This document shows, piece by piece, positions 1 to 64,000 of a DNA stretch of 64,000 nt. Source of the DNA: Acidihalobacter sp. (GTDB lineage: Bacteria > Pseudomonadota > Gammaproteobacteria > DSM-5130 > Acidihalobacteraceae); NCBI GenBank assembly GCA_027013225.1, contig JALUXU010000005.1, forward strand, positions 35,915 through 99,914, in the 5' to 3' direction. Within the stretch, counting starts at the first letter, position 1, and every line of letters begins with the position of its first letter. The notes beneath the pieces are model-generated. The model was not told the DNA's origin and did not search any database. It saw nothing but the letters and a program-made list of their open reading frames with translations. The translations under genes were made by a program, and so were the position numbers.

Positions 1-1882
1 CGAGTTGAATATCGGGATCAGGCTCCTCCCCGCGTATGCCGGCTCGACGCAGGGCTTCAACGCGTACGCCCTGGGCGGAGAAATCGAAATTCCTCAACGT
101 CTTGCCGATGGCGGTGCTGTTGCCATGTAATGTGACGCTGTGCAGCGCTTCGCGCAGCTGTTCGCTTTCGCCCTGGAAACGTCCGCGCAAACTACGGTAG
201 CGGTCGGCGCGCTCACGTTCGATTAGTTCGTCGATCTCATCTTCGGCCACATCGAGCCGGCGCAACAATATACGCGCCAGCAGCAGACTGGATTCAAAAA
301 TTTCCGGGATGATATCGGTGGCGCCGGCGTGTTCCAGCCTTTCGATGTCTTTTTCTTCTAATGTACGTACCAGAATGGGAATGTCACCACGGCGTTTGCG
401 TGCTTCTTCGACAATGCGCTCAGCGGTATGAGCATCGGCGAAAGTCACCACCAGCATGCGCGCTCGCATGAGGCCCGCGGCGCGAAGAATTTCTCCATGC
501 GTGCTGTCGCCATAGAAAACGTGTTCACCGGCTTCCCAGGCATCGCGGATGATATAGGGATCAAGATCCAGCGCCACATACTCAATGCCTTCGGCACGCA
601 GGAAGCGGGCGAGATTTTGGCCAACGCGACCAAATCCGCAAAGAATGACGTGATCGCTGATTTCGCGTGCGGCCCAGCCAAGTTCACGCGTCTGGTTAAC
701 GCGGCGTTTAATATGGCTGTGCGCGAACAAGACTTTGGAAATGGGGTCGTTGTAACGTAACAGTAGTGGCGCAACAGCCATGCTCAGGATCACTGTGGCC
801 AAAATAGCTTGGCTGTTAGATGCGTCCAGTAGTCCCCGGTTCAGCGCTAGTGCGAGGAGGGCAAAGCCGAATTCGCCGCCTTGAGCCAGCACCATGCCGG
901 TGCGAAAAGCTACGCCTGACTCATAACCCGCCCAACGAGTCAGGCCCATGATCAACAGCCCTTTTCCCAGGATTAGGCCCAATAGCATGATCAGAACCCA
1001 TTGCCACATTTCCAATACGGCGCGAGGATCGAGTTGCAAGCCGATGCTGACGAAAAAAACGCCCATCAGCACGTCACGGAAAGCACGTATTTCAGTTTCG
1101 ATCTGATGGCGATACTCGGTTTCGCTGAGCATCATTCCGGCGAGGAAAGCGCCCAAGGCCAGCGATAAACCCAGCGAATAGGTCACAGAGGCCGCAGCGA
1201 GCGTCACCATAAGCACGTTGAGCGTGAATAATTCGCCTGAGTGTGAAGCAGCTACAAACTGAAACCAGGGCCGCATGATCCAACGGCCAGCAGCAAGCAT
1301 GATGCCCAGCGCAAGCAATCCCTTGGCGAGTGCGAAAGCGAGTTGCCACCAGATTCCTTCCAGCTCGCCGCTCGCGAGAATGGGAATGGCCACTAGAAAA
1401 GGCACTACCGCTAAATCCTGAAACAGCAGGATGCCCAGCGCCAAGCGACCGTGGCGGGAATGCAATTCGAGCTGTTCATCGAGTTGCTTGACTACAATAG
1501 CCGTCGATGACATGGCGAGTGCGCCGCCAGCCACGATAGCGCCCGCCCAACCAATCCCTGAAAGCCACGCTACCAGCGCGCCGATGAGGCTGGAAAACAA
1601 AACCTGAGCGCCGCCGAGGCCAACAACCACCTGGCGCATCGACCAGAATTGCCGAATGGAAAATTCCAGGCCAATGCTAAACAGCAGGAAAACAACGCCG
1701 ATTTCAGCCAGCAAATGAATGAACGCACTTTCATCTATCAGTCCCAAAGCGTGAGGACCGACGGCGAGTCCGACGGCAAGATAGCCGATGATGGAGGACA
1801 AGTGGAAGCGACGAACCAAGGCGACCGCCACCACAGAACTGGCAAGAAGGACGAGAACGCTTTGGATGATGTGCTCGTTCAA
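1..1882 (-). CDS. KefB/KefC-type CPA2 cation:proton antiporter (3' end outside window)
   Basis: The ORF track misses this gene because it runs off the left edge. Reading the minus strand from a TTG at 1882 gives an unbroken frame of about 627 codons. It starts LNEHIIQSVLVLL and continues through an Na+/H+-exchanger-like membrane domain with stretches such as GVVFLLFSIGLEFS and LFQDLAVVPFLVAIP. An NAD-binding RCK/TrkA-N domain follows, with the Rossmann motif GFGRVGQN near residue 410, and the beginning of a TrkA-C domain is reached at the edge. This layout is that of glutathione-gated or related K+/H+ antiporters of the inner membrane, which acidify the cytoplasm during electrophile or osmotic stress. 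A GAGG eight bases upstream supports the TTG start; no ATG fits better. Subtype and ion are inferred from family only. Confidence 0.85.
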   Translation of the reverse strand, partial: MNEHIIQSVLVLLASSVVAVALVRRFHLSSIIGYLAVGLAVGPHALGLIDESAFIHLLAEIGVVFLLFSIGLEFSIRQFWSMRQVVVGLGGAQVLFSSLIGALVAWLSGIGWAGAIVAGGALAMSSTAIVVKQLDEQLELHSRHGRLALGILLFQDLAVVPFLVAIPILASGELEGIWWQLAFALAKGLLALGIMLAAGRWIMRPWFQFVAASHSGELFTLNVLMVTLAAASVTYSLGLSLALGAFLAGMMLSETEYRHQIETEIRAFRDVLMGVFFVSIGLQLDPRAVLEMWQWVLIMLLGLILGKGLLIMGLTRWAGYESGVAFRTGMVLAQGGEFGFALLALALNRGLLDASNSQAILATVILSMAVAPLLLRYNDPISKVLFAHSHIKRRVNQTRELGWAAREISDHVILCGFGRVGQNLARFLRAEGIEYVALDLDPYIIRDAWEAGEHVFYGDSTHGEILRAAGLMRARMLVVTFADAHTAERIVEEARKRRGDIPILVRTLEEKDIERLEHAGATDIIPEIFESSLLLARILLRRLDVAEDEIDELIERERADRYRSLRGRFQGESEQLREALHSVTLHGNSTAIGKTLRNFDFSAQGVRVEALRRAGIRGEEPDPDIQL

Positions 1883-2371
1883 GGAAAAAACCTCACAACT
1901 CCAGCAGTCGGTGTGGGTATGACCGTTCTTGGAGCTGTTTTCGGCGATTCCGGCAAACCTTGGCTCAGAAGCCTCTAAATGCGGGAATGGCGTGAATAAG
2001 CCGGGAAAGTCTGAGTCCCCAGTATCTGCTAGTGTATCAGGCTTGGATTCGCCGATATGCGAAAGCCATCTCTGACTTATTGGTAGCGTAACGCCGCCCT
2101 TTGACGACCAATAGGGGATTGCACGCAGAGTTTCTGCGATATCGAACTGGCAAGGATTGAGCGCATCGAGCAGGAGCTGATCGCTAATAATTCTTGTTTA
2201 TCGATTGACAACGAAACCCAAGCTGCCTTAAGTGGGGTACGCGCAAGCGCCGGTCTGGGCGTCCTCAAGTGAGAGTGCCTTCCTTATCGATGGTTTGCTC
2301 GATGCGGTTGGAAGTCTCTTGAGAACGCCCATCTCGGCGCGAATATCAGGTCGTAAGTATGGATCCTTGAG
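1883..2371. other. Intergenic region without a supported gene
   Basis: About 490 bases between the antiporter start and the end of the betaine-binding protein gene. A plus-strand frame at 2105-2272 is open for 55 codons and reads helix-like (IELARIERIEQELIANN), but it has no ATG or ribosome binding site and may be a gene remnant. The 63-codon minus-strand ORF at 2077-2268 has no family resemblance. The region must hold the antiporter promoter, but I could not point to one. Confidence 0.5.
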
Positions 2372-3235
2372 TTAGGAAACCCAGCTGTTAACGAGCTTGG
2401 GGTGCGCCTTGATCCATTTTTCAACGGCAACCTTCACCGGCGTGCCGTTCTTGACTTCGAGCATCAGCGCGGAGAGCTGCTGGCGCGGAATCTCGAAGCG
2501 GTTGAAGAACCAGAACACCTGCTCCGACTTGTGGTACAGCTCGGGGTTGACTACGTTCTGGATATAACCGCCGGTGCCGTATATGTGCTTGGGGTCTTTC
2601 AGGAACTTGATGTCGAACTTGGCCCACATCCACATCGGCGTCCATGCGGTGACGGCGATCCACTGCTTGTTCTTGATCGCCCGCTGCAGCTGCGCGGTCA
2701 TGGCGGCGGTAGAGCTGGTTTGCAGATGGAAGCTCTTCAGTCCGTAGGCCTTGATGGCTTTCTTGGTGTTCATGTTGATGCCGGCACCGGCGCCTACGCC
2801 AACGATACGGTCGTTAAATTTGGCGGCGTATTTTTCTAGCCCGGCAATGGTGTTGACCGGTACGTACTTGGGCACGGCGATGCCCAGTTTGGTGCCCATG
2901 ACGTTGGGCCCCATCAGGATCACCTTGTTCCAGACTTTCTGGTAATAGAATTTATGAGTGGTGGGGAGCCAAGCCGTGAGCATGGCATCGGTATGTCCGC
3001 TGGCCACGGCTTCCCACATGGGGCCGGCGGCGGAGGCGACCATGTCCACGGAATTGCCCAGCCGCTGTTTGATCACGGTGGCGGCCAGGGTGGTGGTGAT
3101 AACGCTGGACGGCCAGCTCTGTACATAACCGATTTTGATAGCCGGCTTGTCGCCTGCATACGCGCTCGACAACGCGCCCACGGAAAGGCCGGCGGCTGCC
3201 AGCAGAGTAATGGCGATGCGTTTAAATTTTTTCAT
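2372..3235 (-). CDS. proX: Glycine betaine/proline ABC transporter, periplasmic substrate-binding protein (OpuAC/ProX family)
   Basis: Periplasmic receptor of an osmoprotectant importer. The start is MKKFKRIAIT at 3235, preceded by AAAGGAG at good spacing, not the upstream ATG of the ORF track. Residues 1-26 form a signal peptide ending SSAYA. The mature part carries OpuAC-family sequence (KIGYVQSWPSS, AWLPTTHKFYYQKVW, VTAWTPMWMWAKF) with several Trp residues of the kind that form the aromatic cage for quaternary ammonium ligands. It is unusually basic: I count roughly 32 Lys/Arg against about 13 Asp/Glu, typical of periplasmic proteins of acidophiles. It is the last gene of the proVWX operon, starting one base after the permease stop. 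Exact ligand (betaine, proline betaine, choline) is not determined. Confidence 0.88.
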   Translation of the reverse strand: MKKFKRIAITLLAAAGLSVGALSSAYAGDKPAIKIGYVQSWPSSVITTTLAATVIKQRLGNSVDMVASAAGPMWEAVASGHTDAMLTAWLPTTHKFYYQKVWNKVILMGPNVMGTKLGIAVPKYVPVNTIAGLEKYAAKFNDRIVGVGAGAGINMNTKKAIKAYGLKSFHLQTSSTAAMTAQLQRAIKNKQWIAVTAWTPMWMWAKFDIKFLKDPKHIYGTGGYIQNVVNPELYHKSEQVFWFFNRFEIPRQQLSALMLEVKNGTPVKVAVEKWIKAHPKLVNSWVS

Positions 3236-3236
3236 T

Positions 3237-4100
3237 TCATAGGCTCCTTTTCTTTTTGCCAATTGCTTGAGTAAGGCGATCGAGAATGATCGCCAGGATA
3301 ACGACGGCTAGGCCGCCAACGAACCCCTTCCCCACGTCGAGCTGGGTGATCCCTTCGAGGACGACGTTCCCTAGGCCCCCGGCGCCGATCATGGCGGCGA
3401 TGACCACCATGGATAGGCTGAGCATGATCGACTGGTTGACGCCGGCCATGATCGAGGGCAAGGCGTTCGGCAGCTGGATCTTGATCAGCATTTGCCACCA
3501 GGTGGCGCCGAAGGCATTGCCCGCCTCCACCAGTTCGGCGGGTACCTGACGTATCCCCAGAGTGGTCAGGCGGATCAGGGGGGGAAGAGCGAAAATCACG
3601 GTGGAAATGGCACCCGGAACGAGGCCTAGACCGAAAAAAATGACGGCCGGCACCAGGTACACGAAGGCCGGCATGGTCTGCATGACATCGAGAATCGGCC
3701 GCAGGATGCGATCTGCGATCTCGCTGCGCCCGCCGAGGATGCCGAGCGGTAATCCCAGCACGATGACCATGATTTCTGAAGCCAGGACCAGCGCCAGGGT
3801 GTCGATCAAAGCGATCCAGTACCCGAGGTTGAGCACCAACAACAGGCCTAGAATGCTAAACAGGGCCAGTCCCCAGGCGCCTTTGCGGCGCCAGCCGAGC
3901 AGGGAGACGGCAAGTACCGCCACCAGGGCGATGAACAGCAGCGGGGGGATGGCGAGCAGGCCGTTGCGCAGGCTGGCGATCAAAAAATGCACGCCGGCGG
4001 TGATGGCATTGAAGGCCGAGGCATAGTTGTTGGTCAGGGCGTTGACCCCGTTGCTGACCCATTGGCCGATGGGCAAGGGGGAGCCGAGTTGATAACTCAT
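3237..4100 (-). CDS. proW: Glycine betaine/proline ABC transporter permease (ProW/OpuAB family)
   Basis: Inner-membrane subunit of the osmoprotectant importer. I start it at MSYQLGSPLPIGQ (4100), with GAGGAAA upstream; the 39 extra residues of the ORF track are low-complexity Arg/Pro sequence and not conserved. The protein (287 aa) has several hydrophobic helices and a typical importer coupling loop around residues 170-190 (ELVEAGNAFGATWWQMLIKI), followed by ALPSIMAGVNQSIMLSLSMVVIAAMIGAGGLG, characteristic of ProW. The gene sits 13 bases after the ATPase gene and ends directly before proX, so the three form one transcription unit ordered ATPase-permease-receptor. Confidence 0.92.
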   Translation of the reverse strand: MSYQLGSPLPIGQWVSNGVNALTNNYASAFNAITAGVHFLIASLRNGLLAIPPLLFIALVAVLAVSLLGWRRKGAWGLALFSILGLLLVLNLGYWIALIDTLALVLASEIMVIVLGLPLGILGGRSEIADRILRPILDVMQTMPAFVYLVPAVIFFGLGLVPGAISTVIFALPPLIRLTTLGIRQVPAELVEAGNAFGATWWQMLIKIQLPNALPSIMAGVNQSIMLSLSMVVIAAMIGAGGLGNVVLEGITQLDVGKGFVGGLAVVILAIILDRLTQAIGKKKRSL

Positions 4101-4113
4101 GGCGACAGTTTCC

Positions 4114-5355
4114 TCAGGCCTGTTGTGCTTGTGGCGCCGATGGCTGGTCGGGGGCGTCTTCCTCACTCGGCATTTGCGCCAGGGCGGCGAGCAGCGTGCT
4201 TTTGTCGACGATGCCAATGACGCGCTCTTTGGCGTCCAGAATCACCACCGGCGAGCCCTGTTCGGTGACCAGGCCGATCAGTTCGCCGAGCTTGGTTTCC
4301 GGGGTCGCGGTTGGCAAGGTGTGCAAACTATCCGGATCGAGGCGTTTGCGATCGCGTTGGCTGATGACGCTGTCGAGGCCGATATAGCCATGCAGGCGGC
4401 GCGCACTGTCGACGACGACCAGTCCGCCGAAGCCGCTGCGCTCCATTTTGAGCAGCAAGGTGCACGACGCATCCTGGGGATGGGCCGTGACCGTCGGGTG
4501 CCGCATGATCTGGCTGGCGGTGAGCACCTGGGTGCGGTCCGCGCCTTCGACGAAGGCGGAAACGTAGTCGTCTGCCGGCTGGGCGATGATTTCTTCCGGC
4601 GTGCCAACCTGAATCAGCCTGCCGTTGCGCATGATCGCGATCCGGCCGCCCAGTTTCAGCGCTTCATCCAGGTCGTGGGACACGAACACGATGGTCTTTC
4701 CCAGCCGGTCCTGGATTTCCAGCAGGTCGTCCTGCAATTGGCTGCGTATCAAGGGATCGAGCGCGCTGAATGCCTCGTCCATGAGCAGGATTTCTGGGTC
4801 CACGGCCAGCGCGCGCGCCAGGCCGACCCGTTGCTGCATGCCCCCGGACAGTTCGGCCGCAAAACTGGATTCATAGCCGCCAAGGCCTACGGTGTCGATG
4901 ACTTCCTGCGCGCGCTGTTGCCGCTGTGCCTTGGGCACGCCCTGGATTTCCAGCCCGAATTCCACGTTGCCCATGACCGTGCGATGCGGCAACAGGGCGA
5001 AGTTCTGGAAGACCATCCCGAACTTGCGCCGGCGCAGTTCGCGCAAGGGCTTGGTGGGCAGGCGGGTAATGTCTTGGCCGTCAATGTAAACCTTGCCGGC
5101 ATTGGGCTGGTGCAGACGATTGATCAGGCGCAACAGGGTCGATTTGCCGCTGCCGGACAGCCCCATGATAACGAAGATCTCCCCGCTCATGATTTCCAGG
5201 GAGACATCGAACACGCCGACCGTCGCCGCGTACTGACGCTGCACCTCGGTCTTGCTCAGACCGCGGCTCAGGGCCTCCATGGCGCGCTCGGCCTGGCGGC
5301 CGAAGACTTTGCTGACATTTTCGAGGCGTATTCTGGCTCCGGGTTCTGAAGTCAC
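4114..5355 (-). CDS. proV: Glycine betaine/proline ABC transporter ATPase with CBS domains (ProV/OpuAA family)
   Basis: ATP-hydrolysing subunit of the importer. Walker A GLSGSGKS lies at residues 65-72, the signature LSGGMQQR at 169-176 and Walker B ILLMDEAFSALD at 189-200. The N-terminal extension before Walker A (RAMEALSRGLSKTEVQ) is typical of ProV/OpuAA. Residues about 275-395 form a tandem CBS module (IMRHPTVTAHPQDASCTLLLKMERSGFGGLVVVD and GSPVVILDAKERVIGIVDKSTLLAAL), which in OpuA-type transporters senses ionic strength or cyclic-di-AMP. First gene of the proVWX operon. At 413 aa it has the expected length. Confidence 0.94.
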   Translation of the reverse strand: MTSEPGARIRLENVSKVFGRQAERAMEALSRGLSKTEVQRQYAATVGVFDVSLEIMSGEIFVIMGLSGSGKSTLLRLINRLHQPNAGKVYIDGQDITRLPTKPLRELRRRKFGMVFQNFALLPHRTVMGNVEFGLEIQGVPKAQRQQRAQEVIDTVGLGGYESSFAAELSGGMQQRVGLARALAVDPEILLMDEAFSALDPLIRSQLQDDLLEIQDRLGKTIVFVSHDLDEALKLGGRIAIMRNGRLIQVGTPEEIIAQPADDYVSAFVEGADRTQVLTASQIMRHPTVTAHPQDASCTLLLKMERSGFGGLVVVDSARRLHGYIGLDSVISQRDRKRLDPDSLHTLPTATPETKLGELIGLVTEQGSPVVILDAKERVIGIVDKSTLLAALAQMPSEEDAPDQPSAPQAQQA

Positions 5356-5447
5356 TTCGTATCCAGGGTCGATATCAGCCGTTTACCATAACGCATCGCT
5401 GGCGGCAAAGCAAAATCACGCATAGGAACAATGGATTGCAATCGCCT

Positions 5448-7622
5448 TCAAAGCGATTCCAGTTTCGCGTAGGCGAGCACCAGCCATTTGCTGCCATGGC
5501 GGGCGAAGTTCACCTCCACTCGCGCCTGCGGACCTTGGCCTTCATAATTGATGACCACGCCTTCGCCGAAGGTGGGATGGCGCACGCGCTGACCCACGCT
5601 CAATCCGCTGGGCGCGTCGTCAAGCGGTAGGGGGCGGGGTGCTTGTGGTCGTTTCCAGGACGCGTGGTTGATCTGCGGCCGCGAGCGGACTTCTTCGAGC
5701 AGCGATTCCGGGATTTCGCTCAGGAAGCGCGAGGGCGCGTTGTAGATCTGCTGCCCATGCAGACGTCGGGTTTCCGCGGCGGTGAGAATCAGGCGTCGGC
5801 GGGCGCGGGTGATGCCGACATAGCATAGCCGACGCTCCTCTTCCATGCGGCTGGGCTCCTCGCTAGACATGCGGTGCGGAAACAGGCCTTCTTCCATGCC
5901 GCACATGAACACCAGCGGGAATTCCAGACCCTTGGCCGCATGCAAGGTCATGAGCTGAACGCAGTCTTCCCAGGCGGAGCCTTCGCCTTCGCCGGCTTCC
6001 AGCGCGGCATGGGCCAGGAAGGCATCGAGCAGGGTCATGCCCGCATGCGCTTCCGGATCGAAGCGGAAGCCGCCGGCGGCATTAGCGAGCTCCTCCAAAT
6101 TTTCCAGCCGCGCTTGCCCGCGTTCGCTCTTGTCTTTGCCGAAGTGGGCCTTGAGCCCCGAATCCTTGACCGCGAGTTCAACCTGTTGCGCCAATTCGAG
6201 ACCGTGTGATTTTTCCGACAATTTGTTGATCAGGTTGATAAACCCATTGAGCGCATTGGCGGCGCGGGTAGGCAGAGTATCGTCTTCAAGGATGGATATG
6301 GCAGCGCGCCACAGAGGCGTGTTCTGCGCCTTGGCGCGATCGCGCACAATCTGGAGGGTGCGTTCGCCGATGCCGCGGGTTGGCTGGTTGACCACGCGCT
6401 CGAAGGAGGCATCGTCGTCACGATGGGTCATGAGGCGCAGATAGGCCAGGGCATCCTTGATTTCCGCGCGTTCGAAAAAGCGCTGCCCGCCATAGACGCG
6501 ATAGGGGATGCCGCGCGCCACCAGCGCTTCTTCCAGCACCCGCGACTGAGCGTTGGAGCGGTAGAGCACACCGACATCGCTGCGCCTACCGCCGCCGGCG
6601 ACCCAGTCTTCGATTTGTTCGACGACGTAACGCGCCTCATCGAGATCGTTGTAGGCCAGATAGAAGCGCACCGTCTCACCGCGCGGGCCTTGTGCCCACA
6701 GCTGCTTGCCCAGACGGCCCCGGTTGTGGGCGATGACGGCGTTCGCAGCGTCCAGGATCGCGGGCGTGGAGCGGTAGTTCTGTTCCAGGCGCACGGTGAC
6801 GGTGCCGGGGAAATCTCGGGCGAATTCCTGAATATGCTCAATACGCGCGCCGCGCCAGCCATAGATGGACTGGTCGTCGTCGCCGACCGCGAACACCGGT
6901 GTGCGCTCGCCGGCCAGCAGCCGCAGCCAAGCGTATTGCAGGGCATTGGTGTCTTGGAATTCGTCGACCAAAAGGTGCCGGAAACGCTGCTGGTAATGGC
7001 GGCGCAGGACGTCGTTGTCGCGCAGCAGCTCGAGCGCGCGCAACAGCAACTCAGCGAAATCGACCACCCCCGCCTGCCGGCAGGCGGCCTCATAGGCGCT
7101 GTAGATGCGGATGAACTGGGCGTTTGCCGGATCGCCGGTGTCATCCAGGTGCTGGGGACGCAGGCCCTCGTCCTTGCGTGCATTGATGAACCATTGCGCC
7201 TGCCGCGGTGGCCAGCGAGCTTCGTCCAGCCCCAGTCCCCGCAGCACCCGCCGCACCATGCGCAGCTGGTCATCGTTGTCGAGGATCTGGAATGCCTGCG
7301 GCAGCCCCGCTTCTTGCCAGTGCTGGCGAAGCAAGCGATGGGCGAGGCCGTGGAAGGTGCCCAGCCACAGGCCGCCCGCCGGCATTCCCAGCAGGTTTTC
7401 CACGCGGGCGCGCATTTCCTGGGCGGCCTTGTTGGTGAAGGTCACGGCCAGCAGGCTGTAGGGCGACAGGCCCTCGACCCGAATCAGCCAGGCGATGCGA
7501 TGGGTGAGCACCCGGGTTTTGCCGCTGCCGGCTCCGGCAAGCACCAGCACCGAATTCATAGGGGCAGTGACGGCTTCGCGTTGGGCGGCGTTAAGGTCGC
7601 AAAGTAGGTCGGAGACATCCAT
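5448..7622 (-). CDS. uvrD: DNA helicase II (UvrD)
   Basis: Superfamily 1A 3'-5' helicase of nucleotide excision and mismatch repair. The start is set at MDVSDLLCDLNAAQREAV (7622), which matches the N-terminus of E. coli UvrD; the nine upstream residues of the ORF track are dropped. Motif I LAGAGSGKTRV is near residue 30, motif II LLVDEFQDTN near 220, QNYRSTPAIL and later helicase motifs follow, and LMTLHAAKGLEFPLVF and VGITRARRRL are the UvrD/Rep/PcrA motifs V-VI. The C-terminal GQRVRHPTFGEGVVINYEG domain favours UvrD over Rep. Length 724 aa. It is divergent from sucA and lies 92 bases upstream of proV on the same strand, with no visible link in function. Confidence 0.95.
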   Translation of the reverse strand: MDVSDLLCDLNAAQREAVTAPMNSVLVLAGAGSGKTRVLTHRIAWLIRVEGLSPYSLLAVTFTNKAAQEMRARVENLLGMPAGGLWLGTFHGLAHRLLRQHWQEAGLPQAFQILDNDDQLRMVRRVLRGLGLDEARWPPRQAQWFINARKDEGLRPQHLDDTGDPANAQFIRIYSAYEAACRQAGVVDFAELLLRALELLRDNDVLRRHYQQRFRHLLVDEFQDTNALQYAWLRLLAGERTPVFAVGDDDQSIYGWRGARIEHIQEFARDFPGTVTVRLEQNYRSTPAILDAANAVIAHNRGRLGKQLWAQGPRGETVRFYLAYNDLDEARYVVEQIEDWVAGGGRRSDVGVLYRSNAQSRVLEEALVARGIPYRVYGGQRFFERAEIKDALAYLRLMTHRDDDASFERVVNQPTRGIGERTLQIVRDRAKAQNTPLWRAAISILEDDTLPTRAANALNGFINLINKLSEKSHGLELAQQVELAVKDSGLKAHFGKDKSERGQARLENLEELANAAGGFRFDPEAHAGMTLLDAFLAHAALEAGEGEGSAWEDCVQLMTLHAAKGLEFPLVFMCGMEEGLFPHRMSSEEPSRMEEERRLCYVGITRARRRLILTAAETRRLHGQQIYNAPSRFLSEIPESLLEEVRSRPQINHASWKRPQAPRPLPLDDAPSGLSVGQRVRHPTFGEGVVINYEGQGPQARVEVNFARHGSKWLVLAYAKLESL

Positions 7623-7887
7623 GGTCGGGATTTTAGGGAAACGTGCCACGATTGGCTATGGAACCGGGGAATGCAGGCGGCCGCCGGTTTCGATCATCTT
7701 GGGTAAGGAGAGGTGATGACGGAATGGCTCCAGAATCGAGGCCGATAGCCATTAGCCGCGCAGGATTCAGTCTGGGCGCTAGGTTTTGCGCAGTCTTTAA
7801 TTTAAAAAAAGCCCCACGCCGGCTGAAAAGTGCTATAAGAAAAGCGAAGAGCGGCAAATCGAAACCGCAAGGGCAGCAAGAGACCTC

Positions 7888-10722
7888 ATGGATGCCAAAT
7901 CAGAAAAACAGCCTCCTTCTTTGCTGGAGAGGCAATGGGCCGGTTCCGCCTTGAATGGGGCGAACGCCGCGTATCTCGAAAGCCTGTATGAAACCTACCT
8001 CGACGATCCGCAATCGATAGATTCTCGCTGGCGGGCGTATTTCGACAGTCTGCCGCGTGTCAACGGTCACGCCCGGGAAACAAGCCACGCCCAGGTTCGC
8101 GCGGCTTTCGTTCGCACGGATCCGAGCCGCTGCCCACCCCGGATCGCTGATCAGGAACACGCGGTCAAGCAGTTGCACGTTCTGCAACTAATCAACGCAT
8201 ACCGTTATCTTGGCCATTTTCGCGCCGATCTCGATCCGCTGAAACTTTATCCCCCGCCTCAGATCAAGGAACTCACTCTCGCCTATTACGATCTGGATGA
8301 GTCGGATCTCGACACGACTTTCAAGACCGGCTCACTGGACGGGATAGGAGAGCAGGCCACGCTGAGGGAGATCATTCACCGCTTGGGGCAAACTTACTGC
8401 GGCAAGGTGGGTACCGAATACATGCATATTGCTTCCATCCCTAAGAAGCGCTGGCTGCAAAGCTATGTGGAAGGGTCGCTGGCGCGCCAGCCGCTGAGCC
8501 GGGAGCAGCGATTGTGGCTATTGCAGCGGCTGACGGCTGCCGAAGGTTTGGAGCGTTATCTGCATGCCAAATATGTTGGCCAGAAGCGATTTTCTCTGGA
8601 AGGCGGCGAAAGTCTGATTCCTTTGCTGGACGCGCTGATAGAAAAAGCCGCCGAGGACGGCTTGCGGGAATTGGTCATTGGCATGGCGCACCGAGGCCGT
8701 TTGAACGTGCTCATCAACATCATGGGTAAGTCTCCAGCGGAGCTTTTCCGGGAGTTCGAGGGCGTTCATGATGAACATTTGCTGGCCGGCGATGTCAAAT
8801 ATCACTTGGGTTTTTCTTCCGACCGCCTGACTGCCGCCGGCCCGGTGCATCTGGCGCTGGCCTTCAATCCTTCTCATCTCGAGATCGTCGGGCCGGTGGT
8901 GGAAGGCTCGGTTCGGGCCCGTCAGGATAGGCGCGGTGATCGCGAGGGGCGCGAGGTCATGCCGATCGTTATCCATGGCGATGCCGCTTTCGCCGGCCAG
9001 GGCGTGGTCATGGAAACTCTGAATATGTCCCAGACGCGGGGATTCTCCACCAAAGGGGCAGTGCATATCGTGGTCAACAATCAGATTGGTTTTACCACCA
9101 GCTTGCACGCCGACTCCCGTTCCAGCCTGTATTGCACTGATGTCGCCAAAATGATTGGCGCTCCCATCCTGCATGTCAACGGTGATGATCCGGAAGCGGT
9201 TTTGTATGTTGCACGCCTGGCGCTGGACTACCGCATGCGCTATGGCGAAGATGTGGTGATAGACCTGGTTTGTTATCGCCGTTACGGCCACAATGAAGCC
9301 GACGAACCCCGCGCCACTCAGCCGGTGATGTATCAGCGCATCCGCGAAATTCCAACCACGCGTGCGCGCTACGCTGCTGTCCTCGAAGCCGATGGGGTCA
9401 TAGAGAAAGGGCAGGCGGAGCGCATGCTTGCCGCCAGCCGCGCCCAGCTCGAGGCCGGGCCACCGGTGGTCGGCATGTGGACATCACCCGAATCCATACG
9501 GCCGGCGTTTGCCGCGAACTGGGCGCCTTATCTCAATCCGAATCCAGATGCGTACAGTGACACAACGGTACCCATAGAGCGCATTCGCTCACTGGCAAAA
9601 AATCTCGATCGCTTGCCCGACGGCTTCGTGCTCAACGACCGCGTCGCCAAGATTCTGGATGAGCGCCGCAAGATGGCGGCCGGCGAGCTGCCCATGGACT
9701 GGGGTTTTGCCGAAACCATGGCTTACGCGACCCTGGTCACGGAGGGCCATCCCGTGCGCCTTTGCGGTCAGGACAGTGGTCGCGGCACTTTTTTCCACCG
9801 TCACGCCGTATTGCATAACCAACTCAGGCGCGAAGCCTATGTGCCCTTGCGCAACCTCGCGCCCGATCAGGCCGATTTCCTGGTCATCGACTCGCTGCTG
9901 TCCGAGGAGGCGGTGCTCGCTTTCGAATACGGCTATGCCACGGCTTCGCCGGAAGCGCTGGTGATCTGGGAGGCCCAGTTCGGTGATTTCGCCAATGTCG
10001 CGCAGGTCGTCATTGATCAATTCATCAGTTCCGGCGAGGAGAAATGGGGTCGCTTGTGTGGCTTGACGCTGTTTCTTCCTCATGCTTACGAGGGCCAGGG
10101 CGCGGAGCATTCCAGCGCGCGCCTTGAACGTTTCTTGCAATTGTGCGCCAATGACAACATGCAGGTCTGCTATCCGACCACGCCGGCGCAGATCTTCCAC
10201 CTCCTGCGGCGTCAGGTTCTGCGGCCGGTGCGTAAGCCGCTCGTTGTTATGTCACCCAAAAGCCTGTTGCGTCACAAGCTGGCGGTGAGTCAGCTGTCCG
10301 AACTTGCGAATGAAGGATTCAAGCCCGTCATATCGGAAATCGACCCGCTGATTGCCAAAGAGGTGCGCACCGTGGTGCTCTGCAGTGGCCACGTCTATTA
10401 TGACTTATTGGAAAGACGCCGCGCCGAGGCGTGCCACGATGTCGCGATATTGCGGATCGAATCGCTCTATCCCTTCCCCGGCAAGGCAGTGAAAAAGGCA
10501 TTGCTCGGCTACAAGCAAGTCAAGCGCTTCGTTTGGTGTCAAGAAGAACCTGTCAATCAGGGCGCGTGGCTGGCTTTGCGAGACTCTCTTCAGGATGCTG
10601 TGGGCACCAAATACTGTCTCGAATGCATCGCCCGTCCGGAATCGGCCGCGCCAGCAGTGGGTTACTACGAACTGCATCTGCGTCAGCTCAATGCACTGCT
10701 CGACCAGGTATTCGCGAAATAA
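7888..10722 (+). CDS. sucA: 2-oxoglutarate dehydrogenase E1 component
   Basis: Thiamine-diphosphate-dependent decarboxylase of the 2-oxoglutarate dehydrogenase complex of the TCA cycle. The N-terminus (LNGANAAYLESLYETYLDDPQSIDSRWR) is the typical SucA anchoring segment. The ThDP region reads HGDAAFAGQGVVMETLNMSQ near residues 355-375, and the C-terminal transketolase-like half contains HAYEGQGAEHSSARLERFLQ. Length 944 aa is normal. The start ATG has only a weak AAGAGA element upstream. Followed after about 200 bases by sucB. A complete 2-oxoglutarate dehydrogenase is notable because some obligate autotrophs lack it. Confidence 0.96.
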   Translation: MDAKSEKQPPSLLERQWAGSALNGANAAYLESLYETYLDDPQSIDSRWRAYFDSLPRVNGHARETSHAQVRAAFVRTDPSRCPPRIADQEHAVKQLHVLQLINAYRYLGHFRADLDPLKLYPPPQIKELTLAYYDLDESDLDTTFKTGSLDGIGEQATLREIIHRLGQTYCGKVGTEYMHIASIPKKRWLQSYVEGSLARQPLSREQRLWLLQRLTAAEGLERYLHAKYVGQKRFSLEGGESLIPLLDALIEKAAEDGLRELVIGMAHRGRLNVLINIMGKSPAELFREFEGVHDEHLLAGDVKYHLGFSSDRLTAAGPVHLALAFNPSHLEIVGPVVEGSVRARQDRRGDREGREVMPIVIHGDAAFAGQGVVMETLNMSQTRGFSTKGAVHIVVNNQIGFTTSLHADSRSSLYCTDVAKMIGAPILHVNGDDPEAVLYVARLALDYRMRYGEDVVIDLVCYRRYGHNEADEPRATQPVMYQRIREIPTTRARYAAVLEADGVIEKGQAERMLAASRAQLEAGPPVVGMWTSPESIRPAFAANWAPYLNPNPDAYSDTTVPIERIRSLAKNLDRLPDGFVLNDRVAKILDERRKMAAGELPMDWGFAETMAYATLVTEGHPVRLCGQDSGRGTFFHRHAVLHNQLRREAYVPLRNLAPDQADFLVIDSLLSEEAVLAFEYGYATASPEALVIWEAQFGDFANVAQVVIDQFISSGEEKWGRLCGLTLFLPHAYEGQGAEHSSARLERFLQLCANDNMQVCYPTTPAQIFHLLRRQVLRPVRKPLVVMSPKSLLRHKLAVSQLSELANEGFKPVISEIDPLIAKEVRTVVLCSGHVYYDLLERRRAEACHDVAILRIESLYPFPGKAVKKALLGYKQVKRFVWCQEEPVNQGAWLALRDSLQDAVGTKYCLECIARPESAAPAVGYYELHLRQLNALLDQVFAK

Positions 10723-10920
10723 AACTTTTAGGAGCCTGCTGAAGAATGTAATCCCTAATGAGATTAGCGGCTGATTCAAGTCCGTTTTTGAGGCCATTTA
10801 ATGGCAACAGTTGCGCTGATAATGTTTTTCGAAACTTTCCCTCGCCGCAGTCGATTCTTAATTGACTTCAATAGGCTTTGGGACATTCTTTTAGCTTAAT
10901 CCAGGAGAGACTTGCCGACC

Positions 10921-12144
10921 ATGGAGATTGAAGTCAAAGTTCCGCAGTTGCCAGAATCGATTGCCGATGCCACCGTTGCAGCATGGCATAAAAAACCGGG
11001 GGAGCGGGTGGCTGCCGATGAAAATCTGCTCGATCTGGAAACCGATAAGGTTGTGCTTGAGGTGCCGGCGCCCGCTGATGGTGTACTGCGCGAAATTTTA
11101 GCGAAGGAAGGTGAAACGGTGGTCGCAGGACAAGTGCTGGCGCGGTTGGGCGAAGACACCGGCGCGACGCAACCGCAAGCCGAGGCTTCCCAGGAATCCG
11201 TTGTGCCGCCCGCAAAAAAGCCATCGTCCTCACCAGCGGGACCCGCTGTCCGCCGACTTCTGGAGGCGCATGGCCTGGCAGCCGACGAGATACAGGGAAG
11301 CGGCAGGCATGGACGCATTCTGAAAGAAGATGTTCTCACCCACATCGACCGGCAGGAGTCTTCATCTACCTCCTCTGCGGAGCAAACCGTTGAGACAGAG
11401 GCAGAACAGGCCCAGAACGAAGAAAACCAAGCCGTGCGTACGGAGAGAGTCGAGAAACGCGTGCCCATGACCCGCTTGCGCGCCCGAATTGCCGAACGAT
11501 TGCTTCAGGCTCAGCATCAAACCGCCAGCTTGACCACTTTCAATGAGGTCGATATGCAAGCCGTGATCGATATGCGCCGGAGATACTGTGAGCGTTTCGA
11601 AGAAACTCACGGTGTGCGCCTTGGATTCATGTCCTTTTTCATCGTGGCGGCGGTGGAGGCGCTCAAGCGTTTTCCTGCAGTGAATGCCTCGATCGACGGC
11701 GACGATATCGTCTATCACGGTTACTTTGATATTGGCCTAGCAGTATCTTCGCCTCGCGGGTTGGTGGTGCCGATCCTGCGCGATGCCGATTTGATGTCGA
11801 TGGCCGAAATCGAGCGCCATATCAGCGATTACGCCGCGCGGGCGCGTGACAACAAGCTGGGTTTGGAAGACATCAGCGGCGGCACGTTCACTCTCTCCAA
11901 CGGAGGGGTATTTGGCTCGTTGTTATCCACGCCTATTCTCAATCCGCCGCAAAGCGCCATTCTGGGAATGCATAAAATACAGGAGCGACCGGTTGCCGTT
12001 GACGGTGAGATTTTGATCCGACCGATGATGTATCTGGCTCTTTCCTATGATCACCGCCTCATCGACGGGCGCGAAGCCGTACAATTTCTGGTGACTATCA
12101 AGGAGTTCATAGAGGACCCTGCGCGCTTGCTCTTGGCGTTGTAG
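10921..12144 (+). CDS. sucB: 2-oxoglutarate dehydrogenase E2, dihydrolipoyl succinyltransferase
   Basis: Core acyltransferase of the complex. Domains in order: one lipoyl domain with the lipoylated lysine in [16 protein letters not shown] (about residue 40), a subunit-binding domain ([32 protein letters not shown], about 105-140), a charged linker, and the catalytic domain ending in [16 protein letters not shown] with the HxxxDG active site. The track starts at a TTG (10912), which lies only a few bases from AGGAGAG; the ATG at 10921 is about 11 bases away and matches the usual [13 protein letters not shown] start, so I prefer it, though spacing is not ideal for either. No E3 (lpd) follows. 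Confidence 0.94.
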
Positions 12145-12374
12145 TCAAATTGCGGAACATGTGGCAACGTCTTTTTTTCCACGGCAGACGCTTCCTGCAG
12201 CGCATATTCCATACGGTCATAGATAGCGGATGATAGTGTGCTGATTTTCAATAACATTCTTCGAATATCGGCTAGGGATGAAATGTGTTCTGGTTGATGA
12301 AGATGAAAGTGCGCCCCAAATGCGAATCATTTTGGCTAAACTCGATCCTTGGCAGCAACGGAAGTGGATGAAGC

Positions 12375-13112
12375 TCAGGCTAGATCCCCCCACAGTGCCT
12401 GTATTACGGCCAGGGCGGCGATCGCGGCTGTTTCCGTGCGTAGTACTCTGGATCCGAGGCGCAAGCCAATGAATCCCGCTTCCATCGCCTTGTGGCATTC
12501 TTCCTCGCTCAGCCCGCCTTCGGGACCGATCAGGATTTCGACCGCTGCCTGAGGGCGGGGCATATCCGACAAGTGGCGTTCCTGGTGGGGATCTAGCATC
12601 AGACGCAGGGTTTTTTCGGGGCGAGGTAGAGACAGCCATGTCTGGAGAGGGAGAGGCGCTTCGATGAGGGGGACGGTGCTGCGTCCACATTGTTCACACG
12701 CGCTGATGGCGATCTTGCGCCAGTGATCAATTTTCCGCGTCATGCGGTTTTGGGGAAGAGATACGCCGCGGACGCTGATTACTGGATGTATGCGCTTGAC
12801 GCCGAGTTCGACTGTTTTTTGAATCGCAAGATCCATGTGATCGGTTTTGCCCACAGCCTGGATCAAACAGGTCTGGAGGGGGGATTCGGTGTCATTCGGT
12901 GTGCATGCCTCTATGCGCACCATGGCTCGCCTGCGGTCTGCCGAGATCAAACGAGCGGAGTAATCTTGCCCGTCGCCATTGAAAAGAACGAGAGAGGCGC
13001 CGGGGCGCATCCGCAATACTTGGATCGCATGTCTGGCAGCCGCGTCTGGCAGTTCTGTGTCGATGCCCGGGGCGAGGCGGGTTTGACCGATGTGAAAACG
13101 CGGAATCCGCAT
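12375..13112 (-). CDS. rsmE: 16S rRNA m3U1498 methyltransferase RsmE
   Basis: SPOUT-class methyltransferase that uses SAM to methylate N3 of U1498 in 16S rRNA. It has the N-terminal PUA-like segment (ARHAIQVLRMRPGASLVLFNGDG), the motif AVGKTDHMDLAIQKTVELGV and the SAM-binding knot sequence ILIGPEGGLSEEE followed by LGSRVLRTETAAIAAL. Length 245 aa is standard. It lies 13 bases downstream of metF, so it is probably the last gene of a methyl-cycle transcription unit. The roughly 230 bases between it and convergent sucB contain no supported gene. Confidence 0.95.
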   Translation of the reverse strand: MRIPRFHIGQTRLAPGIDTELPDAAARHAIQVLRMRPGASLVLFNGDGQDYSARLISADRRRAMVRIEACTPNDTESPLQTCLIQAVGKTDHMDLAIQKTVELGVKRIHPVISVRGVSLPQNRMTRKIDHWRKIAISACEQCGRSTVPLIEAPLPLQTWLSLPRPEKTLRLMLDPHQERHLSDMPRPQAAVEILIGPEGGLSEEECHKAMEAGFIGLRLGSRVLRTETAAIAALAVIQALWGDLA

Positions 13113-13125
13113 CGAACCTTGAGAG

Positions 13126-13989
13126 TCAAGGCGAGGTCAGGCCGAGACGTTTCCAGATCGTTTTCGTGGGTTCGGCCTGATTCATGGTGTAAAAATGCAA
13201 CCCCGGAGCACCTCCTTCCAGAAGGCGTTGACACAGAGAGGTAACTACGTCCAGCCCGAAGGCACGGATGGCGTCGCGATCATCACCCATCCCTTCCAGG
13301 CGTTTGCGCATCCACCGGGGGATTTCCGCGCCACAAGCGTCTGAGAATCGCGCAAGTTGAGTGAATTGGGTGATGGGCATGATGCCAGGGACGATTGGAA
13401 TGTCTATGCCCATGCTTTGGCAATCGTCTACGAAGCGGAAATAGGCATCTGCGTTGTAGAAGTATTGAGTCAAAGCGCTATCGGCGCCTGCTTCCACCTT
13501 GAGTTTGAAATGCTCAAGGTCATCTCGGGCGCTGCGTGCCTGGGGGTGGAATTCGGGATAGGCCGCGACATCGATATGAAATGTATCGCCGGTCTCAGAC
13601 CGGATGAACTCGACCAGTTCGTTGGCGTAGTGGAATTCACCGATATCCCGCATTCCCGACGGCAGGTCGCCTCGCAAAGCGACGATGCGGCGGATTCCGT
13701 GTTGCCGGTAAGTATCGAGAATGTCTCGAATTTGGGCGCGGCTGCTGCCTATGCACGACAGATGAGGCGCTGCGGGAATGGCGGATTCCTGCTGTATTTT
13801 CAGCACGGTTTCCAGAGTGCGATTCTGGGTGGAGCCGCCGGCACCGTAGGTGACAGAAAAGAATCTTGGTTTCAGAAGGCCAAGTTGCGCACGCACACAG
13901 TCGAGGCGCGCGGCGGCTTCAGCCGTTTTCGGCGGAAAGAATTCGCAGCTGAATTCAGGATCCGGATGATCAGAATCTGTCATGCTCAT
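13126..13989 (-). CDS. metF: 5,10-methylenetetrahydrofolate reductase
   Basis: Flavoprotein reducing methylene-THF to methyl-THF, the methyl donor for methionine synthesis. Recognisable MetF sequence: SCEFFPPKTAEA at the N-terminus with the conserved EFFPP, SVTYGAGGS, IRRIVALRGDLPSG and ALTQYFYNADAYFRFVDDC. Length 287 aa. The start ATG has GGAG eight bases upstream; a second ATG two codons later is possible. It sits 45 bases after ahcY, so it is likely transcribed with it. Confidence 0.96.
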   Translation of the reverse strand: MSMTDSDHPDPEFSCEFFPPKTAEAAARLDCVRAQLGLLKPRFFSVTYGAGGSTQNRTLETVLKIQQESAIPAAPHLSCIGSSRAQIRDILDTYRQHGIRRIVALRGDLPSGMRDIGEFHYANELVEFIRSETGDTFHIDVAAYPEFHPQARSARDDLEHFKLKVEAGADSALTQYFYNADAYFRFVDDCQSMGIDIPIVPGIMPITQFTQLARFSDACGAEIPRWMRKRLEGMGDDRDAIRAFGLDVVTSLCQRLLEGGAPGLHFYTMNQAEPTKTIWKRLGLTSP

Positions 13990-14034
13990 AAGTCCGCTCC
14001 GGGGCGTGTGGGTGCCCCGGAGATTAATGTCGAC

Positions 14035-15450
14035 TCAGTAACGGTAATGATCCGGCTTGTATGGGCCTTCTACGGGAACATCGATGTAGGCAGCCTGTTG
14101 TGGCGTCAACGTCGTCAGATGAACGCCGATCTTGCCGAGATGCAGGCGGGCGACTTCTTCGTCCAGTTTCTTCGGCAACACATACACCTTGTTGGTGTAG
14201 GTTCCGTCGTTATTGAATAGTTCGATCTGTGCCAGCACCTGATTGGTAAAGCTGTTGGACATGACGAAGCTGGGATGTCCCGTGGCGCAACCGAGATTCA
14301 CTAACCGTCCTTCGGCCAGCAGGATAATGCGTTTGCCATCAGGAAAGACGATATGGTCGACCTGCGGCTTGATGTTTTCCCAAGTGTATTGGCGTAGGCT
14401 GGCGACGTTGATTTCACTGTCGAAATGGCCAATATTGCAGACGATGGCTTCATTTTTCATCGCCTGCATATGGTCGTGATCGATGACATGATAATTGCCG
14501 GTGGCGGTCACGAAAATGTCGGCTACTGGCGCAGCCTCTTCCATGGTGACCACGCGGTAGCCTTCCATCGCCGCCTGCAGCGCGCAGATCGGGTCGATCT
14601 CGGTGACCCAGACGGTGGCACCAAGGCCACGCAGACTCTGGGCGCAGCCTTTGCCTACGTCACCATAACCAGCGACCACCGCGATCTTGCCGGCGATCAT
14701 CACGTCCGTAGCCCGCTTGATACCGTCGACCAAGGATTCGCGGCAGCCGTAGAGATTGTCGAATTTTGATTTGGTGACAGAGTCGTTGACGTTGAAAGCC
14801 GGGAACGGTAAGCGGCCTTCTTTTTCCATGTGATACAGGCGATGCACTCCGGTCGTGGTTTCCTCGGTGACGCCCTTGATGCTGTTTACAAGAGTGGTAT
14901 AAAAGCCGGGCTTGGATTTCAAATGTTCGCGTATGGTAGCGAACAACACGGTTTCTTCCTCGTTCGCAGGATTATCGAGAATGCTGGGGTCTTGTTCGGC
15001 GCGCGCGCCCAGGGTGACGGCCAGGGTGGCGTCGCCGCCGTCGTCGAGAATCATATTGGCGGGCTGGCCGTCGGGCCAGTAGAAGATGCGATGGGTGAAT
15101 TCCCAGTACTCCTCAAGAGTTTCGCCCTTGTAGGCGAAAACCGGCACGCCGCGCGCCGCGATGGCGGCCGCGGCATGATCCTGCGTCGAATAGATGTTGC
15201 AGGAAGCCCAACGGACTTCGGCACCCAGGGCGAGCAGGGTTTCTATCAGCACCGCCGTCTGTATGGTCATGTGCAGGCTGCCGGCAATACGGGCGCCCTT
15301 GAGCGGCTGGCTGGCGGCATATTTTTCGCGTAGCGCCATCAGCCCGGGCATTTCCTTTTCGGCGATGGCTATTTCCTTGCGTCCCCACTCAGCAAGGGAA
15401 AGGTCTTTGACGATGTGGTCTTCGGCAGTTTTATTCACGATAGCGTTCAT
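14035..15450 (-). CDS. ahcY: S-adenosylhomocysteine hydrolase
   Basis: NAD-dependent enzyme that cleaves S-adenosylhomocysteine to adenosine and homocysteine, removing the product inhibitor of methyltransferases. Visible family features: [16 protein letters not shown] near residue 57, the NAD-binding motif [16 protein letters not shown] near 260, [17 protein letters not shown], and the C-terminal [11 protein letters not shown]. Length 471 aa is typical of the long form. GGAG ten bases upstream serves as ribosome binding site. The leader carries an SAH riboswitch, so expression should rise when SAH accumulates. Confidence 0.97.
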
Positions 15451-15472
15451 GGTCTTGGTTCTCCATGGTCGG

Positions 15473-15550
15473 TTCGCGAGCGCCGTTGCGGTAACTTGAC
15501 CGATGCGTCGGGCCTGGCAGGTGGAATACCTGTCGCAACGCTCCCCGGCG
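15473..15550 (-). promoter_or_regulatory. SAH riboswitch in the ahcY leader
   Basis: On the minus strand the leader reads GGGGAGCGTTGCGAC, a small hairpin CAGGT-attcc-ACCTG, then CCAGGCCCGAC and finally ACCGCAACGGCGCTC just before the ahcY ribosome binding site. These match the conserved blocks of the SAH riboswitch (GAGCGCUGC..., CCAGGCUCGG..., AACGGCGCUC). The outer helix GAGCGTTGCG/CGCAACGGCGCTC and a possible CGGG/CCCG pseudoknot can both form. It lies between metK and ahcY. The known class turns on downstream genes when SAH binds. Confidence 0.9.
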
Positions 15551-15597
15551 ATCAGTGACTTATCGGTTCAGAAAATCAGTCCTGTTCCCTGGTTTTT

Positions 15598-16767
15598 TCA
15601 TGCCGCGGCCAGGCCGGCGGCGTCACGCAGTGCCTCGGCGCGATCTGTACGTTCCCAAGGAAGATCCAGGTCTTCGCGGCCAAAGTGGCCATAGGCGGCA
15701 GTTTGCCGGTAAATGGGTCGGATCAGGTCCAGCATGTTCAGGATGCCGTAGGGCCGCAGATCGAAATGTTCGCGCACCAGTTCGACGATCCGGCTATCCG
15801 GGATGCGCCCCGTGCCGAAGGTGTCGATGCTGATGGAAGTCGGCTCGGCGACGCCGATGGCATAAGAGACCTGGATTTCGCAGCGTTCGGCGAGGCCGGC
15901 GGCGACGAGGTTCTTGGCCACATAGCGGCCGGCATAGGCGGCCGAGCGGTCAACCTTGGAGGGATCTTTGCCCGAGAACGCTCCTCCGCCGTGGCGCGCC
16001 ATGCCGCCGTAGGTGTCGACGATGATCTTGCGCCCGGTCAGGCCACAATCGCCCACTGGTCCGCCGATGACGAACTTGCCGGTCGGATTGATGTGGTACA
16101 GGGTTGTCGGCTCCAGCCATTCCTCAGGCAGCACCTTGCGAATGATCAGCTCCATCACTGCTTCGCGCAGATCCTTCTGGGAAATCTCGGGGCCGTGCTG
16201 GGTCGAGAGCACCACCGCGTCGATGCCGACGGGCTTGCCGTCGCGATAGCGGAAAGTAATCTGGCTTTTGGCGTCGGGTCGCAGCCACGGCAGCTCGCCG
16301 CTTTTGCGGACTTCGGCCTGGCGGCGGACTAGACGATGGGCGTAGGTAATGGGAGCCGGCATGAGCACATCGGTTTCGTCGGTGGCGTAACCGAACATCA
16401 GGCCCTGATCGCCCGCGCCTTGGGCTGCGCGGGTCTCCCGGTCGACACCCAGGGCGATATCAGAAGATTGCTTGCCGATCAGGGACATCACTGCGCAGGT
16501 CGAGCCATCGAAGCCCACTTCGGAGCTGGTGTAGCCGATGTCGCGGATCACTTCGCGCACCAGTTCATCGAGATCGACCCAGGCGCGAGTGGAAATTTCG
16601 CCAGCGACGATTGCTACGCCGGTCTTGATCATGGTTTCACACGCCACGCGGGCATCAGGATCTTGGGCGAGAATGGCGTCCAGCACTGCATCAGAAATCT
16701 GATCCGCCATTTTGTCGGGATGACCCTCGGAGACGGATTCCGAGGTGAACAAGTAATCTGTGTTCAC
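15598..16767 (-). CDS. metK: S-adenosylmethionine synthetase
   Basis: Makes SAM from methionine and ATP. Diagnostic motifs: [23 protein letters not shown] at residues 9-31 and [16 protein letters not shown] around 118, plus [19 protein letters not shown]. Length 389 aa is normal. The start codon is GTG with AAGG about eight bases upstream. It is the first gene of the metK-ahcY-metF-rsmE row; about 150 bases separate it from ahcY, containing the SAH riboswitch. Confidence 0.97.
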
Positions 16768-17243
16768 GTGTCTAGCCTTTATTAAGATGCTTTAAGGAGT
16801 TAGAGTAACGAATCCCCGATTTAAGTTGGGGCGGCTCATTACAAGGCTCGACAGTTTACCGCTTAATCAGGAAGGATGCACTATTCGGCGCGAATGTTTC
16901 ATCCGCTGGCTGGTAGGGTTCTAAAATGTGTTGTTTAGAGCATGGCATTCTTCAAATAAGGCTTATTTCCCCTTTTTCGGGCTGATGGCTTCATTTAATT
17001 CATGCCGGATTTCTATCGTAATTTTGCCTTCTGGGTTTCAGGCAAGACACGTTTTGGCGATAAGATGGCCACCCCTGAGCCATGGGGTTGTTGCTCAGAA
17101 ACCATTTCTCGGGTAACAATGCGTTTTTTAAGAGGGCTTGTAGCGCTATTCGCTCGCCCGATGCTGAATGTAGGATCGCGTCTGAGACCTTGGGCGGATC
17201 ATCGAGTGTGAATTCTTAAACCTGAAACGGGAGCAATCAAACT
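16768..17243. other. Divergent intergenic region between metK and tkt
   Basis: About 475 bases that must contain the promoters of metK (minus) and of the tkt cluster (plus). Two small ORFs listed here (16928-17116 and 17002-17211) have no ribosome binding site or recognisable family and I do not accept them. No SAM-riboswitch-like structure was seen upstream of metK. Confidence 0.5.
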
Positions 17244-19226
17244 ATGCCTACGCGCAGAGAATTAGCCAACGCCATCCGGGCGCTTGCCATGGATGCCGTC
17301 CAGAAAGCCAATTCCGGTCACCCCGGTGCCCCTATGGGTATGGCCGACATCGCGGAAGTACTTTACAACGATTATATGCATCACAACCCGGGCAATCCGT
17401 CATGGCCCAATCGAGACAGGTTCGTCCTCTCAAACGGTCATGGATCGATGTTGCTCTACGCCTTGCTGCACCTGACCGGCTACGATCTGCCGATGGAAGA
17501 GATCAAGCGCTTCCGCCAGCTCCACTCCAAGACGCCGGGGCATCCCGAGTATGGCTATACTCCCGGCGTGGAGACGACCACCGGCCCCTTGGGGCAGGGC
17601 GTGACCAATGCGGTGGGCATGGCCATCGCCGAACGGGCGCTGGCGGCCCATTTCAACCGGCCGGGGCATGACATCATCGACCACTATACCTATGTCTTCC
17701 TCGGCGACGGCTGCCTGATGGAGGGCATCTCTCACGAGGCCTGCTCTTTGGCCGGCACCCTGGGGCTGGGCAAGCTGATCTGCTTCTATGACGACAACGG
17801 CATCTCCATCGACGGCGAAGTCGAAGGGTGGTTCACCGACGACACCCCGAAACGCTTCGAAGCCTATGGCTGGCACGTGATCCCCAAGGTGGATGGCCAT
17901 GATGCCGAGGCTATCAAGGCCGCGATCGAGCAGGCCCGCGCGGTGACCGACAAACCGACCCTGATCTGCTGCCGCACCATCATCGGATTCGGCTCTCCCA
18001 ACAAGCAGGGCAAGGAGGAGTCCCACGGCGCGCCGCTGGGCGAAGAAGAAGTGGCGCTGGCGCGCAAGCAGCTCGGATGGCCATATGGTCCGTTCGAGAT
18101 TCCCGCAGAAATCTATGCGGCTTGGGATGCGCGCGAGAAGGGCGCGCGCTGGGAGACCGAGTGGAATGAGAAATTCCAAGCCTATGCGGCCGCCCATCCC
18201 GAGCTGGCAGCGGAACTCAAGCGCCGGCTGGCCAACGAATTGGTATCTGATTTCGATGCCCACGCCGATGCCTTCATCAAGTCGGTGGCCGAAAAAGGCG
18301 AGAAGATCGCCACCCGCAAGGCCTCCCAGAACGCCATCAAGGCGTTCGCCAATTTCACCGATTTCATGGGCGGATCGGCGGATCTGGCCGGCTCCAACCT
18401 GACGCTGTGGCCCGAAGCGCGTCCGCTTAGCAAGGCTCAGCCGGATGGTAACTACATCCATTATGGCGTGCGCGAATTCGGCATGACCGCCATCGTCAAC
18501 GGCATCGCCCTCCACGGCGGCTTCGTCCCCTTTGGCGCGACCTTCCTCATGTTTTCCGAGTATGCGCGCAACGCCCTGCGCATGGCCGCGCTGATGAAGA
18601 TCCGCAACATCGAAGTCTTTACTCACGATTCCATTGGCCTGGGTGAAGATGGCCCGACCCACCAGCCGGTCGAGCAGATCGCGACTTTGCGCCTGATGCC
18701 CAACATGAGCGTCTGGCGCCCGTGTGACGCGGTCGAAACTGCCGTCGCCTGGAAGCTGGCGATCAAGCGCCTGCACACCCCCACCTCCCTGATTCTGTCG
18801 CGCCAGGCGCTGCCGCACCAGTCACGCAGTGACGAGCAGATTGCGGGTATCGCCCGCGGTGGATACATTCTTAGGGATTGCGATGGCGCACCGGACGCCG
18901 TGATCATCGCCACCGGTTCGGAGGTCGCCCTCGCCATGGGCGCGGCGCAGGCGCTCACGGACAAGAAGATTCGCGTGATTTCCATGCCTTCCACCGACAC
19001 CTTCGACGCTCAGGACGAAACCTACAAGGAATCGGTGCTGCCCAAATCCGTGCCGCGAGTGGCGGTGGAGGCTGGCGTCACCGCTTTTTGGCGCAAGTAT
19101 GTGGGACTGGAGGGTGCCGTGGTCGGACTGGATCGCTTCGGTGAGTCCGCTCCAGGCGATGAATTATTCAAGTATTTCGGTTTTACCGTCGATCATGTGG
19201 TCGAGGCGGTTAAGTCGGTACTCTGA
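17244..19226 (+). CDS. tkt: Transketolase
   Basis: Thiamine-diphosphate enzyme moving two-carbon units between sugar phosphates in the pentose phosphate and Calvin cycles. Family features: [19 protein letters not shown] at residues 22-40, [28 protein letters not shown], the ThDP motif [13 protein letters not shown] near 155, and the middle domain [22 protein letters not shown] near 460. Length 660 aa is normal. A GGGAG lies 11 bases upstream of the ATG. It is the first of five sugar-phosphate genes, as in many autotrophic proteobacteria, but a terminator separates it from gap. Confidence 0.97.
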
Positions 19227-19235
19227 TTTTTTTCG

Positions 19236-19259
19236 CGGCGGGAATACCGCCGTTTTTTT
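19236..19259 (+). terminator. Rho-independent terminator after tkt
   Basis: Stem CGGCGG / CCGCCG with a five-base loop, followed immediately by seven T residues, nine bases after the tkt stop. It lies only about 25 bases before gap, so gap needs its own promoter or read-through. Confidence 0.85.
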
Positions 19260-19264
19260 GCTGA

Positions 19265-20290
<1,026 letters not shown>

Positions 20291-20296
20291 AGTTTG

Positions 20297-20325
20297 CGGC
20301 GGGCGAAGAGTGTCTTCGCCCGCCG
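20297..20325 (+). terminator. Strong GC-rich hairpin between gap and pgk
   Basis: Perfect 12-bp stem (CGGCGGGCGAAG / CTTCGCCCGCCG) with a five-base loop, seven bases after the gap stop. There is no T-run after it, so it may slow polymerase, protect the gap mRNA 3' end or mark a processing site rather than terminate fully. Confidence 0.6.
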
Positions 20326-20400
20326 TGATTTACGAGGCCTTTGTCAAGTGTTTGTATGAATGTTTGGCAAAGTTCTTTTATTCCTAAGGAGGCTGTAATC

Positions 20401-21579
20401 ATGTCTTTTATCAAGATGACCGATCTTAATCTTGCCGGTAAGCGCGTCTTGATACGCGCCGATTTGAACGTGCCGCTCAAGGACGGCAAAGTGGCTTCAG
20501 ATAAGCGCATACGCGCCTCGCTGCCGACGGTCGATCAGGCGCTCGGGCAAGGCGCCAAGGTCATGCTCATGTCCCATCTGGGTCGGCCGACCGAAGGTGA
20601 ATACAATCCAGAGTTTTCTCTCGCGCCCGTGGCGGAATACATCGGCCAACTGTTGGGCCGGGAAGTCCGGCTAGTCAAAGATTACCTCGATGGCGTTGAT
20701 TTGGCTGATGGTGAACTGGTAGTGCTTGAAAACGTCCGCTTCAATAAAGGTGAAAAGGCGGATGATGAGACACTGGCGAAACGCTATGCCGCCTTGTGCG
20801 ATGTGTTCGTGATGGATGCTTTCGGCACCGCCCACCGTGCTCAGGCCTCGACCCATGGTGTCGCCAAATTTGCTCCGGTTGCCTGCGCGGGACCGCTGCT
20901 TGTAGCCGAATTGGAAGCGCTTGGAAAGGCTCTTAATGATCCAAAACGCCCGATGGTCGCCATCGTCGGCGGTTCCAAGGTGTCGACCAAACTGACAGTA
21001 TTGGAGTCTCTTTCCCAGAAAGTGGATCAACTTATCGTCGGCGGAGGGATAGCGAACACTTTTATCGCCGCAGCCGGATATAACGTCGGCAAGTCTCTGT
21101 ACGAACCCGAATTGATCGATACCTGCAAGCAGCTTTCGGCGGAAGCTCATGCCCGTGGAGCCGATATTCCGGTTCCTGTTGATGTGGTCTGCGCCAAAGA
21201 GTTTTCGGAAACCGCTAAAGCCGAATTGAAGGCCGTCAGTGAAGTGACTGATGACGACATGATTTTCGATGTGGGTCCCAAGACATCCGCCGAGTTCGCT
21301 ACCTTGTTGAAGAAGGCGGGTACGATCGTGTGGAACGGCCCTGTAGGCGTGTTCGAGTTTGATCAATTCGGCGAAGGCACCAAGGCGCTGGCCTTGGCAA
21401 TCGCTGAATCTAGCGCATTTTCGATTGCCGGTGGAGGGGATACTCTCGCGGCGGTGGACAAGTATGGCGTGGGCGATAAAATTTCTTATATTTCTACCGG
21501 CGGAGGCGCATTCCTTGAGTTCCTGGAAGGGAAAACACTACCGGCGGTAGCTATCTTGGAAGAGCGTGCCAAATCTTGA
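20401..21579 (+). CDS. pgk: Phosphoglycerate kinase
   Basis: Transfers phosphate between 1,3-bisphosphoglycerate and ADP. I start at [26 protein letters not shown] (20401), directly behind a near-perfect TAAGGAGG; the 20 upstream residues in the track are dropped. Further motifs: [38 protein letters not shown] and [15 protein letters not shown], and near the C-terminus [17 protein letters not shown]. Length 392 aa is normal for bacterial Pgk. Confidence 0.97.
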
Positions 21580-21670
21580 AGGAGTATGATTTGATTTCAA
21601 GTTTCATGTCTCGTCGGCTTCTGGCTGCGGTTAAGCGGCGATTGCTTACCCAAGCTGGAGACGAAAAACA

Positions 21671-23122
21671 ATGAGGCGAACAAAAATCGTGGCGACCTTG
21701 GGCCCCGCCACTGACCGTCCTGGCGTGATCGAAGCCATCGTGCGGGCAGGTGTCGATGTCGTTCGCCTAAATTTCTCCCATGGCAGTGCGGATGATCATC
21801 GCCGTCGCGCCGAACAGATTCGATCTGAGGCTGCGCGCCAGGGACGCACGATCGGTGTGCTCGGGGATTTGCAAGGCCCAAAGATACGAATCGAGCGATT
21901 CGTTGAGAACAAGGTTTTGCTGGAAGAAGGTGCCGACTTCACTCTCGACGCGGAACTCGAACGCGATGCCGGCGATGCTACTCACGTTGGCCTGACATAC
22001 AAGTCGTTGCCGCAAGATGTCGTCGTCGGCGATACCTTGCTGTTGGACGATGGCCGTATCGTCTTGGAAGTGCAAAGTATCGAAGGGCCGCGGATCCATG
22101 CTCGGGTCGTTGTGGGCGGGGAATTGTCCAACAACAAAGGGATCAACCGGCTGGGCGGTGGATTGTCCGCCGAAGCTCTGACCGACAAGGATCGCGCCGA
22201 TATCCAAACCGCCGCGCAGATCGAGGTCGATTATCTCGCGGTGTCCTTTCCCCGTTGTGCGCAAGATATGCACCAGGCAAGGCAATTGCTCAAAGAGGCG
22301 GGATGGGATGCTGCTTTGGTGGCTAAAATCGAACGCGCAGAAGCAATCAAGCCCGGCGTGATCGATGAAATTATCCTGGCATCGGAAGTCATCATGATCG
22401 CGCGGGGAGATCTTGGAGTCGAAATCGGCGATGCCGAGCTGCCGGGAGTGCAGAAGGATCTCATCCACAAAGCAAGAAGCATGAATCGGGTGGCGATTAC
22501 CGCGACCCAGATGATGGAGTCCATGATTACCAGTCCGATACCGACCCGCGCGGAAGTACTGGATGTGGCTAACGCGGTGCTCGATGGTACGGATGCGGTC
22601 ATGCTTTCGGCGGAGACGGCCGCAGGAAAATATCCATCCAAGGCGGTGGCGGCCATGGGCCGTATCTGCGAGGCGGCTGAAAAACGGAGAGACGCTCGCG
22701 AATCTGAGCATCGCATCGATAGCCGCTTCGAATTTGTGGACGAAGCCATCGCCATGGCCGCCATGTATACCGCCAACCATCTGGATGTGCGGGCGATTGC
22801 AGCGATGACGGAATCGGGATCGACCGCCCTGTGGATGTCGCGTATCAGCTCAGGGATTCCTATTTATGCCTTGACGCGCCAGGAACGAACAGCTAGAAAA
22901 GTGGCTCTCTACAGAGGGGTCTATCCTATGATTTTCGAGACCATTCAGCCCAGTCACGCCGAAGCTAACCGTAAGGCCATGGCATTGCTACAAGAAAAAG
23001 ATGCGCTAGATGAAGGTGACCTTGTCATTTTTACTAAAGGCGACATGATGGGAATGCATGGAGGCACCAATGCCATGAAAATATTGCGCGTGGGAGATCC
23101 GCTCCCAGCCGATGGCGCATGA
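21671..23122 (+). CDS. pyk: Pyruvate kinase
   Basis: Converts phosphoenolpyruvate and ADP to pyruvate and ATP. Typical sequence from the first residue ([37 protein letters not shown]), then [13 protein letters not shown], the active-site loop [23 protein letters not shown] and [40 protein letters not shown]. The C-terminal domain is present. Length 483 aa. GGAG lies upstream of the ATG. It follows pgk by about 90 bases with no terminator seen between them. Confidence 0.96.
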
Positions 23123-23314
23123 CCCTCTAAGTTTTCAGGGACTCTCGGATTATATTGGGGGTGCGTTTATGGAGATGAAAAAAGCTTGAGTTCTCGTGCG
23201 ATTTACGCTGGTGAACAGTCTTACGTTTCACTCTGTAATCTGGAGTAACGCATCATTCATAATGAGTAAAGCTAGTTTCTTTTTCAGGTAAATTCACATC
23301 AACAGGAGATCAGA

Positions 23315-24379
23315 ATGGCTCTTATATCTTTGCGTCAACTTTTGGATCATGCGGCTGAGCATGGTTATGGCATGCCGGCGTTCAATGCCAATAACATGGA
23401 ACAGGTACACGCCATCATGCAGGCAGCGGCAGCGGTTGACAGCCCTGTTATCATTCAGGCGTCTGCCGGTGCCCGTAAATATGCTGGCGAGCCCTTTTTT
23501 CGTCATCTGATCCTGGCGGCGGTCGAACAATATCCCGATATTCCGATCGTGCTGCATCAGGACCACGGCGCCGAACCGGCGGTGTGCATCCGTTCCATCC
23601 GTTCCGGCTTCACCTCGGTAATGATGGACGGATCGCTCATGCCGGACATGAAAACGCCATCGACTTACGAATACAATGTGGACGTGACCGCCAAGGTTGT
23701 CGAAATCGCTCATGCTGTAGGCGTGTCCGTGGAAGGCGAGCTGGGTTGCTTGGGCTCGCTGGAGACGGGTATGGCGGGCGAAGAGGACGGAAGCGGCGCC
23801 GAAGGTGTGCTCGACCACAGCCAGCTGTTGACCGATCCAGAGGAAGCGGCTGATTTTGTCAAGAAGACAGGCGTGGATGCGCTCGCCATCGCTATTGGCA
23901 CCAGTCATGGAGCCTACAAATTCACCCGCCCGCCGACCGGTGACATTCTGGCCATCGAGCGGGTCAAGGAAATCCATGCGCGCATCCCGAATACGCACCT
24001 GGTGATGCATGGTTCTTCCTCGGTGCCGCAGGAATGGCTGCAGATCATCAACAACTACGGCGGCGACATGGGCCAGACTTACGGCGTCCCGGTCGAAGAG
24101 ATCGCCGAAGGGATCAAGCACGGTGTGCGCAAGGTTAATATAGACACCGACCTGCGCATGGCGAGCACTGGCGCGGTGCGCAAATTCCTGGCGGAAAACC
24201 CCAAGGATTTCGATCCGCGCAAATGGCTGAAAGCTTCGACTCAGGCTATGCAGGACATCTGTCAGGCGCGTTTCGAGGCCTTTGGTTCGGCCGGACAAGC
24301 ATCGAAGATCAAGCCTGTGTCTCTGGATGTCATGACGGAACGCTATGCCAAGGGTGAGCTGACGCCAAAGGTGAATTGA
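23315..24379 (+). CDS. fba: Class II fructose-bisphosphate aldolase, CbbA type
   Basis: Zinc-dependent aldolase acting on fructose-1,6- and, in the Calvin cycle, sedoheptulose-1,7-bisphosphate. [30 protein letters not shown] is the usual CbbA/Fba N-terminus; metal-binding HQDHGAEP lies near residue 80, [14 protein letters not shown] near 140, and [36 protein letters not shown] follow. Length 354 aa. Good AGGAGA upstream. Last gene of the sugar-phosphate cluster, closed by a terminator. The 190 bases before it may hold a separate promoter. Confidence 0.96.
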
Positions 24380-24407
24380 ACGGTTGATTGATCACAATGG
24401 CTCAAAG

Positions 24408-24435
24408 AAGAAAGGCGGTTTTGACCGCCTTTCTT
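24408..24435 (+). terminator. Terminator of fba
   Basis: Perfect 11-bp stem AAGAAAGGCGG / CCGCCTTTCTT around a six-base loop, 28 bases after the fba stop and followed by an AT-rich stretch. Confidence 0.85.
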
Positions 24436-24456
24436 TATTACTCAGTTTTAGAGTAA

Positions 24457-24487
24457 AAAAATAGCCCCGTATGAACGGGGCTATTTT
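24457..24487 (-). terminator. Terminator of groEL
   Basis: Inverted repeat AAAATAGCCCCGT / ACGGGGCTATTTT with a four- to five-base loop, 26 bases beyond the groEL stop. On the minus strand it ends in a run of T residues, so it serves groES-groEL. Confidence 0.9.
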
Positions 24488-24513
24488 GTGCATGGTTAAA
24501 CCTTGGGACTGAT

Positions 24514-26178
<1,665 letters not shown>

Positions 26179-26202
26179 TCAATTGTTTGCCTGGAGTAAC
26201 GA

Positions 26203-26493
26203 TCAGCCTTCGATCACTGCGACGATGTCGTCTTCGCGCATGACCAATACCTCTTCGCCATCGATCTTGATTTCGGTGCCGGCATACTTCCCGAACAGCA
26301 CCTTGTCTCCGACTTTGACATCCAGAGGGCGGACATCGCCGTTCTCGAGGATTTTTCCATTGCCCACGGCCAGCACTTCTCCGCGGATCGGTTTCTCTGC
26401 AGCGGTATCAGGAATGACGATGCCACCTGGGGTGGTGCGTTCTTCTTCCATGCGCTTGATGACCACGCGATCATGTAGTGGACGAATATTCAT
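26203..26493 (-). CDS. groES: Co-chaperonin GroES (Hsp10)
   Basis: Lid of the GroEL chamber. Begins [18 protein letters not shown] at 26493, with GAGGAG at good spacing; the five additional residues in the track are not used. The mobile loop [18 protein letters not shown] and the C-terminal [24 protein letters not shown] are standard. Length 96 aa. Confidence 0.98.
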
Positions 26494-26544
26494 GTTTGAA
26501 CTCCTCAATATATTAAGTTTCGGATGGTCGTGACTCCCGGGTTT

Positions 26545-26571
26545 TTAGCACTCCCGGGTTGCGAGTGCTAA
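26545..26571. promoter_or_regulatory. CIRCE operator (HrcA site) of groES-groEL
   Basis: Perfect inverted repeat TTAGCACTC-N9-GAGTGCTAA, the exact CIRCE consensus, 51 bases upstream of the groES start. HrcA repressor is expected to bind here and release under heat shock. Confidence 0.97.
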
Positions 26572-26598
26572 TCTTAGGGACAACAAACCCAAAATCAA
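26571..26598 (-). promoter_or_regulatory. Candidate sigma-70 promoter of groES-groEL
   Basis: On the minus strand TTGATT and TAAGAT are separated by 16 bases, and the -10 element abuts the CIRCE repeat, so a bound HrcA would cover the start site. The position makes it credible, but it is read by eye. Confidence 0.6.
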
Positions 26599-26830
26599 GG
26601 CCTCAAGCAAAAAATTTTTTGATAAGAGCTTGTCGGGTCCGAATGAAATGTGCGGGCGAGGGTTTCATTGAAAGGAGCTGTTTGCTGTGCGGCATCGTAG
26701 CACAATGCATCTTTTTCCGTTCTTCAACGTCTTCAAGACTGTAACCTGAGTGTATCGATCCTTTTGGCCCAGCGGGGTAAAATAAAGTTTCGAGGTTTCA
26801 ACAATGATTTACTCATGGAGAAGTTGGGCC

Positions 26831-28171
26831 ATGCCTGTGGTCGCCAAGATGATTTTCCGTAGTCTTGTTCTTTTCCCAAGACGAGTGCTGATGGGTCTGG
26901 CGATGGCTTTGCCGATCACTGCCATGGCGGCTGCACCACACCAGCCATGGCCATTGCAGCGGGTGTTGCAAACAGTCGCCGAAAATGCCCCGGCAATTCT
27001 TGCCGCTCGAGCCGGCATCATCGAAGCGAAGGCGCATGTCGGCCAGGCGCGTTCCCACTGGTTCGGCAGCGTCGATCTTTATGCAATCGACACCCATTAC
27101 AACGTACCCATGTTGATCGAGCCGATCACTTCCTTCCCGCCGCCGAAAACATTTGGCAAAAAGTTTGCCCGCAATCAGCTCGCCTACGGCATCGAAGCCA
27201 AGCTGCCGTTGGATTTCAGTCTGCGCATCGCCGCCGAAGTCGATGCCGCCCGCGCGGCTGAGCGCGCCACTCGCTGGAATGCCCGCAATGTCGAGCTGCA
27301 GACGCTGCTGACTGCATCGGCGGTGTATCGCAACCTTCAGGCTCTGGATGGAAAGCGTGTCGCGCTGGAAGAGGAGCTCAAGGCATTGCGTCAGGCCGAG
27401 GCGACGGCGCGCGGCTCACTGCAGGCCGGTTTGTCCACCCGCCTCAAATTGCTGCGGGTGCAATCGGGGGTGGAAAAAGTGCGCGCGGCTATCGCTGGTG
27501 TCAATGGCAAGATTGCCTCACTCAAAGCCGATTTGGCCAGCCTGATGGGACTCGATGCCTGGGCAGGAAACGTCATGCCACTCACGACACCGCCTGCGAG
27601 CATGCCGGGCGGCGAGGGGGTCGCGCCCTTCGTCCAGGCCGCGGAGCAGGCCAATGCGGCTACCGGTTACAAGATGAGTGCGGCCAAGCGCGCGCTGCTG
27701 CCACAGTTCTTCATTGCCGCCCGCTTCAACCAGAATGGCCGGCATGATTTTCATGACGATTTCTACACGCGGGCCATTCAGTTTGGATTCAAGTGGAATC
27801 TGTGGTCGGGCTTCGGGCAGATGAGCGCGATCGACGCCGCGCAGGCCGCCCATATCCAGGCCAGCGAAAAAGCGCGTGGCGCGCGTCTCAAACTGACCTC
27901 CATACGTGCTTCGGCACGCGCTCGCTGGCACGCTGAATCTCTGGCATGGGAAGCCAATCGGGCCGAGGTGGCCGCCGCCAAAGAAGCAGCTGGCAGTGCC
28001 CGAGGGCAATTCAAGGCCGGATTGCTCACCGCCACCTCGTTGTTGCAGGCTGAGGCGGTGCTCGCCGGGGCCCGCGCCGCCGAAACAGCCACCTTGGCTC
28101 GCTGGTGGGAAGCCAACGACGCGCTGCGCTATGCCGAAGGCTTGCCTCCCATGACAGTGAGGACGCGTTGA
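26831..28171 (+). CDS. TolC-family outer membrane efflux protein
   Basis: Outer-membrane channel of a tripartite exporter. I start at 26831 (MPVVAKMIFRSLVLFPRRVL), where GGAG stands ten bases upstream, rather than at 26804. A signal peptide ends near ITAMAAA. The mature protein has two long alpha-helical OEP repeats (LQTLLTASAVYRNLQALDGKRVALEEELKAL and the matching C-terminal SARGQFKAGLLTATSLLQAEAVLAGARAAE), typical of TolC-type proteins, with aromatic-rich strand segments between. About 446 aa. It heads a plus-strand row with an HlyD-like adaptor, an ABC ATPase and two ABC-2 permeases. Substrate unknown. Confidence 0.85.
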   Translation: MPVVAKMIFRSLVLFPRRVLMGLAMALPITAMAAAPHQPWPLQRVLQTVAENAPAILAARAGIIEAKAHVGQARSHWFGSVDLYAIDTHYNVPMLIEPITSFPPPKTFGKKFARNQLAYGIEAKLPLDFSLRIAAEVDAARAAERATRWNARNVELQTLLTASAVYRNLQALDGKRVALEEELKALRQAEATARGSLQAGLSTRLKLLRVQSGVEKVRAAIAGVNGKIASLKADLASLMGLDAWAGNVMPLTTPPASMPGGEGVAPFVQAAEQANAATGYKMSAAKRALLPQFFIAARFNQNGRHDFHDDFYTRAIQFGFKWNLWSGFGQMSAIDAAQAAHIQASEKARGARLKLTSIRASARARWHAESLAWEANRAEVAAAKEAAGSARGQFKAGLLTATSLLQAEAVLAGARAAETATLARWWEANDALRYAEGLPPMTVRTR

Positions 28172-28266
28172 TCGATGTATGACGCCATTGGTTCACGTCT
28201 ATCACTCCTGATGGAACCTCATAATGACCGTTTACGCGGAGTTACGACGAATCGCCGGAGAAAAAT

Positions 28267-29289
28267 ATGATCAAAACAATGATCCGTTTGACGCAATTGT
28301 TGAGTGCAGGGACACTGGGACTGGCCTTGTCCACGTCGATCGCCCAGGCCGCCGATGCCCTGACGCTATATGGCAACATTGATATCCGGCAGGTCAATCT
28401 TGCGTTTCGGGACATGGGCCGTATCAATGACATCCGCGTGCATGAAGGCGACCCTGTCAAGGCGGGTGAAGTGTTGGCCGAACTCGACCAGACACGTTTC
28501 CTCGACACAGTCCGCAAGGCCGAAAATGCCGTGGCGGCACAGAAAGAAATCGTGGCCAAATTGCTGGCCGGCACCCGGCCGCAAAAAATTCAGCAGGCCC
28601 GCGAGCGGGTGGCCGCGGCCAAGGCTGGCGTGCGCCTTGCAGAAATTACGCTCAAACGCATCCGCTCCGTGGAGAAAAAAGGCTATGTGCCACCGGAAAA
28701 GCTCGATGAGGCGCAGGCCAAATACAACCAGGCGGTTGCCAATCTGGCGGCCGCTGAAGCCGGCTTCAATCTGGCTCTGGAAGGGCCGCGGCCGCAGGAT
28801 ATCGCTGCAGCCAAGTACAAGCTGGCGTCCATGGAGGCTGAGTTGGCCCTGGCCAAACGGGTGCTGCAAGACTCCAAACTGATCGCGCCGGCCAACGGCG
28901 TGGTAGAAAACCGGGTGCTCGAACCGGGCGACATTGCCAGTCCGCAGGCACCGGCATTGATTCTGGCGCTGAACAACCCTGTCTGGGCACGCGCCTATCT
29001 GCCCGAACCGGAATTGGGCAAGGTGCGTGAAGGCATGCGCGCCTGGATCGAGAGCGATTCATTTCCAGGCAAGCGTTTCGCTGGATGGGTGGGATTCATT
29101 TCACCGACTGCACAGTTCACGCCGCAGCCAGTGCAGACTCCCAGCGTACGTACCACGCTGTCCTATCGGGTGCGCATCTATGCTTGCAATCCGGAGGGCG
29201 AATTGCGTCTGGGCATGCCGGTGACGGTGCAGATCCCCTTGAATCAGCCGCAGCCGGTTCCCGCCTCTCAACAACGCTGTGCACAATAG
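28267..29289 (+). CDS. HlyD-family membrane fusion protein (YbhG-like periplasmic adaptor)
   Basis: Periplasmic adaptor linking inner-membrane exporter and TolC-like channel. Signal peptide to about residue 27 (TSIAQA). A split biotinyl-lipoyl domain (GRINDIRVHEGDPVKAGEVLAELD and KLIAPANGVVENRVLEPGDIASPQAP) brackets a coiled-coil hairpin at about residues 75-205 rich in Ala, Lys and Glu. The barrel domain follows with VWARAYLPEPELGKVREGMRAWI. Length 340 aa resembles E. coli YbhG. The ATG has CGGAG upstream. The next gene starts four bases after the stop, indicating an operon. Confidence 0.88.
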   Translation: MIKTMIRLTQLLSAGTLGLALSTSIAQAADALTLYGNIDIRQVNLAFRDMGRINDIRVHEGDPVKAGEVLAELDQTRFLDTVRKAENAVAAQKEIVAKLLAGTRPQKIQQARERVAAAKAGVRLAEITLKRIRSVEKKGYVPPEKLDEAQAKYNQAVANLAAAEAGFNLALEGPRPQDIAAAKYKLASMEAELALAKRVLQDSKLIAPANGVVENRVLEPGDIASPQAPALILALNNPVWARAYLPEPELGKVREGMRAWIESDSFPGKRFAGWVGFISPTAQFTPQPVQTPSVRTTLSYRVRIYACNPEGELRLGMPVTVQIPLNQPQPVPASQQRCAQ

Positions 29290-29293
29290 CCCC

Positions 29294-30835
29294 ATGAACA
29301 CCCCCGTACTGGAGCTGCAACAGGTCGGGGTCCGGGAGGGCGCTCGGCGGCGTGCCCGCTGGCCGCTGCGGAATCTCGATCTTGTAGTGGCCAAGGGTGA
29401 TGTGCTGGGCGTGGCCGGCATCGGCAAGAGTCTGTTGCTCGAACTGGCTTGCGGATGGCGCGCGCCCGACGAGGGCCGGGTGCTCATCGATGGGTATGTC
29501 AGCCTCCGCCTGCCAAGCGCGGTGTCCGCCGACGTGGTCTGGCTCGGCGAGGGCCTGCCGCGTTGGCCCCGGCTCAAGGTGCTCGAAGCGCTCAGCCTAC
29601 AATCCACCCTTCACGCCGGCACGCAGAACAAGGCTGAATTGTATGCGGCATTGGAAACGGTCGGCCTCGCCGGACGCGCTGCCACATCTTGCCGCTGTTT
29701 GACGGCCGATGAGATGAGGCGCCTGCAACTCGCCTTGCTGTGGATGTGTTCGCCCCGGCTCGTACTCATCGATGCCGCCGTGCTCAATGTGGACGACACG
29801 CTGACCGAGGCGGTGTGCCGGAGGATCCAAGCCTTGGCTCAAGCCGGTACGGCCTTTGTGTTGGCGGTGGTCGAGCCGCGCTGGGCAGAGGCTTGCAAAC
29901 GTCTGCTGTGGCTGCCGGAAGGCCGCGGCATCGATGCGGAGCAAATGCCCTCCTTGAAGACGGTAATCGCTGCTGCCGGCAGGGATCGCGCGCTTTCGCT
30001 GGCGCACGGGATCAGTGCCCGCGTCGTCTCCGGCGAACCAGGCGCGGTGAGGCTGGTGGCCGCTGCCGATGACCGCTGGCCGGAGGATGTCGAGATTGTT
30101 ACGCGGCCGCCGACGCTGGGTGATGCTTTCGTGTGGCAGGCCACTGGGCGGCTTGGCAACAAGGTCGTGCCGGAACGGTCGCAGGCTGCGAATGAATTCT
30201 TGCTGCGGCTTGCCTTGCCCGGCCTGAGAGAGATCGTGGCGGGCGTGGAGGCGCAAGACGAACTGCATCTCCGGAACGGCGAGATTGCGGCGCTGACGGG
30301 TGACGACGCGGGCGAACTGCTCGCTGCACTGGCCGAAGGGCGCCGCGTGGATGGCGTGCCGGTCGAGGTATTGGGACATAAGCGCGCTGATTTTGCTCTG
30401 CGCTCCCGGATCGGTTATCTACCGCCGCAGCCACCGGCGCAGATGGATTACCCGGCTCAAGCCTGGCTTGGGTGGCGCGCCGGCGTATTCGGGGTCTCGG
30501 TAAAACAGGCGAGCGCGCAGATTCTCGACTGGAGCCAGCGTTTCGGTCTGCAGGCGGCTTTGAGCCGTCCATGGGAAACGTTGCGCTTTGCCGAAAAGCG
30601 CCTGCTGCAGATTCTCGCCGCCTGGTTTCAGCGTCCGGCGTTGGTTTTGCTGGATCGCCCCTTTGCCGGGCTTGATCCCCGGCAGTCGGAAATACTGCGC
30701 TTCGCCTTGCTGGAATGGGCCGCTCAAGGGGCGGGGGTCGTCTATCACGCCGGGCACCGGGGCGAGACCTGGTTCGCCGATCGGGCGTATGCGCTGCAAT
30801 CGCTGCCGGCCGCGGGGCGGGAGGTCCGAGCATGA
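29294..30835 (+). CDS. Tandem ABC ATPase of YbhF type with degenerate nucleotide-binding sites
   Basis: Position and length (513 aa from MNTPVLELQQ) fit a YbhF-like double ABC ATPase that would drive the two downstream permeases. Its motifs are eroded. In half 1 Walker A is kept (GVAGIGKS, residues 39-46), but the signature is CLTADEM instead of LSGGQ and Walker B ends LVLIDAAVLNVDD without the catalytic Glu. In half 2 the Walker A position reads ALTGDDAGE with no GKS, the signature position reads TLRFAEKR, and Walker B is LVLLDRPFAGLDP with Arg instead of Glu; the H-loop region YHAGHRG retains His. The frame is intact with no stop, so the protein is probably made. Whether it hydrolyses ATP is doubtful. 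Confidence 0.8.
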   Translation: MNTPVLELQQVGVREGARRRARWPLRNLDLVVAKGDVLGVAGIGKSLLLELACGWRAPDEGRVLIDGYVSLRLPSAVSADVVWLGEGLPRWPRLKVLEALSLQSTLHAGTQNKAELYAALETVGLAGRAATSCRCLTADEMRRLQLALLWMCSPRLVLIDAAVLNVDDTLTEAVCRRIQALAQAGTAFVLAVVEPRWAEACKRLLWLPEGRGIDAEQMPSLKTVIAAAGRDRALSLAHGISARVVSGEPGAVRLVAAADDRWPEDVEIVTRPPTLGDAFVWQATGRLGNKVVPERSQAANEFLLRLALPGLREIVAGVEAQDELHLRNGEIAALTGDDAGELLAALAEGRRVDGVPVEVLGHKRADFALRSRIGYLPPQPPAQMDYPAQAWLGWRAGVFGVSVKQASAQILDWSQRFGLQAALSRPWETLRFAEKRLLQILAAWFQRPALVLLDRPFAGLDPRQSEILRFALLEWAAQGAGVVYHAGHRGETWFADRAYALQSLPAAGREVRA

Positions 30836-31950
30836 AGGCGCTCGCCATGCAATGGCTGCTCACCAAGGAGCTGCGCGAGGCCTGGCGCGATCCCGGCATG
30901 TGGCTGGTCAATTTGGCGCTACCGGTCGCCCTGATGCTGCTCATGGGCTACGGGATGCAGATGTTCGCGCACCGCGTGCCACTGGCCGTCGTCGACGCCA
31001 AGCCCAGCGGGGCCACACAATCCTTTCTGTCGGCCCTTGGCAACACCGATTATTTCACCCTGCGCAACTATCCAGATTTCCCGGCGGCGCGCCGGGCCGT
31101 GCAGGATGGCCGCGCCTTCGGCGTGGTCTGGCTGCGCGGCGATTTTTCTCGCCGCCTGCAACTCGGGCAGCATCCCGAGATCGGCGTCTTCGTCAACGCT
31201 ACCAATGCCAATCATGCGCGCATCGCCGAAGGCTATCTCACCCTGGCCTGGCATGCCTGGGTCGAGCAGTATCTCGGTGACCATGGCCGAAAATTCCAAC
31301 CGCCCGTGGAGAGCACCACCTTGCTCTGGTACAACCCGACCCTGAGTTCGCAGCGCTATTACATTCCCGGCGCCGTGGTGCTGATCATGACTGTGGTCGG
31401 CACCCTGTCGGCGCTGCTGCTGATGGCGCGGGAATGGGAGCATGGCGGCATGAAGCTGCTGCGCGCCAGTGGCGCGAATCTGCGCCAGGTGTTCATCGCC
31501 AAGCTTATAACGGCCTTTCTCGGCACCTATGCCGGTCTGCTGGCATGCGCGGCGCTGGCTGCCTGGCTGTTCCATGCTGCGCCGCTCGGCGGCTGGCTGC
31601 CGGTGCTCGGCTTTTCGGCGCTGCTCCTGCTGGCGCTCAACGCCATGGGCCTGCTGATCTCCGCCGGCACGCGCAATCAGGAAAGCGCGTTGCAGATTTC
31701 ACTGTTGGTCACCTTTCTGCCCGCCTTCATCCTGTCCGGTTTCGTGTTCGCGATCTATTCCATGCCGGCGGCGATCCGCCCCTTCACCGATCTCATCGCC
31801 GCGCGCTTCGGCATGCATGGCCTGCTGACGCTGTTCGACGCCGGGCGCATCGGCATGGTGCTGTGGTGGAACGGCGTGGGCTTGGTGCTGCTCACACTGG
31901 TGTTCGGTCTGCCTGCCATGCGTAACGCCTTGCGCAGGAGCCGCTCATGA
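30832..31950 (+). CDS. ABC-2 type permease (YbhS-like)
   Basis: Inner-membrane exporter subunit. The true start is MKALAMQWLLTKELREAWRDPG at 30832, overlapping the stop of the ATPase gene by ATGA; the 39 upstream residues in the track are a shadow. An N-terminal helix (GMWLVNLALPVALMLLMGYGMQ) is followed by a soluble loop of about 150 residues and five C-terminal helices, including IPGAVVLIMTVVGTLSALLLMAREWEHG and LLVTFLPAFILSGFVFAIYSMP, the ABC-2 signature area. 372 aa. It probably pairs with the next gene product. Confidence 0.88.
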   Translation: MKALAMQWLLTKELREAWRDPGMWLVNLALPVALMLLMGYGMQMFAHRVPLAVVDAKPSGATQSFLSALGNTDYFTLRNYPDFPAARRAVQDGRAFGVVWLRGDFSRRLQLGQHPEIGVFVNATNANHARIAEGYLTLAWHAWVEQYLGDHGRKFQPPVESTTLLWYNPTLSSQRYYIPGAVVLIMTVVGTLSALLLMAREWEHGGMKLLRASGANLRQVFIAKLITAFLGTYAGLLACAALAAWLFHAAPLGGWLPVLGFSALLLLALNAMGLLISAGTRNQESALQISLLVTFLPAFILSGFVFAIYSMPAAIRPFTDLIAARFGMHGLLTLFDAGRIGMVLWWNGVGLVLLTLVFGLPAMRNALRRSRS

Positions 31951-33080
31951 TGCGCTGGCTGGCGGTGTTGCGTCTGGAGCTGGCCCGCCTCAAGGGAATG
32001 AAGAAAACCCGCATGGTGCTGCTGGCGACGCCTTTGATTCCACTGATCGTATTCGGCTATGCGGTCAATTTCGACCTGACGCGCATTCCGTACGCAGTCT
32101 ATAACGAAGATGCCGGTTATCTGTCGCGCGATCTGGTGGCGCGTTTCGCCGCCGACCCCACCTTCCATCTGGTGGCGCGCCTGCAGAACGATCGCCAGAT
32201 CCGCCCGCTGCTGGATGATGGACGTGCGGCCTTCGTGTTGCACATAGACGCGAATTACACCCGCAATCTGCTCACGCACCGGCCCGCGCCGGTCGAAGTG
32301 CTGATCGACGCGCGCAACGCCACGGAATCGAGTACCATCGAGTCCTACGTCAATCACATCCTGCTCGCCTACAACGCCCAGTGGGTGGTGGCACATCATC
32401 ACCCCCCCGCGCCCGCGCTGCTGGTGATCCGCAACTGGTACAACGCCAATCTCGATTCGCGCTGGTTCATCCTGCCCGGTATCATCGGGGTACTGACCTT
32501 CGTACTGACCTTGATGGTGACCGTGCCGAGCATTGCCCGCGACCGCGAGCAGGGTTTGTTCGAGAGCTACCGGACGTTGCCGCTGCGCGCCTTCGATCTG
32601 CTGGTGGGCAAGGGTCTGGCGGGCATGGCGATCGGTTTTCTGGGGGCGGCCTTCATCGCCCTGATGGCGGTGATCTGGTTCGGCGTGCCGCTGCGAGGGA
32701 GCATCGCCGCACTATTCGTCGGCCTGCTGGTGTTCCTGTTCGCCGCCAGCGGCATGGGACTGTGGGTCTCCACCCTGACGCGCACCCAGATGCAGGCCGC
32801 TTTCGGACTGTTTCTGCTGTTCGTGCCGGCGGTGCTGCTGTCCGGCTTCATCTTCCCCATCAGCAAACTGTCGGCGCCGGTGCAGGCGCTGAGCCTGCTC
32901 GATCCGGTGCGTTACTTCCTTACCATCGCCCGCGGCGTGTATCTGCAGGGTGGCGGCTTTGCCGAAACCGGCACGGCCATGGCCCATCTTTCCCTGATCG
33001 GCGTTGTCGTCTGGATCGGCGCCTGGCTCACGCTGGCCTTGCAGATGCGCCCACTCGGCCCCTACAGTGGCGCTGATTGA
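31947..33080 (+). CDS. ABC-2 type permease (YbhR-like)
   Basis: Second permease of the exporter, overlapping the previous stop by ATGA. Architecture is the same: helix near the N-terminus (MVLLATPLIPLIVFGYAVNFD), a soluble domain with RIPYAVYNEDAG and LIDARNATESSTIESYVNHIL, then C-terminal helices with IPGIIGVLTFVLTLMVTVPSIARDREQGLFE-like sequence and FVPAVLLSGFIFPISKL. 377 aa. The gene pair plus ATPase and adaptor matches the YbhGFSR layout, with a dedicated TolC-like gene added. Confidence 0.88.
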   Translation: MMRWLAVLRLELARLKGMKKTRMVLLATPLIPLIVFGYAVNFDLTRIPYAVYNEDAGYLSRDLVARFAADPTFHLVARLQNDRQIRPLLDDGRAAFVLHIDANYTRNLLTHRPAPVEVLIDARNATESSTIESYVNHILLAYNAQWVVAHHHPPAPALLVIRNWYNANLDSRWFILPGIIGVLTFVLTLMVTVPSIARDREQGLFESYRTLPLRAFDLLVGKGLAGMAIGFLGAAFIALMAVIWFGVPLRGSIAALFVGLLVFLFAASGMGLWVSTLTRTQMQAAFGLFLLFVPAVLLSGFIFPISKLSAPVQALSLLDPVRYFLTIARGVYLQGGGFAETGTAMAHLSLIGVVVWIGAWLTLALQMRPLGPYSGAD

Positions 33081-33083
33081 CGC

Positions 33084-33113
33084 TAATTAATTCATTGATC
33101 CATTAATTAATAA
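33084..33113. promoter_or_regulatory. AT-rich imperfect palindrome upstream of the CDF gene
   Basis: In a GC-rich neighbourhood, the 90-base gap before the CDF gene is strikingly AT-rich and contains a near-palindrome, TAATTAATTCATT-GATC-CATTAATTAATA. It could be an operator or an UP-element-like promoter region for the CDF-sigma pair. No known motif was recognised. Confidence 0.35.
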
Positions 33114-33173
33114 TATTTATAATTAATGATGGTTCATCATTCGTCATGAGGTAACGCTTCATGACTTGCCGCC

Positions 33174-34391
33174 ATGTCAAACGCCTCCACAGCAAATCCC
33201 GATATCGATCTTGAAGAACGCGATAAGCGGCGTTGGATGCTCGCTTCGACCGGCTTCAACAGTGCGCTCGGCCTGGCCAAGTTCGCCTGGGCCTGGTGGA
33301 GCGGCAGCCTGATCGTGATGGCCGACGCCGTGCACAGCCTGTCCGACGTCATCGGCGCCTTGCTGGTGTATGCCGCCGTCCGCTTTTCCACCCACCGTTC
33401 GGCCCGCTTTCCTCTTGGGCTGCACAAACTCGAGGACATGGCCGCAGTGCTCAGTGGCCTGGCCGTGCTCGCGGCGGCTTATGAGATCCTGCGCAGTGCA
33501 TTCGGTACCGGCCATGCGCCAGCGGCCATGCCATTTTTGACCAGTGGCTTCATTGCCGTCCTCCTGCTGCTGCAAATCGGGTTCTATCTGGCCGAAAAAA
33601 AGGCGGCGGATCGCCTGGGCTCACCCGGCCTGCGCAGTGATGCGGTCAACTGGCTGGGCGATATCGGCGCGGGCGTGGTGGTCATCGTCGGCGTCATCGC
33701 GCACGGCCTGGGGATCCCGTATGCACAGCAAGTGGCGGTCGGCATCATCGTGCTGCTGATTCTGCATGGCGCCTGGGAGGTGCTTCGCGACGGCCTGCTG
33801 TCCCTGCTCGACGCGGCGGCTCTGGGTGATGAACGCGAGCAGGTCATGCAGCTATTCGAGCATCATCCCGGCATACAGACCGTGCGCGACGTGATTCTGC
33901 GCCGCGCCGGCAGCGCGCTGTTTCTGGCCGCCACGGTCGAGGTCTTGCCGACCGGCCTGAAAGCCGCCCATGAGGTGATCGACCAGCTCGAAACGGCGCT
34001 CAGAGCGAAGCTTCCGCGGCTGGAAACCATCGCCATTCATTTCGAGCCGGCCACTCAAATGCGCCACCGCCGGGTGAGCCTGTACGAAGAAGATAGACGC
34101 ACCCTGGCCAGGCGTTTTGGACAAGCTGCCTGGCTTATGCTCGAGGAAAAAACCGCCGATGGCAGCACACCACAGCAGGTATGGATCGCCAATCCATACC
34201 GGGAAGCCGCGCGCGGCAAGGGCATCAAACTGGCCGCCTGGCTGATCCGCTTGAATGCCGAACGGGTACGCTTCGCGGCTGATACGCCGCTCGACCCAGC
34301 CCTGGCCGAATTGCTGGAAAGCGCCGGGATTGCCCTGGATGTTGAAGTGAATACAGAAGATCAGCATACAGGATTGTCGAAAGGCGGCTAA
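33174..34391 (+). CDS. Cation diffusion facilitator fused to a NifX-like domain
   Basis: Metal:proton antiporter of the inner membrane. Residues about 20-215 are the CDF membrane domain with metal-site motif MADAVHSLSDVIGA in TM2 and SDAVNWLGDIGAG in TM5. The TM5 motif has Asn where zinc transporters have His, so iron or manganese may be preferred. A cytoplasmic ferredoxin-like CDF domain follows (VRDVILRRAGSALFLAATVEVLP). The last roughly 100 residues (LARRFGQAAWLMLEEKT...NPYREAARGKGIKLAAWLI) resemble the dinitrogenase cofactor NifX/NifB-C domain, found on a subset of CDF proteins. 405 aa. No strong ribosome binding site is visible. The ECF sigma gene starts 34 bases later. Confidence 0.83.
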   Translation: MSNASTANPDIDLEERDKRRWMLASTGFNSALGLAKFAWAWWSGSLIVMADAVHSLSDVIGALLVYAAVRFSTHRSARFPLGLHKLEDMAAVLSGLAVLAAAYEILRSAFGTGHAPAAMPFLTSGFIAVLLLLQIGFYLAEKKAADRLGSPGLRSDAVNWLGDIGAGVVVIVGVIAHGLGIPYAQQVAVGIIVLLILHGAWEVLRDGLLSLLDAAALGDEREQVMQLFEHHPGIQTVRDVILRRAGSALFLAATVEVLPTGLKAAHEVIDQLETALRAKLPRLETIAIHFEPATQMRHRRVSLYEEDRRTLARRFGQAAWLMLEEKTADGSTPQQVWIANPYREAARGKGIKLAAWLIRLNAERVRFAADTPLDPALAELLESAGIALDVEVNTEDQHTGLSKGG

Positions 34392-34425
34392 ACTTCTAGC
34401 TTTGATCAATAACAGGACGACAAAC

Positions 34426-34989
34426 ATGCGTGACACGCCCATGGTGCCTTGCGCCCTGCAAGCCTGGCAGGCCAGCGAGCAGGAATTGCGAGGATATTTG
34501 CGCAAGCGCTTGCAAGCCGATCGTGATGAAGACTACAGCGAGGATCTGCTCCACGAGGTGTTCTTGCGCCTGATGCGCCAGGGCGGCAAGTTCTGCGAGG
34601 TGGACAATGCCCGCAGTTGGCTGTTCCATGTCGCCCGCAACCTGTTGATCGACCATCAGCGTCGTCGACATCCCACGGTCGAACTACCGGATGAACTGGC
34701 CTGGGATCCTCCGGATGACCTGGCCCCCGTGGATAGCCTGGTGGCCTGTCTGCCGCGAGCGCTGGATTGCCTGTCACCCGAGGACCGGGACGCGCTCATC
34801 CACTGCGATCTTGGCGGCCTCACCCAGGCTGAATACGCTGCAATGCATGGCTTGAGCTTGTCCGGCGCGAAATCCCGGGTGCAGCGTGCCCGTAGTAGAT
34901 TGCGCAGAGTATTGGTCGAAACCTGCGGTGTGCGCTTCGACGCGGATAGCGGGCAGGTGTGTTGCTACGTGCCGCCGGGTGGTGAATGA
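34426..34989 (+). CDS. ECF-type sigma factor, SigZ-like
   Basis: RNA polymerase sigma factor with regions 2 and 4 only. Region 2: EDYSEDLLHEVFLRLMRQ and ARSWLFHVARNLLIDHQRRR. Region 4: DLGGLTQAEYAAMHGLSLSGAKSRVQRARSRLRRVL. The C-terminus carries a short Cys-containing tail (ETCGVRFDADSGQVCCYVPP), as in SigZ-like factors, which could sense redox or metal. The start is ATG 34426 with AGGA upstream; the track's TTG start is rejected. No anti-sigma gene is adjacent. It lies 34 bases behind the CDF gene, so a metal-linked role is possible but inferred from position only. Confidence 0.82.
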   Translation: MRDTPMVPCALQAWQASEQELRGYLRKRLQADRDEDYSEDLLHEVFLRLMRQGGKFCEVDNARSWLFHVARNLLIDHQRRRHPTVELPDELAWDPPDDLAPVDSLVACLPRALDCLSPEDRDALIHCDLGGLTQAEYAAMHGLSLSGAKSRVQRARSRLRRVLVETCGVRFDADSGQVCCYVPPGGE

Positions 34990-35027
34990 CAAGTTTTGAC
35001 GCAGCGTGTAGACGAAAGCGGGCCGAA

Positions 35028-35846
35028 TCAGGAGGCGTCCGTGAGCAAGCGGGATTTGCGTTCGGTATTATTGCCTTTTTCCGTTTCCAGCGCCGGCCAG
35101 TGAAGCAGCTCCAGTTGGCCGTTCAGATGCTCCACCAGCGCAGTGCGACTTTCCACCCAGTCGCCGTCATTACAGTATAGGAAATCACCGCATCGACGTA
35201 TTTCCGCATGGTGACTGTGCCCACAAACGATCCCGTGGGCACGGGCCTGCGCACAGGTTTGTGCGATGCGATTCTCGAAGCCGCTGAGAAAATGCACAAC
35301 TTTTTTGGCCCGATGTTTCGCCTTCGCGGAAAAAGTCTTGGCATGCAAATTTTTTTTGTCCGGTGAGGTGCCGGCGGGCTTTCTGTTCAGGGCTCGCAGG
35401 CCGTCGTAGAGGATGTCTCCAATGTGCGCCAGCCAAGGGAGCTTATGGATGATTCCATCGAACTCATCACCGTGCATGATCAACAGTCGGCGTCCGTCCG
35501 CAGTGACGTGTAAGGCGCGTTGTTCCACCCTGATCTGACCGAAATTCTGCCCGGAATAACAGCGCATGGCGTGATCATGGTTGCCTGGAATATATGTGAT
35601 CTGAACGCCATCGGCCGCCCGCGCCAACAGATGGCGGACGACTTCCATATGGCTTCGCGGCCAATGGGGCCGCCGGCGCAATGCCCAGAGGTCGATGATG
35701 TCGCCGACAAGAAATATTCGTTCGGCTTCGACTTGGCGCAGAAAACGAAGAAGCTCATCTGCTTGTGCGCCACTGCTCCCCAGATGGATATCGGAAATCC
35801 AGAGAGTTTTGTATTTCAAGGGTTTTGAGTCGGCTTCTGATTGCAT
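35028..35846 (-). CDS. LpxH-like metallophosphoesterase (UDP-2,3-diacylglucosamine diphosphatase family)
   Basis: Calcineurin-like phosphatase with all metal motifs: SDIHLGSSG near residue 18, VGDIIDLW near 47, PGNHDHAM near 86, MHGDEFDG near 124, CGHSHHAEIRR near 210 and NDGDWVES. This arrangement is that of LpxH-related enzymes often annotated as UDP-2,3-diacylglucosamine diphosphatase; some act in lipid metabolism other than lipid A. Length 272 aa is longer than E. coli LpxH (240 aa). GAGGGGG upstream of the ATG. Convergent with the sigma gene, 38 bases apart. Confidence 0.8.
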   Translation of the reverse strand: MQSEADSKPLKYKTLWISDIHLGSSGAQADELLRFLRQVEAERIFLVGDIIDLWALRRRPHWPRSHMEVVRHLLARAADGVQITYIPGNHDHAMRCYSGQNFGQIRVEQRALHVTADGRRLLIMHGDEFDGIIHKLPWLAHIGDILYDGLRALNRKPAGTSPDKKNLHAKTFSAKAKHRAKKVVHFLSGFENRIAQTCAQARAHGIVCGHSHHAEIRRCGDFLYCNDGDWVESRTALVEHLNGQLELLHWPALETEKGNNTERKSRLLTDAS

Positions 35847-36174
35847 GATCGACCCCCTCTATGGGGTTGGATGAAGGCAAAAGTGGGGAGGACGGAAAGG
35901 GGTGCTCTTTTAATCAGGAACATCATCAGGCGGTTGGAATTCTTCGCAAGAATACTATTCGGGCTACGAAATCTGCTTCGAAATAGTCATTTACGCGAAA
36001 TGAGCTGCGGCGTTTGCTCCCGGATTTTTCATCCCGATTATTAAGAATAGTCCTGCCAAACTTTGTAGTTCAAGTTCCTGGCTCCGATATCGTAAAGTTG
36101 AAGCCTAAAGTCCAGCCTTCCATAACCTAGCATGGACGTCAAGCTTATTGGCTTTCCATTTGTTCATGATGTCG
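35847..36174. other. Intergenic region left of the IS30-type element
   Basis: About 330 bases with no supported gene. It contains the promoter side of the LpxH-like gene, including a perfect small inverted repeat ATTCTT-cgc-AAGAAT at 35939-35953, and ends at the left inverted repeat of the insertion element. Confidence 0.45.
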
Positions 36175-36197
36175 CGGATTCAACTTTCAAGTGCAAC
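36175..36197 (+). repeat. Left terminal inverted repeat of the IS30-type element
   Basis: Matches the reverse complement of 37218-37240 at 21 of 23 positions; the two mismatches are at positions 13 and 15. Confidence 0.85.
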
Positions 36198-36267
36198 TCT
36201 GACTGATGGTTGAGGGCAAGCGGCGGTAGCATCGTAGCTTCTCCAACCGCCAAGCAAGAGGAGTACG

Positions 36268-37235
36268 ATGAGGCACTATACGCAGCTTACCCAGGAGGAA
36301 CGATACCAGATTCACGCGCTTATGAAAGCCGACCACAGCCTTTCCGAGATTGCTCGAATCCTGGGACGATCGAAGTCCACGATCGGTCGTGAGCTTCGGC
36401 GCAACAAAGGGTTGCGTGGTTATCATCCGAAGCAGGCGCACCGATTGGCTCTGGAGCGACGCCAGGCGAAGTACGCGCCACGCATCCCGGAGGAGACCTG
36501 GCAATGGGTCGAGCGCCTTCTGCGCGAGGACTGGCGCCCTGAGCAGATCAGCCGCTGGCTGGCGCGGGAGAAGCGGCGCCGTGTCAGTCACGAGCGGATC
36601 TACCGGCACATTCTTCAGGACAAGCGTGCCGGGGCGACCTGCACTCGCCTCTGCGTTGCCAAAAGCCTCGCAGGAAGCGCTACGGGGCTTATGACCGTCG
36701 AGGCAGGATCCCGAATCAGAAATCGATCGAGGAGCGCCCGGCCATCGTGGAGCGCCGCAGCCGCATCGGAGACTGGGAACTGGATACGATCATCGGCAAG
36801 GGCCACTCGGGCGTGCTGGTCTCGGTGGTGGAGAGGAAATCCAGACTGACCCTGCTGGCGAAGGTGCCCAACTAGACGGCCCGGTCCGTGCGTCAGGCGA
36901 TCCTTGATCTGCTGGGCCCTGTGGAGGATCGTGTCCATACACTGACCGCTGACAATGGAAAGGAATTCGCGCATCACGAAGCCATTGCGCAGGCGCTTTC
37001 TGCCGGGTTCTGCTTCGCCCACCCCTATGCCTCCTGGGAACGGGGGCTGAATGAGAACACCAATGGTTTGGTACGGCTGTACTTCCCCAAGGACAGGGAC
37101 TTTTCCACCATCACCGATGAAGAAGTGCAAATGGTTATGAACAGGCTCAACAACCGACCCAGGAAATGCCTTTGCATGAAAACACCGAATCAGGTATTTT
37201 TTGGCATAAAACCACCCGTTGCACTAGCAAGTTGA
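36268..37235 (+). pseudogene. IS30-family transposase, frameshifted and with internal stop
   Basis: The N-terminal part reads MRHYTQLTQEERYQIHALMKADHSL and SEIARILGRSKSTIGRELRRNKG, the IS30 helix-turn-helix. In the G-run at 36631-36634 one G appears missing: restoring it continues as GDLHSPLRCQKPRRKRYGAYDRRGRIPN. The DDE domain follows with IGDWELDTIIGKGHSGVL and LTADNGKEFAHH, but an in-frame TAG at 36873-36875 interrupts after LLAKVPN. The end, WERGLNENTNGLVRLYFPK and MNRLNNRPRKCL, is intact. Two lesions mean no full-length transposase without suppression and frameshifting. Confidence 0.9.
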
Positions 37236-37240
37236 ATCCG
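37218..37240 (-). repeat. Right terminal inverted repeat of the IS30-type element
   Basis: Partner of 36175-36197. It overlaps the last codons of the transposase gene. Confidence 0.85.
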
Positions 37241-37358
37241 CGATCGGTTAAACGAGACTCGCCTCCGTATTATGAAAAATCTGGGATAGATACACCATAG
37301 CCATGGGTGTGTGACTACCGTAACATACCGCGCCATACAGTTTCTGGATTCCTAGTCG

Positions 37359-38225
37359 ATGAGCCGCTTTCTACTGACCGGCGTGGCCACGCTGGATATT
37401 ATTAACACAGTCGAAACCTATCCGCCGGAGGATGCGGAAGTTCGCGCCAGCGCCAGCCGCATCGCCAGCGGCGGCAATGCGGCCAATACCGCTTTGGTGC
37501 TCGCTAGTCTCGATCATGAAGCGCATCTGTGCGCCGTATTGGCGGATGACCTGTTCGCCGCAAAATTGAGAGAACGCCTCGAACAAAGAGGCGTCGACGT
37601 GCGCCATTGCCCGCAAAAGACGGGGGCGACGCCCGTTTCTTACATCACATCAAGCGCCGCCACAGGCAGCCGCACCATTGTCCATTATCGTGATCTGCCG
37701 GAATTGGAGCTGAGCGATTTCAACCATATTCCACTTGATGAATATGATTGGCTCCATTTTGAAGGCCGGCATGTTCCGGTATTCGCGCAAATGATCCGCT
37801 ATGCTCGCAGCTGTTTGCGGGATCAGCCCATTTCGGTGGAAATCGAGAAGCCGCGACGCGGCATGGAGCGCCTGTTTCCCTATGCCGACGTATTGATTTT
37901 TTCCCGCGCCTTTGCCTTGGCCTATCAATATAATACAGCGGCCGAACTGCTTGCCGCACTGCGCTCCATGGCGCCCGAGGCCACTCTCGTCTGTACCTGG
38001 GGTGAGGAAGGGGCCTGGGCTCTGGCTCCGGGCTATCGCCGTCTTAACGATTGTATTCATGTGCCGGCCTGCGATTTCGGGCCCGTGCGTGATACCGTCG
38101 GTGCGGGAGACACGTTCAATGCCGGTCTGATCAGGGCGCTCGCCGGTGGCTTATCACTGGAAAGTGCGCTTTCCCATGCCAATCGCCTGGCCGGAATCAA
38201 GGTCAGCCGTATCGGCCTTGTTTGA
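37359..38225 (+). CDS. PfkB-family sugar kinase, ketohexokinase-like
   Basis: Ribokinase/PfkB-fold kinase of 288 aa. N-terminal GVATLDIINTVETYPPED and SGGNAANTALVLASL are typical of the ketohexokinase-like branch. The C-terminal DTVGAGDTFNAGLIRALAGG (about residues 243-262) provides the anion hole and catalytic Asp. Substrate cannot be fixed from sequence; fructose, ribulose or another ketose is plausible. It sits between a dead IS element and murJ, 24 bases before the latter, and may be co-transcribed with it. No good ribosome binding site is seen. Confidence 0.82.
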   Translation: MSRFLLTGVATLDIINTVETYPPEDAEVRASASRIASGGNAANTALVLASLDHEAHLCAVLADDLFAAKLRERLEQRGVDVRHCPQKTGATPVSYITSSAATGSRTIVHYRDLPELELSDFNHIPLDEYDWLHFEGRHVPVFAQMIRYARSCLRDQPISVEIEKPRRGMERLFPYADVLIFSRAFALAYQYNTAAELLAALRSMAPEATLVCTWGEEGAWALAPGYRRLNDCIHVPACDFGPVRDTVGAGDTFNAGLIRALAGGLSLESALSHANRLAGIKVSRIGLV

Positions 38226-38249
38226 TGGCGTAGGCTTGCATCGGCGGAT

Positions 38250-39854
38250 GTGTCCGCCTATCGTTCAGCCGCCATACACAGTCTTGGTCGAGGTGCCGTT
38301 CTGAGCCACAAGCTGTTTCGTTCTACCGCCATTTTCAGCGCGATGACACTTATCTCGCGCGTGTTCGGTTATGCGCGCGACATGGTGATTGCTATCCACT
38401 TTGGGGCCGACGGCGCCACCGACGCTTTTTTCGTCGCTTTTCGCATTCCCAATTTTCTCCGCCGTCTGTTTGCCGAAGGCGCCTTCTCACAGGCCTTCAT
38501 ACCGGTGTTCACCGAACACAAGGAACAACGGGACTTGGCCGCCTTGAGGGAATTGCTGGCCCGCACCAGCGGCACTTTGTTCGGCATCCTCGCCCTGGTG
38601 ACGGTCGCGGGTGTGCTCGGCGCGCCGCTGCTGATCCTTGTTTTTGCGCCGGGTTTTGCCGACGATCCGCAACGCTTTGCTCTTGCAACGGACATGCTGC
38701 GGATTACTTTTCCGTACCTGTTGTTCATCTCGCTTACGGCTCTGGCCGGGGGGGTGTTGAACAGTTTCGGACGTTTTGCTGTGCCGGCCTTCACACCGGT
38801 ATTTTTGAATCTGTCTTTGATCGGCGTGACTCTGTGGCTGGCCCCGCATCTACCCGAGCCAGTCATTGCGCTGGCCATTGGTGTACTTATCGCCGGTGTG
38901 CTGCAGCTGGCATTTCAGTTGCCTTTCCTGTACCGGCTGAGATTGTTGCCATGGCCGCGGTGGGGGCATGCGCATGAAGGAGTGCGGCGGATCATGAAAC
39001 TCATGGTGCCCGCGCTGTTCGGTTCTTCGGTGGTTCAGATCAACTTTCTGTTCGATACCCTCGTCGCCTCATTTCTGGCCGCCGGCAGCATTTCCTGGCT
39101 GTATTTTTCCGAGCGTTTCATGGAAATGCCGCTGGCGCTGTTTGGCATCGCCCTGGGGACCGTCATACTGCCCAAGCTGTCTCAACATCATGCCCGTGAA
39201 GCCCAGGCGGACTTCGCCGCGACCCTTGACTGGGCGATGCGGGCCGCTACTCTGGTTGCGGTGCCTGCGGCGCTCGGTCTGGCCTTGCTGGCCGGACCCA
39301 TTCTCACGGCGCTGATCGAATACCGGGCATTCAATGCCTTCGATGTGCACATGACGGCCTTGAGCTTGATCGGATTTTCCGCCGGTCTGCCCGCTTACAT
39401 GGTACTCAAGATTCTGGCTCCCGGTTTCTATGCGCGCCAGGATACGAGTACGCCAGTTCGGGTGGGTGTCATCGCGCTACTGGTCAACATGGCTTTGACT
39501 ATCGCTATTGTCACGCCCTGGCAATTGCTCGGCATTCCCGGACCTCATACTGGCCTGGCACTTTCGACTTCGCTGGCTGCCTATCTCAATGCCTGGCTGT
39601 TATACAGGCGCCTGCGGCTGGATGGCGTTTATCCTGATCCGCAGTGGGGTGGCGTGTTGTGGCGTGCTCTGATGGCCGGTGCAGGCATGAGCGCTCTGCT
39701 TTTGTGGCTGTCTCCGCCCCTTCAGCAGTGGGCCGCCTGGGGACTGTCCGCACGCCTGTTGCATCTTGCCGAACTGATCGTTATCGGAGGGGGGGCGTAC
39801 GCTTTGATACTGATCGCGCTGGGTGTCAGGGCGCGTGATTTTATTCGCGCCTAA
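38250..39854 (+). CDS. murJ: Lipid II flippase MurJ
   Basis: MATE-like flippase moving lipid II to the periplasmic face for peptidoglycan synthesis. Family sequence: HKLFRSTAIFSAMTLISRVFGYARDMVIAIHFGADGATDAFFVAFRIPNFLRRLFAEGAFSQAFIPVF in sections from about residue 20, then about 14 hydrophobic helices, with ITFPYLLFISLTALAGGVLNSF and GLPAYMVLKILAPGFYARQDT. The ORF begins at a GTG (38250) with no clear ribosome binding site. Homologues start near LSHKLFRS, where only a CTG behind GAGG is available, so the exact start is unresolved. Confidence 0.93.
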   Translation: MSAYRSAAIHSLGRGAVLSHKLFRSTAIFSAMTLISRVFGYARDMVIAIHFGADGATDAFFVAFRIPNFLRRLFAEGAFSQAFIPVFTEHKEQRDLAALRELLARTSGTLFGILALVTVAGVLGAPLLILVFAPGFADDPQRFALATDMLRITFPYLLFISLTALAGGVLNSFGRFAVPAFTPVFLNLSLIGVTLWLAPHLPEPVIALAIGVLIAGVLQLAFQLPFLYRLRLLPWPRWGHAHEGVRRIMKLMVPALFGSSVVQINFLFDTLVASFLAAGSISWLYFSERFMEMPLALFGIALGTVILPKLSQHHAREAQADFAATLDWAMRAATLVAVPAALGLALLAGPILTALIEYRAFNAFDVHMTALSLIGFSAGLPAYMVLKILAPGFYARQDTSTPVRVGVIALLVNMALTIAIVTPWQLLGIPGPHTGLALSTSLAAYLNAWLLYRRLRLDGVYPDPQWGGVLWRALMAGAGMSALLLWLSPPLQQWAAWGLSARLLHLAELIVIGGGAYALILIALGVRARDFIRA

Positions 39855-40272
39855 AACTAGTGTCCTAACTCATTGATTAGATGGAAGACGGCATAGGGCT
39901 GAGTGGTAAGAGTCCTGGGTGCGAGTTTGCCAGAGCGCAGGCATGTCATGTCAGGGAACGGGTCGTGGTTTATCGACGATTGACGCTGTTGGTCTGTTGC
40001 GCGGAGCCAGGACCACGTCATCTAACCGTGGCGGAGCGGGTGTCTGCCCGGCAAAACGCCGTGAATACATCCCTGTAGGCTCGACGGCGGCCTCCTTGCC
40101 GCCAACGTTTTCCGAGCAGACGCCCGCTCCATTTTTCAACGGCTTACGAATTTAGATGACAGGGCCCTGTGCGCGGAGCGTTTTACCTGGAAATCAATCA
40201 AAAAATGCCGTAGTATCGGCAATCTTTCCCTCGGGCGTTTTCGCGGCGCCTATCTCATGTAGTCAACCTGTC
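39855..40272. other. Intergenic region before deaD with an imperfect palindromic repeat
   Basis: About 420 bases. The small ORFs at 39881-40155 are not credible genes. The centre (40033-40130) is a long imperfect palindrome described separately. The remainder could be a long untranslated leader of deaD, as is common for cold-shock RNA helicase mRNAs, but no promoter was identified. Confidence 0.5.
40033..40130. repeat. Long imperfect palindrome, probable dispersed intergenic repeat
   Basis: Outer arms GGAGCGGGTGTCTGC and GCAGACGCCCGCTCC pair with one mismatch over 15 bases. Between them is ACATCCCTGTAGGCTCGACG followed by GGCGGCCTCCTTGCCGCC, itself a small hairpin. The core is similar to intergenic repeats I know from several gammaproteobacterial genomes. 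Only this copy is present in the window. Confidence 0.6.
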
Positions 40273-42021
40273 ATGTCAAATACACCTTTGTTTTCCGACC
40301 TAGGGCTCGCAGAGCCTATTATGCGGGCCGTTGCCGAAATCGGCTACGAGGCGCCTTCGCCGATCCAGGCGCAGAGTATTCCGCCTTTGTTGGCTGGCCG
40401 TGATGTGCTCGGCATGGCGCAGACCGGCACCGGCAAGACGGGCGCCTTCGCTCTGCCTTTGCTCAGCCGCATCGAGGCGGCGGATCGCCGCCCTCAGATC
40501 CTGGTGCTGGCGCCGACTCGGGAACTCGCTATTCAAGTGGCTGAAGCCATGCAGACCTATGCGCGCCATCTTCCCGGATTTCATGTGCTGCCGATCTATG
40601 GGGGGCAGTCGATGGAGCCTCAGTTGAGAGCGCTACGTCGCGGAGTGCAGGTGGTGGTCGGCACGCCGGGGCGGATCCAGGATCACTTGCGCCGCAAGAC
40701 TCTCAATCTGGACGCTTTGAAAGCGGTAGTACTCGATGAGGCCGATGAAATGCTGCGCATGGGATTTATCGATGATGTAGAGCAGATCCTCGGCCGCACG
40801 CCGGTAGGAAGGCAGGTTGCTCTTTTCTCGGCCACTATGCCCGATGCGATCCGGCGCATCGCTCGCAGTTATCTCAACGATCCGCTTGAAATCCGCATCA
40901 AGGCCAAAACTGCCACGGTCGCTGCTATCACGCAGCGTTATTGGATGGTCGATGGCTTGCACAAACTCGATGCTTTGACCCGTATTCTCGAGGTCGAGGA
41001 TGCTGATGCCTGGATCGTGTTTGTGCGCACAAAGACGGCGACTGCGGATCTGGCTGAAAAACTCGAGGCCAGAGGCTATGCGGCCGCCGCACTGAATGGC
41101 GACATGAATCAGAATATGCGCGAGCAAACCGTGGAGAAGCTCAGGCGTGGCGCGCTGGACATCATCGTTGCCACCGATGTTGCGGCCCGCGGCCTAGATG
41201 TCTCGCGCATCAGCCATGTGATCAATTACGACATCCCCTATGATACCGAGGCCTATGTGCATCGCATCGGCCGTACCGGCCGCGCCGGCCGGCGCGGAGA
41301 TGCTATTTTATTCGTTGCGCCGCGCGAGCGCCGCATGCTGAAGGCTATCGAGCGGGCCACAGGTCAGCAGATAGAGCGAATGCGTCTCCCAAGTCCGGCC
41401 GATATCACCGACCGCCGGACTGAACGATTCAAGCAGCGGATCACTGAAACTCTCGCCTCCAAAGACTTGAGTTTTTTCCGCGGGCTCGTAGAGGATTTCG
41501 CTGCCCAAAGTGACCATGACCCTGTCGATGTCGCCGCCGCGCTGGCCTTTTTGCTACAGGAAACGCAGCCGCTGATCCTGTCCATGCCGGAGCCCGGTGT
41601 CTCGGATCGGAAAGATTCCCGCGTCGATGCACAAAAGATGGAGGCGAAAGGCCGTAAGCGTAAAGGACGCGCGGATTCGAATGGAAAAGATGCCGACATG
41701 GAGAGGATTCGTTATCGCCTCGAAGTGGGGCGTGCTCATGGCGTGAAAGCGGACAACATTGTCGGTGCCATCGCCAATGAGGCGGGCATAGAGAGCCGTT
41801 ACATCGGCGCGATCGACATTCATGAAGAATACAGCACTGTCGATTTGCCGGATGGGATGCCAAAGGATGTTTTTCGCCACCTGCAAAAAGTCTGGGTTTG
41901 CGGGCGACAATTACGCATGACGAAGGAGGCGCCGGAGGAAGGGCGGAAAACCCTTACTCGCAATGCCAAACCTGCACGCAAGAGCAAGGAGAAACGCAAT
42001 GTGAGCAAGGCGCGTAAATGA
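40273..42021 (+). CDS. deaD: DEAD-box ATP-dependent RNA helicase DeaD/CsdA
   Basis: RNA helicase for ribosome assembly and mRNA remodelling, often cold-induced. I start at MSNTPLFSDLGLAEPIMRAV (40273), the usual DeaD N-terminus, omitting 39 track residues. Helicase motifs: Q-motif YEAPSPIQAQSIP, AQTGTGKTGAF (I), VVLDEADEML (II), LFSATMPD (III), ATDVAARGLDVSRI (V) and HRIGRTGRAGRRGDA (VI). A DbpA-type RNA-binding domain is seen at about 485-555 (YRLEVGRAHGVKADNIVGAIANEAGI), followed by a basic tail. Length 582 aa. Confidence 0.95.
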   Translation: MSNTPLFSDLGLAEPIMRAVAEIGYEAPSPIQAQSIPPLLAGRDVLGMAQTGTGKTGAFALPLLSRIEAADRRPQILVLAPTRELAIQVAEAMQTYARHLPGFHVLPIYGGQSMEPQLRALRRGVQVVVGTPGRIQDHLRRKTLNLDALKAVVLDEADEMLRMGFIDDVEQILGRTPVGRQVALFSATMPDAIRRIARSYLNDPLEIRIKAKTATVAAITQRYWMVDGLHKLDALTRILEVEDADAWIVFVRTKTATADLAEKLEARGYAAAALNGDMNQNMREQTVEKLRRGALDIIVATDVAARGLDVSRISHVINYDIPYDTEAYVHRIGRTGRAGRRGDAILFVAPRERRMLKAIERATGQQIERMRLPSPADITDRRTERFKQRITETLASKDLSFFRGLVEDFAAQSDHDPVDVAAALAFLLQETQPLILSMPEPGVSDRKDSRVDAQKMEAKGRKRKGRADSNGKDADMERIRYRLEVGRAHGVKADNIVGAIANEAGIESRYIGAIDIHEEYSTVDLPDGMPKDVFRHLQKVWVCGRQLRMTKEAPEEGRKTLTRNAKPARKSKEKRNVSKARK

Positions 42022-42137
42022 AGAAATATATCCCACTTGATGCTGGATGGGTCTTCCTGGCGGCCTGACCGGCCTCAAAAGAGTTTCACCCTCATCAAAA
42101 AATATAGCCGGCAGTCTCTATCGCCGCGCTAGATTTC

Positions 42138-43058
42138 CTATAGCCGACAGGCGTCCAAAGGGCAAGGATGAGCCGAATCACCGCGTTCCAGCTGTAAGGT
42201 GACATGAGTGATGCCAAAACGGCTCTTGAGTTCTTCAGCCAAATTCGTGAGTAGCGCATCATCGATTACTCCATCCGGTTTGACCAGATGGGCGGTGAGT
42301 GCTGTTTGCGTGGTGCTGGTGGCCCAGATGTGCAGATCGTGAACTTCCTCTATGCCGGGCGCGTTTCGCAACAATTCCAGCACCGCGGCGGTGTCGATGT
42401 CGGGCGGCACCGCATCGAGAATCAGGTTGAACGAGTCGCGCAGCAATCCCCAGGTGCTGTAGACGATCACGCCCACGATGAGCAGCCCGATCAGGGGATC
42501 GAGCCGATCCCAGCCCGTGAACAGGACGATGACGCCGGAGACGACCACGCCCAGGGAAACGCCGGCGTCGGCGGCCATGTGCAGAAAGGCGCCGCGGATG
42601 TTGAGGTCGTGCTGGCCGCGCATGAAAAGCAGCGCGGTGGCGGTGTTGACCGCGATCCCGATCGCCGCCACCCAGATGACCGTCGTTTCGTTTACGGGGG
42701 CGGGATGCAGCAGGCGGCCGACGGCTTCCCAGGCGATGCCGCCGCTGACGCCGATCAGCAGCAGCGCGTTGATCAGCGAGGCCAGCTGGGTACTGCGTCT
42801 GAGGCCATAGGTGCGCCGCGCGGTGGGGTGGACTTCGGTCAGGCGCATGGCGCCCCAGGCAAGTAGCAGCGCGAACACGTCGCTTAAGTTGTGGCCGGCG
42901 TCGGCCAGCAGGGCGAGTGAGCCGGCCCAGAACCCGAACAGCGCCTCAACGGCCACGAAGGCGGTGTTGAGCGCGACGCCGATGGCAAAAGCGCGTGAGA
43001 AGCTGTCCGGCGGCGGATGGACGTGACCATGGCCGTGCTCGTGATGGGCGGCGTGCAT
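42138..43058 (-). CDS. czcD: CzcD-type cation diffusion facilitator
   Basis: Zinc/cadmium/cobalt exporter of the inner membrane. His-rich N-terminus (HAAHHEHGHGHVH), TM2 metal site LADAGHNLSDVFALL and TM5 site AFLHMAADAGVSLG, both with the His/Asp pattern of zinc transporters. The cytoplasmic C-terminal domain contains VHDLHIWATSTTQTALTAHLV. 306 aa. It starts five bases after the stop of the flavoprotein gene, so it is the last gene of a four-gene minus-strand operon. Confidence 0.92.
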   Translation of the reverse strand: MHAAHHEHGHGHVHPPPDSFSRAFAIGVALNTAFVAVEALFGFWAGSLALLADAGHNLSDVFALLLAWGAMRLTEVHPTARRTYGLRRSTQLASLINALLLIGVSGGIAWEAVGRLLHPAPVNETTVIWVAAIGIAVNTATALLFMRGQHDLNIRGAFLHMAADAGVSLGVVVSGVIVLFTGWDRLDPLIGLLIVGVIVYSTWGLLRDSFNLILDAVPPDIDTAAVLELLRNAPGIEEVHDLHIWATSTTQTALTAHLVKPDGVIDDALLTNLAEELKSRFGITHVTLQLERGDSAHPCPLDACRL

Positions 43059-43063
43059 GGGGC

Positions 43064-44338
43064 TCAGACCTGGTCCAGGGCGATGCGCGCGGCCACTGTA
43101 GCCAGCTCGCTCAGGGTCGGGTTGGCCGGCGCGCTGTGCGCGAGGTGTTCCAGGCCGGCGCCGGCGGCGATGGCGGCGGCGACCGGGGCCAGGGCGTCGG
43201 CGGCGTGCGCACCCACCACCCAGGCGCCCCGCACGCGGCCTTGCGTGTCCCAGGCGAGGGTGAATTCGCCGGCCGGTTCCAGCAGATGCGCCTTCAGGGT
43301 GAGGTCCAGGGGGACCGCCAAGCTGCGGATGCCTTCGCCCGTCACGCGGCCGACCTGCGCCACTTCGGGCTGCGAGTAGACCGCATGCACGATGAGTTCT
43401 GGGTTCACAGGCGCGGTGGGCAGGCCCAGGGCGTGGCGCGCGGCGATGCGGGCCTGCAGCAGGGCGCGGTTGGCCAGAAACGGCTCGCCGGCGGCGTCGC
43501 CCACCACATACAGGCCCGGCATGGCCTGGCCGTAGCCGTCGAGCCGCGGTGGCGTATCCAGACCCAGCGATTCCAGGCCCTGGGCGCTCAGGTCGGGGTG
43601 GCGGCCAGTGGCGACGAACACCAGATCGGCTTCGTGGCGGCCGCCGTTTTCGTCGATCACGGTCGCGCCGTCATCGCGCCGCTCTATGTCGCAGGTATAC
43701 ACGCTATCGACCAGATGCACGCCGCGCGCGGACAGCGCCTGCCGCAGGCCGTCGGCGGCGGGGCGCGCGAATTCGGGCAGCACGCCGCTGCGCCCAGGCA
43801 GCCAGGTGACGGCGCAGCCCAGTGCATTGAACAGGTAGGCGGTTTCGGAACCGGTGGCGCCGCCGCCGATGACCACGACGCGCGCCGGCAGCCAGTCCAG
43901 CCGGGCGAGCAGGCGCGGCGCGATGACGCGCTTGCCGTCGGGCTTGAGCTCGGGCCTGAAGCTCGGCTCCGAGCCGCTGGCGAGGATGACCGCGTTGGCG
44001 TCGAGGGTCTTGGCCTGCCCCTCGACCTCGATCACGCCGGGTCCGGCCAGCCGCCCCCGCGCCTGTATGCAGGTGACGCCGGCCTGGTCCAACAGGCGGG
44101 ACTGCACGGCGATCCACGCGCGGGCCACGCCCTGCAGACGGGCCAGGATCGCGGCCGGCTCGATGCCGCGCCGCGCCTTGCTCAGCCACACCTTGCTGGG
44201 CAGCAGGCTGCCATGGGCGGCGCGTCCGCCGAGCGGGCCTTCGTGCACCACAGTGACGCGGGCGCCGGCGCGGGCGGCGGTCAGGGCGGCTTCGATGCCG
44301 GCGGGGCCGGCGCCCAGTACGATCAAGCGTTTTTCCAT
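43064..44338 (-). CDS. Dihydrolipoamide-dehydrogenase-like flavoprotein lacking the redox disulfide
   Basis: FAD/NAD-linked oxidoreductase fold: GAGPAGIEAAL at residues 9-19 (FAD), VVVIGGGATGSETAYLFNALG near 155 (NAD), the ATGRHPDL motif and GLYVVGDAAGEPFLANRAL near 270 (FAD), then a dimerisation domain. Where Lpd and mercuric reductase have GGTCLNVGCIPSK, this protein has GGRAAHGSLLPSK (37-49): both active-site Cys are gone. The C-terminal His-Glu pair is also altered (SAPANPTLSE instead of HAHPTLSE). It therefore cannot act as E3 and must do another reaction or be structural. 424 aa; operon partners are an ABC transporter and a metal exporter. Confidence 0.85.
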   Translation of the reverse strand: MEKRLIVLGAGPAGIEAALTAARAGARVTVVHEGPLGGRAAHGSLLPSKVWLSKARRGIEPAAILARLQGVARAWIAVQSRLLDQAGVTCIQARGRLAGPGVIEVEGQAKTLDANAVILASGSEPSFRPELKPDGKRVIAPRLLARLDWLPARVVVIGGGATGSETAYLFNALGCAVTWLPGRSGVLPEFARPAADGLRQALSARGVHLVDSVYTCDIERRDDGATVIDENGGRHEADLVFVATGRHPDLSAQGLESLGLDTPPRLDGYGQAMPGLYVVGDAAGEPFLANRALLQARIAARHALGLPTAPVNPELIVHAVYSQPEVAQVGRVTGEGIRSLAVPLDLTLKAHLLEPAGEFTLAWDTQGRVRGAWVVGAHAADALAPVAAAIAAGAGLEHLAHSAPANPTLSELATVAARIALDQV

Positions 44339-44377
44339 GTCGGGGTTCTCCTAGGTTGGGAACGGTTTACGAGACGC

Positions 44378-45706
44378 TCAGGCGGCGTGTTCGGCGCCGG
44401 GGTTTTCCAGGCTGAGCGTTTCGCTGTCGTCATCATAGGCAAAAATCTCGGCGTAGCGGCCCCAGTTGATGACCGCGTCCAGCACGCGCTCGGCTTCGCT
44501 TTCGCTCAGATGGTCTTCGAGCTCGCTCAAGAAACGGTCGAGCGGCGCGCGGTGATTGGGGCGTTCGTCTAGCACATGGCGGATGTGCGCGGCCAGTGGC
44601 ACGTGCTTGAGCAGCTGGCGGGCGAAGATTTGCTTGCGTTCCTGGGTGTCGCCGTCCACGAAACGCTGGCCTATGGGGGTGAGGCTGATCCAGCGTTCCT
44701 CGGCACGGGCCAGGTCGAGGATTTCCAGGGCTTCGACCAGGGGGAAGATGTCGTCTATGGACAACTGCATATCGTCGGCCAGCTCCGGCAGGCTGACGTC
44801 TTCTTCTTCGTCTGTTTCTTGGCGCTGGGCGATGGCCTCGAGCAGGCCGGCCAGGCGGTTGATGGCCGCGCTGGGCACGCGCCAGGCGAAGCCGTCGGCG
44901 CGCCGCGTGGGGGGCATTTCCTGACGGCGGGTCATGATGGCGTAGATCTGGTCCACCAGGGCGCGAAACTCCGGCGCCTCGCGGTTGCGCGGCTGGGCGA
45001 GCCGCACCGGAATCTCGGCGGCCACCCGCCCGGGGTTGGAGGCGAAGATGACGATGCGGTCCGCCATCAGCACGGCTTCTTCTATGTTGTGGGACACGAG
45101 CAGCAAGCCGCGCAGCGAGGTGGAACGTTCTTCCCACAGATCGAGCAGATCGGTGCGCAGGTTTTCGGCGGTGAGCACGTCCAGTGCGGAGAAGGCTTCG
45201 TCCATCAGCAGCACGTCGGGGTCGATCACCAGCGCGCGGGCGAAACCCACGCGCTGGCGCATGCCGCCGGACAGTTCGCGCGGATAGGCCGATTCGAAGC
45301 CGTCCAGGCCGATGAGGTCGATGGCGGCCAGGGCCCGCCGCTGCCGCTCGTCCCTGGGCGCGCCTCGGGCCTCCAGTCCCAGTTCCACGTTTTCCAGCAC
45401 CGTGAGCCAGGGGAACAGGGCGAAGCTTTGGAACACCATGGCCATGCCGGGCACCGGGCCCGTCACCGGCCGTTCGCGATAGCTGACTTCGCCGGCGCTG
45501 GCTTCGATCAGGCCGGCCATGATGCGCAACAGCGTGGATTTGCCTGAACCCGAGCGCCCCAGCATGACAAGGATCTCGCCTTCGTACAGCGAAAGATCGA
45601 CGCCGTCTATGATCTTGAGCGGTTCGCCGTCGGGAGTGCGGAAGGTTTTTTGCACCCCGCGCAGGCGGATGATTTCGGTGCGGCCAAAGTCCGTGATCGT
45701 TTTCAT
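44378..45706 (-). CDS. NitT/TauT-family ABC transporter ATPase with C-terminal AAA-associated domain
   Basis: Starts at MKTITDFGRTEIIRLRGVQKTF (45706); the track's longer version is a shadow. Walker A GRSGSGKST at residues 50-58, signature LSGGMRQRVGFARAL near 145 and Walker B VLLMDEAFSALD near 165. A feature of this subgroup is the C-terminal extension from about residue 290 (MPPTRRADGFAWRVPSAAINRL, then LPELADDMQLSIDDIFPLVEALEILDLA), a helical domain called AAA-associated, often found in transporters with paired permeases. 442 aa. Weak ribosome binding site. Lies 26 bases after the permease gene. Substrate unknown. Confidence 0.87.
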   Translation of the reverse strand: MKTITDFGRTEIIRLRGVQKTFRTPDGEPLKIIDGVDLSLYEGEILVMLGRSGSGKSTLLRIMAGLIEASAGEVSYRERPVTGPVPGMAMVFQSFALFPWLTVLENVELGLEARGAPRDERQRRALAAIDLIGLDGFESAYPRELSGGMRQRVGFARALVIDPDVLLMDEAFSALDVLTAENLRTDLLDLWEERSTSLRGLLLVSHNIEEAVLMADRIVIFASNPGRVAAEIPVRLAQPRNREAPEFRALVDQIYAIMTRRQEMPPTRRADGFAWRVPSAAINRLAGLLEAIAQRQETDEEEDVSLPELADDMQLSIDDIFPLVEALEILDLARAEERWISLTPIGQRFVDGDTQERKQIFARQLLKHVPLAAHIRHVLDERPNHRAPLDRFLSELEDHLSESEAERVLDAVINWGRYAEIFAYDDDSETLSLENPGAEHAA

Positions 45707-45732
45707 GGGCGGGTCTCGGAGTCGAGGCGGCG

Positions 45733-47454
45733 TCAGTCCAGACGCCAGCGGGTTTCGGCGAAGCGGTACAGGCGATGCCAGAAGAAGCGGTTGATGAGGA
45801 TGACATACAGCGACATGACGCCGACGCCCAGCGCGACCTTGTGCATCTGGCCGTGGGCAGTGGCCTCGGTGATGTAGGCGCCAAGGCCGGTGGCGATGAG
45901 GGTGTGGCTGCCCCAGCTCACTACTTCGGCGACGATGCTGGCATTCCAGGCGCCGCCCGAGGCGGTGATGGCGCCGGTGACGTAGGACTGGAACACTGCG
46001 GGCAGCAGCAGCCTGCGAAACCGCAGCCAGCCGCCGAGCCCGAGATTGCGCGCCGCCTCCTTGAGTTCCGTCGGGATGGCGGCCGCACCGCCGATCACGT
46101 TGAACAGGATATACCACTGGCTGCCGAGAATCATCAGCGGGCTGGTCCACACGTTGACGTCGAGATGATAACGAACGATCAGTACCACGACCAGCGGAAA
46201 CAGCAGATTGGCGGGGAATGCGGCCAGGAACTGGGCCAGGGGCTGCACCCGCCGCGCGAGGGCGGGGCGCAGACCTATCCATATGCCCACCGGCACCCAG
46301 ATCAAACTGGCGAGCAGTACCAGCACGAACACGCGGGCGGCGGTGATCAGTCCGTACAGGAACACCTGCCCTACGTCAGCCCAGCCGAAATCGGCGGGTA
46401 CCACCCGCCAGGCGGCGAGGGCGGCGGCCACGGCTGCGAGCAGGAACAGGCCGTTGACCAGATGATCCATGGCCGTCTGCGCACCGCCGGTGGGGCGGCG
46501 CGGGCGCGGCGGGCGCGACGCGAACAGGCGCAGGCTCAGTTCCCACACGGCGGCAGGCAGGGCGGCGGCGCGGCGCAGCAGGCGGGTGCGGCGCAAAAAA
46601 TCGAGCACCCGCGATTCGGGGCCGGGCTCGGCGGCGCTGGTGGCGTATTTGAACTTGTCCGCCCAGGCGACCAAGGGGCGGAACAGCAGGCTGTCGTAGA
46701 GCCAGATCACCACCAGCATGGTGAGGATCGCCCAGCCGATGGCGGCCAAATCACGGTCCTGTATCGCCAGCGCGATATAGGAACCCACGCCGGGCACCAT
46801 CACCTGGTGACCGCCCACGGTGATCGCCTCGGCGGCCACCACGAAGAACCAGCCGCCGGAAACCGACATCATGGTGTTCCAGATCAGCCCGGGCATGGCG
46901 AACGGCAGTTCCAGGCGCCAGAAGCGCTGCCAAGCGCCGAGCTGGTAGGCGGCGGCGGCCTCGTCGAGCTCGCGCGGCACGGTCTTGAGCGATTCGTACA
47001 GGCTGAAGGTCATGTTCCATGCCTGTGAGGTGAACACGGCGAAGATCACGGCCAGCTGCACGCCGATCAGGCTGCCCGGAAACAGGGCGATGAAACCGGT
47101 GACCGTGATCGTCAAGAAGCCGAGGATGGGCACCGACTGCAGCACGTCGAGGATCGGGATCAGGACGCGTTCGGCATAACGGTTCTTGGCCGCAAGGGTG
47201 GCGTAGCCCAGGGTGAACAGGATCGATAATATCAGCGCCGCGACCATGCGCAGCACCGTGTACAGGGCGTAGGCGGGCAGCGCGGCGGGATTCAGGCTCA
47301 GGGGCAGCGATTGACCGGGGTGGTAAGGGCCGCTCATGTGCTCCCCCGCCCAGGCGACGACGAACACCAGCCCCAGCACCAGTGGAAAGGCGACCAGGTC
47401 GCGCTGGTTGGGCAAGGGGAAGGAAATCAGCGGTTTCTTCTGAGACATCGGCAT
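45733..47454 (-). CDS. Fused double ABC permease (NitT/TauT-like)
   Basis: One polypeptide of about 573 aa carrying two binding-protein-dependent transport domains in tandem. Half 1 has the coupling loop ELDEAAAAYQLGAWQRFWRL followed by PFAMPGLIWNTMMSVSGGWFF; half 2 has ELKEAARNLGLGGWLRFRRL and PAVFQSYVTGAITASGGAWN. A Pro/Arg-rich linker (SRPPRPRRPTGG) joins them. The pair can form the whole membrane pore with two copies of the ATPase. The start is uncertain: ATG at 47454 or 47448, neither with a clear ribosome binding site. No periplasmic receptor gene is next to it. Confidence 0.85.
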   Translation of the reverse strand: MPMSQKKPLISFPLPNQRDLVAFPLVLGLVFVVAWAGEHMSGPYHPGQSLPLSLNPAALPAYALYTVLRMVAALILSILFTLGYATLAAKNRYAERVLIPILDVLQSVPILGFLTITVTGFIALFPGSLIGVQLAVIFAVFTSQAWNMTFSLYESLKTVPRELDEAAAAYQLGAWQRFWRLELPFAMPGLIWNTMMSVSGGWFFVVAAEAITVGGHQVMVPGVGSYIALAIQDRDLAAIGWAILTMLVVIWLYDSLLFRPLVAWADKFKYATSAAEPGPESRVLDFLRRTRLLRRAAALPAAVWELSLRLFASRPPRPRRPTGGAQTAMDHLVNGLFLLAAVAAALAAWRVVPADFGWADVGQVFLYGLITAARVFVLVLLASLIWVPVGIWIGLRPALARRVQPLAQFLAAFPANLLFPLVVVLIVRYHLDVNVWTSPLMILGSQWYILFNVIGGAAAIPTELKEAARNLGLGGWLRFRRLLLPAVFQSYVTGAITASGGAWNASIVAEVVSWGSHTLIATGLGAYITEATAHGQMHKVALGVGVMSLYVILINRFFWHRLYRFAETRWRLD

Positions 47455-47644
47455 CCAGGCATTCGGGGCTAAGGGTAGGATGGCGCGTATTATTCCAGAG
47501 AGTGGCTTCAATGGGGTAATGAATTGGGGCAGTTTGACTCGATGACTAAAATCCTTTTTTTCAGAATGCCTTAAAGGTTTTCTAGTATAGAAAAACGCCG
47601 ATCTTGATTGGCCTTTTATCAAATCCCATCAATGGCCGGATAAG

Positions 47645-48898
47645 CTATTGGCGAGAAGCGGTAAAACTCTCTTTGAGCCGGGCAATGGCTTCTATGCGGC
47701 GGCGGCGCAATGCATCCGCCAGCGCCTGGCCTGCCAGCCCTTCCGCCAGGAGAGGCTGAACGGAGACATCCCGCGAAGCTCTTAGCGCGGCCTCCAAATA
47801 ATCAGCCTGCGGATAGGGATCGTTTTCATGTCCCGGACGGCCGTGCGCATCGGCAATGCAGGCCAGCAGCACCCGCCCGAGGCGCTCTGGGCGGCGAAAG
47901 GCATCAAGCCGTTCCAGAAGCTCTAAAACCGTGACGGGACGCAATTGGCGGACGCGATGGATATTGCCATGTTCCCTTGCGACTAACACGGCGAGGTCAC
48001 GAAATTCCTTGGGTGTTTTGAGGCGCGCGCATACCTCGGCCGCCAATCGCGCGCCGCGTTGTTCGTGCCCATGATGATGGGGCCATTGCTCGGCGGGCGT
48101 AGTGCCTTTTCCGAGGTCGTGAAGCAAGGCGGCAAAACGCACTCTTGGATCGGGCGAGAGTCGGCATGCTTGATCGAGTACCCGCATGACGTGCTCACCG
48201 GTATCGACTTCGGGGTGATATTTGGGCGGCTGTGGAACCCCCCAAAGGCGATCCAGCTCGGGCAGAATACGTTTAAGGGCGCCGCATTCGCGCAAGGTTT
48301 CCACGAATGCGCGGGGAGCGGGTTCGGCCAAGGCGCGAACCATTTCCTGCCATACCCTTTCCGGCACGAGGGCATCCACTTCCCCGGCCTCGACCATCGC
48401 CCGCATCAGCTCCAGAGTCTCTTTTGCCACCCGAAACCCCAAAGGGGCGAGCTTGGCCATGAATCGGGCGACGCGCAGGATGCGCACCGGATCTTCGGCG
48501 AAAGCCGGTGAGACATGCCTTAAGAGGCGTCGCTCCAGATCTTGACGGCCGCCGAAAGGATCGATGATATGGCCGTTTTCATCTTCTGCCATGGCATTGA
48601 TGGTTATGTCCCTGCGGCGCAAGTCTTCTTCCAGGGTCACATCGGGGTCGGCATGGAAAACAAAGCCGTGATAGCCTGGGGCGGTTTTGCGTTCGGTGCG
48701 GGCAAGGGCATATTCCTCGTGAGTGACAGGATGCAAAAAAACCGGGAAGTCTTTGCCCACGGGAATGAAACCGGCAGCCCGCATGGCTTCAGGGGTGGCG
48801 CCGATCACCACCCAATCGCGTTCTTTCACGGCCAGGCCAAGCAGACTGTCGCGTACCGCACCGCCCACCAGATAGGCTTTCCCCGGTACAGAGCTCAT
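47645..48898 (-). CDS. cca: CCA-adding tRNA nucleotidyltransferase
   Basis: Adds or repairs the 3' CCA end of tRNAs. Start MSSVPGKAYLVGGAVRDSLLG (48898) overlaps the previous stop by ATGA, so the longer track start is dropped. Nucleotidyltransferase signature GGAVRD and ERDWVVIGATPEAM, RRDITINAMAEDENG near residue 105, and PVRILRVARFMAKL. An HD domain follows (HVMRVLDQACR, AALLHDLGKGTTP), as in the E. coli-type enzyme with extra phosphatase activity. 417 aa. Confidence 0.96.
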   Translation of the reverse strand: MSSVPGKAYLVGGAVRDSLLGLAVKERDWVVIGATPEAMRAAGFIPVGKDFPVFLHPVTHEEYALARTERKTAPGYHGFVFHADPDVTLEEDLRRRDITINAMAEDENGHIIDPFGGRQDLERRLLRHVSPAFAEDPVRILRVARFMAKLAPLGFRVAKETLELMRAMVEAGEVDALVPERVWQEMVRALAEPAPRAFVETLRECGALKRILPELDRLWGVPQPPKYHPEVDTGEHVMRVLDQACRLSPDPRVRFAALLHDLGKGTTPAEQWPHHHGHEQRGARLAAEVCARLKTPKEFRDLAVLVAREHGNIHRVRQLRPVTVLELLERLDAFRRPERLGRVLLACIADAHGRPGHENDPYPQADYLEAALRASRDVSVQPLLAEGLAGQALADALRRRRIEAIARLKESFTASRQ

Positions 48899-49851
48899 GT
48901 TCGCCGCGCCTGTTCGCGAAGGCGTTGCAGCCTGTCTTCCCAGTCTTCGCCGCCGAGGTAGAGAGGCGCAATGGATTCCAATGCTGTCGGACATGTTGAA
49001 ACGCCTTCAGGACAAATGCTGTCCTTTTGCAAGGAACGATAATTGTCGAGGGAAAAAGGCTTGCCGGGAAAATATTCCAGTATGGAGGCCTGCAGCCGCG
49101 ACATCCAGTCGGGAAGCGGCACGATAAGCCGTTTCACACCAATGAGGCCTGCGGTGTAATGCACCAGCTCTTCCAGCGTATAAATCCGCGGCCCGCAAAG
49201 ATCCAGGCGCTCGCCGAAGGAGTTTTGGTCTTCGAGTGCGAAGTGAAAAGCATTTGCTACGTCGCCTACGTAGACCGGTTGAAAGCGGGCCTTGGCGCAT
49301 GCCAGGGGGAACACGCCTGGAACTACCCTCAGTAGCTTGGCAAAGCGGTTGAGAAAGCTGTCGCCCGGTCCGAAGATGACCGATGGACGAAAGCTGGTGA
49401 CGGCCAGGTTGTCGCCCGCCATGAGGTGCACCAGCTTCTCGCCCTCGGCCTTGGTGCGTAGATAAAAGCTCGTTTCTGGGGTATCTTCTGCGCCCAGTGC
49501 GCTCATGTGCAACAGGCGGTGCACGCCTTTGGCGTGACAGGTATCCACGATCTTGCGCGGCAGATCGACATGCACGCGGCGAAAGCCGCTTCCGTCATGC
49601 CCGCGTTCGTTGAGTATGCCCACCAGATTGATAACGGCCTGGCAATCGGCAAAGAGCGATCCCAGCGTGCGCTCTTCATGGATATCGGCTTCGATGAGTT
49701 CCAGATTGGGTAGAACTTGCAGATCGCGGTGGCGAAAAGCGTGACGCGTGGGAATGCGTAAATTATAACCTGCCCGCGCCAAACGGGGCGCCAGATGCCG
49801 ACCAACGAAGCCGGTGCCGCCGACAATACAAATCTTATGAATGCGAGTCAA
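48895..49851 (-). CDS. NAD(P)-binding epimerase-like protein, NDUFA9 family
   Basis: Atypical short-chain dehydrogenase. I start at TTG 49851, six bases behind a perfect AGGAGG, giving (M)TRIHKICIVGGTGFVGRHLAPRLARAGYN with the Rossmann motif GGTGFVG. HMSALGAEDTPETSFYLRTKAEGE (Tyr-x3-Lys site: YLRTK) and SVIFGPGDSFLNRF follow. The closest family is the complex I NDUFA9 subunit-like group, widespread in proteobacteria beside cca; its exact reaction is unknown. 318 aa. Translationally coupled to cca. Confidence 0.85.
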   Translation of the reverse strand: MTRIHKICIVGGTGFVGRHLAPRLARAGYNLRIPTRHAFRHRDLQVLPNLELIEADIHEERTLGSLFADCQAVINLVGILNERGHDGSGFRRVHVDLPRKIVDTCHAKGVHRLLHMSALGAEDTPETSFYLRTKAEGEKLVHLMAGDNLAVTSFRPSVIFGPGDSFLNRFAKLLRVVPGVFPLACAKARFQPVYVGDVANAFHFALEDQNSFGERLDLCGPRIYTLEELVHYTAGLIGVKRLIVPLPDWMSRLQASILEYFPGKPFSLDNYRSLQKDSICPEGVSTCPTALESIAPLYLGGEDWEDRLQRLREQARRT

Positions 49852-49922
49852 AAAAACCTCCTGCGCGAATTGCAACCACATATGTTTTGCGACGATTCTA
49901 CTCGAGCCGGTACAAAAGCGGC

Positions 49923-51263
49923 ATGGATTTCATGACAGTGATGCCTGTCTTTGAATCGCATCGCGCACTGGCGCGCGAAAAACGCCTTTTCTTGCTGGCG
50001 GCATCGGCTTTGTTTATTTATGCCCTGATGGTTCCCATGGGGTGGGCAACCGAAACCTCTGAAAAAATCATCGCTATCCGCTTCGTCGGCAACAAGATTA
50101 CCCGCGATTCCGTGTTGCGCCAGCAGTTAACCATTCACGTCGGTCAGCCTTTCAACGCCGCCCAGGTGGCGGCTTCACGCCAGGCCATCATGAATCTGGG
50201 CTTGTTCAGTTCGGTCAGCGACAGCGTCAAACACACTCCCAAGGGAGTGATTATTACTTTCATAGTGCATGAAAAAATCTATACCTGGGGGTATCCGTTG
50301 CTCAGCCGGGACATCAATGGGAATATAAGTTACGGCGGGCAAATTCAGTCCGACAACCTGTTCGGCCTCGATCAGACGCTCAAACTCGTCATCAAACGTA
50401 ACCGGCCGACAAACGGCGGCGATCAATTACAGGAAACGCTGAGCTATCTAGCTCCACGCATCAGCGGCTCTCCCTATAACATCGATACGAACCTGACTCA
50501 GACGAGCCAGCCGCAACTCAGTTTGGGGGAGGGCGGCGATCAGGGTGATTACAGCCAGCGCACGCGCTCTCTCGGCGTGACCATAAGCCGTTGGCTGTTC
50601 CGCCAGGGGCCCAGCACTGGATGGAGCGGCTCGTTGGGCTGGTCGCTGTCCGCCACCCACTACCAGTGGCTTTCAGGGACGAAGGGATTGGCGCAAAACA
50701 GCCGCAGCAGCGGCTTTTCCGTGGGCGCCTCTTATACCGATGTTGATTTGCATGCGTATAGCTATCGAAGCGGCGAAGCCTTTGGAACGAGCTTTGGTTT
50801 TGGCGCGACCCGCCGCGTGCGCACTTATCCACAACTATCCTTAAGCGCTTACCTGCGCCGCTATCGGCGGTTGTCCACCCCGCTGACCAATCTCAACTAT
50901 CGCCTGCAGGCGGGGGTCGCCTGGCAAAGCAGCGCTTTAGGGCCGGCTTATTCCTTGGGGGGGGGAAATTCATTACGCGGCTACCAAAGCGGCTCGATAG
51001 AAGGGGATGCCTTCTTTCTAGCAAATGTCGAATATCTGCGGCCGATTTTCAACCAAACCCGCGTACGTGGCGTGGTTTTCATGGATGCGGGCAATGCCTG
51101 GCCATTGCAGGCGATTCGCCCCTGGAATCTGTATTCGGATATCGGACTTGGCCTGCGCATCGCCATCCCCTGGCTGGTTAAAGTCGATCTGCGAATGGAT
51201 TGTGCCTACGCGGTCGGGCAGCGACGCTACCGATGCTATTTCGGCACCCATAACATGTTCTGA
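49923..51263 (+). CDS. Single-POTRA Omp85-family outer membrane protein (BamA/TamA-like)
   Basis: Outer membrane beta-barrel with an N-terminal signal segment (RLFLLAASALFIYALMVPMGWAT), one POTRA domain at about residues 45-120 (IIAIRFVGNKITRDSVLRQQL, LGLFSSVSDSVKHTPKGVIITFIVHEK) and a 16-strand-like barrel. It has the Omp85 signature GGGNSLRGYQSGSIEGDAF and the closing FMDAGNAWPL. With about 446 aa and one POTRA it is shorter than BamA (five POTRA) or TamA (three). The first ATG (49923) is preferred over the track's TTG, but two more ATGs follow within 20 bases. Role could be insertion or secretion of outer membrane proteins. Confidence 0.82.
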   Translation: MDFMTVMPVFESHRALAREKRLFLLAASALFIYALMVPMGWATETSEKIIAIRFVGNKITRDSVLRQQLTIHVGQPFNAAQVAASRQAIMNLGLFSSVSDSVKHTPKGVIITFIVHEKIYTWGYPLLSRDINGNISYGGQIQSDNLFGLDQTLKLVIKRNRPTNGGDQLQETLSYLAPRISGSPYNIDTNLTQTSQPQLSLGEGGDQGDYSQRTRSLGVTISRWLFRQGPSTGWSGSLGWSLSATHYQWLSGTKGLAQNSRSSGFSVGASYTDVDLHAYSYRSGEAFGTSFGFGATRRVRTYPQLSLSAYLRRYRRLSTPLTNLNYRLQAGVAWQSSALGPAYSLGGGNSLRGYQSGSIEGDAFFLANVEYLRPIFNQTRVRGVVFMDAGNAWPLQAIRPWNLYSDIGLGLRIAIPWLVKVDLRMDCAYAVGQRRYRCYFGTHNMF

Positions 51264-51291
51264 AGCATGCTTGCAGGCTTTCCTAAGGCGC

Positions 51292-52656
51292 CTATAAGCT
51301 GAACAGAAGCAAGGTGGCGAGTCCCAAGAAACTGGCATATCCAATTACATCGGTGAAGGTGGTGAGAATCACGCTGCCGGCGATGGCCGGATCGATACGC
51401 ATGCGTTTCAGCACCAGGGGAATGGCAACGCCGACCAGAGCCGCCACGCCAAGATTGAGGACCATGGCCAGCGCGATGATGCCGGCAATGCGGTAATTGT
51501 TGAACCAGATGATGGTGATCAGGGCGACGACCACGGCCCACAGCAGTCCGTTAAGCACTCCGACGGCGATTTCCTTGCTGAATATCCAGCGAAGATTTCC
51601 GCTCGCCACTTGCTCAAGCGCGAGGCCGCGCACCACGAGGGTCAGCGTCTGGCTGCCGGCGATACCGCCCATGCTGGCGACGATGGGCATGAGCACCGCC
51701 AATTCTACCGATTTTTCGATCGTACCCTGAAACAGACCGATGACCCAGGCTGCGAGAAAGGCGGTGAGAAGATTGATCCCAAGCCAGAGAGCGCGTCGCC
51801 GGGAACTGGGCAGAACAGGGGCGAAGATGTCCTCATCCTCGCTCAATCCAGCGCGACCCATGACGGAATGATCGGCTTCTTCACGGATCACGTCGACCAC
51901 ATCGTCGATAGTGATGCGTCCGAGTAATTTGCCATTGGCATCAACCACGGGGGCGGAGACCAAATCCCGATCCTGGAACAGTTTGGCGACTTCCGCGGCA
52001 GAGGTCTCGGCGGGAATGCCCTCGATGTCGTGGCGCATGACCTCGGCCACGGTATGATCCGGATCATTGAGCACCAGCGCCGCCAGCGGCAGCAACCCAA
52101 GGTACTTGTCGTAGCGGTTGACCACGAACAGGGAGTCGGTGCCTTCGGGCAGGGCGCCGCGGCGGCGCAGATAACGCAACACCACGTCCAGCGTGACTTC
52201 GCCACGCACCGTGACCACGTCGGTGTCCATCAGGCCGCCGGCGGTGTCCTCCGGATAGGACAGCACGGCTTCCAGGCGCTGCAGGCGCTGGCGGTCCATG
52301 CTTTTGAGCACTTCTTCCAGTACCGCTTCGGGCAGTTCCTGCACCAGATCAGCCAGGTCGTCAACTTCGAGGTTTTCGGTGGCCTGGATGATTTTCTGGG
52401 CATCCATGTCGCGGATCAGGGTTTGACGCACTTCCTCGCCCAGATGAACGAGCACTTCACCCTCGTTTTCGGGCACGACGAGTTCCCAGGCCAGTTTGCG
52501 CTGCGTTGGAGGGAGCGATTCGAGCAGACGTGCGATTTCAGCTGGATGGAGGGCGTTCAGCAGGCGTTTTGCTTCCTTGATTTTCCCGCCTTGCAGGCTT
52601 TTTTCGAAAATCTCCAGCGGGGTCGAAGGTGCTTGTTGCGATGCGCTATAAGGCAT
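51292..52656 (-). CDS. mgtE: Magnesium transporter MgtE
   Basis: Mg2+ channel. Starts at MPYSASQQAPSTPLEIF (52656) with AGGA nine bases upstream. Order: N-domain of alpha-helical repeats (LNALHPAEIARLLESLPPTQRKLAWELV), tandem CBS domains (DTDVVTVRGEVTLDVVLRYLRRRG; VVDANGKLLGRITIDDVVDVI) and five C-terminal helices with LMPIVASMGGIAGSQTLTLVVRGLALEQV, the MgtE pore signature. 454 aa. In related genomes it often follows ptsI; here it follows ptsH by about 160 bases. Confidence 0.95.
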   Translation of the reverse strand: MPYSASQQAPSTPLEIFEKSLQGGKIKEAKRLLNALHPAEIARLLESLPPTQRKLAWELVVPENEGEVLVHLGEEVRQTLIRDMDAQKIIQATENLEVDDLADLVQELPEAVLEEVLKSMDRQRLQRLEAVLSYPEDTAGGLMDTDVVTVRGEVTLDVVLRYLRRRGALPEGTDSLFVVNRYDKYLGLLPLAALVLNDPDHTVAEVMRHDIEGIPAETSAAEVAKLFQDRDLVSAPVVDANGKLLGRITIDDVVDVIREEADHSVMGRAGLSEDEDIFAPVLPSSRRRALWLGINLLTAFLAAWVIGLFQGTIEKSVELAVLMPIVASMGGIAGSQTLTLVVRGLALEQVASGNLRWIFSKEIAVGVLNGLLWAVVVALITIIWFNNYRIAGIIALAMVLNLGVAALVGVAIPLVLKRMRIDPAIAGSVILTTFTDVIGYASFLGLATLLLFSL

Positions 52657-52819
52657 GGGGTAAATCCTGGATATAAAGACAAAATTATACAAAAGCCGCC
52701 GCTACCGCCGGGCACCTTTCGGGTTTGGAATGACTGTTTCCTGCGTGGCGTGATGATCGAGCCGAGAGGGCTCAAGATCGCAGAGATCGGATGAATTCGT
52801 CGGCCTCGTTCTGGAGCTT

Positions 52820-53092
52820 TCAGCTGTCTTCGCCAAAACGTTCGGCGATCAATTCGCTCAAGGCGTCGAGGGCGGCAGCGGCATCCTTCCCCCGGGCATG
52901 GAGTGTGATTCGCTTACCTTGCGAGGCGGCCAGCATCATCAGCCCCATGATGCTTTTGCCGTTCACGCACATCCTTTCACACTCTACTTCGATGTGCGCG
53001 GAAAAACGGGATGCCAGATTGACGAATCGTGCCGCCGCGCGAGCATGCAATCCCAGACGGTTGACAATTTCTGCTTCACGCGAGAGGGTCAT
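52820..53092 (-). CDS. ptsH: Phosphocarrier protein HPr
   Basis: Small PTS phosphotransfer protein of 90 aa. The EI-phosphorylated histidine lies in NRLGLHARAAARFV (His16), and the regulatory serine region is GKSIMGLMMLAASQG (Ser47), the site used by HPr kinase where present. It lies ten bases after manX. No ptsI follows, so the phosphoryl donor must come from elsewhere or HPr works mainly through Ser phosphorylation. Confidence 0.94.
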   Translation of the reverse strand: MTLSREAEIVNRLGLHARAAARFVNLASRFSAHIEVECERMCVNGKSIMGLMMLAASQGKRITLHARGKDAAAALDALSELIAERFGEDS

Positions 53093-53102
53093 GGCTGTCC
53101 AA

Positions 53103-53519
53103 TCAACCGAGCTCGGATTTGAAGCCCGGGGGCTGCTGACAGTCGAAGACGCCTTCGTGGCCCGCGGACAGGGCTTTTTGGCTCAAGATGTCGAGCGGGA
53201 GCGTGGGGTAATTCAATATCCGGATCAGCATCGGCAGATTAAGGCCGGCGAGTATGCGCACATGAGGCCATTGCTTGAGACGGCAGGCGATGTTGCCCGG
53301 CGTCGAACCGAATATGTCGGTCAACACGAGTACCCCGTCTCCCTGATCGATCTGACGGCAAAGGGACGCCGCCTGATCGTAAAGGCGATCAGGATCGGCG
53401 GCGGGATAGACGGCGAGCCGGGCCACAGGAAGCGGCAAGGAGCCGAGCATTTGTTCGGCGGTATTCGCCAAGTCTTCGCCGATATTGCCGTGAGTGATGA
53501 GCAAGATGCCGACTGACAT
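53103..53519 (-). CDS. manX: PTS EIIA component of the mannose family
   Basis: Cytoplasmic EIIA-Man domain protein, 138 aa: MSVGILLITHGNIGEDLANTAEQMLG with phosphorylatable His10, and VLVLTDIFGSTPGNIACRL. No EIIB, EIIC or EIID is encoded nearby, so it is most likely a regulatory PTS protein rather than part of a sugar importer. Upstream gene of a manX-ptsH pair. Confidence 0.88.
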   Translation of the reverse strand: MSVGILLITHGNIGEDLANTAEQMLGSLPLPVARLAVYPAADPDRLYDQAASLCRQIDQGDGVLVLTDIFGSTPGNIACRLKQWPHVRILAGLNLPMLIRILNYPTLPLDILSQKALSAGHEGVFDCQQPPGFKSELG

Positions 53520-53649
53520 GGAATGAAGAGCCTACCCCCAATCAATTGCGATAACAAGAAGGCTTTGAAAAACGGCACACGCCAACCATGCCGGCGGATT
53601 GCGCGGCAGGATTTCTAGGTATCCGAGATCGTTTTAGCGACAATCAACT

Positions 53650-54126
53650 CTACCAGCGGAACTTGTCCCACAACTCGGGATGCGCCCAGTGGCGGGCGTT
53701 GAGCCACTCGGGCGTGCGTTTGTAGTCGTAGAGATCGAAATGATAAAGCGCTGGCAGGCCGGCTTGGGGGTAATGGCCGAGGGGCCTTAGCCCAAGTGCC
53801 AGCATGCGTTCGGCCGGCCAAGTGAGCGAGTCGGCAACGCAGTAGAGGGTCTCGCAAAGCTGGTCACGAAGGCGGGCAATGAGTATTTCCATCTGGCGTG
53901 GCGGCAGCGAATCCATTGAATCTATGAGCAAAGCCAGGCGTTGGCGCGGCATGTCTTGCCAGTCGTCAAGCAGCTCGCCCGGTTTGCGATGGATCAGTTC
54001 TGTCTGTCCGGCGAGCCGTTCGTACAGGGGATGCGCCGCGGGCGCCACCAATAACGTCGAGCAAGGGGCGAGATCCAGGGCGACACGGGTCAGATCATCG
54101 AGGGGGGCGGGTTGATGAATATCCAT
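53650..54126 (-). CDS. Conserved hypothetical protein (possibly DUF6231-like)
   Basis: 158 aa, soluble, no signal peptide. The segment RLALLIDSMDSLPPRQMEILIARLRDQLCETLYCVADS resembles a Rossmann-like strand-helix pattern, and the C-terminus is aromatic (YHFDLYDYKRTPEWLNARHWAHPELWDKFRW). It reminds me of a short conserved gammaproteobacterial family, but I cannot assign a function. It lies 130 bases upstream of manX on the same strand and divergent from the cNMP-binding gene. Confidence 0.65.
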   Translation of the reverse strand: MDIHQPAPLDDLTRVALDLAPCSTLLVAPAAHPLYERLAGQTELIHRKPGELLDDWQDMPRQRLALLIDSMDSLPPRQMEILIARLRDQLCETLYCVADSLTWPAERMLALGLRPLGHYPQAGLPALYHFDLYDYKRTPEWLNARHWAHPELWDKFRW

Positions 54127-54204
54127 TTTGTTAAGGGTCGATTGGTCAATCCAGTCACCTGATATACTTTAACGTGTCTTTAGGTGTGAATTGGAGCATG
54201 AGTA

Positions 54205-54696
54205 ATGCCGGAAAAAGTCGAGGATCTAGCCGCATTTCTGAATGAGCAGGGTTTATGCGCTTCATTGACGCGCAAGGAGGTCGAAACTATTCTCGAATAC
54301 ACTGAGGAGGTGTATTACGACCGCAATCAGGTCATCATGGATATTGGCGAAGTGGGCAACGCCTTGTTCATTGTCATCGAAGGCGAGGCCGCCTTGTTCC
54401 ATGAAAACGAGCAAGGCACAGAAACCGAGGTCGGTCGTTTTCATCAAGGCGAATTCATGGGCGAGATGTCCTTTTTCGATAAAAAGCCGCGTCTGGTCCG
54501 TATGAGAGCGATGCGTGATTGCACGCGCTTGTTGAAGTTGAGCCGCAATATGTATGAGAGGCTGCGGGTGGAGCATCCTTTCATTACGGTGAATCTATTG
54601 GAGTTTGCCATTGTCAGCCTGGATCATCTCATTCGTCAGATGAGCACGGAAGTCACCGTGTTGACAGATTATTATTTCGCCCCGGGAAAGAAATAA
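54205..54696 (+). CDS. Cyclic-nucleotide-binding domain protein
   Basis: 163 aa consisting essentially of one cNMP-binding fold: YYDRNQVIMDIGEVGNALFIVIEGEAALFHENEQGTETEVGRFHQGEFMGEMSFFDKKPRLVRMRAM. The phosphate-binding cassette region GEFMGEMSFFDKKPRLVRMRA has Arg residues near the usual ligand position, but the canonical GELALL..RAA is not kept, so nucleotide binding is uncertain. No DNA-binding domain follows, hence not a CRP-type regulator. GGAG nine bases upstream of the ATG. Confidence 0.8.
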   Translation: MPEKVEDLAAFLNEQGLCASLTRKEVETILEYTEEVYYDRNQVIMDIGEVGNALFIVIEGEAALFHENEQGTETEVGRFHQGEFMGEMSFFDKKPRLVRMRAMRDCTRLLKLSRNMYERLRVEHPFITVNLLEFAIVSLDHLIRQMSTEVTVLTDYYFAPGKK

Positions 54697-54760
54697 CTGC
54701 CCTCCGGTTGATTTTCGTGGAATCTGCTTGGGTGGGGCGAAGGGCGGCGCGGACGCGGGT

Positions 54761-55921
54761 TTATTCGATTTCGATGCGTCCTTCGTGGTACCGCAAAGCC
54801 CGCTCGCCTCGGCGCAAGGCGCATAAGGTTTCGCCGGCCAATCGCTTGCGCCAGCCTCGCAAAATAGGTAGATCATTCTCACCGTATGCCAAGCGTTCTA
54901 TCTCACTACGGGTCGCCAGCATGGCGACGCCGATGTCATGCCGTTCCGCTTCGATGCGCAACGCGGCCATGAGCATATCGGCCAATGCTTCCTGATGAGG
55001 GTTCAGAACTGGACGGCGGCTGGGTTCCGGGCATTCAGCCGGTGGACGGGAACGGGCGCGTTGTACGCATTCCAGCAAGGCTTTTCCATGTCTTTCCAGG
55101 GTCTTTGACGGCAAGCCCCGGATGCGGGCGAGTTGATTCTCAGTCTCGGGCATGCGGCGGGCGATGTCGAGCAGGGGATCATCGGGCAGTATCCACTTGC
55201 GTGGTCGATCCGCTTTCGAGGCCTGAATTTCCCGCCAGGCGGCAAGTTCCTGGGCCGCGCAGAGCGATACGCCTTGTAAGCGTTGAATGCCCCGCAGGCG
55301 CTTCCATTGGGACATTGGATCGATGATATAACTGGCGGGGTCGCTGAGGCGGGCGAAATCTTCGTCCAGCCAACTCAGGCGGTCACGTGCTTTTAGCGTG
55401 TCTTTCTGGCGAAGATAGATCTCGCCGAGGTAGCGCACGTCATCTGCGGCATAGCGGATTTGTACAGGTTCCAGCGGACGTTGCGCCCAATCGGTGCGGG
55501 CATGATTTTTGTCGAGCTCAACGCCCAGCACTTCACTAACGAGGCGACCATAGCCGATTTGTTCTCCTTGACCAAGCAGCGCGGCGGCAACCTGGGTATC
55601 GAAGACCGGCGTGGGCACTTCTCCAAAAACCTGATACAAGATCTCAAGATCTTGATGTGAGGCATGCAACACTTTGTTGATGTGGGGATTCATAAACACC
55701 TCACGAAGCGGGGTGAGGTCGGAAAGCGACAGAGGATCTATGCAGCCGACCCGTTCGGGCGTTGCAATTTGGATCAAGCAAAGCCTGGCTCGGTAACTTC
55801 GTTCTCGTATGAATTCGGTATCGATCGCAATCCAGGGGGTGCCGGCCAGATGCTGTTCCACCAGATCGATTAGAGCGTTTTGCGTGTCGATATACAGGTC
55901 GTTGTCCGGAGGCAGGGGCAT
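54761..55921 (-). CDS. rnd: Ribonuclease D
   Basis: 3'-5' exoribonuclease for tRNA and small RNA 3' maturation. DEDDy exonuclease motifs: WIAIDTEFIRERSYRARLCLIQIAT near residue 30, VLHASHQDLEIL near 85 and IRYAADDVRYLGEIY near 155-170. A C-terminal HRDC-like domain follows (LAAWREIQASKADRPRKWILPDD). 386 aa. About 110 bases downstream of mreD on the same strand. Confidence 0.94.
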   Translation of the reverse strand: MPLPPDNDLYIDTQNALIDLVEQHLAGTPWIAIDTEFIRERSYRARLCLIQIATPERVGCIDPLSLSDLTPLREVFMNPHINKVLHASHQDLEILYQVFGEVPTPVFDTQVAAALLGQGEQIGYGRLVSEVLGVELDKNHARTDWAQRPLEPVQIRYAADDVRYLGEIYLRQKDTLKARDRLSWLDEDFARLSDPASYIIDPMSQWKRLRGIQRLQGVSLCAAQELAAWREIQASKADRPRKWILPDDPLLDIARRMPETENQLARIRGLPSKTLERHGKALLECVQRARSRPPAECPEPSRRPVLNPHQEALADMLMAALRIEAERHDIGVAMLATRSEIERLAYGENDLPILRGWRKRLAGETLCALRRGERALRYHEGRIEIE

Positions 55922-56030
55922 ACCTTAGGTTTCCAGTGTTGTTATCTTGTTGTTGGGCAAAGGTGTCGAAAGCCGGCTGAAGTGAGCGGATATGGACAAA
56001 AAACCGGCCAGGAGTGATTCCATAGAGCGA

Positions 56031-56519
56031 TCACTGCGCCATTTTCAAGCCGCGGCGCAAGCCGCGCAGCAGCAGGTAGATAATCGGCCAAAACAGAAGA
56101 TCACTCATCAAAGGATACCAGTAGGCCACGGTCGCCGGTGGCTGTTCGGCGACGCCATAGATCCACAAAACGAGAAGTCGATAGATCGCCAGCAGAATGC
56201 CGATGCTCAAGGTCTGTTGCCATAGGGGTTGCAGCCGGATCTGCTGATGGAAGCGAATGCCAAGGTAAGACAACACTGCCAAGGCGAGAGCATGCTGTCC
56301 AAGCAAGGTGCCGGTCAGCGCATCCATGAGCAATCCCGAAATCCAAGCGCTGCCGGGACCAAAGCGGCGGGGGAGCGCAAGACTCCAGTAGATGCTGGCG
56401 AGTGCCACCCAGTCCGGGCGATAGTATTGCAATGTTTGCGGCAGCGCGATTACTGTAAGCCCCAGCGCCAGTATCAGGCTGATCCAGATGCCTAGATAAG
56501 TTTGCAGCCATCGATTCAT
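56031..56519 (-). CDS. mreD: Rod-shape-determining protein MreD
   Basis: Small integral membrane protein of the elongasome. Start MNRWLQTYLGIWISLILALGL at 56519, overlapping the mreC stop by ATGA; the track's 55 extra residues are a shadow. About five hydrophobic helices and the family segment RRFGPGSAWISGLLMDALTGTLLGQHALALAVLSYL. 162 aa. Confidence 0.93.
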   Translation of the reverse strand: MNRWLQTYLGIWISLILALGLTVIALPQTLQYYRPDWVALASIYWSLALPRRFGPGSAWISGLLMDALTGTLLGQHALALAVLSYLGIRFHQQIRLQPLWQQTLSIGILLAIYRLLVLWIYGVAEQPPATVAYWYPLMSDLLFWPIIYLLLRGLRRGLKMAQ

Positions 56520-57481
56520 GAGTGTCCGGATGCTGTAGATGGTAATGTCAGTGAAGAATGATCCAACGGCGTGTTGTTCCACAGCAAAAGCACTGTCCGA
56601 TGCTTGTCGAGGAAGGCATCCGGCTTGCAGGCAATCTTGGCGAAAGGGTTTCCAGGCGTTCTTATCACGGCGATGACGGTGCATACTGGATAATCAGGAG
56701 GGAATCTTCCACCCAGGCCGGAAGTGACCATCCGGTCACCCTCCTTGATGTCAGCTGTATTGGCGGCGCTCTTCAATTCCAGCACGTTTGCCTGGCCGGT
56801 ACCGACGGCCAAGAGACGTAGGCCGCTGCGCAGATCGATGACCGGCACGGCGCTCGATGGATCCGAAATGAGTAGTACTTCGGAGCTGTAAGGACCCACT
56901 CGAACGATTTGGCCGAGCAGCCCTCTGGCATCGATCACGGCCTGTCCGACATGGGCGCCATCGATCTTGCCCTGGTTGATGACGATTCTTTGGGCGTAGG
57001 GTTCCAGGTCCACCGCCAACAAACTCGCGACCTTGACTTTTATTGGCAGGGTTTTGCTAGCTCGCAGCAAATGGCGAAGGCGAAGGTTTTCGGCCTGCAG
57101 CGCATTGAATGTCAGCAGCTTGGCTTGAAGCAAAACATTTGCGCGCCGCAAGCTTTGATTTTCCTCGATCAGTTGTTGACGGGACGCAAACTCCTTGGCC
57201 AGTCCTTGGCCAAGGAGCTCTGGTTGGGCAACGAGTTGTTGAATCGGCCAGACAAGGTAATGCAAGCCATAGCGAAGCGGCTGTATGGCAGGGAATTGCT
57301 TGTCGGCCACCATCAAAAGTATTGCGAATGCCACAAGCAACAGCGTTTTGATGGTCAGGCCAGGGTCGATGGTGAAAAGTGGCTGCTTGATATCGATCCT
57401 CCCGCCGCGAATTACCCGGCAAACGCCAGGGGCGAATAGCGGGCTTGCGCCTTGAAAGCCGAGCCGTATGAGTCGCGCCAA
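56516..57481 (-). CDS. mreC: Rod-shape-determining protein MreC
   Basis: Bitopic inner-membrane protein linking MreB to the cell-wall synthesis machinery. One N-terminal transmembrane helix (IKTLLLVAFAILLMVAD, about residues 45-60), a coiled coil (SRQQLIEENQSLRRANVLLQAKLLTFNALQAENLRLRHLL) and the beta-rich periplasmic domain with INQGKIDGAHVGQAVIDARGLLGQIVRVGPYSSEVLLISD. 321 aa; the N-terminal 30 residues before the helix may be shorter in reality. Confidence 0.94.
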   Translation of the reverse strand: MARLIRLGFQGASPLFAPGVCRVIRGGRIDIKQPLFTIDPGLTIKTLLLVAFAILLMVADKQFPAIQPLRYGLHYLVWPIQQLVAQPELLGQGLAKEFASRQQLIEENQSLRRANVLLQAKLLTFNALQAENLRLRHLLRASKTLPIKVKVASLLAVDLEPYAQRIVINQGKIDGAHVGQAVIDARGLLGQIVRVGPYSSEVLLISDPSSAVPVIDLRSGLRLLAVGTGQANVLELKSAANTADIKEGDRMVTSGLGGRFPPDYPVCTVIAVIRTPGNPFAKIACKPDAFLDKHRTVLLLWNNTPLDHSSLTLPSTASGHS

Positions 57482-57605
57482 AGGGGAAGGCGTAGGTCAA
57501 AACCCAGTGTCAAGGGTTTAGTTTTAAAGGATTTTAGAGGCATGCTCTGGATTGACCTCACTTTAAGCAAGATCCCAAATGAAACCGGATGTTTCGCGCG
57601 AAGGT

Positions 57606-58682
<1,077 letters not shown>

Positions 58683-58771
58683 CTATCAATAGGGTGGCTT
58701 TTGGGCAAGGCGGGTTTGTGTTAATTTTCACGGTTTGAATGCCAACCTTTCCAAATCGTGAGGATTTACCC

Positions 58772-59059
58772 ATGCCCCTTGGTTCCGATGAGGTAAAGCG
58801 GATTGCGCATCTTGCCCGCCTCGCCTTGCCTCCTGATACTGTTGACGCCTATGCGCGCGATCTGTCGTCCATTCTGACTTTTGTAGAGCAACTTGAGGCT
58901 GTGGATACGCAGGGTATTCAACCCATGGCTCATCCTCAGGAATCGAAGCAGCGCCTTCGTCCGGATGTGGTGACCGAAAGCGATCAGAGTGCCCGTTTTC
59001 AATCGCTCGCACCCCGTGCCGAGATGGGTTTGTACCTGGTTCCAAAAGTCATCGAGTGA
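58772..59059 (+). CDS. gatC: Asp/Glu-tRNA amidotransferase subunit C
   Basis: Small subunit of GatCAB. Start [20 protein letters not shown] at 58772 with GAGGA upstream; the 11 additional track residues are not used. [30 protein letters not shown] and [10 protein letters not shown] are typical. 95 aa. Divergent from mreB and first of the gatCAB operon. Confidence 0.95.
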
Positions 59060-59081
59060 TTTTTCGTCAAGCGGAAATATA

Positions 59082-60542
59082 ATGAACCTTCATGAAAAAA
59101 CATTGGCCGAATTGTCGGCAGCCTTACGCTCGGGTGAGATTACGAGCCGTTCCCTGACGACGCATTACCTGGATCGTATCCGCGCATTGGATAAGCGATT
59201 GAATGCCGTCATCACCCTCGTTGAAGAACAGGCCATGGCCGAGGCCGAGGCTGCCGATGCCCGCATCGCGGCGGGGCGAGCCGGCCCCTTGACGGGCATC
59301 CCCCTTTTGCACAAGGACCTTTTTTGTACTGATGGGGTGCGCACTTCTTGTGGTTCGCGCATGCTCGACAACTTCATCGCACCTTATGATGCGGCTGTCG
59401 TGGAAAATCTTCGTGAAGCGGGCATGATCATGCTCGGCAAAACGAACATGGATGAATTCGCCATGGGTTCATCCAATGAAACCAGCTATTATGGCCCGGT
59501 GCGCAATCCCTGGGACACCCAGCGGGTTCCTGGCGGCTCTTCCGGCGGTTCCGCTGTCGCTGTGGCGGCGCGCCTTGTACCCACAACCACGGGCACTGAT
59601 ACGGGTGGCTCTATTCGTCAGCCAGCTGCTCTTTGCGGAATCACCGGCATCAAGCCCACCTACGGCCGGGTTTCGCGATGGGGGATGGTGGCGTTCGCTT
59701 CCAGCCTGGATCAAGGCGGTGTTTTCGCGCGTACGGCTGAAGATTGCGCGCTCGTTCTGGGGGCGATGGCGGGCTTCGATGAACGCGATTCGACAAGTGT
59801 GGATCGCGAAGTTCCAGACTATGCGGCACACCTTGGCGCAAGTCTCAAGGAGTTGCGTATCGGCTTGCCGGAGGAGTATTTCAAAGAAGGCTTGGACGCG
59901 GGAGTGGCCGCGGCGGTGGATGCGGCGGTGGATGTTTTCAGGTCGTTGGGCGCGGAGGTCAAATCCATCCGCTTGCCGAACGCCCATCTCGCCGTACCTA
60001 CCTATTATGTGATTGCGCCGGCGGAATGTTCCTCTAATTTGTCACGTTTCGATGGCGTACGCTATGGCCATCGCTGTGAGAATCCGCGCGATCTCACCGA
60101 TCTTTACGAGCGTTCACGGGGCGAAGGTTTCGGCGCTGAGGTCAAACGGCGCATCATGATTGGCACATACGCCTTGTCGGCAGGGTATTACGATGCCTAC
60201 TATCTCAAGGCCCAAAAAGTACGCCGTCTGATCAGCGAGGATTTCAGAGAGGCATTTTCCCAAGTCGATCTGATTCTCGGGCCGACCAGCCCGACTACTG
60301 CCTTCCGCCTGGGCGAGAAAGCGGATGATCCGGTAAGCATGTATCTGTCTGATATTTACACGATTGCGGTCAATCTCGCTGGTTTGCCCGGTATGTCGAT
60401 ACCTGCCGGCTTCGTTGAGGGGTTGCCGGTGGGTTTGCAGATCGTTGGCAATTATTTCGACGAGGCCCGAATGCTGAATGCGGCGCATCAATATCAGCAG
60501 GCTACCGATTGGCATCTTCGCGTACCGCCGGGATTCGAGTAA
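59082..60542 (+). CDS. gatA: Asp/Glu-tRNA amidotransferase subunit A
   Basis: Glutaminase of the complex that converts Glu-tRNA(Gln)/Asp-tRNA(Asn) to Gln-/Asn-tRNA. Starts at [20 protein letters not shown] (59082). The amidase catalytic triad is visible: Lys in [14 protein letters not shown], cis-Ser in [17 protein letters not shown], and the nucleophile Ser region [16 protein letters not shown]. 486 aa. 22 bases after gatC. Presence of GatCAB implies indirect Asn or Gln charging. Confidence 0.97.
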
Positions 60543-60552
60543 GGAGAGCTTT

Positions 60553-61989
60553 ATGGAATGGGAAGTCGTCATTGGTTTGGAAATCCATGCCCAGCTGGCT
60601 ACGCGTAGCAAAATATTTTCCGGTGCCTCCACGGCCTATGGTGCTGAACCCAACACTCAAGCCTGTGCAGTCGATCTCGGTCTCCCCGGCGTGTTGCCGG
60701 TGCTCAATGCCGAGGCAGTGCGCATGGCGGTGAAATTTGGGCTGGCGATCGATGCCACTGTGGCCAGCCGTTCCGTGTTTGCACGCAAAAATTATTTCTA
60801 TCCCGACCTGCCCAAGGGATATCAGATTTCTCAATATGAATTGCCGGTGGTCAGCCAAGGAGCCGTAGAGATAGAGCTCGACGACGGGAACGTTAAAACC
60901 ATCGGCGTCACGCGTGCGCATCTTGAGGAGGATGCCGGCAAATCCGTCCATGATGCTTTCCCGGATGCGACCGGCATCGATCTCAACCGCGCCGGCACGC
61001 CCTTGCTGGAGATCGTATCTGAGCCCGACATGCGCTCAGCCCGGGAAGCCGTGGCCTACATGAAGAAAATCCATTCCTTGGTGCGCTACCTGGGTATATG
61101 CGATGGCAACATGCAGGAAGGTTCCTTCCGTTGCGATGCCAATGTCTCAGTGCGCCGCAAAGGATCACATGAGTTCGGCGTGCGTACGGAGACCAAGAAT
61201 CTTAACTCTTTCCGCTTTGTGGAACGCGCCATCAATTTCGAGGTCGAGCGCCAGATCGATGTGCTCGAGAGCGGCGGGGCGGTGGTGCAGGAAACTCGCC
61301 TCTATGATGCCGCCAAGGATGAAACCCGGCCGATGCGTTCCAAGGAAGAGGCCAATGACTATCGTTATTTTCCCGATCCTGATTTGCTGCCTCTGGAAAT
61401 CGACGCCGCGTTCCTTGAGGCCGTGCAAGCGGAGTTGCCCGAGCTGCCGGACGCAAAGAAACGTCGTTTCATGGGGGAGTATGGGCTTTCCGCCTATGAT
61501 GCCGGCGTTTTGACTGCGAGTCGGGAGATGGCGGATTACTATGAAGCCGTGATCGAAGCCTGCAATGGAGAGGCGAAGCTTGCCGCCAATTGGGTGATGG
61601 GTGATTTTTCCGCCCATCTGAACAAGAGTGCGTGCGAGATTGGCGAAGCACCGGTGACGGCCTCCATGCTGGGTGGTTTGTTGATCCGCATCCTCGACAA
61701 TACCATCTCAGGCAAGATCGCCAAGGAAGTTTTCGAAGCGATGTGGGCGGGTGAAGGGAATGCGGATGCCATCATCGAGGCGCGCGGGCTCAAGCAGATC
61801 AGCGATAGCGGTGCCCTGGAGGCGATCATTGACGACATCATCGCCTCCCATCCCGCCCAAGTTGAACAATACCGAGCCGGAAAAGAAAAGCTGATCGGCT
61901 TTTTCGTTGGTCAAGCGATGAAAGCCACCCAAGGCAAGGCCAATCCGCAGCAGCTCAACGCTTTGCTTAAGCGGAAACTCAGTGGTTGA
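60553..61989 (+). CDS. gatB: Asp/Glu-tRNA amidotransferase subunit B
   Basis: tRNA-binding kinase subunit of GatCAB. Starts [26 protein letters not shown] (60553) behind AAGGAGAG. Further: [15 protein letters not shown]-type sequence ([17 protein letters not shown]), [10 protein letters not shown]-type motif ([13 protein letters not shown]), [33 protein letters not shown] and the C-terminal YqeY-like domain ([27 protein letters not shown]). 478 aa. Confidence 0.97.
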
Positions 61990-62006
61990 CCGAAGGCATC
62001 GCCCGA

Positions 62007-62918
62007 ATGATTGAGCGCGATACCCTGCATCGTTTCCTCATTGAGGGCACTCAGGTGCGCGGGGAATGGGTGCACCTGGATGCCACCTGGAACGCTTTAC
62101 TGGAACGTGTCGATTATCCACCGGCGGTGCGTCGGCTGCTTGGTGAGGCCTTGGCCGCCACCGCTCTTTTGGCGGCTACGCTCAAAATCAGCGGTTCGCT
62201 GACACTGCAAATCCGCGCCGAGGGACACGTGCCCTTGCTGGTCACGCAAGCCAGGGTTGGAGCGGCGCGTGAGGGTGAATCCGAAGGGCATGGGCGCCGG
62301 ACGCTCAGAGGACTGGCCCATTGGCGCGGCAAGGTGCCAGAAGATGAAATTTTGCTGGATTTATGCGGCCCCGGCTATCTTGCGTTGACTATCGATCCAG
62401 GGCAGGGCAAGGAGCGTTATCAAGGCATCGTGGCCTTGGCGGGACGCAATCTGGTGGAGGCTCTGCAAGATTATTTTGATCGCTCCGAGCAGCTTCCTAC
62501 GCGTCTCTGGTTGATGACCGACGAGCACGCGGCCGCGGGTCTGCTCTTGCAGGCATTGCCTGGACAGGAACGAGACCCCGATGCCTGGGAGCGAACCGTT
62601 ATGTTGGCGGACACCCTGACCGGAAATGAGCTTCTTGATTTGAATGTGGATCATTTGCTGTATCGTCTTTATCACCAGGAAGAGGTTCGTCTGTTCGAAA
62701 GGGAGCCCGTTGCTTTCCATTGCGGTTGTTCCCGTGAGCGCGTTGCCGAGATGCTTCGAGGATTAGGCAGAGAAGAGGTCGCGAGCATCCTCGACGAGCA
62801 GGGGTGCGTCGATGTCGATTGCGAGTTCTGCGGGGCTCATTACCGATTCGACGCTGTTGATGCGCATGCGGTTTTTTTAGACGAACGTATTGAAAACTAT
62901 TCTAAAAACGAGCATTGA
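62007..62918 (+). CDS. hslO: Redox-regulated chaperone Hsp33
   Basis: Holdase activated by oxidation. I prefer ATG 62007 (MIERDTLHRFLIEGTQVRGEWVHLD) with GAAGG upstream over the track's TTG at 61986, which overlaps gatB. Core: SGSLTLQIRAEGHVPLLVTQA and GIVALAGRNLVEALQDYFDRSEQLPT. The zinc-binding redox switch is complete: HCGCS near residue 240 and CEFCG near 280. 303 aa. Seventeen bases after gatB, so probably co-transcribed. Confidence 0.95.
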   Translation: MIERDTLHRFLIEGTQVRGEWVHLDATWNALLERVDYPPAVRRLLGEALAATALLAATLKISGSLTLQIRAEGHVPLLVTQARVGAAREGESEGHGRRTLRGLAHWRGKVPEDEILLDLCGPGYLALTIDPGQGKERYQGIVALAGRNLVEALQDYFDRSEQLPTRLWLMTDEHAAAGLLLQALPGQERDPDAWERTVMLADTLTGNELLDLNVDHLLYRLYHQEEVRLFEREPVAFHCGCSRERVAEMLRGLGREEVASILDEQGCVDVDCEFCGAHYRFDAVDAHAVFLDERIENYSKNEH

Positions 62919-63001
62919 CAAGCGCCTTATCGCTTATTCCGGCGACGGTTGCAATGCGATTTTGGATATCAATCCCTTCACCTCCCTCTTGGCGGCATGC
63001 A

Positions 63002-63903
63002 ATGAATAATGATCCCCTCGTCATAGAAGCTAAAGAAATCAGGCAGGCCGCCGAAGAGTTGCTTTTGTCTTCTCTATTTGAATACCAGGGCGAGGCGGTA
63101 GGAACAAGGGCCGCTTTGAGCGCCAGCATCGCCGCGGAAAATTACGCTGATTGTTTCATCCGGGATTCCGTGCCCTCGGCGTTGGTGTTCCTGTTGCAGG
63201 GACGATCTGAAATCGTACGAAATTTTTAGCGGATCAGCCTGCGCTTGCGGGGGTTGCAAGAAGAAATGTAGGGGCACCATCGCTTTCCACGCGTCATGCC
63301 AGCCAGTTTTCGCGTAGAGCGAAATGGATTCACGAAGAAGTATTGCGTGCCGATTTCGGTGATCGCGCCATTGGACGGGTGGCGCCCGTCGATTCGATGA
63401 GGTGGTGGGTGCGTTGATACTGCAGGCTTATATCAACGTTACCGGAGATACGAATCTTTCCGAAGCGCCGGATTTCCAGCAGGGTCTGAAATCCATTCTT
63501 TCGGTATTGCTCAACGACCGGTTTGAAGTTTTTCCAACTTTACTTGTCCCCGATGGCGCTTTCATGATTGACTGGCGTCTGGATGTTTATGGACACCCTC
63601 TAGACATGATGTTTTGACCTGCCCTCCTCAATGTGGCTCTGCTTAAGGGTGTATACCCATCCTCAACGGTAACCCACGATCGTTGAGGATGGGCAGGTCA
63701 AAACATCATGTCTAGAAATCCAGTCCCTCTTCTTCGCCGTTTTGAATGCCATGGAAGAGTTGCTCGTGCCGGATGAGGTGACTGCGCCCATGCTCGAGCT
63801 GGTGGCCAAACGCCGGGCTTATTTGACCGAATACGCTCGCCTTTCCTATTGGCTTGACGTGGCGAAGTTGAATGAAATTCATCGCTATGAGACAGAAGGG
63901 TTC
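63002..63903 (+). pseudogene. GH100 alkaline/neutral invertase, decayed
   Basis: Pieces of one gene in changing frames. Frame 1 from ATG 63002: EIRQAAEELLLSSLFEYQGE, AVGTRAALSASIAAENYADC and FIRDSVPSALVFLLQGRSEIV, then TAG at 63227-63229, more coding sequence, a second TAG, and MPASFRVERNG. Shifted: EEVLRADFGDRAIGRVAPVDS. Shifted again: ALILQAYINVTGDTNL and FEVFPTLLVPDGAFMIDWRLDVYGHPL. A MITE follows, and after it EIQSLFFAVLNAMEELL and LSYWLDVAKLNEIHRYETEGF. These match, in order, the conserved blocks of GH100 neutral invertases, which split sucrose. Homology stops near 63903, where another element seems to begin. At least two nonsense codons, two frameshifts, one insertion and loss of the 3' part make it non-functional. 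Confidence 0.88.
63604..63711. mobile_element. 108-bp MITE inside the GH100 pseudogene
   Basis: Perfect 21-bp terminal inverted repeats (ACATGATGTTTTGACCTGCC... and its complement) enclose a short non-coding core. CTAG is duplicated at both borders (63600-63603 and 63712-63715). Removing the insert plus one CTAG restores the frame of GHPL-EIQSLFF, which proves the insertion. A second hairpin CCATCCTCAACG / CGTTGAGGATGG lies in the right half. The 4-bp CTAG duplication is typical of the IS5 group, so an IS5-like transposase may mobilise it; this is inference. Confidence 0.93.
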
Positions 63904-63956
63904 GAGCAGTTAAGCAGTTACTTGCACGATATTGCGCGTTCATATACAAATTAAGC

Positions 63957-64000
63957 ATGTCTAGTAAGATGGTCAGTATTCGCGAAGCCGCCGAGTTCCT
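63957..64000 (+). CDS. Start of a MerR/IS607-type DNA-binding recombinase gene (cut by window edge)
   Basis: Only 14 complete codons are visible: MSSKMVSIREAAEFL. The pattern SIREAAEFL is the beginning of a MerR-like helix-turn-helix as found at the N-terminus of IS607-family serine recombinases and of excisionases. It begins where the similarity of the upstream sequence to GH100 ends, as expected if an IS607-type element inserted there. TTGCAC and TACAAA upstream may be its promoter. Function is tentative. Confidence 0.4.
   Translation, partial: MSSKMVSIREAAEF

Follow-up and report, generated by a model that had tools for sequence, protein, structure and literature searches.

A tandem ABC protein with neither composite site complete, retained under purifying selection in an ABC-2 exporter operon of Acidihalobacter

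ABC transporters are defined by ATP-driven nucleotide-binding domains (NBDs). What a tandem-NBD protein does in an exporter operon once its catalytic motifs are gone is the question raised by one gene in the window analyzed here, a 64,000-nucleotide stretch of contig JALUXU010000005.1 from Acidihalobacter sp. The initial annotation described this gene as an eroded ABC ATPase in an otherwise intact operon, and proposed either that export uses another energy source or ATPase or that the protein is a structural or regulatory remnant. Its account of the reading frame holds: the ORF runs uninterrupted over 513 codons from an ATG at 29294 to a stop ending at 30835 (+ strand), the stop of the HlyD-type adaptor gene ends at 29289, just before this start, and the first permease gene begins at 30832, giving an ATGA overlap. 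Pfam recognizes ABC_tran in two stretches of the product (62.9 bits). The operon has the order TolC, HlyD, ABC protein, permease, permease, with a CDF transporter and a SigZ-like ECF sigma factor downstream:

26804..28171, + strand: TolC-type outer membrane efflux protein (Pfam OEP, 6.9e-32; orthologue in the second species, dN/dS 0.16)
28267..29289, + strand: HlyD/YbhG-type periplasmic adaptor (Pfam HlyD_D23; NCBIfam PRK03598 secretion protein HlyD, 1.7e-94, under its cut-off; distance ratio 1.06, without acceleration)
29294..30835, + strand: degenerate tandem-NBD ABC protein, a putative pseudo-ATPase (ORF, Pfam, homologue alignment, HHalign, AlphaFold)
30832..31950, + strand: ABC-2 permease P1 (ABC2_membrane_3; Pfam/NCBIfam)
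31947..33080, + strand: ABC-2 permease P2 (ABC2_membrane_3; Pfam/NCBIfam)
33174..34391, + strand: CDF cation-efflux transporter, accompanying the operon in both species
34402..34989, + strand: ECF sigma factor, SigZ-like, the final gene of the cassette common to both species

Upstream of the cassette, genes for transketolase, GAPDH, PGK, pyruvate kinase, aldolase and groESL are clustered at 17244-26508. Near its 3' side, an ORF at 36268-36849 with an N-terminal HTH_38 resembles a truncated IS30-type transposase. No anti-sigma gene was recognized adjoining the sigma factor gene at 34402-34989, which is linked to efflux genes in both species. Repeat and promoter scans added nothing further.

The protein was aligned with YbhF-type homologues, namely 36 full-length tandem ATPases from homologous operons in which both Walker A motifs are canonical and the signatures and Walker B Glu are conserved. 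The alignment locates the following changes:

29408..29431, + strand: NBD1 residual Walker A GVAGIGKS (residues 39-46), in which the stretch from the preceding turn to the Lys is three residues shorter than in homologues, leaving the P-loop strand three residues short (AlphaFold strand 37-42, helix 45-52)
29699..29713, + strand: NBD1 signature position, LTADE in place of LSGGM
29759..29776, + strand: NBD1 Walker B LVLIDA, catalytic Glu replaced by Ala (identical change in the second species)
30293..30316, + strand: NBD2 Walker A position LTGDDAGE, where a 10-residue deletion takes out GK[ST] and the start of the next helix (identical deletion in the second species)
30581..30595, + strand: NBD2 signature position LRFAE (LPLG[IFY]KQRL in intact homologues)
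30641..30658, + strand: NBD2 Walker B LVLLDR, catalytic Glu replaced by Arg, within LLDRPFAGLDP, so that the D-loop GLDP is retained

The motif losses reported initially were thus confirmed: one of two Walker A motifs survives, in NBD1, and both catalytic Glu are missing. Both signatures are indeed replaced as well, with the refinement that the NBD2 signature is non-canonical already in the 36 intact homologues. In these, the canonical site is made up of the NBD2 Walker A (GANGAGK), Walker B (LDEP) and His (TTH) with the NBD1 signature LSGGM; the other site combines the NBD2 signature LPLG[IFY]KQRL with an NBD1 switch ST-Y in which Tyr takes the place of His. One canonical site beside a non-canonical one is therefore the usual state of the family. 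It is the canonical one that is destroyed in the degenerate protein (P-loop deleted, Glu to Arg, LSGGM to LTADE), and by this alignment the residues that hydrolysis there would need have been lost. At least one composite site with a canonical Walker A, signature and Walker B Glu is present in all 36 homologues and absent here and in the second species.

The remaining Lys-Ser P-loop and LVLIDA sit at the non-canonical site of the family, where the P-loop is kept in both copies. Slow ATP hydrolysis by way of non-canonical residues at this NBD1 Walker A/B site is a very improbable explanation: Lys45, Ser46 and Asp160 are still present, and the signature completing the site is non-canonical even in intact homologues, but the catalytic Glu is Ala, the switch region reads VEPRW and lacks the His, the Q-loop Gln is absent, and the site would have to work with LRFAE as its signature and with the shortened P-loop strand.

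Comparison of profiles by HHalign relates the degenerate protein to the YbhF-type tandem domain by domain. Degenerate NBD1 scores 116.6 against intact NBD1 and 99.0 against intact NBD2, degenerate NBD2 scores 110.2 against intact NBD2 and 90.2 against intact NBD1, and the full-length alignment to intact tandem homologues is collinear (233.6). The other host ATPases tested reach at most about 60, scores that are lowered because these were single sequences and not profiles. The match of each domain to its counterpart, in the same order, leads us to prefer divergence from a YbhF-type ancestor over replacement by an unrelated ATPase, which was rejected. An origin as the CcmA haem-exporter ATPase was likewise rejected; CcmA is the top NCBIfam match of NBD1 (that of NBD2 being PQQ_ABC/GldA-type), at 85-86 bits against cut-offs of 131.6 and 195, and the neighboring genes are ABC-2 efflux genes and not ccm genes. 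AlphaFold, with a 24-sequence alignment, predicts two NBD folds (mean pLDDT 83.4, pTM 0.83). The protein therefore shares with the YbhF type two NBDs per chain, collinear with homologues, and an operon with an HlyD adaptor and two ABC-2 permeases; it departs from the type in the canonical composite site, and its permeases depart in the coupling helix E-x-G-T-[MFL]-[ED]-x-L-[ML].

The entire cassette recurs in G001, the second species sampled from the genus, with an ATPase 64% identical and showing the same motif losses, and sequencing or frame error could be rejected on this ground. Among 164 columns invariant at 95% or more in the 36 intact homologues, 52 are kept here and 57 in the second species; in 66 of the 164 both species have the identical derived residue, and in 12 both have a gap. 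Most of the change therefore predates the split of the two copies, and the recurrence of the same lesions together with the 66 common derived columns is more than chance. Beyond this second species, the 56 nearest genomes, 399 genomes of the phylum and a scan of GTDB contigs with two peptide patterns, a scan that may leave out near relatives, yielded no degenerate ATPase; nor did we find plasmid carriers of the cassette. The two sister-genus genomes examined have the intact system only, and homologous operons elsewhere have an intact ATPase. A search with P1 gave matches in 61 of 369 genomes of the class, and in 23 of 31 in one order rich in close P1 homologues. An ATPase with the Walker B Glu adjoins the permease at 37 of 40 permease loci, the other three being the pair from this genus and a locus available only as a short stretch.

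Is the gene simply decaying? The initial annotation had called for a dN/dS test and had named frameshifts in relatives as evidence against its reading. Because the carriers are two genomes only, the selection estimate rests on a single pair: ω (dN/dS) of the degenerate ATPase is 0.360 (bootstrap 95% 0.278-0.449), from one pairwise comparison by NG86, a simple codon method, on GC-rich sequence at moderate dS. For the same pair it is 0.075 for HlyD, 0.163 for TolC, 0.139 for P1 and 0.194 for P2, and 0.107 for an intact paralogous ATPase found in both genomes. Neither copy of the degenerate gene has a stop or frameshift at a dS of 0.74, and the indels between them are multiples of three; neutral simulation at half the divergence gave a mean of 8.3 stop codons and a minimum of 1. 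Formerly invariant columns are 75% conserved between the two copies versus 59% for other columns (Fisher p = 0.0009). These three lines, ω, the absence of stops and the better-kept formerly invariant columns, indicate a gene that is constrained, less so than its neighbors, and on this comparison purifying selection has acted on it since the split of the two copies. Neutral decay was rejected at the level tested, and neither mark of a pseudogene, frame disruption or dN/dS near 1, was seen. The low ω, the lack of frameshifts and the identical motif losses in the relative together argue that this is not simple decay.

A slower form of decay would have the ATPase function lost in an ancestor and the operon eroding as a remnant that survives by recent transfer of the cassette. 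Constraint is in fact relaxed, as ω is about 3 to 5 times above that of the paralogous ATPase and the adaptor, and in the linker it is about 0.8. The cassette is also mosaic. It occupies 26804-34989 here and 6303-14444 of locus L086 in the second species, flanked by groES and a metallophosphatase gene in the former and by a LysR gene and a pyridine-nucleotide oxidoreductase gene in the latter, and its synonymous divergence falls from about 1.1 in TolC to 0.16 in CDF, being near zero over much of the CDF gene, compared with 1.5-2.2 for the paralogous operon in the same pair. The different chromosomal contexts and the falling divergence suggest that the cassette was probably moved, recombined or transferred, so that its presence in both species is not necessarily due to vertical descent. 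We nevertheless consider erosion of this kind quite unlikely, given the uninterrupted frames at such divergence, the constraint on both permeases and the concentration of residual conservation at formerly invariant columns.

The operon is not otherwise intact, as had been stated, because divergence extends to the two permeases, both at invariant positions and in the helices that we take, by what is known of ABC-2 exporters, to couple to the NBDs:

31438..31464, + strand: P1 coupling helix EHGGMKLLR for ERGT[ML]EALM, with Arg211 gained (in 0 of 36 other permeases)
32547..32573, + strand: P2 coupling helix EQGLFESYR for EQGTFDQLL, with Arg209 gained (in 0 of 35 other permeases)

The two gained Arg lie at the same homologous position. 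P1 keeps 72 of 123 invariant columns and P2 79 of 129, versus 119 of 123 and 127 of 129 in the intact paralogue of the host. Relative to homologue distances, divergence in the genus is 5.4x for the ATPase (an approximate ratio, as this branch is saturated), 2.9x for P1, 1.8x for P2 and 1.06x for the adaptor. By these measures both permeases have co-diverged with the ATPase at the NBD-contacting helices while the adaptor evolved normally. As a suggestion, Arg211 and Arg209 may contact acidic positions such as Glu86 and Asp385, which lie close to where the Q-loops used to be.

This co-divergence bears on whether another ATPase drives the exporter. A search for a second ATPase able to pair with the permeases yielded one candidate of the same type, in an intact paralogous YbhF-type operon on contig 52 (L084 2756-7837) that comprises HlyD, a tandem ATPase with canonical motifs and two permeases, and that is also present in the second species and the sister genus. 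Among 41 ABC_tran matches in the genome, 13 regions were examined; none held a clear unpaired YbhF-type ATPase, and most have membrane-protein neighbors of their own. P1 and P2 could thus be energized in trans by the contig 52 ATPase, the degenerate subunit being a spare or regulator, and the completeness of that operon in both species, with no clear orphan ATPase as a competitor, speaks for this. P1 and P2 have however lost much of the coupling-helix sequence that the permeases of the paralogue keep, which disfavors borrowing, and the paralogous ATPase would need to fit two very different interfaces; we judge this arrangement improbable.

The partners further suggest what the complex does. 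TolC and HlyD are retained and constrained, which points to efflux. This is difficult to reconcile with a non-pumping complex in which the permeases and a pseudo-ATPase form a sensor, gated channel or envelope-stress signaling unit comparable to SUR1 or CFTR, tied to the CDF transporter and the ECF sigma factor. The linkage of both these genes in both species and the conserved residual P-loop at the non-canonical site are in keeping with such a unit; in addition to the constrained efflux partners, the fact that no anti-sigma factor or signaling domain was recognized weighs against it, and we hold it to be an unlikely role.

Of the explanations first offered, we therefore retain a selected structural or regulatory protein as the best fit and disfavor the second ATPase. 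The protein is rather probably a pseudo-ATPase: a tandem NBD of the YbhF type that has diverged, no longer hydrolyzes ATP and is maintained by selection, with a proposed role in docking on and regulating its own permeases. It would still dock under P1 and P2 as scaffold or regulator, and might bind a nucleotide weakly through Lys45-Ser46 and Asp160 of the non-canonical site. Transport through P1-P2-HlyD-TolC would then not be powered by hydrolysis in the degenerate protein, and the pump appears, judging from its genes, to have been rebuilt to run without burning ATP at this subunit. The most economical substitute would be coupling to a proton or Na+ gradient in the membrane domains. This is the weakest step and a doubtful one, though possible; the evidence for ion sites in the permease sequences is mixed, P1 having gained the titratable residues E284 and D336 and P2 having lost the Glu at position 233 that is conserved in 35 of 35 P2 homologues. 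Rusticyanin-like proteins occur in all five family genomes searched, below the curated cut-off, and hint that the family consists of acidophilic iron oxidizers. The full proposal, a natural ABC-2 tripartite exporter taken off ATP, with a non-hydrolyzing docking or gating NBD, both coupling helices refitted, a proton or sodium gradient as its drive and a probable acidophile host, is tentative and somewhat unlikely as a whole. For annotation, the gene at 29294-30835 should not be labeled an ATP-hydrolyzing efflux ATPase.

A selected exporter with neither site complete, whose permeases changed together at the NBD contact, would offer a test in nature of the idea that ion gradients can power ABC membrane domains, for which the evidence so far comes mainly from LmrA and MsbA and their engineered truncations. 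The membrane domains of MsbA and LmrA without their NBDs transport by proton coupling (PMC4979069; PMC6155054). They offer a precedent for proton-coupled ABC membrane domains, but are engineered truncations of another exporter type, whereas this is a natural ABC-2 system with a pseudo-NBD. The ArsB carrier, cited in PMC4979069 as working on the proton gradient alone with a possible boost from the ATPase ArsA, belongs with ArsA to protein families unrelated to the degenerate exporter. The closest solved folds to the predicted model are the tandem NBD chains of OppD/DppD of Mycobacterium tuberculosis (PDB 8j5s, 8wdb), which also have two NBDs per chain but belong to importers of another family, at 14-18% identity.

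ABC exporters with one degenerate nucleotide site, such as TM287/288, TAP, CFTR and BSEP, are common, and in those reviewed one of the catalytic sites is retained (PMC7756269). The degenerate protein resembles them in its asymmetric NBD pair and in having lost motifs, the catalytic Glu among them, at one site; in contrast to these exporters, neither of its composite sites is complete. No description of a selected exporter in this state was found in the literature searched, an absence that is weak evidence. The nearest known system is YbhFSR of Escherichia coli (with YbhG) and its homologous operons, reported in E. coli to perform Na+(Li+)/H+ antiport and tetracycline efflux (PMC7190983). The order of adaptor, tandem NBD ATPase and two ABC-2 permeases is the same, identity to homologues from the best-matching order is about 41-50% for the permeases and 51-59% for the adaptor, and the HHalign scores support domain-by-domain orthology of the ATPase. 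Unlike the YbhFSR type, the ATPase here is only about 21-25% identical, its catalytic site is destroyed and the C-terminal extension after NBD2 is missing, the coupling helices are altered, and genes for TolC, CDF and SigZ are linked to the operon.
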